Below, in pieces: positions 1 to 32,788 of a DNA stretch of 32,788 bases (positions within the stretch are counted from its first letter, which is position 1; every line of letters begins with the position of its first letter). The notes below the pieces were generated by a model. It ran no database searches, was not told the DNA's origin, and saw only the letters and a list, made by a program, of their open reading frames with translations. A program made the translations under genes and the position numbers. This DNA is from Candidatus Saccharimonadota bacterium (GTDB taxonomy: Bacteria > Patescibacteriota > Saccharimonadia > Saccharimonadales > Saccharimonadaceae): the NCBI GenBank assembly GCA_017460045.1, contig JAFUBU010000001.1, positions 1-32,788 on the forward strand. The letters are read 5' to 3'.

Positions 1-11
1 CTCGCGCCGAC
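1..11. repeat. Left copy of 11-bp terminal direct repeat
   Basis: The first 11 bases, CTCGCGCCGAC, are identical to the last 11 bases of the window (32778-32788). Either the sequence is a circular molecule with a short overlap, or this is a cohesive-end or other short terminal repeat. The proximity to the terminase gene favours a packaging end over an attachment site, because the integrase sits in the middle of the window. Confidence 0.55.
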
Positions 12-112
12 CCAGGCGGGTTTTAAGGTCTCGGAAGTACCTTTCGCGGCTTCTCGTCTCCCGTATCTAGTGCCTTCGGCTCTGAATAACGCTAAATATG
101 GGAATGAACCCC

Positions 113-144
113 GGGCGGGGGTTGCGATAACCGGGCGGGGGGGG
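113..144 (+). other. G-run tract, possible G-quadruplex
   Basis: Four runs of three or more G lie close together: 113-115, 117-121, 133-135 and 137-144. They sit within two copies of CCGGGCGGGG spaced 20 bp apart. The arrangement fits a G-quadruplex consensus, with one 11-base loop. Function is unknown. Confidence 0.45.
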
Positions 145-608
145 TCGGTCGATTAGCTGCGCCCCTCGCTCTCTCGCCTGGTTAGATTATCGCGTCCGCG
201 TCGCGATTTTCTCCCTCGCCGTTGCGAATCGGTTACAAGCCGCAAGAGATCGGCGAAAAAACCACAAGGGCGCCGTTTGCTCTCGACCGTCGCCTTCGGA
301 TTGAATCTTGGAAAGAGAAACGCGCCTAAAATTGGCGCCGTCGCTAACCCCTCAAATTTTGATTTTAAGCGCGGGCAAATTGCCTCCGGGTCTATTCGTA
401 CCCGCCGACCGTTAAAACGTCTAAAAACCGCCTTAAACGCGCCGCAATGGGCTAATATGAAAAAGCCCGCGCCTCCGGCGGCGTCGTTGCGCCGTTTCCT
501 CGCCCCTCGCTCGATAGGGGCGGCAAATCGTCAAATTAGGCTTTATAATCGCGCGTATCGCGCGCGCATACACAAGCGCGCCTACGGGCGCGCGCTCGTT
601 CTTTGAAC

Positions 609-671
609 TAAATAATTATTTATTTATTTATTTATATATATATCGCGCGCGCGCTCGCGCGGGCGCGCGCG
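609..671. other. AT tract abutting CG-alternating tract
   Basis: Short ATTT/TTTA repeats and a TATATATATAT run (about 609-642) are followed directly by about 29 bases of almost pure CG/GC alternation (643-671). Such an AT-rich block could unwind easily, and the CG alternation is a classic left-handed (Z) DNA former under supercoiling. In an otherwise high-GC phage this is the most extreme composition switch. It may mark an origin, a packaging signal or a transcription boundary, but nothing in the sequence decides between these. Confidence 0.4.
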
Positions 672-679
672 TAATGAAC

Positions 680-712
680 AACCCCGCGCCGATCTTGCGC
701 CGGGGCGGGGTT
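680..712. terminator. Hairpin at 3' end of repressor gene
   Basis: Inverted arms AACCCCGC (680-687) and GCGGGGTT (705-712) can extend inward by two more pairs after one mismatch. The hairpin lies just beyond the repressor stop codon on the minus strand. There is no clear T-run, so it may end repressor transcription only weakly or may simply protect the RNA end. Confidence 0.4.
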
Positions 713-718
713 GCGTTC

Positions 719-1555
719 CTAAATCCTTGTCGGGTCGTTGTTTTCGTTGTCTATACCTAGCTCGCGCCGTCGCCTGTCTCTAAGCTCCGACAAGCGGGCG
801 ATCATCGCGTCAAATTCCGCCGTTTCCGACGTCTTTTCAACATTACCGCCGGAGGCGTTTGCGCTCGGTTTTTTTGGGGGCGCGACGACTTGCGCGGGCG
901 GTTGAACGGGGGCGGGGGACTGTTGAATTACCGACATATTTTCAACATTGCAATCGACGGCGCCGACGTTATCGTATACCCGGGAAACGTAGCGGCGCGC
1001 CGTCCCATTCTCTCGCGCCGCTTTAAATTCCGCCTGGCGCTTGTTTACGGTCTCGTTGTACTTGCTTCGCCAATACGCGCGGCGCGCTTTTTCCGCCGCT
1101 TCTTCTTCTTCTTCGATTAGTCGCCGCGACTCTTGCGCCGCCGCCTCGATCTGCTCCTCTAGCTCCTCTTGCTCTCGTTCCTTTTCCGCCGCAATCTCGC
1201 GCTTGCGCTTTTCCTCGACGTAATGCCCGATAACCGACATAACGCGGGCTTGAATCGCCTCCGGCAGGCGATTCAAAAGCGCGCGAATATAGGCTAATTG
1301 TATCTCCTCGAACGTCGCGGCGGATAACGTCGGATCCCGAGGCGCGTCCATTTCTCCGGAGCCTTTTTCTAGCCATTCCCGGGAAACGTTGAAAACCGCG
1401 CAAATATGCGCGCGCGTCGCGGCCGACGGCTCGACGCGCCCCGATAACCAACACGAAACATTAGCTTTCGACGTTTGCAACTGACGGGCAAATTCCACGG
1501 CTTTAATATTACGCGCGGTCAAGATCGCCCGGATGCGGTCTTTCATTCCGTCCAT
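719..1555 (-). CDS. XRE/CI-like phage repressor with long charged coiled-coil
   Basis: 278 residues. The N-terminal 65 residues form an XRE-type helix-turn-helix domain (about residues 19-40, with pattern EFARQLQTSKANVSCWLSGR). This is the DNA-binding domain found in lambda CI-like repressors. Residues about 110-165 are a very Glu/Arg/Lys-rich probable coiled coil, and the C-terminal third is Pro/Ala/Asn-rich. I see no S24 peptidase (LexA-like) domain, so induction by RecA-driven self-cleavage is not supported; the coiled coil may provide oligomerisation. The ATG at 1555 is preceded by AAGGAG. A second ATG three codons on is possible. The gene is divergent from the early operon across a two-promoter switch region, which is the expected place for a lysogeny repressor. 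The class is confident; its role as main repressor is inferred from position. Confidence 0.8.
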   Translation of the reverse strand: MDGMKDRIRAILTARNIKAVEFARQLQTSKANVSCWLSGRVEPSAATRAHICAVFNVSREWLEKGSGEMDAPRDPTLSAATFEEIQLAYIRALLNRLPEAIQARVMSVIGHYVEEKRKREIAAEKEREQEELEEQIEAAAQESRRLIEEEEEAAEKARRAYWRSKYNETVNKRQAEFKAARENGTARRYVSRVYDNVGAVDCNVENMSVIQQSPAPVQPPAQVVAPPKKPSANASGGNVEKTSETAEFDAMIARLSELRDRRRRELGIDNENNDPTRI

Positions 1556-1623
1556 TGTGTAGACTCCTTAAAATTTTTTCTGTGGTCGTCGCGCCCCGTG
1601 TTTTCCCGGGCGCGTCGCCTTAT

Positions 1624-1651
1624 ATTATCGCGCCCTTTGGGGACTTTTCAA
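1624..1651 (-). promoter_or_regulatory. Leftward sigma70-like promoter for repressor
   Basis: On the minus strand, TTGAAA (1651-1646), a 16-bp spacer and GATAAT (1629-1624) form a good sigma70-like promoter about 70 bp upstream of the repressor start. Its -10 hexamer and spacing match those of the divergent rightward promoter exactly. The two -35 elements are about 40 bp apart, giving a back-to-back switch. Confidence 0.65.
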
Positions 1652-1675
1652 AACTTTTTCAGGAAAATTTGAAAA
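1645..1675. promoter_or_regulatory. Candidate repressor operator between divergent promoters
   Basis: Nested inverted repeats lie between the two divergent -35 boxes. The outer arms are TTTTCAAA/TTTGAAAA (1645-1652/1668-1675) and the inner arms are TTTTC/GAAAA (1656-1660/1663-1667). The inner element is retained in the second copy of the promoter block at 2533-2603, while the outer left arm is lost there. This is the natural binding site for the adjacent XRE repressor, by inference. CTTGACAAG at 1691-1699 is a second small dyad that overlaps the -35 box. Confidence 0.4.
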
Positions 1676-1720
1676 TCTGACCAAAAACCGCTTGACAAGT
1701 TTGGAATTTTGACGATAATA
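1650..1720 (+). repeat. 71-bp direct repeat, copy 1 (promoter block)
   Basis: This 71-bp block is identical to 2533-2603. It includes the rightward promoter TTGACA (1692-1697), a 16-bp spacer and GATAAT (1714-1719). Similarity resumes at the same offset (883 bp) for TCAAGATTGAAAG at 1727-1739. Confidence 0.9.
1692..1719 (+). promoter_or_regulatory. Rightward early promoter, copy 1
   Basis: TTGACA (1692-1697) and GATAAT (1714-1719) are separated by 16 bp. The promoter lies upstream of the first early gene at 1809 and inside the duplicated block. The -35 box overlaps a CTTG-A-CAAG dyad that could be an operator half. It is the counterpart of lambda PR by position. Confidence 0.7.
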
Positions 1721-1761
1721 GACGTGTCAAGATTGAAAGTTAAACCGCGCCAACCAAGGAC

Positions 1762-1791
1762 GGTTGAAAACTTAAACGATAATCTTCAACC
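1762..1791 (+). promoter_or_regulatory. AAACGATAAYCTTC motif in leader hairpin, copy 1
   Basis: The motif AAACGATAATCTTC (1774-1787) recurs four times in the early region. Here it sits in a possible RNA hairpin with arms GGTTGAA (1762-1768) and TTCAACC (1785-1791), in the 5' leader of the first early gene. A following AAAGG (about 1797-1801) is the likely ribosome binding site. Confidence 0.4.
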
Positions 1792-1808
1792 CCTCGAAAG
1801 GTGAAACA

Positions 1809-2168
1809 ATGACCAACACGCAAAACACTTTCTCCGTTATCCTCGACGACCTCGCGCGCGCTATGTTTGAACTCGCCGCCGACCCGCTCAATGAACTCGA
1901 CGTCGACGCGACCGACAGCCTCGAATATATGGGCAAGCGCCTCAACTATCGCGCCCGCGCTATCCAAGACGCCGCGACCGACGACGAACGCGACGCCGCC
2001 TGCCGCGCCGCCCTCGCTTTCCTCGAATCTGATATCCCGCGTCATGGGCTCGCCCTCCTTGCCGCCGTTGGCGCCGCCGACCTTTACCGCGCCCGCGTCG
2101 CTCGACGCTACGCCGCCGCGCGTTGTTTCGCCCTCAACGCCGAAGGCGTCCTTGTCTATCTTGGATAG
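1809..2168 (+). CDS. Hypothetical early protein, 119 aa
   Basis: Not recognised. An acidic N-terminal half rich in Asp/Glu (motifs such as DVDATDSLEYMGKRLNYRAR) leads into an Ala-rich helical C-terminal half. No signal peptide or membrane segment is evident. It is the first gene after the rightward promoter at 1692-1719, with leader and AAAGG site before the ATG. Its place next to the lysogeny switch and its promoter arrangement fit an early regulator or host-interaction protein. It occupies the first slot of a cassette whose second copy (2533-3555) carries an unrelated protein in the same slot. Confidence 0.65.
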   Translation: MTNTQNTFSVILDDLARAMFELAADPLNELDVDATDSLEYMGKRLNYRARAIQDAATDDERDAACRAALAFLESDIPRHGLALLAAVGAADLYRARVARRYAAARCFALNAEGVLVYLG

Positions 2169-2180
2169 AATAACCGACCG

Positions 2181-2203
2181 CCCCCGGGGGAGTCCCCCGG
2201 GGG
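2181..2203. terminator. Strong GC hairpin after first early gene
   Basis: CCCCCGGGGG (2181-2190), the loop AGT and CCCCCGGGGG (2194-2203) give a ten-pair all-GC stem with a three-base loop. No T-run follows, so it may be an attenuator, RNA stabiliser or partial terminator rather than a textbook terminator. A diverged equivalent sits at 3058-3084, in the same place relative to the second cassette. Confidence 0.5.
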
Positions 2204-2208
2204 CAATA

Positions 2209-2258
2209 CCCCCGCGAAAACACTACACAAAACGAAAGGCTTTAAAATGACCAAGCAA
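2209..2258 (+). repeat. Cassette junction repeat, copy 1 (leader and first codons)
   Basis: About 50 bp here match 3091-3141 with only one extra A in the second copy. The repeat covers CCCCCGCGAAAACACTACAC, the CGAAAGGCTTTAAAATG start leader and the first codons (MTKQ) of the next gene. The genes diverge completely right after this shared start. Confidence 0.85.
2230..2249 (+). promoter_or_regulatory. Conserved translation-start leader, copy 1
   Basis: CGAAAGGCTTTAAAATG precedes and includes the ATG at 2247. AAAGG is the likely Shine-Dalgarno, 8-9 bases upstream. The same leader, with CTTTT or CTTCT in place of CTTT, precedes the genes at 3130, 3740, 4729 and 5165. Late genes instead use a plain AGAGG-type site with variable spacing. 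Confidence 0.7.
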
Positions 2259-2477
2259 AAGATCGCCCAAAAGATCGCGAACGAATTAGAACGCTTGTCC
2301 GTCGCTTTTAACGCGGCGGAAAACGACGCAACCGCCGCCGTCGAATGCCTCCAGGATAATGCGGACGACTACGCCTGGATGCTATACGATTTAAAATCGA
2401 CGCTAGAAACGCTACGGCGCGCCGTATTAGACGCGCAACACGTCGTCGACCGTCTCCCCGAATCTTTCGACGACTAG
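2247..2477 (+). CDS. Hypothetical early protein, 76 aa
   Basis: Not recognised. A small acidic protein, predicted all-helical (long heptad-like stretches around LERLSVAFNAAENDATAAVECL and LKSTLETLRRAVLDAQHVV), with no membrane segment. The start is set by the conserved leader with AAAGG. Its first four residues (MTKQ) and upstream DNA match those of the gene at 3130, but the proteins are otherwise unrelated by eye. The small size, acidity and early position resemble host-takeover or anti-defence proteins; this is inference only. Confidence 0.65.
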   Translation: MTKQKIAQKIANELERLSVAFNAAENDATAAVECLQDNADDYAWMLYDLKSTLETLRRAVLDAQHVVDRLPESFDD

Positions 2478-2532
2478 AAAAATTTTTTGGCGCGTTTCGC
2501 TCGAAAAAACGCGGGGCGCGCCGCTATTCCGT

Positions 2533-2603
2533 AAAACTTTTTCAGGAAAATTTGAAAATCTGACCAAAAACCGCTTGACAAGTTTGGAATTTTGACGATA
2601 ATA
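2533..2603 (+). repeat. 71-bp direct repeat, copy 2 (promoter block)
   Basis: Identical to 1650-1720. It carries a second complete promoter, so the early region has two identical rightward promoters 883 bp apart. Confidence 0.9.
2575..2602 (+). promoter_or_regulatory. Rightward early promoter, copy 2
   Basis: TTGACA (2575-2580), a 16-bp spacer and GATAAT (2597-2602), identical to the promoter at 1692-1719. It would drive the gene at 2670 and those beyond it. The CTTGACAAG dyad is also preserved, so both promoters probably answer to the same regulator. Confidence 0.7.
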
Positions 2604-2610
2604 TAACTAT

Positions 2611-2630
2611 CAAGATTGAAAGCAATCTTG
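2611..2630 (+). promoter_or_regulatory. Perfect 8-bp inverted repeat after second promoter
   Basis: CAAGATTG (2611-2618), a four-base spacer and CAATCTTG (2623-2630) form a perfect dyad starting about nine bases past the -10 box, near the expected transcription start. It could be an operator or a 5' RNA hairpin. Copy 1 has only the left arm (CAAGATTG), so the two otherwise identical promoters may be tuned differently. Confidence 0.45.
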
Positions 2631-2669
2631 AAACGCAACCCCTAAACCTACAAATTAAGAGGCTACACA

Positions 2670-3047
2670 ATGAAAGAAAACAGGAATAACAACGTCGTCG
2701 TCAAACTTTTCAGCATCGCGTCGAAACTCTATAAGATCGCCGACGAAACGCGCGCGACCGCGACTGGCTCCGACTATTTCGCCGCGCACGGCGCCGCCTG
2801 CGTCCTTGAACCGTGGCAAGACGTCGACGCGCTCCGCCCGTCGCTCGCTTATACGCGCGGCGTTGCCGCCGACGTCCTGCCGATCAATAAGACGCTCGCC
2901 GCTCTCGTTGCGAACGTCGCCCAGGCGGCTTATTATCTTGCGTCGATCGACGCCCTCGACGACTCGCAAGCCGCAACCGTCGCCCGCGCGATTGGCTTGA
3001 CGCGCCGCGTTGAAATCGGCGGCGGGCACGCCTGGTTGAAATGGTAA
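2670..3047 (+). CDS. Hypothetical early protein, 125 aa
   Basis: Not recognised. A mostly helical, Ala-rich protein with a basic, Asn-rich N-terminus (MKENRNNN) and a C-terminus ending in GGGHAWLKW. No signal peptide or membrane span is apparent. It lies directly behind the second copy of the promoter block, in the same slot that the 119-aa gene at 1809 has behind copy 1, yet the two proteins do not align. The start ATG follows GGCTACACAATG, a leader style also seen before 6740. Confidence 0.65.
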   Translation: MKENRNNNVVVKLFSIASKLYKIADETRATATGSDYFAAHGAACVLEPWQDVDALRPSLAYTRGVAADVLPINKTLAALVANVAQAAYYLASIDALDDSQAATVARAIGLTRRVEIGGGHAWLKW

Positions 3048-3057
3048 CGCCCGCGAC

Positions 3058-3084
3058 GTCTCCCCGGGGACTCCCCCGGGGGGA
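3058..3084. terminator. GC hairpin after second cassette gene
   Basis: A G/C-rich imperfect inverted repeat around TCCCCGGGGACTCCCCCGGG matches the perfect hairpin at 2181-2203 in position and character. No T-run follows. Likely an attenuator or RNA-stabilising stem between the paired genes. Confidence 0.45.
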
Positions 3085-3090
3085 CAAGCT

Positions 3091-3141
3091 CCCCCGCGAA
3101 AACACTACACAAAAACGAAAGGCTTTAAAATGACCAAGCAA
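3091..3141 (+). repeat. Cassette junction repeat, copy 2
   Basis: Matches 2209-2258 apart from one inserted A. It includes the start leader and the MTKQ codons of the gene at 3130. Confidence 0.85.
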
Positions 3142-3555
3142 TCAAGCGACCCCCGCGACCGAATGTACGAACGCAACCTCCTAAACGAACGCCGCGCCTG
3201 CGCTAAGCTCTTTAATTTACACCGCGCCGCGATTATTAAAGCGGCGAAAAAGAACGCCGACAAGCTCGATTTGGACGTCGACGACCTGCCTCTCGGTTAC
3301 GCCTCCGACCCTATCACGCCGGCCCAAAAATTCAACGGTTACGACCGTAACGGGCGCAACTCGACCGATCTTAATACAATCGTCGGCGAACTCGACGAAC
3401 TCGCCACCCTCGTTTCCGCCGTCGACGAAACGGTACGGGTTGAACTCGCCGCCGCCGTCGTCGCTTTAAAGTCTTTCGACGTATGGTACGGCGCGCTCTG
3501 CCGCCGCGACTGGTACCCGTCTAACCTAACTGAGAACGCCCTCCGCGTCGCCTAA
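3130..3555 (+). CDS. Hypothetical early protein, 141 aa
   Basis: Not recognised. The N-terminus is basic and Arg/Asn-rich (DRMYERNLLNERRACAKL). A middle segment DLDVDDLPLGYASDP is acidic, and the C-terminal half looks helical. The start is fixed by the conserved leader CGAAAGGCTTTAAAATG. It is the second-slot gene of cassette copy 2 and shares only its first four residues with the equivalent gene at 2247. It is followed by about 180 bp with two hairpins, one of them a good terminator, so it probably ends this transcription unit. Confidence 0.65.
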   Translation: MTKQSSDPRDRMYERNLLNERRACAKLFNLHRAAIIKAAKKNADKLDLDVDDLPLGYASDPITPAQKFNGYDRNGRNSTDLNTIVGELDELATLVSAVDETVRVELAAAVVALKSFDVWYGALCRRDWYPSNLTENALRVA

Positions 3556-3572
3556 CAACCAACAAGGAACGG

Positions 3573-3608
3573 GCGCGGGGCGCCTTTGCCGTCTCCACGT
3601 CCCCGCGC
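3573..3608 (+). terminator. Hairpin with T-rich tail
   Basis: Arms GCGCGGGG (3573-3580) and CCCCGCGC (3601-3608) enclose a 20-base loop and are followed by a pyrimidine-rich stretch with TTTCCTTTTTC. This could be a weak terminator or a processing stem downstream of the 141-aa gene. Confidence 0.4.
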
Positions 3609-3679
3609 TCTGTTTCCTTTTTCTCGCTCGTTAATGGGGCGCCGCGACGCGCTCGCCGCTCCCCTCTATGATTTTAAAC

Positions 3680-3700
3680 CCCCGCCTCCGGCGGGGTTTT
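3680..3700 (+). terminator. Rho-independent terminator
   Basis: CCCCGCC (3680-3686), the loop TCC, GGCGGGG (3690-3696) and TTTT make a textbook intrinsic terminator. It separates the two cassette units (1650-3555) from the following gene run that begins at 3740. Confidence 0.75.
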
Positions 3701-3721
3701 AAACGGCTTTAAAACGCTTTA

Positions 3722-3742
3722 AAACGAAAGGCTTTTAAAATG
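3722..3742 (+). promoter_or_regulatory. Conserved translation-start leader, copy 3
   Basis: CGAAAGGCTTTTAAAATG sets the ATG at 3740. Just upstream, CTTTAAAACG-like units occur twice in tandem, suggesting local slippage duplication of the leader. Confidence 0.65.
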
Positions 3743-4372
3743 GACTTTTCGCCCGTCCTTGCTTTGAATCGCACCGAACGTTCCGCCCTCTCTTTCGCGC
3801 TTGAGTTGACGGCGGATTTTTTAGGGGTTGACGTCGCCGACGTCCTCGCAAAATCTTTCGCGCGTCAAATTGAATCGTTCCCGGGTGGGACGAATTACCC
3901 CGCGACCGTCGAGATCGACTCGACCGCGCCGCAAGACGCCGCCCCCGCTCCGACCGACTCCCCGCAAACGTTGCGCGTTGATCTTTCCGGGAAGTCGGCG
4001 CAAAAGTTGCGCGCAAACTTTGCGCGCGCACTCTACGACGACGACCTGAAAAAGGACGTCGTCGACCGCGCAACCGCCGCCGTCGTCGCCAAACTCGCCT
4101 CCAAGAATGAGATCAACCGCGCTATCGCGGGGGCGGTTAGATCGGCCAAAGACAACGCCCGCCGTGGGCTTGAACCGACCCGCGCCTGGTTGCTTTTCTA
4201 CCCGTATCTGAAGGGGATTTACGAAAGAAACGGCGTCGCGTTCCCTAAACTCTCCCCCGTCCTTGAAAAAGAACCGCCGGAGATCGCGTCGAAACGGGAA
4301 ACGGAAGAAAAGGAACGGGCGGCGCTCCAGGCGGCGCTCGTCGATCTCGACCGGCGCGACGCGGAAAATTAA
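3740..4372 (+). CDS. Hypothetical early protein, 210 aa
   Basis: Not recognised. Order of regions: a helical N-terminus (residues 1-50), a Pro/Ala/Asp/Thr-rich flexible linker (about 55-85), a helical middle (about 88-150), and a highly charged Glu/Lys/Arg-rich C-terminal tail (about 170-210) that may be a coiled coil. No membrane segment is seen. Start chosen by the conserved leader; the terminator at 3680-3700 lies just upstream. Its stop codon runs into the AAACGATAACCTTC motif. Function is unknown. Confidence 0.65.
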   Translation: MDFSPVLALNRTERSALSFALELTADFLGVDVADVLAKSFARQIESFPGGTNYPATVEIDSTAPQDAAPAPTDSPQTLRVDLSGKSAQKLRANFARALYDDDLKKDVVDRATAAVVAKLASKNEINRAIAGAVRSAKDNARRGLEPTRAWLLFYPYLKGIYERNGVAFPKLSPVLEKEPPEIASKRETEEKERAALQAALVDLDRRDAEN

Positions 4373-4413
4373 AACGATAACCTTCACGGGGGCGCGCGAC
4401 CTTTTCGCGCCCC
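4372..4413 (+). promoter_or_regulatory. AAACGATAAYCTTC motif plus hairpin, copy 2
   Basis: AAACGATAACCTTC (4372-4385) starts on the stop codon of the preceding gene. It is followed by a hairpin with arms GGGGCGCG (4389-4396) and CGCGCCCC (4406-4413) and a pyrimidine tract. The next ATG is 28 bases beyond the hairpin. The same order of motif, G-run stem, pyrimidine tract and start recurs at 6626-6740. Confidence 0.5.
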
Positions 4414-4440
4414 TCGCTCTCCCCGAATAAGCCCGAAACA

Positions 4441-4704
4441 ATGACCGACCGAATAAACGACGCGCGCGACCTTAACGACGCCCTTTTCAACCTTTTCGCG
4501 CGTTGCTCTGAAATCGCAACGACCGACCGCGCGGCGGAATCTTACGTCCGCGCGTATATGGACGCGGGGAACGCCGCCGCGCGATCTCTCGCCGTCCTTG
4601 CCGCGCTCCGAACGTTAGCCGGGCGCGGTATCGCCGCCGATCTCTCCCCGCGCTTGTTGCGCTCCATCGCCGGGACGCGACCGGCTCAAACCTCCCTTTT
4701 TTAA
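4441..4704 (+). CDS. Small early protein with possible clamp-binding tail, 87 aa
   Basis: Not recognised as a family. A predicted helical, Ala/Arg-rich protein with two likely helical hairpins. The C-terminus reads RPAQTSLF. The last five residues, QTSLF, resemble the bacterial beta sliding clamp-binding pentapeptide (consensus QL[SD]LF), which often lies at a free terminus. If real, the protein could dock on the host replication clamp. The match lacks the consensus Leu at position 2, so this is suggestive only. It lies between the motif-hairpin element at 4372-4413 and the 139-aa gene at 4729. Confidence 0.6.
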   Translation: MTDRINDARDLNDALFNLFARCSEIATTDRAAESYVRAYMDAGNAAARSLAVLAALRTLAGRGIAADLSPRLLRSIAGTRPAQTSLF

Positions 4705-4710
4705 ACTTTA

Positions 4711-4731
4711 AAACGAAAGGCTTTTAAAATG
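4711..4731 (+). promoter_or_regulatory. Conserved translation-start leader, copy 4
   Basis: CGAAAGGCTTTTAAAATG sets the ATG at 4729, seven bases after the stop of the preceding gene begins the leader. It is identical to copy 3. Confidence 0.65.
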
Positions 4732-5148
4732 GACTCTTACGACGTGAACCGCCGCCGACTATGCGCGGAATTGCGCGCGCTCGCCATCGACCTCGACGAC
4801 CTCGACCTCCCCCAAATGCGCGACCTTATGCGCGACCGCGCGCTCGCCCTGCTTTGTCTCCCTGCGGATAAACTCAACTATCAAAATATCCTATACGCGC
4901 GGGACGTAATGCTCGATAACGTGCCGGGCGCGATTGCGCGCGGCTCCAAGCCGTGGCGACTCTCCCCTGAATTGTACGAAACAATCAAGCGCGACGCCAT
5001 CGATCTGTGTAGGATTATCGCGGCTTATATCCCCGCAACAGAAGTCGGCGCCGTTGGAGATCGCGTCGTAATCGACATTGACGACGACGTCTTCGACGAC
5101 GACGCCGACGAATATTGGAACAATCCGCCGCGCAATTTCTCCCTATAA
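4729..5148 (+). CDS. Hypothetical early protein with acidic tail, 139 aa
   Basis: Not recognised. A helical N-terminal domain rich in Arg/Leu/Asp (residues 1-100) is followed by a strongly acidic C-terminal segment (about 111-130, DIDDDVFDDDADEYW). Acidic tails of this kind occur in DNA-mimic inhibitors and in chaperone-like proteins. Neither role is shown here. The start is set by the conserved leader, and the gene is separated from the next by 16 bp. Confidence 0.65.
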   Translation: MDSYDVNRRRLCAELRALAIDLDDLDLPQMRDLMRDRALALLCLPADKLNYQNILYARDVMLDNVPGAIARGSKPWRLSPELYETIKRDAIDLCRIIAAYIPATEVGAVGDRVVIDIDDDVFDDDADEYWNNPPRNFSL

Positions 5149-5167
5149 ACGAAAGGCTTCTAAAATG
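5147..5167 (+). promoter_or_regulatory. Conserved translation-start leader, copy 5
   Basis: CGAAAGGCTTCTAAAATG (one T-to-C change from copies 3 and 4) sets the ATG at 5165 and rules out the longer in-frame extension that begins at 5078 inside the previous gene. Confidence 0.65.
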
Positions 5168-5701
5168 ACCGACCGCGAAAAAGACGCCGAAATTAAACGA
5201 CTTACGCCTTATGCTATGAAATACGCGGGCGACTTTCTCCGAACGACGCGCGGGCGCTTAACCGCGCGACATAGGGGCGGAACGGACGACCTACTCGCCG
5301 ACGCGATCTTGCTAGTTTGCGAATTTGTCGCGCGCGACTTGCCCGCGCCATATTTCAAAAAGTTTCTAATCTTTCGGTTGCGCGATCTCGCCGACAGATC
5401 GCAAGCGCGCCCGCGCTACGCGCAAGAGTCGCCCGCGCCCGGTCTCTCCCTCGCCGAATCGGTCGTTGACTATCGCGGGCGACGCGACCCGCTCGCCGCC
5501 GCCGCGCGCGTCGAACTCTTTCGCGCGACGCGACGCCTTCCGCTCCTTACTCGTTGCGCGTTGCGTCGCTCGCTCTTAGGCGACCGCCAAGCCTATCGCG
5601 ACGCCCCCTGCTCTCTCCCCTCGTTCTTTTACTGGCGCGGGAAAATTTTAAAAGAAATTAAAAAACGGTTGGAATTTTCCGCCGCGACCGCGATAATGTA
5701 A
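5165..5701 (+). CDS. Sigma-70-like (ECF-type) protein, 178 aa
   Basis: Length and organisation fit a small sigma factor. Residues 11-85 resemble sigma region 2: a helix, then TDDLLADAILLVCEFV in place of the usual DLxQExF helix, then LIFRLRDLADRSQARPR resembling the WLxxIARNxxxDxxRR helix. Residues 110-170 resemble region 4: LPLLTRCALRRSLLGDRQAY, a turn, then WRGKILKEIKKRLE, like the recognition helix and RALxxLR end. Function by family: directing RNA polymerase to particular promoters. The family call is by pattern and is weak in region 4, where the helix-turn-helix is poorly conserved. The ATG at 5165 is chosen because it follows the conserved leader. It may read the repeated intergenic motifs of this phage or its late promoter, by inference. 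Confidence 0.5.
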   Translation: MTDREKDAEIKRLTPYAMKYAGDFLRTTRGRLTARHRGGTDDLLADAILLVCEFVARDLPAPYFKKFLIFRLRDLADRSQARPRYAQESPAPGLSLAESVVDYRGRRDPLAAAARVELFRATRRLPLLTRCALRRSLLGDRQAYRDAPCSLPSFFYWRGKILKEIKKRLEFSAATAIM

Positions 5702-5742
5702 ACCGACGAAATCCTAAACCTTTTTTATAAAGGGCTTTACAA

Positions 5743-6621
5743 ATGCGAAAACTTCTTATTATTTCACTAGTTGCCGCCGCGTCCTTGATCGCGCCGCGAC
5801 TTGCCGCCGCGCAATGCTACGGGGGCGCGTGTCAATTGCGCGCTTATACGTCGCGCCAGGCGCGCGCTTACACTCCGGCCGCTCGAACGTACCGCGCGAC
5901 CTCTTGCGCCGCGTATCGGGCAAATTATGGGGCTTGCGCGGCGTCCTATCAATACGCCGCGACGGTTGGATACTGGACGTCGGGGCAATGCTACGGCGTC
6001 GCCGCTTGCTCCCCGGTTGAATCGTCGCCGCGTCCTTGCGCTCCGACGACGACCGCGCCCCGCTATTATTCCCAAATCGTCGAGAACGCTTGCGCGCCCG
6101 TATCTGAAACGCCCGCCCCTTGTGAATCGGTCGAAACAGTAACCGCGCCGGAGGCTTGCGCCCCGGTCGAAACGACGACGCCGACCCCTTGCGAATCCTG
6201 CGGGGAATATACCCCCGTTAAAACGCAAAACGGCGCGCTTGTTTACAAGTCGTGCCCGACGGGCGCTTGCCCGTTGCAAGCCGCGACGAAAGCCGCCGCG
6301 CGTACCGTTTCGCGCTTGCTCGACGCGGTGAACGCGACGCGCGCCCGCTACGGTCTCGCCGCTCTCTCCCTCGATAGTAATCTGCAGGGCGGCTCTCAAT
6401 TCCAGGCTTCTTTTTGCGCGTCGCGCGGCGCGCTTATCCACGGCTCCGGCGTCGCCGAAATCCTCGCCCAAAACTCGCAAGGAATCGAAACGGCGTTGTC
6501 TCAATGGCTTAACAGTCCCGCGCACCGGGCGTTGCTACTTTCTCCGACCTTTACCCGCGCGGGCGTCGCCGTCCACGTCGACGGCTCCGGCCGCGTTTGG
6601 TGCGCCGCCCGTTTCCGCTAG
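5743..6621 (+). CDS. Secreted Cys-rich CAP/SCP-domain protein, 292 aa
   Basis: A clear signal peptide (residues 1-23, cleavage likely after LAAA before QCYGG) shows export. Residues 24-180 are low-complexity, rich in Cys, Pro, Thr, Ala and Tyr, with at least 14 Cys (25, 30, 55, 65, 83, 89, 99, 117, 127, 139, 150, 153, 171, 176). This suggests a disulphide-linked extracellular stalk. Residues 190-292 form a CAP (CRISP/antigen 5/PR-1) domain: LLDAVNATRARYGLAALSLD at its start, the conserved His233 and Glu239 (HGSGVAE), the NSPAHR motif with His261, and a terminal AGVAVHVDGSGRVWCAARF strand. CAP proteins are numerous in planctomycetes and rare in phages, so this is probably host-derived cargo, perhaps a lysogenic conversion factor altering the cell surface. 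It has an AAAGGG ribosome site and is followed by a structured element. Confidence 0.8.
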   Translation: MRKLLIISLVAAASLIAPRLAAAQCYGGACQLRAYTSRQARAYTPAARTYRATSCAAYRANYGACAASYQYAATVGYWTSGQCYGVAACSPVESSPRPCAPTTTAPRYYSQIVENACAPVSETPAPCESVETVTAPEACAPVETTTPTPCESCGEYTPVKTQNGALVYKSCPTGACPLQAATKAAARTVSRLLDAVNATRARYGLAALSLDSNLQGGSQFQASFCASRGALIHGSGVAEILAQNSQGIETALSQWLNSPAHRALLLSPTFTRAGVAVHVDGSGRVWCAARFR

Positions 6622-6625
6622 TCTG

Positions 6626-6708
6626 AAACGATAACCTTCACGGGGGGACGGCGTTTGTAGGTTGCCGCGTATAGCGTAGACGCGGCTCTAGGGGTTGCGC
6701 CGTCCCCC
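6626..6708 (+). ncRNA. Structured intergenic element with motif copy 3
   Basis: AAACGATAACCTTC (6626-6639) is followed by an 11-bp outer stem GGGGGACGGCG (6643-6653) / CGCCGTCCCCC (6698-6708). The outer stem encloses a perfect 7-bp inner hairpin GCCGCGT (6664-6670) / ACGCGGC (6680-6686). A pyrimidine tract TCTTTCTCTCTCCC follows, and the next start codon is 32 bases past the stem. The two nested stems indicate a folded RNA: a leader, an attenuator or a small RNA. A terminator role is possible but the tail is C-rich. Confidence 0.5.
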
Positions 6709-6739
6709 TCTTTCTCTCTCCCTTGCGAAAAGCTACACA

Positions 6740-6940
6740 ATGAAAAACGACCAAAACAAGCCCGCAGAGATCGTCGCGAACGATCTAATACAAATGTACT
6801 ATTACGACCGGTTGACGCTCGACGAATGCGCCGCCGTCTACGGTTGCGCGCCCGCGACTATCGCCGCGACGCTCGAAACGTCGCGACGTCTTGCGCCCGT
6901 CCTTTTCCCGGCTCAATTCAAGGAGGCGCGCCGCAAATGA
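6740..6940 (+). CDS. Small HTH protein, 66 aa
   Basis: Residues 24-48 (DRLTLDECAAVYGCAPATIAATLE) fit a helix-turn-helix of the resolvase/sigma region 4 kind. The whole protein is little more than this domain, so it is probably a DNA-binding regulator. ATG 6740 is chosen over an upstream TTG in the same frame because the longer version would run back into the structured element. The end overlaps the next gene by ATGA, indicating translational coupling. The direct role and target are unknown. Confidence 0.65.
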   Translation: MKNDQNKPAEIVANDLIQMYYYDRLTLDECAAVYGCAPATIAATLETSRRLAPVLFPAQFKEARRK

Positions 6941-7575
6941 TAGGGGAAACACGAATTAACGGCGCGGCGGTTGGGAAGTATCTGCCGCTCGTTGTCGGCT
7001 CGGTCTCGAATGCCGAAAAAATGGACTGGATCGCGCGCGCTATCGCCGAAGGCTACAAGCCCGAACAACCCGTGAAAATCTGCGACCTTGCGCCGCTTTT
7101 CAATGTGTCAAAAGACTTAACCGGGCGCGCCGTCCAATTATGCGCCCGCGCCGGTATCGTCTATCGTAGCGGCTCGATTTACTGGCGATCCAAAAAAGAC
7201 GCAACGGATTTTTTGAACGAAAAGCGCGACGCGCTCGACGTCGCGGCCTATCGCCCCCCCGTTGCTTACTATCACAAACGCGCCGACGGTAACGTCTTTA
7301 AATGGTACCCGCTAGGAACGGTTCTCGATCTCGACGGACGAAAGCTCGCCGTTTTAAAATCCGGGCGCAATCACGCGCAATATTGCGCCGGTTGCTACCT
7401 TTTGAACGTCTCCCCGCAAGACTGCCAACGGCTCAAGAATGAGTGCCTGGGGGAGTGCTACTCAATCGACCGAGGCGACGATACGCGGGTTATTTTTCAC
7501 GCAATCGGCGCCGGAATTACGAACGAACAAACGGCGTCCGCCAACGCTTGCGCCGGTCTCTCCCGGCTCTTTTAA
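6937..7575 (+). CDS. Protein with winged-helix-like N-terminus and Cys cluster, 212 aa
   Basis: Residues about 45-85 look like a small winged-helix module (ICDLAPLFNVSKDLTGRAVQLCARAGIVYRSGSIYW). Residues 150-174 contain a Cys cluster (Cys150, 153, 163, 170, 174; CAGC...C...CLGEC) likely to bind zinc. It is followed by DDTRVIF, an arrangement I have seen in uncharacterised gut-phage proteins. The start overlaps the previous gene (ATGA) and is preceded by AAGGAGG. It lies just upstream of the RecT-like gene, suggesting a part in DNA recombination or replication. No enzymatic signature is visible. Confidence 0.65.
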   Translation: MIGETRINGAAVGKYLPLVVGSVSNAEKMDWIARAIAEGYKPEQPVKICDLAPLFNVSKDLTGRAVQLCARAGIVYRSGSIYWRSKKDATDFLNEKRDALDVAAYRPPVAYYHKRADGNVFKWYPLGTVLDLDGRKLAVLKSGRNHAQYCAGCYLLNVSPQDCQRLKNECLGECYSIDRGDDTRVIFHAIGAGITNEQTASANACAGLSRLF

Positions 7576-7587
7576 ACGATAATCTTC
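7574..7587 (+). promoter_or_regulatory. AAACGATAAYCTTC motif, copy 4
   Basis: AAACGATAATCTTC starts within the stop codon of the preceding gene and lies 66 bases upstream of the recT-like start. No strong G-run hairpin follows here, only a short GGCGA/TCGCC stem. Confidence 0.4.
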
Positions 7588-7652
7588 TTAAAATTTCCAA
7601 CTTTGCCTGGCGAAACAGTTCTATATCGCCGTTCCTATTAGAAAGGTTGCCA

Positions 7653-9116
7653 ATGACCCGCGAAAGTGTCGCGCGCGCGGTTGATACCGCCGCGCCCGTT
7701 GCCGCTCCGACAAGCGCCGCCCCCGGTCGTTACGTTTCGATCTTTGAAAATCCCGCGCGATTTTCCGAAATGATGAACGCCGCAGGCGCGCTTGCCAAGA
7801 CCCAGTTTGTGCCTAAAGCGTTTCAAGGAAAGCCGGAAGACTGCCTCGTCGCCCTTGATATGGCGGCTCGTATGGACTTAAACCCGCTCGCCGTGTTCCC
7901 TGATATTTATATCATCGACGGTCGCGCGTCCTTTTCGTCAAAGTTCCTTATTGCACTTGTCAATAAAAGCGGGCGATTTTCCCGGATCCAATTTGAAACG
8001 GGGATTGACGGGGAGGCGGAAGTAACCTTCGGCGCCTGGGGCGAAAACAAGGGACAACGTAAGCGCTGGAAAGAGAAGATTATAAACCACTATGCCGTCG
8101 CGTCCTTTACTGAACTAGCAAGCGGCGCGCGCTACGAATCCCCGCGCGTCGATTGTGTTTTCGCCGATAGAAATGGATGGTTTGAAAAGGACGGCTCCAA
8201 GTGGCGGACAATGCCTGAAATAATGACGCGATATCGCGCCGCGTCGATACTTATAAAAAGCGTTTGCCCTGAAATTATTATGGGGCTTGAATTTGCCGAC
8301 GACTTGCAAGACGCGCGCGACGATACGCCGCCGCGCTCGGTCGTCGTCGAACGTCGCGGCGCGCCCTCGCCCGCGCCCGTAATGATCGCGCCGTCGCGCG
8401 TCGATTGTGTTACTCCCTCGACCGTTGCGTCTCGCCCGGTCGTCGTCGAAATTAACAAGGGAACAATCGGCGCGAATGTAATCGACGCTGAAGCGCTCCC
8501 CGGCGATATGGAAATCGACGAAATGCGCGCGCGTCTTGAATCGGCGCAAACGGTCGACGACCTAAAAGCCGCCGCGCAAGTTATCGCCGAATATGAACTT
8601 GACCCTAGCGACGCGGAAAACCTGCGGCAAATCTTCAAACGACGCCGCGCGGAATTAGCGGCGCAAACGCAAGCGGGGGCGCAAGTTATCCCGCCGCGCG
8701 CCGGTCTCCCCGGGGAAACGGTCTTTAATACCGCCGCCGTTATCGACGCTATCGAAAAAGCGGGGAACGTCGACGCCCTAACCGCCCTATCAAATGAGGT
8801 TTACGCGGCGCAAGAGGACGGCAGGCTCTCCAAGGACGACGCCGCCGACCTACTCGCCCGCATTGCGCGCCGCCGGGAAACGCTCCAACCGGGGGACGCC
8901 CCCGCGACTAGCGAACAACCTACAAACGAACAACTTACATTTGAAACGAATCTGCGCGGGGCGCTAGTCGAATCGGCAAAAGCAGGCGACCTCGAACGTC
9001 TCGATAAAAACGCCGCTCTTATTACCGATTGGGCGGAACAAGGATACATTACGCAAGCGCAAGCCTCCGCGTTGTTTGCGCATTATGAGGAATTGAAAGG
9101 AGGCTTGACGAAATGA
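7653..9116 (+). CDS. recT: RecT-family single-strand annealing protein with repeat tail, 487 aa
   Basis: Residues about 28-220 match the RecT/phage annealase family by pattern: ALAKTQFVPKAFQGKPEDCLVALDMAARMDLNPLAVF, then DIYIIDGRASFSSKFLIALV, and the closing WRTMPEIMTRYRAASILIKSVCPEIIMGLE. Such proteins anneal single strands during phage recombination. Residues 221-487 are an unusual extension. A Pro/Ala linker is followed by three helical-hairpin units, each starting near VDDLKAA, VDALTAL and GDLERLD and ending in RAEL, RETL and EELK. These may mediate protein contacts. Usual RecT length is about 260-330 residues, so the tail is extra. ATG 7653 follows GAAAGG and avoids a long upstream overlap with the previous gene. 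No paired RecE-type exonuclease was recognised. Confidence 0.8.
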   Translation: MTRESVARAVDTAAPVAAPTSAAPGRYVSIFENPARFSEMMNAAGALAKTQFVPKAFQGKPEDCLVALDMAARMDLNPLAVFPDIYIIDGRASFSSKFLIALVNKSGRFSRIQFETGIDGEAEVTFGAWGENKGQRKRWKEKIINHYAVASFTELASGARYESPRVDCVFADRNGWFEKDGSKWRTMPEIMTRYRAASILIKSVCPEIIMGLEFADDLQDARDDTPPRSVVVERRGAPSPAPVMIAPSRVDCVTPSTVASRPVVVEINKGTIGANVIDAEALPGDMEIDEMRARLESAQTVDDLKAAAQVIAEYELDPSDAENLRQIFKRRRAELAAQTQAGAQVIPPRAGLPGETVFNTAAVIDAIEKAGNVDALTALSNEVYAAQEDGRLSKDDAADLLARIARRRETLQPGDAPATSEQPTNEQLTFETNLRGALVESAKAGDLERLDKNAALITDWAEQGYITQAQASALFAHYEELKGGLTK

Positions 9117-9328
9117 GATACAAGGCGACCGTAAAGCCCGCGCCGCGACTCGACGACAAAGAGTGGTTGACGCTCCAGGAATGCGCGGAAATGTTCCGCC
9201 TTTCCTATCAGACCGTCCTGCGGTGTATTAAACAGGGGGACTTCGAAGGCGTTGTCGCCGTTAGAATCGGGGCGCAATGGCGGGTCGCCCGCGCGTCATT
9301 GGGACGCATTCTATCCCGTCGCGAATAA
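9113..9328 (+). CDS. Excisionase-family HTH protein, 71 aa
   Basis: Residues 18-68 fit the excisionase/MerR-like (HTH_17) DNA-binding fold: WLTLQECAEMFRLSYQTVLRCIKQGDFEGV followed by IGAQWRVARASLGRIL. Members bend DNA and steer integrase toward excision. ATG 9113 overlaps the recT stop (ATGA) and follows a strong GAAAGGAGG site. Its position 18 bp upstream of the integrase supports an Xis role, though small HTH_17 proteins may also act as transcription factors. Confidence 0.75.
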   Translation: MRYKATVKPAPRLDDKEWLTLQECAEMFRLSYQTVLRCIKQGDFEGVVAVRIGAQWRVARASLGRILSRRE

Positions 9329-9346
9329 CACAATTGAAGGCTTGCA

Positions 9347-10507
9347 ATGTCGACAATTGAACGAATCAAGAGGAAACGCGGGGGCGTCGCCTTCCGCGTT
9401 TCATTCTATCGGGGGCGACGCGTAAAAGTAACGCTCCCTCAATGCTTTACACTAAGCGACGCGCGCGCGCTCGCTAACTGTATCGACGAAATATTAGCGG
9501 CGCAAAAACGCGGCGGCGTCGCTAGGGTTGAAACGTATCTTGAAAGCGCGCCCCCGCTTGTCCTTGAAAAGCTCGCCCGCGCCGGTCTAGTCGATCTCCA
9601 ACCGCTTAAAACCTTGGGGGAACTTCTCGACGACTACGAAAAAGACGTCGCGCGCCGATTAGCTCCCTCGACCGTCGCGTCCCTCGTTGCGATCTTTCGA
9701 CGTTTGCGCCCCGCGCTCGATCTCTCTAAATCCCCGGTTGATATTACGCCGGAGGCGGCGCGCTCCATAATCGAACAATCTACAACGGGCGCGTCCCCCG
9801 CTTATGCTCGACAAATCGCGCAAGCGGCGGCGGCGTTCTTTCACTATGCCGCCCCCGATCTCTCTAACCCGTTTAACGGCTTGAAATTGGCTCCGGCGCG
9901 TAAATTGGACGGGCGCGACTTCGACGTCCCCGCCGCCTGGTCTCTCCCTATTCTAAACGCTTGCCCCTCTAAGGAATGGCGCGTCGCGTTTGCTCTGTGG
10001 CGCTTTGGCGGCTTGCGTTTCCGGGAGGCGTATGCGCTCCAATGGGCGGACGTCAACTTCGACCGGCGCCGACTCGTTGTCCATAGTTCCAAGACGTCGC
10101 GATATGGCAAGCCGTCGCGACTCGTGCCGTTATTTCCCGAAATCGCGCAAGAACTCGACGATCTTTTTCTTGATACCGACCGCGCGGCGATCCTCTCTCC
10201 GATCTCTGAAACGACCGCGCGAAAAACCTTTGCGGCGATTATTACCCGCGCGGGCTACTCTCCGTGGGCGCGACTGTTCCAAAATATGCGCGCGACGCGG
10301 GAGAATGAGTTGATCGCGGCGGGGTACCCTCAACACGTTGTCGCCGACTGGCTCGGACATACAAGCGGCGTCCAATCGCGTTACTATCTAAGGACGTTAG
10401 ACAAGTATTTCGACCTTGCAACCGCCCCCAAACGCGGGGGCGAAAATAGGGGCGAAAACGGGGGCGAAAACGGGGGGCGGCGTCTACAAATATCGGGGGT
10501 CTGGTAA
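9347..10507 (+). CDS. int: Tyrosine-family phage integrase, 386 aa
   Basis: Full-length tyrosine recombinase. N-terminal AT-rich-site-binding-like region (1-60), core-binding domain (about 88-180) and catalytic domain (about 195-360). Visible catalytic residues: Arg224 (GGLRFREAYAL), Lys249 (SSKTS), Arg315 in FQNMRATRENEL, His338 (LGHTSG) and Tyr346 or Tyr347 (SRYYL). The usual box II His is replaced by Gln312, as I recall from planctomycete integrases, which supports that host group. The tail carries three GEN-type repeats encoded by a 12-bp tandem repeat. It ends tail-to-tail with the distal tail gene, the two overlapping by 24 bp. It integrates and excises the phage at an att site not identified here. 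Confidence 0.9.
   Translation: MSTIERIKRKRGGVAFRVSFYRGRRVKVTLPQCFTLSDARALANCIDEILAAQKRGGVARVETYLESAPPLVLEKLARAGLVDLQPLKTLGELLDDYEKDVARRLAPSTVASLVAIFRRLRPALDLSKSPVDITPEAARSIIEQSTTGASPAYARQIAQAAAAFFHYAAPDLSNPFNGLKLAPARKLDGRDFDVPAAWSLPILNACPSKEWRVAFALWRFGGLRFREAYALQWADVNFDRRRLVVHSSKTSRYGKPSRLVPLFPEIAQELDDLFLDTDRAAILSPISETTARKTFAAIITRAGYSPWARLFQNMRATRENELIAAGYPQHVVADWLGHTSGVQSRYYLRTLDKYFDLATAPKRGGENRGENGGENGGRRLQISGVW
10437..10472 (+). repeat. Three 12-bp tandem repeats in int 3' end
   Basis: Units GGGGCGAAAATA, GGGGCGAAAACG and GGGGCGAAAACG encode the Gly/Glu/Asn-rich tail of the integrase. The repeat is in frame, so copy number can change without breaking the gene. It could also serve as an arm-type binding site, since att sites often lie next to int; there is no direct evidence for this. 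Confidence 0.75.
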
Positions 10508-11425
10508 ATCAAGGGCGGTTAAATCCGCCCACGGATAAACCCGAAACGCCCGGGACGGCGGCGTCGTGCCGCTCGATAACTGCGTGCCGTCAAGCGCGAT
10601 AAAAACCGGCGTTTCTACGGGGGAACCGTCGGAATTTAGCGCGCGCGCGTATGCGTTCCCGCTCCGAACGTAGAACGACGAATTAGGCTTGACAACCGCC
10701 CAACCCTGCGGGCGATATAAAAGCCGATAATTGACGTCGTAAGACGTCGCCGCGACCGTCTCCGTTATCGTCGCCGTTACGTCTCCGACCCGCAATGTCC
10801 CGCGCGGACAAAACCAAACGGGGCTTGAATTTATCGCATTTACAAAGGCGGGGATTTTAGGCAACGGATTTACATACTCCCGGCGGGAATATTGCATCGC
10901 AAGTGTGCCCGTTTTAAAGACTAACGGGTCGTCGAACAATAGCCCAATACTATTGCAATTAAAAACCCCGTCCAAATCGACCGCGCCCGCCGTTTCCTCT
11001 TGCTCGATTTGCGCGGAAAAGGACAAGATTGTAGACGTATCGTCCGCCGCGTCTTGCGAATCTATCGCGGCGTTAGTCGTTGTTCCGCCGATTGTGTACG
11101 TGATCTCCCACTCGTACCCGCTCCCCCTCGCTCCAATGAATCGCGGCGAAAAGTCTTTAAATATAATATCCGCATGAGTTACGCCGCGCTCGTCGACGTA
11201 AGCGTCCCCCAACTGCGGTAATTTAGGACTGAAACAGACGTCGAACGCCGTATCGCGTTTATCGTTGCTTACCGCTAAAATAACTACCGTGCCCGTAACG
11301 TTGTTAATCGGATATTTTGCAACAGATACGCCGCGCGCGTTCTTTGTAACGACTCGAACAAACGACCCGGAAAAAGTTAATCGAACGTTGCGTCCGTCTG
11401 CTTTAAACTGTGCTTTCGTAAGCAT
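10484..11425 (-). CDS. Putative distal tail protein, 313 aa
   Basis: Not recognised by family. Mostly beta-rich with few charged runs and many Thr/Val/Asn, as in virion proteins. Residues 40-150 alternate short strands (NNVTGTVVILAVSNDKRDTAFDVCF; YEWEITYTIGG). It is the gene directly downstream of the tape measure, where siphophages keep distal tail or baseplate hub genes, and it is the last gene of the late operon. The ATG at 11425 (MLTKAQF) is chosen over one 12 codons upstream because AGAGG lies 8 bases before it and it avoids overlap with the tape measure gene. Confidence 0.6.
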   Translation of the reverse strand: MLTKAQFKADGRNVRLTFSGSFVRVVTKNARGVSVAKYPINNVTGTVVILAVSNDKRDTAFDVCFSPKLPQLGDAYVDERGVTHADIIFKDFSPRFIGARGSGYEWEITYTIGGTTTNAAIDSQDAADDTSTILSFSAQIEQEETAGAVDLDGVFNCNSIGLLFDDPLVFKTGTLAMQYSRREYVNPLPKIPAFVNAINSSPVWFCPRGTLRVGDVTATITETVAATSYDVNYRLLYRPQGWAVVKPNSSFYVRSGNAYARALNSDGSPVETPVFIALDGTQLSSGTTPPSRAFRVYPWADLTALDLPDPRYL

Positions 11426-11435
11426 TTTAAAACCT

Positions 11436-14351
11436 CTAACCGAAAACAGGAACGCCCGCAAGTCCCGCGCCCGCTACGAATTGCGCTAAAAGCTCGTTCC
11501 CTTCGACCTGCGCCCGATACGCCGCGTCCTGCGTTTCCGCAAGTCGCGCCGTTGTATCCTCGATTTTTTTCTCGTACGAACGCGGGGACATCTGATTGAC
11601 GACGGCTTTATAGAACTCTCGCGAATCAGACAAGGACGACCCCGCCGCGACTCTTTCCGCCTTCGGCGCGTCGCCGCCCGTTTGTCCATTATTGAAATCG
11701 TCGAGCGCGTCTCGATACTCTTGAAACGCTTTGCTTCGCAAGGCGTCGTACTCGCCGCGATCTATAAACGACGACGCAAGCGCGCTCCCGATCTGGTTTA
11801 AAGTCTCGTTTAGTTTTTGCGCCGGGCTTTTAAGCGACTCCATAAGAGAATCGACGCCTAGCGTTTGCCGCGCGGCGTCGCGCGCTTGCGCCTTTTCCTC
11901 TTTGGTTTTAGCTTTTACAATTGCCTTATAGTCTTTGTGCGCTTGATTTAAATCTTGGAGCGTGATTGTGCCGTCCTTGTATGCCTTTCGCGCTTGCTTC
12001 ATTGTTTCCTCAAGCTCGCCGCGCCACGTCGTTTCCTTTTCTAGGGCTTGCGCTTGCGATCTCAAGGCGTTAATACCCGTATCCTGCAACGCTTGCTTGC
12101 GCGCGGTTTCTCTCGCTTTTTCCGCTTCTTCTTTCGCCGCTTTGTCTCTTTCGCTAATTGCTAACGTAAGCGCCGCCTCTGCTTTGGATAACGCCTCTTG
12201 AGAGATCGTACCCGCGCGCGCGGCGTCTTTCCACTCTTCAAGCTGCGTTTCTAGACTTTTCGCCGCTTGCGCCGCCTTGCGCGGCGCGTCAAGGTCTAGC
12301 CCTTGCGCGCTCGCTAACGCTTGCGCCGCCGCGTCTTGCGAGGCTTGCAACGTTTCCGCGCTTTTCTCCTTGTAGGACGCAAGCAGGCGTTCGTAGTCGC
12401 TTTGCGCGATCTCTTGCCGCGCTAGCGAATCGTCCAAACGTTCCTTGAATTGCTCGAACGACTTGTCTAGGCGCGCCCGCAATTGCTCGAACGTCTCGCC
12501 CGCTCCCTGCGGCGCGATCTGAAACGCCGAAGGCGACTCCGGCGAAAAGTCTAAACCCGCCGCCTGCGCTAGTTTGCGCGCCGCCGCCTCTTGCAAGCTC
12601 TGAACCGCGCGTCCGTAATCGTCGCTAGATAGCACGCCCGCGTCAACCGCGTCTTGCAACTCTGCGAACGCTTTCGCGGTATCGTCTACGGCGGCAGGCA
12701 ACTGAACGCCAAGCCGTTGTAATAACGCGCCGCGTATCGACGACGCAAGCGCGCCGGAGGCTTGCTCGAACTGCTCCCCGCTAATTGTACCGTCATCAAC
12801 TAGCGCGCGCCATTTCTCGACCGTCGCGCCGTAATCCGCGACCGCTTGCGCGGTCTTGTCTTGCGTTTGTAAATATTTATCTATCCCAGCGTCCGCTAGG
12901 ATTTTAGCGCGCGCCGCCTCTGTTTCCGCTTGAATTGCCGCCGCCTGACGCTCCCTCATTGTTTGCGCAAGCGTCTCAAGCTCTTGTTTGCGCTCGTTAT
13001 CGTCTCCGACTGCTTCGATAATAAGCTGGAGCGCCTCAATGTCTGCGGCGATCTTATCGGACTCTTTTTTCTGCTCCCCGTATTGCTCGTTAAACCTATC
13101 GACGAACGACGAAATCGCCGCGAATAGTTCCTGCCGCTCGCTCTCGCCGCTCTTGCCCGGCGTCGCCCAATCGGCGCCGATACTGTCAAGCCCCTTAATA
13201 ATTGCGCGATTGTTTGCCGCCTCTTGCCCGGTCAATTGTTCTATCGACGCGCCAACCGGATTGAACGCTTGTTTAAGGTATCGAAAGACGCCTAAACCGT
13301 TGTCCGCAACGGCGCGCCCCTCGCTCGACATCCCCGTTTCTTGATTGGCTTTAAGGGCTTTTATAAACTGCTCAAGATTAGCTTTGTCGCCGCCCGCTTG
13401 CCCGGCGTATTTTAACGCGTCGCCTAGACTTTCGACCGACGCGCCCGCGTCTTTCGCGGCGCGCGCGATCTCTTCGTATCGCTCCCTATATTGATCTAAC
13501 CCCTTTAACGCGGGGTCGATAGTACTTATAGCGTTGTCAATTAGTTTCTGATGTATCGCAATCGTTGCGCCTATTGCCGCGCCGATCAAGGCAAGTTGCG
13601 CCTGGGCTACAACCGCCTCCGCCTCGACGCTCTTTAAACCCGCTTTGATACTAGACAAACCGGCGCGAACGCCCTTAAATCCGCCTCCGGCATTAGAAAA
13701 GGAACTAAACGCGGCGCGCGCTACTTGCGCGGCTTTACTCAAGCCGCCGAACTGTTCCCGCAATAGTTTAATTTGATCGCGTATCTGCTGAAACGCCAAC
13801 GCGCTATGGGCTATCTTTCCCACGCCGTCGACGACTGCGGACAACTTGTTACCGGCTCCGAAAAGGACGTCCAACCCGCCCTTGAGCCCGTTAAACCCGT
13901 TAGCGGCTAAAAGCGCGTCCCGGCTTATTTTAGAAAGGGATTGATCGATACTATCGAAAGCGGGGACGGCGGCTTGCGTCGCTTGTTGCGCGCTCTTATT
14001 CAGTCCCTCGACGATCTCTCCGGCGCGATTGTAAACCGTGCCCGCCTCGTCGATCTCTAAACCAATCTTTTTTTGTAGGGTTGTTAAACCGTCTACAAAT
14101 CTATCGTTGGCGGTGCGGACTCTCCCTAGGTCGTCGACGTAATATCCAAGGTCTTTTTGCCATTTGGTCAACCCCTCGACGATGCGCCCTTGGTCGTCGC
14201 GCAAGACGCCGAAGGCGTCGCGCGTCTCTTGCGCCGCGCGAATCGTCGCTTTCTGGTTTCTAGCAACCGCCGCCGATACGTCGTCGATAGACTTCTTAAA
14301 CGCCGAGGCGTCCGCCGTTAATTGAACGCCGACCCCGATATTTTTAGCCAT
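11436..14351 (-). CDS. Tail tape measure protein, 971 aa
   Basis: The longest gene of the tail module, almost wholly helical and coiled-coil, rich in Ala, Gln, Glu and Lys. The start resembles tape measure proteins (MAKNIGVGVQLTADASAFKKSIDDVSAA). Residues 47-117 hold three related units with the pattern D..GR..VEGLT..QK.LG. A hydrophobic segment (AQLALIGAAIGATIAIHQKL) lies in the middle third. The C-terminal half has at least five helical-hairpin units around a GTIS/GVLS/GTIT turn (VDDGTISGEQF, DAGVLSSDDY, RAGTISQEAL, KDGTITLQDL). Family role: sets tail length and channels DNA at injection. It starts immediately after the previous stop, with GAGGGG before the ATG. Confidence 0.9.
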   Translation of the reverse strand: MAKNIGVGVQLTADASAFKKSIDDVSAAVARNQKATIRAAQETRDAFGVLRDDQGRIVEGLTKWQKDLGYYVDDLGRVRTANDRFVDGLTTLQKKIGLEIDEAGTVYNRAGEIVEGLNKSAQQATQAAVPAFDSIDQSLSKISRDALLAANGFNGLKGGLDVLFGAGNKLSAVVDGVGKIAHSALAFQQIRDQIKLLREQFGGLSKAAQVARAAFSSFSNAGGGFKGVRAGLSSIKAGLKSVEAEAVVAQAQLALIGAAIGATIAIHQKLIDNAISTIDPALKGLDQYRERYEEIARAAKDAGASVESLGDALKYAGQAGGDKANLEQFIKALKANQETGMSSEGRAVADNGLGVFRYLKQAFNPVGASIEQLTGQEAANNRAIIKGLDSIGADWATPGKSGESERQELFAAISSFVDRFNEQYGEQKKESDKIAADIEALQLIIEAVGDDNERKQELETLAQTMRERQAAAIQAETEAARAKILADAGIDKYLQTQDKTAQAVADYGATVEKWRALVDDGTISGEQFEQASGALASSIRGALLQRLGVQLPAAVDDTAKAFAELQDAVDAGVLSSDDYGRAVQSLQEAAARKLAQAAGLDFSPESPSAFQIAPQGAGETFEQLRARLDKSFEQFKERLDDSLARQEIAQSDYERLLASYKEKSAETLQASQDAAAQALASAQGLDLDAPRKAAQAAKSLETQLEEWKDAARAGTISQEALSKAEAALTLAISERDKAAKEEAEKARETARKQALQDTGINALRSQAQALEKETTWRGELEETMKQARKAYKDGTITLQDLNQAHKDYKAIVKAKTKEEKAQARDAARQTLGVDSLMESLKSPAQKLNETLNQIGSALASSFIDRGEYDALRSKAFQEYRDALDDFNNGQTGGDAPKAERVAAGSSLSDSREFYKAVVNQMSPRSYEKKIEDTTARLAETQDAAYRAQVEGNELLAQFVAGAGLAGVPVFG

Positions 14352-14891
14352 TTAAAAGCCCCTCGTTTCTAGTATGTCGCGCGGCGATCTCTCCACGGCG
14401 TCGCCCTCAATTGCTCCAACCGCCGCGCGGGCGTTGACTTGCGCAAGCTCTGCTCGTAAGTCGTCCCCCGTTGCGATCTTATTGACCGCGACGTCGAACG
14501 CGCCCGCCAATCGCTCGCCGAATCCTTGCAAACTCTCAATTTTAGCGTTGAAAAGGAAACGGCGCGGGATGCCGCGTCTTTTCCCCGATTGGTAATATCG
14601 CCCGTAAATCCCCGGGTCTTTCGACCCCTTTTTCGCTCTGCTATCGTTTGTCGTCCTTTGAAAGCCGACGATTGCAACTTGTTTTCCGCTTGGATACTTT
14701 ACGACCTTTCCCGCCGTTGATCGGGATAAAAGCCAATGCGGGCGATTTAACGCCCTTTTGGCGCGTTTTGTGGCGTCGTCAGCGTATTTCGTCAAGGTCT
14801 CGAACGTCGCGACCTCTGCGGCGTTTTTAAGGGCTTGCAAATCGCCCTGGAGAATCGCTAGGGCTTCAGCGAATGTCTTCGCCTGTTTCAT
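14352..14891 (-). CDS. Possible HK97 gp10-like neck/tail protein, 179 aa
   Basis: The central segment GIYGRYYQSGKRRGIPRRFLFNA resembles the YGxxxExGTxxxPAxPFLxPA signature of HK97 gp10/tail-completion-like proteins. An N-terminal helical part (FAEALAILQGDLQALKNAAEV) is typical of that fold as well. Its location is unusual: between the tail chaperone frames and the tape measure, instead of among the connector genes. It overlaps the upstream frame by 26 bp and abuts the tape measure gene. Could instead be an unrelated minor tail protein. Confidence 0.45.
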   Translation of the reverse strand: MKQAKTFAEALAILQGDLQALKNAAEVATFETLTKYADDATKRAKRALNRPHWLLSRSTAGKVVKYPSGKQVAIVGFQRTTNDSRAKKGSKDPGIYGRYYQSGKRRGIPRRFLFNAKIESLQGFGERLAGAFDVAVNKIATGDDLRAELAQVNARAAVGAIEGDAVERSPRDILETRGF

Positions 14892-15204
14892 TCTCTCGAA
14901 CTCCGAACATGGCTAAAACGTCGTCCTTGGACATCGCTTGCCGCGCTCGTTCCTTTTCCATAAGGCGCGCGGGGTCGGGATAAATCGTTAAATCTTCTAG
15001 CGGCTTGCGCTCGGTAATCTGCAACGCGACCAATTGCGCGAATCGTAAGTCGTCGCGCCGCCAATCTAACGGCCCGTAAATCTGAAAGACGCTCCGCCAT
15101 AAGTCGCGCTCCCACTTAGGCAACCGCGCGACCTCGCTAATAGGTCGTCGCAAAAGAAAAGCGACGCGGACAAGGTTTACAAGCTCCGCGTCGCCCTCTA
15201 TCAA
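14866..15204 (-). CDS. Downstream tail chaperone frame (gpT-like), reached by -1 frameshift
   Basis: 112 codons in the -1 frame relative to the preceding gene. The only available start at its head is a TTG (15204) buried in the end of the upstream gene with no ribosome site. The frame is open through the A9 run at 15205-15213. The most likely product is therefore a fusion of the upstream protein with this frame, as with lambda G-GT. Sequence: basic helical protein (SEVARLPKWERDLWRSVFQIYGPLDW...) with an alternating charged C-terminus. Chaperones of this type coat the tape measure during tail assembly. Family assignment rests on order, size and the slippery site. Confidence 0.65.
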   Translation of the reverse strand: MIEGDAELVNLVRVAFLLRRPISEVARLPKWERDLWRSVFQIYGPLDWRRDDLRFAQLVALQITERKPLEDLTIYPDPARLMEKERARQAMSKDDVLAMFGVRENETGEDIR

Positions 15205-15527
15205 TTTTTTTTTGCGGTATCGTAACCCCGCAAACCGGCGGTGAATACGCGTAATAGCGGCGTCGCGCTCGCTCCCTTTACCGCCGCGCGGTCGTCGTCT
15301 GTAAGTAGCGGCGTGCCCTCGCTATCTGTTAGTAACATTAGCGCGGCGGAAAACCCCGCCTCGAATCGGTCGTCGATACTTTTCGCGCGGTCTTGAAAGT
15401 CTAGGAAATAGTCGTTAAAGACTAGTTGTTCTAAACCGTTTAACGGTCTAGCGTAAGCCTCGACCTCCGACCACTCGCTAATATCGACTGGGACGCGCTC
15501 GCCTTTCGTAAGTTGTTTTATTTCCAT
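15201..15527 (-). CDS. Tail assembly chaperone (gpG-like), 108 aa
   Basis: A small acidic helical protein beginning MEIKQLTKGERVPVDISEWSEVEAYARPL, as expected for the first of two tail assembly chaperone frames. It lies directly downstream of the tail tube candidate. Its last sense codons, GCA AAA AAA AAT before TGA, form a perfect X XXY YYZ slippery heptamer (A AAA AAA). Some ribosomes should slip back one base to make a longer fusion with the next frame. Start: ATG preceded by AAGAGG. Confidence 0.7.
   Translation of the reverse strand: MEIKQLTKGERVPVDISEWSEVEAYARPLNGLEQLVFNDYFLDFQDRAKSIDDRFEAGFSAALMLLTDSEGTPLLTDDDRAAVKGASATPLLRVFTAGLRGYDTAKKN
15205..15213 (-). promoter_or_regulatory. A9 slippery site for -1 frameshifting
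   Basis: On the minus strand the codons read GCA AAA AAA AAT TGA in the first chaperone frame. The heptamer A AAA AAA sits in the correct register. A one-base slip reads AAA TTG ATA GAG and continues for 112 codons. The location at the junction of the two tail chaperone frames is where siphophages normally frameshift. Confidence 0.8.
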
Positions 15528-15558
15528 TTGTTCCGCCTCTTAATGGTTGCCGCTAGGT

Positions 15559-16134
15559 CTACGCGCTCCAAGTAACCGCGCCCGTGCTTGTCGTCCATGT
15601 CAAAGTGGCGCCGACGTTTGCGGCGGTTTCAGTCGGCGCGCCGGATAACTTAATACCTAGCGTCGACGTGAATTTCTGCCCGGCTTCTCCCGAAATGCCG
15701 TCCGCCGTGCTAACAATCCCCGTCGACGCGTAGAAAACGTCGTAAGTCCGCACGCCGTTTGCTTCTTCTTTGAACCAACCCGCAAGGAACAGGACTTTAT
15801 AGGGGTCGTCCGCTACTACGTCGCGCAAGGTCGACATAATGCCAGCAATGTTTGCCGGGCGCTCGACGTTTAGGGAGACGTCGCCCGGGGTAACAAGTCC
15901 CGACGTAAATTTAGCTACTTTATCAAGATCGGTAATATACGCGCTCGACGTCGTTTCGATAGTCGTATCGCCGATTTGAAAGTTAGTAAATTTAAATTCT
16001 TTTGGGAGAATCGACGACGCGCCGAATTTCAACGCGGCGTCGCTCGCGTCTTTTAAGGACGTAAGAGACGCGCCGCTCGAACTTTGCGCAAAAAGTCCGA
16101 GGCACATCTTATACGCAAGGTCTGCGTTAGCCAT
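15559..16134 (-). CDS. Major tail tube protein candidate, 191 aa
   Basis: Starts MANADLAYKMCLGLF and is rich in Ser, Thr, Ala, Val and Gly with many predicted strands (SGLVTPGDVSLNVER, KVLFLAGWFKEE, RTYDVFYASTGIVST). It ends in a Thr/Ser-rich stretch (TLTWTTSTGAVTWSA). Size, composition and position just upstream of the chaperone frames and tape measure are those of tail tube subunits, which form the tube through which DNA passes. A possible C-terminal Ig-like decoration is too short to judge. AAGAGG precedes the ATG, and the start overlaps the previous gene by 8 bp. Confidence 0.6.
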   Translation of the reverse strand: MANADLAYKMCLGLFAQSSSGASLTSLKDASDAALKFGASSILPKEFKFTNFQIGDTTIETTSSAYITDLDKVAKFTSGLVTPGDVSLNVERPANIAGIMSTLRDVVADDPYKVLFLAGWFKEEANGVRTYDVFYASTGIVSTADGISGEAGQKFTSTLGIKLSGAPTETAANVGATLTWTTSTGAVTWSA

Positions 16135-16537
16135 AATTTAAAACCTCTTCAAAGATGGTAAAATCAACCACGCCGGAGAAAGACTCGCCAATACGCGCGC
16201 CCCTTTCGTCGGCAAAAACTGCCATGCGGTCGACTCTGTAACCGCTTATTTTATCGGTTTTTAAAAGCGCGTCAAGCGCGACCGTAACGACGCGCGCGTA
16301 TACCGCGCGCGCCGCTTCGTCCGCCTTTATTTCAGTTGCCGCGCGCGTAAATAACGATAGTTGCGTGGACTCGCTGTAATCTCCGCTCAAATAGGGCGTT
16401 GTCTCGCAACCGCGCCGCGCGAACTCAATTGTCGGCTTGCCGTCCCAAACGCGGGCGGGGTCGACGTTATCGAACACTTGCCACTCGTCGCCCGCGTAAT
16501 ATTCCGTCAACTCTTTAAAATAGCCCGTCCAATTCAT
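16127..16537 (-). CDS. Putative tail terminator/completion protein, 136 aa
   Basis: Not recognised by sequence motif. A mixed alpha/beta protein of the length expected for tail terminator (gpU-like) proteins, directly upstream of the tail tube candidate, which is their usual place. Visible stretches: NWTGYFKELTEYYAGDEWQVFDNV, and a C-terminal FSGVVDFTIFEEVLNYG strand. No clear ribosome site precedes the ATG, so translation may depend on coupling. Assignment is mainly positional. Confidence 0.45.
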   Translation of the reverse strand: MNWTGYFKELTEYYAGDEWQVFDNVDPARVWDGKPTIEFARRGCETTPYLSGDYSESTQLSLFTRAATEIKADEAARAVYARVVTVALDALLKTDKISGYRVDRMAVFADERGARIGESFSGVVDFTIFEEVLNYG

Positions 16538-16549
16538 AACGCTATATTT

Positions 16550-16978
16550 TTAAATAACTTGAATCGTTAATTGGAACGCAACCGCCGCGCCCTCTTTGGG
16601 GTAAATCATGAATTTAATCAAGTAAAAGCCCGTCTCGCTGAACGGTTGCGTCGACCTACTCGCCGGGATAAAGCTAAAATTATAATTTAGTCCTAATTCC
16701 TCAACGGCGGACGGCGTGTAGAACGCGTCCTCGGGGTCGATTTCAATGTTATTATAACCCGTTACCGGCGTTAGATTTTCCGACGCGAAGGCGTATTGCG
16801 CGAACGCGTTAGAACTTTTAAAAATCGTATACGATACGGGCGCGGCGGTTATTCCTTGCTCCGCAAGCTCTGCGGCGGTTGCCAGATCGCTTTCGTAATC
16901 GAACAACTCGCCCGCGTCGCTTTGAATCATCGCGCGAACGGCGGGCGCCTGACTCGTTGTAATTTTAAGGTCTGCCAT
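16550..16978 (-). CDS. Hypothetical virion-region protein, 142 aa
   Basis: Not recognised. Beta-rich with aromatic residues, no signal peptide. The C-terminus ends in FQLTIQVI. It follows the beta-helix gene by only 3 bp and has GGGAGG before its ATG. By neighbourhood it may be a chaperone, cap or attachment partner for the 635-aa beta-helix protein, or a minor tail protein. Confidence 0.6.
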   Translation of the reverse strand: MADLKITTSQAPAVRAMIQSDAGELFDYESDLATAAELAEQGITAAPVSYTIFKSSNAFAQYAFASENLTPVTGYNNIEIDPEDAFYTPSAVEELGLNYNFSFIPASRSTQPFSETGFYLIKFMIYPKEGAAVAFQLTIQVI

Positions 16979-16981
16979 GGA

Positions 16982-18889
16982 TTAAACCTCCCCCGTCGTT
17001 TCCTCTTGCGTTTCCGTATCGTCTGAAACGTGCGTTATATTTGGGTTTACGCCCCACACGGTAACATTAAACGCGACGTCCTCGACGTCTGAAACTGTAA
17101 GCGCCCACGGCTCGACCGTCCATAAGTAACTAGGATGCCGGGGGGACGCGACCGCCGTTAGCCATTCCGACCCGCTCCACAATCTAAACGTCGTCGGCGC
17201 ATAGACAAGCGCGCTCGGGGGCGCGCTTGCGCTCGCCGTCGCGTCGATCATCTGATACGGTGAAACCTTTTCTAGGACGGTTGTTTGCCCGCTCGCCGCG
17301 CTCCAACTGAACTCGACGACCTCGCCCGTTGTATCCGCTCTGAAGTCCGACGCGCGCGCGTTAGCATTTAGGCGAATAACATTGTCCCCGATCTCGATAG
17401 AACTAACAGACGTTGCGGCGGGTAAAATCCAATAGGCGCGGGCGGTTGACGTAACCGCGCCCGTCGTCAAGGCTATCTCGCCCGCCGTCGATATTATCGC
17501 GTCCTCGCTCGTTAATTCTATCGTTCCCGACGTAAGTGTAAACGCGCCCGATACCGTCGCCGACTCGCTTATTTTAAGCGCGCCGCCGTCCACTGTCAAC
17601 GCCCCAAACGTCGCCGATACAACGGATAAAACAACACCGGACGGGATTGTATAAGCCGCGACCGTCGCCGGGGCTAATACGTCGACGACCGCCGGGGAAA
17701 CTGGCGTTAAATTGTCTAGATCGTCGCCGTTAGTAAGCGCGACCGCGCCCGTTACCGATAGTCCGCCCGCTCCGATATGCGCGACGATCTCGCGCGACGT
17801 ATCCGCCGGAGCGGTCGTTGCGATTGATACCGCGCCCGCGCCGGTCGTGATCTCCCCGCCGTTTGTCGGGCTCCACGTCCCCGCGAAATCTACGGTTTCT
17901 CCAACGAATAAGGACGCGACGTCGTTTGGTAGAACGTCGCCGCCCGTCGTCGCCCATCTATCCGACGCCCAACCGTCCGACGACTCCATTGAAGGCGTTG
18001 TTACGTCGGCGCCGTTGGCGTCCTTGCCGACCCAATACAAGTCCGCGTCGACCGTCTCGAACGCGCCAAGCGTGCCGTTTACCCGCGCGACGCCTTCGGC
18101 GTCGTATCTTGCGCCCGTGCTATTGTAGCCCCGCGCCTGCGGACTACTGCTTAATATATGCGGGTTCCATTCTTTCCACGCCGTCGGCGTCCACGTCCAA
18201 TTAGCGGGCGGCCCTGCGACTAAATCTGCGTTGTCCAGTTTGCAATCGACGATTTCTCCGCCGTATTCTTGAAATTGATATATGTATCTCGTTAGATTTC
18301 CGATAAAACTACAATTCACGAACGATAAACATTTAGCGCCCTCGATCTGTACGACGATTAGTGCCCCCCCAGTCGCAACGAGCGTCGCCGTCGTTGTGCT
18401 TCTATTTCCAAGAAATGCGCAATTCTTAAACGTAATCGGTTGATTAGCGATCTGCGCGCCCGTTTGATTACAAATCGCCCCAGTTGTGCTTGTGTGCCCC
18501 GCGAATGTGCATGCGTTAAACACTATCTCGCTTTGATATAGCTTCGACCCGCTGTTTTGCAAGAAAAGACATTTACGCGCGGCCGTCTGCTGTGAATTTT
18601 CAAATTTAACATTTTCGATTATGGTTTGTCCATTTTGCGACCCGCGCGCAATCGTCATTAGTTGCGCCGTATAAGAACTGTCCCGCCTTATAGTTAAGCG
18701 GTTGTCTCCGTCCAATGTAACATTTAGACGGGTCGAATTGCTCTCGAGCGCAATTACCGACCTCGGCTCGACTACTAGCTCAAGTCCAGGATACGGCGTA
18801 ATTTTATCGTTGTTTCCAGACGCGGCTATGACCGCGCGCAACGAACCGTCGCCGCTGTCTGCGTTGCTCGTGATATAAAGGGTTGCCAT
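16982..18889 (-). CDS. Beta-helix/adhesin-like protein, probable tail spike or fibre, 635 aa
   Basis: The N-terminus (MATLYITSNADSGDGSLRAVIAAS) resembles the start of bacterial right-handed beta-helix surface proteins of the CSLREA/Pmp type. Residues about 50-230 show short repeated strands ending in Asn/Cys turns (VTLDGDNRLTIRRDS, IIENVKFENSQ, IVFNACTFAGH, ITFKNCAFLGN, LSFVNCSFIGN), typical of a parallel beta-helix. Residues 330-500 are Thr/Ser/Ala/Gly/Val-rich with ladder-like repeats (GALTVDGGALKISESATVSGAFTLTSG). There is no signal peptide. Inside the late operon, a receptor-binding spike or fibre is the likeliest role. It may have been built from a host adhesin-type domain. It sits between a methyltransferase and tail genes, an uncommon place for a spike. 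Confidence 0.6.
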   Translation of the reverse strand: MATLYITSNADSGDGSLRAVIAASGNNDKITPYPGLELVVEPRSVIALESNSTRLNVTLDGDNRLTIRRDSSYTAQLMTIARGSQNGQTIIENVKFENSQQTAARKCLFLQNSGSKLYQSEIVFNACTFAGHTSTTGAICNQTGAQIANQPITFKNCAFLGNRSTTTATLVATGGALIVVQIEGAKCLSFVNCSFIGNLTRYIYQFQEYGGEIVDCKLDNADLVAGPPANWTWTPTAWKEWNPHILSSSPQARGYNSTGARYDAEGVARVNGTLGAFETVDADLYWVGKDANGADVTTPSMESSDGWASDRWATTGGDVLPNDVASLFVGETVDFAGTWSPTNGGEITTGAGAVSIATTAPADTSREIVAHIGAGGLSVTGAVALTNGDDLDNLTPVSPAVVDVLAPATVAAYTIPSGVVLSVVSATFGALTVDGGALKISESATVSGAFTLTSGTIELTSEDAIISTAGEIALTTGAVTSTARAYWILPAATSVSSIEIGDNVIRLNANARASDFRADTTGEVVEFSWSAASGQTTVLEKVSPYQMIDATASASAPPSALVYAPTTFRLWSGSEWLTAVASPRHPSYLWTVEPWALTVSDVEDVAFNVTVWGVNPNITHVSDDTETQEETTGEV

Positions 18890-18893
18890 TTCT

Positions 18894-19826
18894 CTACCTC
18901 GTAAATCTCGACGCGTAAACGGTCTCGACGCGCTCGAACTCTTTCGCGGCGCGATAATTGCGCGCCAGGCTTGTCGTCGCGCTAAATTGGAATTTATGCG
19001 CCCTGTCGTGCAATTGCTCGAATATCGGCGCGTCGTAGCAACTTAGGACAAAAGAACCTTTTAAATTGTATAACGTTTCAACTAGCTTGATTTGGTCGAC
19101 GTTGCAACCTCGATACGCTCGACCGGGCGCGCCGTGCTTGCTCGCCGTAAGATACGGCGGGTCAACGTAGAACAACGTGCCCGGCGCGTCGTACTTGCGA
19201 AGGCATTCTATCGCGTCTAATCCTTCAATTGTAACCGTAGCAAGCCGCGCGGAATAATCCGCAAGCGCTTTTTTCCGGCGCGCGCCGTATCCAATAACCC
19301 GCGCCGCGCCCGCGCCTTTACAACCGCCGCCAAACGCGCCGAATACGTCGCCCGCGAATCCGTACCATTGACAATATAAAAGGCAATACGCCGCGACCGT
19401 TTCGTCCGTGTAGAACTCTAAACGCGCCGCAATCTTGCGCTTTTCTATCGACTCGCCGCGCATATACGCGCGCCCAATATCGCGCGCCTCGTACCATAAC
19501 GCCCGCGACATTGGCGACATTTCTAAAAGCTCGTCAAGCTCTCGTCGTTTGTCTTCGTCGCGTAAAACGCGCAATAACGCGACGATACAACCGTTGGCGT
19601 CGTTTAATATTTCCGCGCTTTCCTGCGGCTTGCCGAAAAACAAGCCGCCCGCCCCGCAAAAGGGCTCAACGTAAAGCGTGCGATTGTAGCGGGCTAAAAT
19701 TGGCAATATGTTTTTTCTCTGCCTAAATTTCGACCCCGCAAGGTTAAACAACGGCGGCAGGCTTGTATCCGCCGCTAAAATATCCGATTTGTCATCGGGT
19801 GCCCGTCGGTATGCTCTGCCGTCCAT
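18894..19826 (-). CDS. D12-class (alpha) N6-adenine DNA methyltransferase, 310 aa
   Basis: Motif order is that of Dam/DpnM-type enzymes: substrate and cofactor-binding NLAGSKFR (28-34), the SAM-binding motif EPFCGAGG (54-61), and the catalytic TLFYVDPPYL with DPPY at 222-225. Reaction: transfer of methyl from SAM to N6 of adenine in a short site that cannot be read from sequence. No partner restriction nuclease is seen, so it is probably a solitary enzyme shielding phage DNA or regulating it. GATC is common in this window, so motif avoidance gives no hint. The start overlaps the previous gene by 52 bp and lacks a good ribosome site, so a slightly later start is possible. Confidence 0.85.
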   Translation of the reverse strand: MDGRAYRRAPDDKSDILAADTSLPPLFNLAGSKFRQRKNILPILARYNRTLYVEPFCGAGGLFFGKPQESAEILNDANGCIVALLRVLRDEDKRRELDELLEMSPMSRALWYEARDIGRAYMRGESIEKRKIAARLEFYTDETVAAYCLLYCQWYGFAGDVFGAFGGGCKGAGAARVIGYGARRKKALADYSARLATVTIEGLDAIECLRKYDAPGTLFYVDPPYLTASKHGAPGRAYRGCNVDQIKLVETLYNLKGSFVLSCYDAPIFEQLHDRAHKFQFSATTSLARNYRAAKEFERVETVYASRFTR

Positions 19827-20263
19827 AATAACCCGCGTTTGTGTAGCTTTCTACACTTAATATAGCGTTCCCACATATCGTCCGGCAATAACGGCGGCTC
19901 GTAGCCTTCCGCCTTTATTTCCTCGATCTCATCGCGGAAACGGGCGGGGCGACAACAAGCCTCCGCGAACCTCTTGTCCTCTATGTCGATAGGCTCCTTC
20001 AAAGGCGCGCCCCACGCGCCGCAACTTGCAAGCGCGCGCCCGAGGCAATGCTCCGAAACGCTAGGGAATATTTTTTTTAAATCGTCGACGCGCGGGCGTC
20101 GCTTAAATCGGCGCAATCTCGAAAGATACCGCAGGCGACCGCGTACGAACTCGACGCGCTGGTACCTTTCGTCGACTAAAAGCAAATCGCGCATTTCGTC
20201 GAGGCTTGCGCGGTATCGCGGGTCAAGCTCGTTGTTTAACTCGACTAGCTCTGAAGGCGTCAT
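19775..20263 (-). CDS. Hypothetical protein, 162 aa
   Basis: Not recognised. Basic and Arg-rich in its first half (RGRLRYLSRLRRFKRRPRVDDLKKIFPSVSEHCLGRALASCGAWG), with a possible helix-turn-helix around DLKKIFPSVSEHCLGRAL. The second half has four Cys and a His-rich end (CCRPARF, YIKCRKLHKRGLLWTAEHTDGH), which might bind metal. Start at 20263 (MTPSEL) because it forms an ATGA overlap with the previous stop. A DNA-binding role next to the methyltransferase is possible but not shown. Confidence 0.6.
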   Translation of the reverse strand: MTPSELVELNNELDPRYRASLDEMRDLLLVDERYQRVEFVRGRLRYLSRLRRFKRRPRVDDLKKIFPSVSEHCLGRALASCGAWGAPLKEPIDIEDKRFAEACCRPARFRDEIEEIKAEGYEPPLLPDDMWERYIKCRKLHKRGLLWTAEHTDGHPMTNRIF

Positions 20264-20622
20264 TCTTGCGCGTCGCCTTCCTCGCTCGTTTCGTCGTCGA
20301 TCTGTGTAGAATCTTCGCACGAGCCGACGGTCTCTCCCTCGACGACAACGTCCGCGACCGTTTCCGCCGTTTCCTCGCTCGTTTCTTCAACGACCGGGGG
20401 CGGGGCGACCTCGACAAGATCGAAGGCGATAGTGGACTTATAACGCGTCCCGGGGTCAACGCCGATAGTGTGAACCGAAACGCCCGCGCCACCTAGACTA
20501 GCGCGCAATTGCGCGGCGGCTTCTTCGATCTTGTCGTCCTCGACGTCGCCGATCTGCGCGACAAAGACGCGGCATTTTTGACATTGAACAATATCGATCA
20601 ACGTAAATTGTTTGTTACTCAT
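20260..20622 (-). CDS. Hypothetical acidic protein, 120 aa
   Basis: Not recognised. A compact N-terminal part (SNKQFTLIDIVQCQKCRVFVAQIGDVEDDKIEEAAAQL) with a CxxC pair is followed by a long acidic tail of Glu/Thr/Val/Asp repeats (about 75-120), probably disordered. ATG 20622 is chosen because it overlaps the preceding stop as TAATG, the usual coupling in this operon. An upstream in-frame ATG would lie wholly in the previous gene. Confidence 0.6.
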   Translation of the reverse strand: MSNKQFTLIDIVQCQKCRVFVAQIGDVEDDKIEEAAAQLRASLGGAGVSVHTIGVDPGTRYKSTIAFDLVEVAPPPVVEETSEETAETVADVVVEGETVGSCEDSTQIDDETSEEGDAQE

Positions 20623-20936
20623 TAGAACGGCGCTCCGTTTCTCTCGTTGTCTTGAATCAGACAAAGGCGTTTGATCGTTTCTTTGTCCGTTGGAATTAGC
20701 GCGGCGCGACTATTACGAACGACGCCAACGTAGAATTTAAGGACGCCCGCTTCGTCCGTTTGTTCCTCGAACGTTGCAACGTCTTTTACCTTAGGCAAAT
20801 ACGCCTCCGACCCGCTCGCTCCGTAAAGGTTTAAGGCGGTATAATAGGCTAAAAGATCGCGACGAAACGTCCGGCCTTCAAACGACTTCAAAGGAACGAA
20901 CGTCGCCAAGTCGTCGACGCTCTCGATTATTTCCAT
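20622..20936 (-). CDS. Hypothetical protein, 104 aa
   Basis: Not recognised. Small mixed alpha/beta protein (VDDLATFVPLKSFEGRTFRRDLLAYYTALNLYG; VLKFYVGVVRNSRAALIPTDKETIKRL). It lies between the RusA resolvase and the acidic 120-aa gene, with coupled translation to the latter. No strong ribosome site is visible before its ATG. Confidence 0.6.
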   Translation of the reverse strand: MEIIESVDDLATFVPLKSFEGRTFRRDLLAYYTALNLYGASGSEAYLPKVKDVATFEEQTDEAGVLKFYVGVVRNSRAALIPTDKETIKRLCLIQDNERNGAPF

Positions 20937-20946
20937 AGCTAACCCG

Positions 20947-21318
20947 TTAATCTAAATCGACAAAGCGCGAGGCAAGCGGTCGAACAATAACGCGCGTTTC
21001 CTCCTTGCCGGGGCTTGCGAATTGGCAAGAAACTCGACCGACGCGCCGGTCGTCGTCCCAAAAATGAGCGCGCGTCAATGCGTCTAATACCGGTTTTATA
21101 CGGTTGTCCACGTCGCCGCGCCCCTGTTTCGTCCTTACAATAATATCAACGTCAACCGCCGTCCACTCGCTCGGAATCCTGCGCCCAGCGACCGTATAGC
21201 CGACGACCTCATAAAAAGCCGCCGCCTTCGGGCTTAAATAGCTGTGCCCGCGACCGTTGCGCCAGATTAGATTAGCGGTCGGCGGCGCCGCGCCAATTTG
21301 TAAGGTTATCGGTTCCAT
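20947..21318 (-). CDS. rusA: RusA-family Holliday junction resolvase, 123 aa
   Basis: The core GRGDVDNRIKPVLDALTRAHFWDDDRRV (residues 66-93) carries the RusA signature. Asp69 and Asp71 with Asn72, Lys75 and Asp79, then the WDDD acidic cluster (88-90), match the metal-binding and catalytic acidic residues of the family. Function: cuts four-way DNA junctions during phage replication and recombination, clearing branches before packaging. Length is usual for the family. It is unusual that it lies inside the late structural operon rather than with recT. Late timing suggests a role in resolving branched concatemers just before packaging. Confidence 0.85.
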   Translation of the reverse strand: MEPITLQIGAAPPTANLIWRNGRGHSYLSPKAAAFYEVVGYTVAGRRIPSEWTAVDVDIIVRTKQGRGDVDNRIKPVLDALTRAHFWDDDRRVGRVSCQFASPGKEETRVIVRPLASRFVDLD

Positions 21319-21338
21319 ATTCTCTATTATCGCGCGCG

Positions 21339-21659
21339 TTAAACGTTTTTCGCGCGCGTATAAAATATTTTTCTAGCGCCGGGTCGATTGTAAAGCCAAC
21401 CCCAATAGTCGCCATTGTCGCCGCGAATAATCGGGAAGACGCCGCCGTCAACCGCTAGCGCGTACCCTGCGGCGATCTCGACCGCCGCGTCCACGCTCCA
21501 CGCTCGAACGTTTGTCAACCCGTCGAACGCGCCCGCGATTGTATCGACTTCGCGCCGCTCTGCTTTGATCTCGATTGGTATCTGTGCCTCCGGCGTAAGT
21601 AATACCGCCGAGATTGGATTAAATCGCCCCAGGCGTTGTAATACGTTGTACGGTTTCAC
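21339..21659 (-). CDS. Hypothetical connector-region protein, 106 aa
   Basis: Not recognised. A beta-rich small protein with a C-terminal aromatic motif GDYWGWLYNRPGARKIFYT. Size and position between head and tail modules would fit a neck or head-completion protein, by inference only. It uses a GTG start at 21659 preceded by AAGAGG. Confidence 0.55.
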   Translation of the reverse strand: MKPYNVLQRLGRFNPISAVLLTPEAQIPIEIKAERREVDTIAGAFDGLTNVRAWSVDAAVEIAAGYALAVDGGVFPIIRGDNGDYWGWLYNRPGARKIFYTRAKNV

Positions 21660-21670
21660 GTCGTCGCCTC

Positions 21671-22315
21671 TTACGCGTCTATAACGCAGATTTGCTCGTC
21701 ACCCGTTGGCGTCGTTACGGTAACGTACTTCGTTTTTAGTCCGACTCCGTATTTCGTGCCGGCCGAATCGGGAACGCGCCCGCTTAAATTGAAATACCTT
21801 GCATCTAGGTACAAAAAGCCGCTATCGACGTAGTTATTAAGGTTCCCCGTGCCGGTATAGACCGCAACGCCTCGCGTTCCCGTATTGTCGACTAGTCGCG
21901 CGCCGGTCTGATTGTCCACGCGCGATATGTCTATCGAATAGCCGCCCGCGTACACAGTTTGCGCTTGCGCGTCTTCTTGCAACGTCTCCCAACGTCCGCG
22001 CCAAATAACAAACATACGCCATGAATTAGCCGACCCGCGCGGGGTTGCCAACGCCGTCGGCGCGTAAACCGTGAACTCGAAAGAGGTATCGGCGCGTCCA
22101 GCCTGATTGATAAATACTGCCGTTGCGTAGTACGTCCCGGCGTTGTTGCGATTCCACGACGACCGCAACAACGCCGGGCGAATATCGTAAAACAAAGACG
22201 CGCGCGAACTTTCTACATTATCCGCCGCCGCGCTTTTCGCGCTCGAATCCGTCGCCGCGTCGACCTTTTCCGCCCACGATCTCCTTACCAGAACGCCGGG
22301 GTCTGCTCCGTCCAT
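21671..22315 (-). CDS. Hypothetical, likely virion-associated protein, 214 aa
   Basis: Not recognised. After a helical start (SWAEKVDAATDSSAKSAAADNVESSRASL) it is beta-rich with many Thr/Tyr/Gly residues (AGTYYATAVFINQAGRADTSFEFTVYAP; KYVTVTTPTGDEQICV). This style suits a capsid-surface or tail protein or a carbohydrate-binding module. It overlaps the methyltransferase 3' end by 31 bp and abuts the connector-region gene. Confidence 0.55.
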   Translation of the reverse strand: MDGADPGVLVRRSWAEKVDAATDSSAKSAAADNVESSRASLFYDIRPALLRSSWNRNNAGTYYATAVFINQAGRADTSFEFTVYAPTALATPRGSANSWRMFVIWRGRWETLQEDAQAQTVYAGGYSIDISRVDNQTGARLVDNTGTRGVAVYTGTGNLNNYVDSGFLYLDARYFNLSGRVPDSAGTKYGVGLKTKYVTVTTPTGDEQICVIDA

Positions 22316-23058
22316 TTATCCGCCTCCTCTTTCGTTGTTAGTCGTTGCGCCCACGTAGTATTGCGCAACCTATTTTCCGCAACGTCTGCGATTGTAGGGA
22401 CATTCTCGACCCCGACAAAGTTTATCCCGAAACGGGCGCAAGCCGCGCCGGTCGTCGCCGACCCGCAAAAAGGGTCTAAAACGTCGGTTGCGTCGTCTGG
22501 TAGAATCCTTAACAGTTCCGCGCACACGGTCTCGTTTTTCTGTGTCGGATGAATGCGCGACTCGTTAGCGGGGGCGCTCCCTTCTAAATAACCCTTTACA
22601 AACTTGTCGGATACGCCGTTGACGGTGCCCCATATAACAAACTCGCACACTTGCGTAAAATACCCGGGATGGCATCTTGCGTTGTTCTTGTTCCACGGTA
22701 TCAAACCGCGATAAACGATCCCGCTACTCTGCATCGCCATTGTAAAGGCGGGTATCATCACCCAATCTGTAAAGCAGAAAAAGTAGCCGGGCGCGCGTAA
22801 AACAAGCGCCGACGCTTGCATCCAATGTCGCGCGAACTCATACGCCGCGAACTGATTTGGCGCCTCGCTAAAATTGCAATCTTCAAGCCGCGAACCGACG
22901 CGCGCTAAATTAACATACTTACGCGCGCCGCTACCGTAACTGCCGCCTGGGCGCGAACAATAGGGCGGGTCGGTCAAGATCGCGTCGAACTTGCGCCCCT
23001 CCCTATGGAAACGTTGCAACGTCTCGAAAGAGTCGCCGCGAATAATTTCATACGTCAT
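22285..23058 (-). CDS. Beta-class site-specific DNA methyltransferase, 257 aa
   Basis: Motif order marks a beta-class N4-cytosine/N6-adenine methyltransferase. Catalytic DAILTDPPYCS (DPPY 30-33) comes first, then a HPTQK motif (170-174), and the SAM-binding DVLDPFCGSATTGAACARFGINFVGVE (193-218) comes last. It modifies a short DNA target that is not deducible here. With the D12 enzyme at 18894 this gives two DNA methyltransferases of different classes in one small genome, with no restriction nuclease recognised. That suggests protection against host restriction. The leader before it contains a strong GC hairpin (23097-23126). Confidence 0.9.
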   Translation of the reverse strand: MTYEIIRGDSFETLQRFHREGRKFDAILTDPPYCSRPGGSYGSGARKYVNLARVGSRLEDCNFSEAPNQFAAYEFARHWMQASALVLRAPGYFFCFTDWVMIPAFTMAMQSSGIVYRGLIPWNKNNARCHPGYFTQVCEFVIWGTVNGVSDKFVKGYLEGSAPANESRIHPTQKNETVCAELLRILPDDATDVLDPFCGSATTGAACARFGINFVGVENVPTIADVAENRLRNTTWAQRLTTKEEADKWTEQTPAFW

Positions 23059-23096
23059 TTAAAAGCCGCCAATCGCCGCCCATGTAGGTTTTTCGC

Positions 23097-23126
23097 GCGG
23101 GGCGGGGACTGTATACCCCGCCCCGC
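23097..23126 (-). promoter_or_regulatory. Strong GC hairpin upstream of methyltransferase
   Basis: GCGGGGCGGGG (23097-23107) and CCCCGCCCCGC (23116-23126) form an 11-bp perfect stem with an 8-base loop. It lies between the 73-aa membrane protein gene and the methyltransferase start. No T-run follows in either direction, so it is more likely an RNA-stability or attenuation element than an intrinsic terminator. Confidence 0.5.
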
Positions 23127-23182
23127 TATCGCGGCGCGCTAGGGCGGCTCCGGCGCGTCGCGAATCCGCTTAAAAAGCAATT

Positions 23183-23404
23183 TTAAAATTCATTTTCCGG
23201 CGCGACTAGCTGCGGCCCCGCTTCAATCCGACAAGGGGACGCGTTGATCTTGTCGACGATTGCCTGCGCCTCATAAAGGGCGGTTTGCGCTTTCTCTCGC
23301 TCTCTCCCCGCCGTCGCCATTGCAACAAGCGCGACAAGCAATAGAACGCATTCTAGCGCTAGTTTTAAAGCCTCTAGCGCGCGGACGGCGCCTTCTCCCG
23401 TCAT
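23183..23404 (-). CDS. Small one-pass membrane protein, 73 aa (holin/spanin-like?)
   Basis: One strong transmembrane segment (about residues 15-33, ALECVLLLVALVAMATA) is followed by a charged helical tail (GREREKAQTALYEAQAIVDKI). There is no lipobox. ATGA overlap with the protease-thioredoxin gene implies co-translation and a joint function. Its size suits a holin, pinholin or i-spanin, but a membrane partner for the fusion protein is equally possible. No family was recognised. Confidence 0.6.
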   Translation of the reverse strand: MTGEGAVRALEALKLALECVLLLVALVAMATAGREREKAQTALYEAQAIVDKINASPCRIEAGPQLVAPENEF

Positions 23405-25176
23405 TCCTTGCCCCCCTTCGTAACGTCGCGCGACGCCGCGTTTGCGGCGGCTATAAGCGCCGCAAACTCTTTCGCGCGGGTATACAAGCGGCCAATTGCG
23501 CCGAAGGCAACCCGCGCCGCGATCACAGCAAGAAAGACGACCGCGAAAAGAACACAGACAAAACGCGCGCGATAAACGCGCCAGGCGCTCGCTAGTCGCT
23601 CCCCTATGGTTTGACTCACTTTCGCGCCGATCTCTTCTCCTGCGTCGTTCAAAAGCCCTTGCGCGCGGTCTACGGTCTCGTCGATCTTGCCGTCGATCTT
23701 TTTCTCGAGTCGCGCCGCTAGCGCGTCGAGCGCTCTTGCTCCGATACCGCCGCGCGACTCTTGCGCGTCGCTCTCGTTGTCGCTCTCGTTGTCCCCACGA
23801 CGTTTGCGCGGGATAATTGGCGTCGGGGGCGGGGTCGTATCCTCGCTCTCGCCGTCGTCTGTAAGGTTATCGTTTCGACCGTCGCCCCGGTCTCGTTCTA
23901 TGAGATCGCGCAACAACCCGGCGGGCGGATTAGTCGCCGCGACTCTTTCCGCGTCGAAATCGTAGGACGCCGGGTCGGTTATATAGACCGCGATTGTCTT
24001 TTCAATCTCGCCCGGCTCCGATACGACGACGCCGTTTTCCGCTCCCATTCTGTAACGCTTGCCCGCGTCGTCGCCGTCGGTCGACTCGATAGGGGGGGCG
24101 GGGGGTAAAACCTCACTTTGACCGTTGAAACGCGCATGCGCGCTCGATATGGCTTTTACAATCGCGGAATAACTGCCCAGGCGTTTAATATCCGCAAACG
24201 TTGCGCGCGCGATCTCTTGCGCGGCTTCGTCCACAATTAAAAATGTCGGTATCTCTGTTACGTTATACGCGCTCGCAAGATACGCCTCGTCCTTTTTCAA
24301 CGGGTCAACGCGTCTAACTTCGTAGCCCGCGACCGTTTCCGTCTGGAGTAAGCCTTGCGCCGCGACCTCGCAGGCGGGGCAATCCTCCGACGTAAAGGCA
24401 AGGATAGAAAGTTCCTTCGATCTATCCGCGACAAGTCGCCGCGTATAACCTGCGGGCGCGCTCGTTGCTACAAGCCCGCCGTTTAACAGGTTTCGCAAGG
24501 GAAGGGCGCCCCCCTTGCTTTCGTCTTGCCCCTTTGCTCCTAGTAGATACGTTAATTTGGCGACGTCGTAAACTCGCCCGCCGTCGACTACGCAAATACC
24601 CGACCCGGACTGCCCAGGAACGGGGGGCGGGGAAAAAATCGCCATACCGCCGTCTAATCGCTCGATTGTGCCCCTCCAACCTTGATCGAATCGCCCGTCG
24701 GGGCATCCGCTCGACATAAAGGGACGACCGACAAGCGCGGCGGGGTCAACGCTTTTCATAGGGATATACGGCGGATCAATCTTCTTCAACTCGTTTGCGT
24801 CGACTTCGATAATAGCGAAATCGCGCCCCGTGTTGTCGTTGCGCGATTTAAAGACGACCGACCCCGCGACGGTCTCCATCTTGCTATTCGTCCAAAAGTC
24901 AAGTTGACAAGCGCGGTTGGCGCTCGTTACGTGATCGTTGGTAGAAATATACGCCTTGCCCGTTTGCTCGTTGTATCCGTTAAAAATCCCGGTGCCGCGC
25001 GCGTTGCTAACTCGAACGCGACAAGACGCGGCGTGCACGTCGCTTAGCGTTGCGTCCGCGCGCCTAAATTCAACCGCGAAAATGGACGCGGGCGCGATTA
25101 GACAAGCAAGGACAAGCGCGCCCGGGCTCGTCAATGGATACGAAAAAAGACGACGCAATAACAAGGCGTATTTCAT
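23401..25176 (-). CDS. Membrane-anchored trypsin-like protease fused to thioredoxin domain, 591 aa
   Basis: Domains in order: an N-terminal export signal (residues 1-35, hydrophobic GALVLACLIAPASIFA) and a trypsin-like serine protease domain (about 45-235) with a visible triad His82 (STNDHV), Asp119 (GRDFAIIEV) and Ser190 (PGQSGSG). A thioredoxin-like domain follows (about 250-350) with active site Cys266-Pro-Ala-Cys269 and cis-Pro310 (EIPTFLIVD). Then comes a disordered acidic/Pro linker (about 430-475), an amphipathic helix region, a transmembrane segment (538-562) and a short basic tail. Protease and redox domains should face the periplasm. The fusion is unusual for a phage. It may cleave and reduce disulphide-linked envelope proteins, or mature surface proteins; both are inferences. 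It is transcribed with a small membrane protein and a methyltransferase, between head and tail genes. Confidence 0.8.
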   Translation of the reverse strand: MKYALLLRRLFSYPLTSPGALVLACLIAPASIFAVEFRRADATLSDVHAASCRVRVSNARGTGIFNGYNEQTGKAYISTNDHVTSANRACQLDFWTNSKMETVAGSVVFKSRNDNTGRDFAIIEVDANELKKIDPPYIPMKSVDPAALVGRPFMSSGCPDGRFDQGWRGTIERLDGGMAIFSPPPVPGQSGSGICVVDGGRVYDVAKLTYLLGAKGQDESKGGALPLRNLLNGGLVATSAPAGYTRRLVADRSKELSILAFTSEDCPACEVAAQGLLQTETVAGYEVRRVDPLKKDEAYLASAYNVTEIPTFLIVDEAAQEIARATFADIKRLGSYSAIVKAISSAHARFNGQSEVLPPAPPIESTDGDDAGKRYRMGAENGVVVSEPGEIEKTIAVYITDPASYDFDAERVAATNPPAGLLRDLIERDRGDGRNDNLTDDGESEDTTPPPTPIIPRKRRGDNESDNESDAQESRGGIGARALDALAARLEKKIDGKIDETVDRAQGLLNDAGEEIGAKVSQTIGERLASAWRVYRARFVCVLFAVVFLAVIAARVAFGAIGRLYTRAKEFAALIAAANAASRDVTKGGKE

Positions 25177-25191
25177 TCTAACAACCTTCGA

Positions 25192-25449
25192 TTAACGATT
25201 GTTTTTCTTTGCGTTAGCGGGTCTGCCCGCGCGCTTTCGCGGCGCGGGCGTTCCCTCGCTCTCGCTCGACAAAGTACCCGCCGGAGCGGTCGTTGCCGTT
25301 TCGTTTCCTAAAATCGCCGACGCAATCGTCGCCGCGCTCTCGCTCGGATATTCAATCCGACCTAAAGGCGCGCCCGTTTTTACGTCGATCAACTTTAAAG
25401 ACGTAACCGCTCCGGGGGTAATAATTACCGATACGCGCGAATCTTTCAC
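25192..25449 (-). CDS. Hypothetical protein with basic tail, 85 aa
   Basis: Not recognised. The first half is beta-like (VSVIITPGAVTSLKLIDVKTGAPLGRIEY). The end is disordered and very basic, with an AT-hook-like KRAGRPANAKKNNR. It shares the peptide ESEGTPAPR, encoded by an identical 28-bp DNA segment, with the portal C-terminus (28188-28215). It uses a GTG start with TAGGAG upstream. A head-associated or DNA-contacting role is possible from position. Confidence 0.6.
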   Translation of the reverse strand: MKDSRVSVIITPGAVTSLKLIDVKTGAPLGRIEYPSESAATIASAILGNETATTAPAGTLSSESEGTPAPRKRAGRPANAKKNNR

Positions 25450-25460
25450 GGCTTGCGCTC

Positions 25461-25853
25461 CTAGTTAGTAGCGACCTTTGCGTCGGGCGCGATCATAACG
25501 CAAAGCCGCCCCGAAATATCCGGCACCTTAACGACGTACCCGATAAAGATAGAACCGCTCGCAAGACTCAACGCGCCTTCCGTCGCGCTCGACGGCGTAT
25601 AGTAAACCGGCGTTCCGACTGCGGGGTCTTCGGTCGTCCCTTCGGGATAATCGAACGCAAACACGCCCGCGCGGCTAAAAGCCCCCAATTGTCCCGATTG
25701 GATAGGGAGTTCCGCGACTCCGAAAAGCCCGGACGTAGAAAAAGCCGGGCAATAAATCGTATTTGGCGCGACGTCTGCAACCGCGACCGCATAGAATCGC
25801 GACGAATCCGCCTGGATACGCGAGGCGGGCGCTTGTCCGAAAGTATCTGCCAT
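25461..25853 (-). CDS. DUF2190-like capsid decoration protein, 130 aa
   Basis: The pattern ASRIQADSSRFYAVAVADVAPNTIYCPAFSTSGLFGVAELPIQSGQLGAF and the closing IGYVVKVPDISGRLCVMIAP fit the DUF2190 family, beta-rich proteins that stud the capsid exterior and stabilise it. It follows the capsid fusion gene by 18 bp, the usual place, and AAGAGG precedes the ATG. Confidence 0.75.
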   Translation of the reverse strand: MADTFGQAPASRIQADSSRFYAVAVADVAPNTIYCPAFSTSGLFGVAELPIQSGQLGAFSRAGVFAFDYPEGTTEDPAVGTPVYYTPSSATEGALSLASGSIFIGYVVKVPDISGRLCVMIAPDAKVATN

Positions 25854-25871
25854 GTTCTAACCTCTTGCCTT

Positions 25872-28130
25872 CTATTCAGTAACAACGACGATCCCGTCCG
25901 CGTATTGCGTCGTTACGCTGTAGGGGTAAATCATTTGATAAGTCAAGCCCCACACGCTAGGGTCGTAATCAAACGTCCTGATCTGCGGCGCTTCGTATCC
26001 AACTAACTTATTGACACAAACGACCGGGCGCGTTTGCGGGTCTCGGATGAACGCCCAGCAACCGCTCGCCAACAAGCTCGGCGTCGTGCCGTCGGCTTTC
26101 GTCGCGCGCGCGTGCGCCGCGTCAAGATACGCCCACACGAAAGGCTCGAACCGCCCGCGCCAAATGTTAGGCGTTGCGACGCCGCCATTTAGGGCGACGA
26201 ACTCTTGGTGGTAGATTTTTAGGGCGTTGCTTGCGTATTTCTGCGGGGTCAACAGTTTAGCGCGATCAACACGCAACGGCGCGCCGTTTGCGTTGCTAAA
26301 CGACGCAAGCGCGGTTAAGGCGGCGTCAATGCCGCTTTCGTCTAACGTCGCGCCCGTAACAAGGTTGCCGCGCGCCGCCGATACAAGCGCCGCTCCCGCC
26401 GCGTCTTTCGCGTCCCCGTCGATAACTCGCCAGAACGTTTCCGCGACGTCGTGTTCGATACAGTCGTCCCCCAACGTCTCGAACTGGCGCAAGAGTTCCG
26501 CGAAAACGTCGATTTGGTCGTTAATAATAACCATTTCGGGGATCGTGAAATTAACGCCGTTGGCTTTCGTCGCGCGGTCGTAACGCTCCGTCGTAAACGT
26601 GATATTACTAATCGCGCCCGTTTCGCTAATCTCTCGAAGGCGTCCTTGCAACGTCGGCAGATAGCTTGGAACGCTATTAAAATCTGCCAACGTATTAACG
26701 CGCGCGACGTCTTGCCAAACTCGCTCCGCCGTTTCTGCCGTCGGCTCGAGGAACGCTTGCAAGACAAGCGAAAAGACGTCCAAGGCGTTAATCGTGCTAA
26801 ATCCCGCCGCCGCCGTCGCTTTGCGGCAATTATTGCGACAATCGCTCCACGCGTCAAGAAGATTGGTATTGACTCCGAAAGATCCGCGCCTGTAGCTATT
26901 GTTACTCGCCGCAATTACGGTCTTTAAAGTCGCGCCCCTGTGTTCTTTACTTTCCGCCGCGTCAATAACCCTTTGGTCGAAATGGAAAGCCGCCTGGACT
27001 CGCTCCGGGCTCATACCTAGCGTGCGCGCAAGACTCGCCGCGATAACGTCTTGCGCCTTCGGCTCATTGACTCGACCGGCGCGCCCGATAGTAGGGAACC
27101 CCGCGCGCGCTTGCGCTCGCTTAACCCTGCGTTGCGTATCGTCCACGCTCCAGCCCCTTTCGATAGCTTTCGCCGCAAGTCGCGGCGATTTTTTCGCAAT
27201 GATACGCAACGCCGCAACGCGCCGCGCCTCTTTGCCTTTCGCTCGCTTAATCTTTGCAACCGCTTTTTTAGCGGCGATTTTAGCGACCGCCTCCAGGTCG
27301 TCGACTTCATCGCGCGCGATCTCGTCGACGATCTCGTCCTTGATGTTTTCCAACTCGTCGACGATCTCTGCCGCGTCCAATTTCTCGGCCGCGACGTCAA
27401 CGACGTCTTCGATAATTTCCGCGCGCGTTTCTTCTTCGTCGACAATCGCGTCCACTGCGTCCGAGGCGACGTCTTCGGCGATTTCGTCGACTTTGGCGTC
27501 GATTGCTTCGTCGACAATGTCTTCGACGTCAACCGCCGCGCGCGCTTCGTCTCGCTCCATGTCTTCGATCTTGTCGCGCTCTCGTTCTTTTTCTTCGTCC
27601 ATTGTTTCGGCTCCTTTCAAAGCTCTAAACAGTTTAACAGAGGCGCGCGCGACGCGCGCCGACCCGTCGCCGCCGATAGGTACAAAGCTACCCTCGACAA
27701 GCGCGCCGTTATGTACGATAGCCGCCGCCCCGATAATATCGCGCCCGTTGACTTGCGCCCGCTCCCCGTCGCCGATCCACTCTATGTCGTTGTCCGTGAA
27801 ACGGTAAACGCCTATACTAGGAACGAACGGCGCCACATTGTCTTCAATATCAAAGACTTTCGCCGCCGCCTCCGTGCCCCCTACGATAACGTCGCAAGAT
27901 ACCGTCCGCCCGTCGTTTACAATGTTGTCCAAATAGCCGACGATCTGCTCTAGATCGTGTTCTAATAGGGCTTTAGGCGCGGGGTCAATCGATAGCGTCG
28001 ATAAATCTATATAGGCGGGGACGTCGAATCCGTCGATAAATGCGGGGCCGCCCGAATAAAGCGGGTCGAAACGATACCGCCGCGTCTCGGTTTCCGCTCG
28101 CGTGTCTGCTATAAATGCCTTTAAAATCAT
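25872..28130 (-). CDS. Prohead protease-scaffold-major capsid fusion, 752 aa
   Basis: One gene carries three head functions. Residues 1-170 resemble an HK97-type (S78) prohead protease, with His58 in ALLEHDLEQIVGYLDNI and Ser105 in VPSIGVYR as likely catalytic residues. Residues 177-350 are a strongly acidic, helical scaffold-like segment (repeats of IVDE, AEDV and DDLEAVAKIA) ending in a basic stretch. Residues about 385-752 are the major capsid protein, with an HK97-like fold inferred. Protease/capsid fusions are known in some phages but uncommon. Met177 has its own strong ribosome site (AAAGGAG), so a scaffold-capsid form without protease is probably also made. The start ATG at 28130 follows GGAG. 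Confidence 0.85.
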   Translation of the reverse strand: MILKAFIADTRAETETRRYRFDPLYSGGPAFIDGFDVPAYIDLSTLSIDPAPKALLEHDLEQIVGYLDNIVNDGRTVSCDVIVGGTEAAAKVFDIEDNVAPFVPSIGVYRFTDNDIEWIGDGERAQVNGRDIIGAAAIVHNGALVEGSFVPIGGDGSARVARASVKLFRALKGAETMDEEKERERDKIEDMERDEARAAVDVEDIVDEAIDAKVDEIAEDVASDAVDAIVDEEETRAEIIEDVVDVAAEKLDAAEIVDELENIKDEIVDEIARDEVDDLEAVAKIAAKKAVAKIKRAKGKEARRVAALRIIAKKSPRLAAKAIERGWSVDDTQRRVKRAQARAGFPTIGRAGRVNEPKAQDVIAASLARTLGMSPERVQAAFHFDQRVIDAAESKEHRGATLKTVIAASNNSYRRGSFGVNTNLLDAWSDCRNNCRKATAAAGFSTINALDVFSLVLQAFLEPTAETAERVWQDVARVNTLADFNSVPSYLPTLQGRLREISETGAISNITFTTERYDRATKANGVNFTIPEMVIINDQIDVFAELLRQFETLGDDCIEHDVAETFWRVIDGDAKDAAGAALVSAARGNLVTGATLDESGIDAALTALASFSNANGAPLRVDRAKLLTPQKYASNALKIYHQEFVALNGGVATPNIWRGRFEPFVWAYLDAAHARATKADGTTPSLLASGCWAFIRDPQTRPVVCVNKLVGYEAPQIRTFDYDPSVWGLTYQMIYPYSVTTQYADGIVVVTE
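27600..27618 (-). promoter_or_regulatory. Internal ribosome site and start in capsid fusion
   Basis: On the minus strand, GAAAGGAG (27618-27611) lies 8 bases before an in-frame ATG (27602-27600) encoding Met177 of the fusion, exactly at the junction between protease and scaffold. A 576-aa scaffold-capsid protein would result. This supplies capsid in excess over protease, as lambda does with C/Nu3. Confidence 0.65.
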
Positions 28131-28144
28131 CGTTTACAACTCCA

Positions 28145-29665
28145 CTAAAAGGAAGTCGCCGCCGGGGTTGACTTTGGCTCGTCAATGCGCGGCGCGGGCG
28201 TTCCCTCGCTCTCGCCGTCAAGGTTATCGTTTACACTCTCGCCCGTATCCGTCGCCGCTCCGAATATTTCTGGGAACATAGCGCGCTCGCGTTCATACTC
28301 CCTGCAGAATGCTTCAAAGTCGCCGCCCGGGTGTATCTGTTCCCATATCTCGCGCAAGCTACGTTGTCCGCTTTTTAGCTCGATACTAGACGTGCGCGCG
28401 TAGCTTTCCGCGTCGATTAGCGGTGGGGACGGCCAAACCCACTCCCACTCCGCCTCCTCTAACGTCGGAAGATTAACGGGCGCGTCATAACTCGTTATCT
28501 CATAAAACCGCGCGAAAACTCTATCGCATAAGTCGCGCTCGAACAAGTCGCGTTGCAACGTGCTAATTAGTAATTCAAAAGGTTGATTGTCAAGCCGCCC
28601 GGACGCGAAATTATATTCGTGCGAACTCCCCGTCGCTTTGTTTCTAGGAAGTCCTAGCGCGTAGCCGATTTGCGCCAACAGATTTGCGGTGTAACTGTCC
28701 GCCGCCGTGTTGGGTTGCGTCGCGTTGAATCCGCGCGCGGTCGTTCCCGGGGGGAGCGTAAGTATCCGCCCGTTGGGCGTTTCAAGTTGCTTGAATACGT
28801 CGTAGGGCGCGCCGTATTGCGGGTCGATAAGGTCGCCTTCCGCCGCTTGCTCGAATCCGTCCGTCGTTTCGATTGTAGCCCAAACGCGCGTCGACTGTTT
28901 CGCCGCTTCGATACTCGCCGCCGTATATTCCGTCAACTGTTGCAAGATACGCAACACGGGCGCGAACCACGTAATGCCGCGCGTTTGCTCTGCAAACTCT
29001 CGCCGGAAGAGATGATAACACATCTCCGGCGGCACGTCTTGATAACGCGCCGGGTTGTATCCGCTTGAAACGGTCTCGGGCGCGTCGTAAACTGTATAGC
29101 TTTCTACGTTTCCGAACTCATCAAAGCGCACGCCGTCTTGATAATCGCGCGTCTCGATAGTCGCGTTGGCGTTCCCAACTCTTGCTGAATCAATTAAATA
29201 CAAATCAAAGCCGGAGGCAAGGCGGGGATTTTTACGCGCTAAAACGAACGCCTCCCCGTCTATAACGATAGACTTCATAACGTCGCGCAAGATCGCCGCA
29301 AACCTTGTCCCCGTCGCGAATTGTTCCCACTTATGCTCGACGTAAAGCGCGGCGGCGCGGTCGATCTCTTTCGCACGCCATTTCTCGAATCCAAGGAACC
29401 GCAAGCGCGGCCCGTTTCCGACGACGTAAAGCCCAAAAAGATTAGGGATCCCGGCGGCATGCGGGTTATTCTGCGCCATATCGCGCGCTTGACTTCGTAA
29501 CGTCGCGCGATCTCTTGCGTTGCCTACTTGCCAAGGGGTCTCGGGGCGCGCTCCCTGAATAAAGGCGCGCGCGGTGTCTTGGTTAGGGCGCGCGGCGGCG
29601 TAAGACGCCGCGACCCGTCGCCGCTCTCGTTTAAAAGCCGACTGTTTAGCGCGTTTCTTTTTCAT
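28145..29665 (-). CDS. Lambda-family portal protein, 506 aa
   Basis: Full-length portal of the lambda gpB type. Hallmarks: a basic N-terminus, NNPHAAGIPNLFGLYVVGNGPRLRF, a central DVPPEMCYHLFRREFAEQTRGITWFAPVL (the YDVPxxxVIHLFxxxRPGQTRGVxWLAPVL signature) and ASGRLDNQPFELLISTLQRDLF. Function: the dodecameric ring at one capsid vertex through which DNA enters and leaves. The C-terminal 45 residues are disordered and hold the ESEGTPAPR peptide shared with the 85-aa protein. ATGA overlap with the gpW-like gene. Confidence 0.9.
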   Translation of the reverse strand: MKKKRAKQSAFKRERRRVAASYAAARPNQDTARAFIQGARPETPWQVGNARDRATLRSQARDMAQNNPHAAGIPNLFGLYVVGNGPRLRFLGFEKWRAKEIDRAAALYVEHKWEQFATGTRFAAILRDVMKSIVIDGEAFVLARKNPRLASGFDLYLIDSARVGNANATIETRDYQDGVRFDEFGNVESYTVYDAPETVSSGYNPARYQDVPPEMCYHLFRREFAEQTRGITWFAPVLRILQQLTEYTAASIEAAKQSTRVWATIETTDGFEQAAEGDLIDPQYGAPYDVFKQLETPNGRILTLPPGTTARGFNATQPNTAADSYTANLLAQIGYALGLPRNKATGSSHEYNFASGRLDNQPFELLISTLQRDLFERDLCDRVFARFYEITSYDAPVNLPTLEEAEWEWVWPSPPLIDAESYARTSSIELKSGQRSLREIWEQIHPGGDFEAFCREYERERAMFPEIFGAATDTGESVNDNLDGESEGTPAPRIDEPKSTPAATSF

Positions 29666-29874
29666 GGTCTTAATTTCTTAATTTGAACGCCGCGCCGCGC
29701 CGCTTGCATCTTGATCGCGGCTAATTCCGCCTCAATCTCCGCCTTTTTACCGCGCGCCGCTTGCTCGGTGCTTTCGACTGTGTAGGACTCGCCGCCCGCG
29801 TTGAAACTGATAATTTTACGCCCATCGCCGGTCGTTAGCTCTTGCGCGTCTTGCGTTTGCTCGTTATCGCTCAT
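29662..29874 (-). CDS. gpW-like head-tail joining protein, 70 aa
   Basis: Size (lambda gpW is 68 aa), position between terminase and portal, and the layout of a small GDGRKIISFNAGGESYTVEST hairpin followed by an AEIEAELAAIKMQAARRG helix all fit the gpW family. These proteins plug the portal after packaging and build the tail attachment site. Sequence similarity is only general, so order is the stronger evidence. Overlaps both neighbours by ATGA. Confidence 0.65.
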   Translation of the reverse strand: MSDNEQTQDAQELTTGDGRKIISFNAGGESYTVESTEQAARGKKAEIEAELAAIKMQAARRGVQIKKLRP

Positions 29875-30206
29875 TGTTCTCGGCTCCAGAAATTGGGGAC
29901 TTCATCAACGCCCGCGTCTATCGCGGCTATTGCGTCGCCGGAGGCTTTCGCTTTCGACGCGCGCGCCATAAAGTCGCGCCATTGCTCCGTGTCAATCGCC
30001 TCCGCGCCGCGCGTTACCGCTTGTAAATGGACGGTTTCCGCTTTTGCCGTCGCGACTAGAAACGCGGACAACACGGACAACAGCTCGCCAAATGTAAATT
30101 GCGCATATGGGTTGCAAACGTTTATATAGCTTTGTATTCCCTGCAACGCCGCGACGATTTGGCGCGGCTCATACGTTGTCGCGCTTTTACTCCCTTTGTT
30201 ATACAT
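29871..30206 (-). CDS. Hypothetical protein between terminase and gpW, 111 aa
   Basis: Not recognised. Mostly helical with a hydrophobic middle (FGELLSVLSAFLVATAKAETVHLQAV). No confident membrane segment. No small terminase was found elsewhere, but this gene lies downstream of the large subunit and lacks an obvious helix-turn-helix, so that role is doubtful. It has AAGAGG before the ATG and a CTTGTCAAG dyad (30219-30227) just upstream, like the dyads overlapping the early promoters. Confidence 0.6.
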   Translation of the reverse strand: MYNKGSKSATTYEPRQIVAALQGIQSYINVCNPYAQFTFGELLSVLSAFLVATAKAETVHLQAVTRGAEAIDTEQWRDFMARASKAKASGDAIAAIDAGVDEVPNFWSREQ

Positions 30207-30254
30207 ACTTTTATACCTCTTGTCAAGTAATATCCTTGATTTATGGTTATTTTC

Positions 30255-32522
30255 TTAGACTCCGAAACGACGCGCAAAACGTCGCTTTTTCTTTTCAGTA
30301 AGCGCCGCGACGTCAACGACTTCGCAACCGACGTATTCCGCAAGGACGCGACAAGCGGCGTCCGTGTCTAGGAACTCGTTATCCGAAACGCGGGGACGTT
30401 TCATGCTCCAAAAACGGTATAACAAGCCGCTTTTGCTTCTTTCGACGTAATCCTCGGCGGTTTGATGGGCGCAAAACATTGCGAACGAATCAGGATTGAC
30501 AAACGAATCCCGCGCGCATATTGTAGCCGCGCCCGGGCGGTCTGCGGGTAATTTCCACGCGGCGTCGCGGCGCGTCTTTGCCGTGTTTGCGTCGTAAGTA
30601 AAAGAGGCGTAAACGTTAGCGTAGCCGTGCGCAATCGCTCGCCGCGCTTGCGCATTCTCTATCCAATCGTAACCGCAACCGGCGCGGGCGTTTCTTCTCC
30701 ACTCTCCCTGCTTTAAGTCATAATAGCGCATAAGCCTGGAGCGGCTCTCTTGACCGTAGCAAGGGATGGCGCGCCCACTGAATCGTCCGCCGTCTATGCG
30801 GTGGAACTCGTCGACCGCCTGCCATAACGCCGCCTCCATTTCGGGGTCTTCACAGTCAAGCCCGCAAATTGCAAGGAACGGGAAACGCCGACGCGCGCGC
30901 CCGCGCGGATGCGCGTGTTGCTCGAAATCTGTTGCTTGCTCAACGTCGAACGGCTCCCCGCGCTCGTTAAAATATGCCTGGTTAAAGATTAAAAGCAAGC
31001 AATCAAGCGCGGCGTCCTTCAATCTGTCGAACTTGTCGCCCCGCTTATAAACCTCTTGTAAATCCTTTTCGTAGCTCTTTTTCGTGGCGACGTCCTGCTC
31101 CGGGAAAATTCCGAAATCGACAACGTGCGCTAGACTAAAATCGCGCGAAAAGGCGACAACCTCGTAATTTAAATAATGCTCGCCAGCGTCGATATGGGCG
31201 GTCATAACGTCCGCCCCCGCCGGGATGACGTAACGGCGCAAGACGTCGCCGGAGGCTCCCTTGCGCTCCTTGCGCGCGACGTCAACCGCCGCTAATCCCG
31301 CCCCCGTCTCGACTGCGGCGCGTCTTGCGTCGTTTTGAAACTCACACCAAAAGGACGCCTCGGACGCGCTCCAATAGTCGATAGCATAATGGATTGCGTC
31401 GACTTGCCACGCCTCTTTCTGCCTTTCGTCGTCGACGACTACGCCGCGCGCCAAGTCGTCGCGGCGCCGCGTATAATAAGCCGCAAGTTCTTGTCTCGCT
31501 TGCTCCATGTTTTCGGCGTGCTTGCGTAGCAACGCCTCCCGCACGCCTCGGTACTCTTTCCACGCGTCGAAATTATCGGGCAGGCGTTTAACAAACGGGA
31601 TAACAACTGTGCCAAATTCTGGTATATCCTCGATCATTCTTTCCGCGACGTCGCCCGGCTGATTTTGGGTTATCGCGGACAACACTGTAAGACTTTCGCG
31701 TGAACCGTCTTTACGTCTCCCCGCTAATCCTCTAATCGATTTTTGAATCGTTGAAATTATCCCGTCTACCTCGACCGCCGACCGCGCCGTCGCGTCGTTT
31801 TGGACGTCGTCTAGCATTACTGCCCGAACGCGAAAAGAACCAACGCCTTGGATTGTATGGTTAGCCCCGCGCAATCCGCCGCTTGATATCGACGTAAACC
31901 GCAAGAGTGAACCGCCGCAACGCGCGCCGGGGACATTTGGAAACACTATACGGTCGGACTTTATCTCGATCTTGAGCGGCGTCCCGTCAACCGTCAAGGG
32001 ACGTTGCGCCCGCCCCTCCCTGCGTTGCAATGGATAACTAATCTCGGGATATAACCGCGTAAAGAGTCGCGCGTCCTGCCCGCGCGCCTGGTAGTCGTCA
32101 TAAAGCGCCGCCGCGAACCAGTACGCGGCTTGTTGCGTCGACGCCCCGCCTTCCGCCGTAACGTAGATAGCGTGCCGGACTAGTCCCTCGCATAACGCTT
32201 TGAATAATAAGCCGCTTAAAATCGACGTCTTGCCCAAACCTCTGTAGGCTTCGATATTACGCCACGACCCCTTAACGATAGCGTCCCAGGCTAGTTGGAT
32301 AAACTTCTCTTGGCTCTCCGTAAAATCGGCGAAAAAAACGTCGGGCAATATTTCCCGCAACCAATCGGCGGGCGACGCCTCGAGATCGCGCCGAAGGCTC
32401 AAATTCTCACAGGGCGGGATCGGCGCGATCTCGTTAATCTCTCGCCCGCGCTCTCGACTGTATTGATTTTCATAATCGCGCTTGGCTTGCGCGCCCTGCG
32501 CGGTCGTCGGTCTCGTTGCCAT
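30255..32522 (-). CDS. terL: Phage terminase large subunit, 755 aa
   Basis: Two-domain packaging motor. The ATPase domain has Walker A AYRGLGKTS (92-100) and Walker B AVMLDDVQ (234-241). The segment RFTSISSGGLRGANHTIQGVGSFRVR before Walker B is typical of large terminases. The nuclease domain begins near VMTAHIDAGEHYLNYEVVAFS, with Asp in the usual first catalytic strand. Function: cuts concatemeric DNA and pumps it into the prohead. The ATG at 32522 (MATRPTTAQG) is chosen over a start 49 codons upstream because that extension is Arg/Gly-rich, low-complexity and unlike terminases. It is the first gene of the leftward late operon. No small subunit was recognised next to it. Confidence 0.9.
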   Translation of the reverse strand: MATRPTTAQGAQAKRDYENQYSRERGREINEIAPIPPCENLSLRRDLEASPADWLREILPDVFFADFTESQEKFIQLAWDAIVKGSWRNIEAYRGLGKTSILSGLLFKALCEGLVRHAIYVTAEGGASTQQAAYWFAAALYDDYQARGQDARLFTRLYPEISYPLQRREGRAQRPLTVDGTPLKIEIKSDRIVFPNVPGARCGGSLLRFTSISSGGLRGANHTIQGVGSFRVRAVMLDDVQNDATARSAVEVDGIISTIQKSIRGLAGRRKDGSRESLTVLSAITQNQPGDVAERMIEDIPEFGTVVIPFVKRLPDNFDAWKEYRGVREALLRKHAENMEQARQELAAYYTRRRDDLARGVVVDDERQKEAWQVDAIHYAIDYWSASEASFWCEFQNDARRAAVETGAGLAAVDVARKERKGASGDVLRRYVIPAGADVMTAHIDAGEHYLNYEVVAFSRDFSLAHVVDFGIFPEQDVATKKSYEKDLQEVYKRGDKFDRLKDAALDCLLLIFNQAYFNERGEPFDVEQATDFEQHAHPRGRARRRFPFLAICGLDCEDPEMEAALWQAVDEFHRIDGGRFSGRAIPCYGQESRSRLMRYYDLKQGEWRRNARAGCGYDWIENAQARRAIAHGYANVYASFTYDANTAKTRRDAAWKLPADRPGAATICARDSFVNPDSFAMFCAHQTAEDYVERSKSGLLYRFWSMKRPRVSDNEFLDTDAACRVLAEYVGCEVVDVAALTEKKKRRFARRFGV

Positions 32523-32717
32523 TGTCTCGATCTGCTTCTTTGAATCGTCGCGGGGGGCGCGACCGGAAAATGACCAAAAACCGGCGCGCCCCTCGCTCCG
32601 ACGTCGCGACCGTCGCCGCGACCGCAAGGACAAGCGGGCGGGGGAACCGACCAACCCCCCCCCAACCAATGCCGGGCGCCGGGTATACCCCGCCCCCGGT
32701 TGTTTTGTCTTGTTTCA

Positions 32718-32735
32718 AACACTATATCTAGTGTT
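32718..32735. promoter_or_regulatory. 7-bp perfect dyad before late operon
   Basis: AACACTA, TATC and TAGTGTT form an 18-bp palindrome in an AT-rich island upstream of terL. It is a candidate binding site for a late regulator. Confidence 0.4.
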
Positions 32736-32777
32736 ATATACTAAATAAACCTTGTAAATATAGGGGTATCCGTCGGA

Positions 32778-32788
32778 CTCGCGCCGAC
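32778..32788. repeat. Right copy of 11-bp terminal direct repeat
   Basis: CTCGCGCCGAC, identical to positions 1-11. See the left copy for interpretation. Confidence 0.55.

Follow-up and report, generated by a model that had tools for sequence, protein, structure and literature searches.

An exported protease–thioredoxin protein with a membrane anchor, encoded in the late operon of a rumen planctomycete phage, is a candidate envelope-breaching enzyme

What would a phage do with an exported protein that joins a serine protease to a thioredoxin-like domain and ends in a membrane anchor? The question is raised by a gene in the stretch of phage DNA analysed here (32,788 nucleotides, hereafter the window), and it touches on a broader one: how phages exit from peptidoglycan-less bacteria is open, and planctomycete phages are nearly uncharacterised. 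In phages of peptidoglycan-walled hosts, the lysis functions are those of endolysin and spanin. A sequence-only reading of the window had described an export signal, the residues His82, Asp119 and Ser190, a CPAC site and a C-terminal anchor in a single protein, P0001, co-translated with a 73-residue membrane protein, P0002. Re-examination confirmed the ORF, its coordinates and all of these residues:

23401..25176, minus strand: P0001, a 591-residue exported protein with protease, thioredoxin and membrane anchor (ORF and translation)
25075..25176, minus strand: P0001 signal peptide, residues 1–34 (hydropathy), probably cleaved near A34
24472..25035, minus strand: P0001 S1 (Trypsin_2/HtrA-like) protease domain, residues ~48–235 (Pfam, alignment, model and fold match)
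24931–24933, 24820–24822 and 24607–24609, minus strand: codons of the predicted catalytic residues H82, D119 and S190 of P0001
24142..24444, minus strand: P0001 thioredoxin-like domain, residues ~245–345 (Pfam, model, profile and the relative L087)
24370–24381, minus strand: P0001 CPAC motif, residues 266–269
23503..23559, minus strand: P0001 C-terminal transmembrane helix, residues ~540–558 (hydropathy)
23183..23404, minus strand: P0002, 73 residues, one transmembrane helix at residues ~12–30 (hydropathy)

Taken alone, P0001 scores below the curated Pfam cut-offs for both of its domains (Trypsin_2, PF13365, 22.5 bits for a cut-off of 27.6; Thioredoxin_2, 19.4 bits for a cut-off of 27). Its relatives L042 and L087 both exceed the Trypsin_2 cut-off, with about 42 bits each, and L087 exceeds both cut-offs (Trypsin_2, 41.9 bits; Thioredoxin, PF00085, 33.0 bits). 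The columns of the His–Asp–Ser triad, with its GxSG (S190 of P0001 lies within GQSGSG), are invariant in all 15 aligned homologues, 14 of which retain the CxxC, and a profile built from 15 homologues retrieves thioredoxins (E 8e-10). Once relatives are included, the predicted assignment of a protease and a thioredoxin-like domain is thus firm.

The structure prediction that had been proposed as a check gave a two-domain model. An AlphaFold2 run on full-length P0001 with two sequences only was unusable (mean pLDDT 42.7) and was replaced by a run on residues 36–350 with 16 sequences, which reached a mean pLDDT of 86.9 and shows a beta-barrel domain joined by a low-confidence hinge to a thioredoxin-like one. 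In a fold search, in which the matches listed are those of the protease half, this half matched DegP, DegQ, DegS and Rv3671c (Z ~21, rmsd 2.3–3.0): at this pLDDT and this similarity to HtrA proteases, the model has the chymotrypsin-like fold of an S1 protease. The order of helices and strands in the other half agrees with a thioredoxin fold around CPAC and IPT (residues 309–311), the latter containing the cis-Pro-like P310, and the model, the 15-homologue profile and the PF00085 score of L087 all point to a CxxC and a cis-Pro set in a thioredoxin fold. A linker separates the thioredoxin-like domain from the C-terminal membrane helix. Pfam detects no PDZ domain in P0001, which therefore does not belong to the HtrA family proper.

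Which bacterium does the phage infect? The window was binned with a 0.84-Mb genome (listed members of the genus, 0.5–0.9 Mb) that has its own MraY and two penicillin-binding proteins (PBPs), and we rejected this bin as the host. Its GC content is 47% versus about 56% for the window, and no relative of P0001 was found among 196 genomes related to it; most likely, the phage contig (G000:C79) was misbinned. The nearest relative of P0001 (58% identity) occurs in the rumen planctomycete metagenome-assembled genomes RUG284 and RUG13182, and also in IMG/VR contig 2799112366, which agrees with the RUG284 contig in both length and match. Furthermore, the window resembles the prophage G455:C41 (capsid 54%, decoration protein 53%, tail proteins 26–55%), beside which lie hisS, ispH, fabH, gmd and dusB, identifying G455:C41 as a planctomycete chromosomal contig. 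The planctomycete host that had been envisaged is therefore borne out by the closest relatives and by a syntenic prophage embedded in a planctomycete chromosome, and the sequence relationships make it a well-supported prediction that the window is a phage of a rumen planctomycete. Tetranucleotide comparison picked out no single host, and in a phylum-wide sample the matches, RUG13182 itself apart, spanned the thioredoxin part only.

The gene of P0001 lies among head genes of the late operon:

25192..25449, minus strand: 85-residue protein between the decoration protein and the protease (a 78-residue ORF occupies the same place in the L042 prophage)
25461..25853, minus strand: head decoration protein (phrog_122), upstream neighbour of the protease (53% to L042)
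25872..28130, minus strand: major capsid protein, extended at its N terminus, upstream (Pfam; 54% to L042)
28145..29665, minus strand: portal protein, same late operon (PF05136, 1.4e-50)
30255..32669, minus strand: large terminase, with which the late operon opens (48% to L046)

All genes from the terminase (32669) through the last tail gene (10484) are on one strand, and the gaps between them are mostly short or replaced by overlaps; the largest, 124 nt, directly follows the P0002 ORF. The P0001 gene has a gap of 15 nt upstream and a 4-nt overlap downstream (ATGA) with the start of P0002, which couples the two and agrees with the co-translation first proposed. At the expected site of the tail assembly chaperone, genes of which are a common site of programmed frameshifting, are two overlapping small ORFs (14866–15527, minus strand), the first being phrog_344. 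Both contig ends carry the same 11 bp, CTCGCGCCGAC (1–11 and 32778–32788), 109 bp from the terminase start; these could be cohesive (cos) ends, in which case the linear genome would be complete.

This position invites two structural explanations. As a protease whose gene adjoins the capsid and cement genes, P0001 might be a prohead or structural maturation protease; we consider this exceedingly unlikely, since a signal peptide and an anchor imply an extracytoplasmic location, the capsid gene comes with a long N-terminal extension of its own and the capsid of the relative L049 weakly matches the prohead protease Peptidase_S78 (E 0.0045). Encoded amid head and tail genes, it might instead be a virion-associated protein that aids passage through the envelope at entry, a role suggested early on. 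The export signal and the C-terminal anchor are hard to reconcile with cytoplasmic virion assembly and argue against P0001 being part of the virion, which makes an entry role very improbable.

By hydropathy, P0001 and P0002 are the only proteins of the window's late operon with strong signal or membrane segments. The same holds for G455:C41, whose late operon is likewise complete and shares the core gene order: the protease fusion and a 69-residue helix protein, the counterpart of P0002, are the only products to stand out, if a hydrophobic stretch within the tape measure is set aside. A Pfam scan covering P0001 and 30 ORFs of the window, though not all of the small ones, revealed no peptidoglycan hydrolase domain; within this scope, the earlier statement that no endolysin is recognisable in the window stands. 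The only other protein of the window with a strong signal or membrane segment is an exported CAP-domain protein (5743–6621, plus strand) encoded in the early region on the opposite strand, with a Cys-rich N-terminal part and 16 Cys in total.

The pairing of an HtrA/DegS-like protease half with a thiol–disulphide exchanger could also serve quality control or maturation, i.e. fold or clear exported proteins of the phage or the host during infection. The Cys-rich CAP protein, which has a homologue (57%) in the related prophage G197:C10, would be a suitable client. Against this stand the missing PDZ domain, the location of the P0001 gene in the late rather than the early operon, and the fact that the searched part of the G455:C41 prophage contains no match to the CAP gene; we regard quality control as improbable.

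Is P0001 an isolated oddity? A search for the fusion in other phages of the host group, suggested with the original observation, covered 397 genomes of the host's order and then IMG/VR, and it found protease–CxxC fusions that sort into about 18 separate lineages (counted by hand from the match lists). Most complete members, many of them from planctomycete prophages and rumen viral contigs, end in a transmembrane helix. The fusion is thus a family and not a one-off. Searches with tblastn against 50,697 phage records returned no relative of P0001, P0002 or the capsid. Between the window and L002, dN/dS is about 0.09, at a dS near saturation; purifying selection is strongest on the S1 protease and looser on the thioredoxin and C-terminal parts. 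The CxxC dipeptide is highly variable (CPAC, CPPC, CEPC, CKPC, CAAC).

A short transmembrane ORF frequently follows the fusion gene, overlapping or adjoining it. Partners similar in size to P0002 are present in L002, L042, L049 and L087, and no small helix protein was found next to the fusion in L041, L043, L052, L083 and L084. These proteins align loosely between clades, with three invariant columns, and P0002 matches no holin family in Pfam or phrog.

Large viral contigs (L092–L103, e.g. L102) encode proteins that share with P0001 an N-terminal hydrophobic segment and a homologous S1 domain. Unlike in P0001, the CPxC of the aligned group L096–L101 belongs to a zinc-ribbon-like motif (CPxCG...CPE), so that we dropped it as a thioredoxin site; no C-terminal helix was found in these proteins. 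A related exported protease with a helix and without CxxC (L057, 7809–9440) is encoded in a rumen planctomycete genome, within an element that also has an inovirus gene (123–1595) for Zot, the filamentous-phage assembly ATPase. On the 161-kb viral contig L102, three consecutive genes (8965–11992) encode a protein with one helix, a YiiX-like hydrolase and the S1 protease, in a lysis-cassette-like arrangement. A YiiX-like gene lies directly upstream of the protease in the distant relatives L061, L069 and L102. These assignments are weak (phrog_1128; NF007458 far below cut-off), and the genes co-occur with PBP-positive and PBP-negative hosts alike. With no Pfam C92 match above cut-off, we downgraded them as proof of a peptidoglycan-lysis cassette; their support for a lysis role is suggestive only.

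The fusion loci occupy different sites in the packaging, head and tail clusters of unlike phages: after the capsid and decoration genes (window and L042), between the terminase and a Mu-type portal (PF06074; L002), or before gp10-like and tape-measure genes (L047–L049 and L053). In the L063 group, a protease with a helix and without thioredoxin lies between cement (PF09956) and head–tail joining (PF25138) genes. Such a shifting site is reminiscent of cargo genes and suits another explanation, namely envelope remodelling or superinfection exclusion: an anchored protease–reductase might trim or reduce proteins at the cell surface, such as receptors or components of secretion systems or pili, and thereby alter that surface or make the infected cell or lysogen resistant to other phages. 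The predicted export and anchoring of P0001 and the second exported protein of the same phage, that with the CAP domain, also fit. However, the tight placement of the P0001 gene inside the late operon speaks against it, as does its conservation in the core syntenic between the window and G455:C41. Indeed, the window's methylase, RusA, D12 methylase and beta-helix genes lie outside this core, indicating that the protease pair is retained core and not variable cargo. On balance, we consider remodelling or exclusion rather unlikely, if a serious contender. Note that the window's late operon includes two DNA methyltransferase genes (22285–23058 and 18894–19826, minus strand) along with the RusA resolvase gene; proteins like its right-handed beta-helix protein (16982–18889, minus strand) are encoded close to the protease in L088, L091 and G197:C10.

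What envelope would P0001 face? The PBP transpeptidase domain (PF00905) is absent from all 15 fusion-carrying genomes sampled, and MraY gave no match above cut-off in the 13 checked, with controls behaving as expected. A link between the fusion and PBP loss looked striking in the first genomes but loses its force once the base rate is considered: of 397 genomes sampled from the order, 346 have no PF00905 (51 have PBPs), so that finding no PBP-positive genome among 15 carriers has a chance probability of about 0.13. The absence of PBPs in carriers is therefore not significant on its own; it fits a host with no need of an endolysin and does not prove peptidoglycan-free lysis. The Cys-rich host envelope supposed in the sequence-only reading fared less well, as the exported proteins of the hosts, in a small sample drawn up by crude gene calling, showed no Cys enrichment. 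For Rhodopirellula, a disulphide-bonded protein sacculus is cited (PMC2754498), and peptidoglycan has been reported for planctomycetes in general (PMC5147048).

Our favoured reading, which we hold to be about an even call, is that P0001 serves late in infection to lyse the cell or breach a planctomycete envelope poor in peptidoglycan. P0001 would be Sec-exported late and anchored in the inner membrane, its C-terminal helix keeping both domains at the outer face of that membrane. There, the HtrA-like protease would cleave envelope proteins and the thioredoxin domain would open their disulphides, and host DsbD (encoded in all 10 host genomes checked) could keep the domain reduced. P0002, probably a holin-like partner, would time release or permeabilise the membrane, and together the two proteins would do the job of endolysin and spanin. 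Three findings lend support to lysis: the sampled host genomes have neither PBP transpeptidase nor full MraY, the complete late operons encode no other clear export or membrane protein, and the fusion recurs in many phages. One of the unassigned ORFs of the window could conceivably hide a hydrolase, which counts against it. More tentatively, and with somewhat less than an even chance in our estimate, the pair may represent a new kind of phage lysis system: an anchored protease–disulphide reductase and a small membrane partner would take the place of endolysin and spanin in peptidoglycan-less bacteria with a disulphide-linked protein envelope. Literature searches turned up no description of such a lysis protein from planctomycetes. 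The protease–thioredoxin family offers a concrete lysis candidate that can be mutated. If the reading is correct, the family would also provide a probe for what holds the planctomycete envelope together, a disputed matter (disulphide protein sacculus, as cited in PMC2754498, versus peptidoglycan, PMC5147048).

The protein shares features with several known systems. Like the S1 proteases HtrA and DegS, P0001 is exported, with a predicted chymotrypsin-like double barrel and a His–Asp–Ser triad, and DegS too is membrane-tethered; unlike them, it lacks a PDZ domain, continues from the protease into a thioredoxin-like domain and has its anchor at the C terminus. With thioredoxin (Trx) and the membrane-tethered or periplasmic TlpA/ResA-like oxidoreductases it shares the CxxC, the cis-Pro-like motif and the thioredoxin core, in hosts that have DsbD, whereas its thioredoxin is fused behind a protease and its CxxC dipeptide is very variable across the family. 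Finally, as predicted from the genes, P0001 and P0002 resemble holin/endolysin/spanin cassettes in their late operon, co-translated one-helix protein and envelope-targeted enzyme, and differ from them in that a protease and a disulphide domain are found where those cassettes have a peptidoglycan hydrolase.
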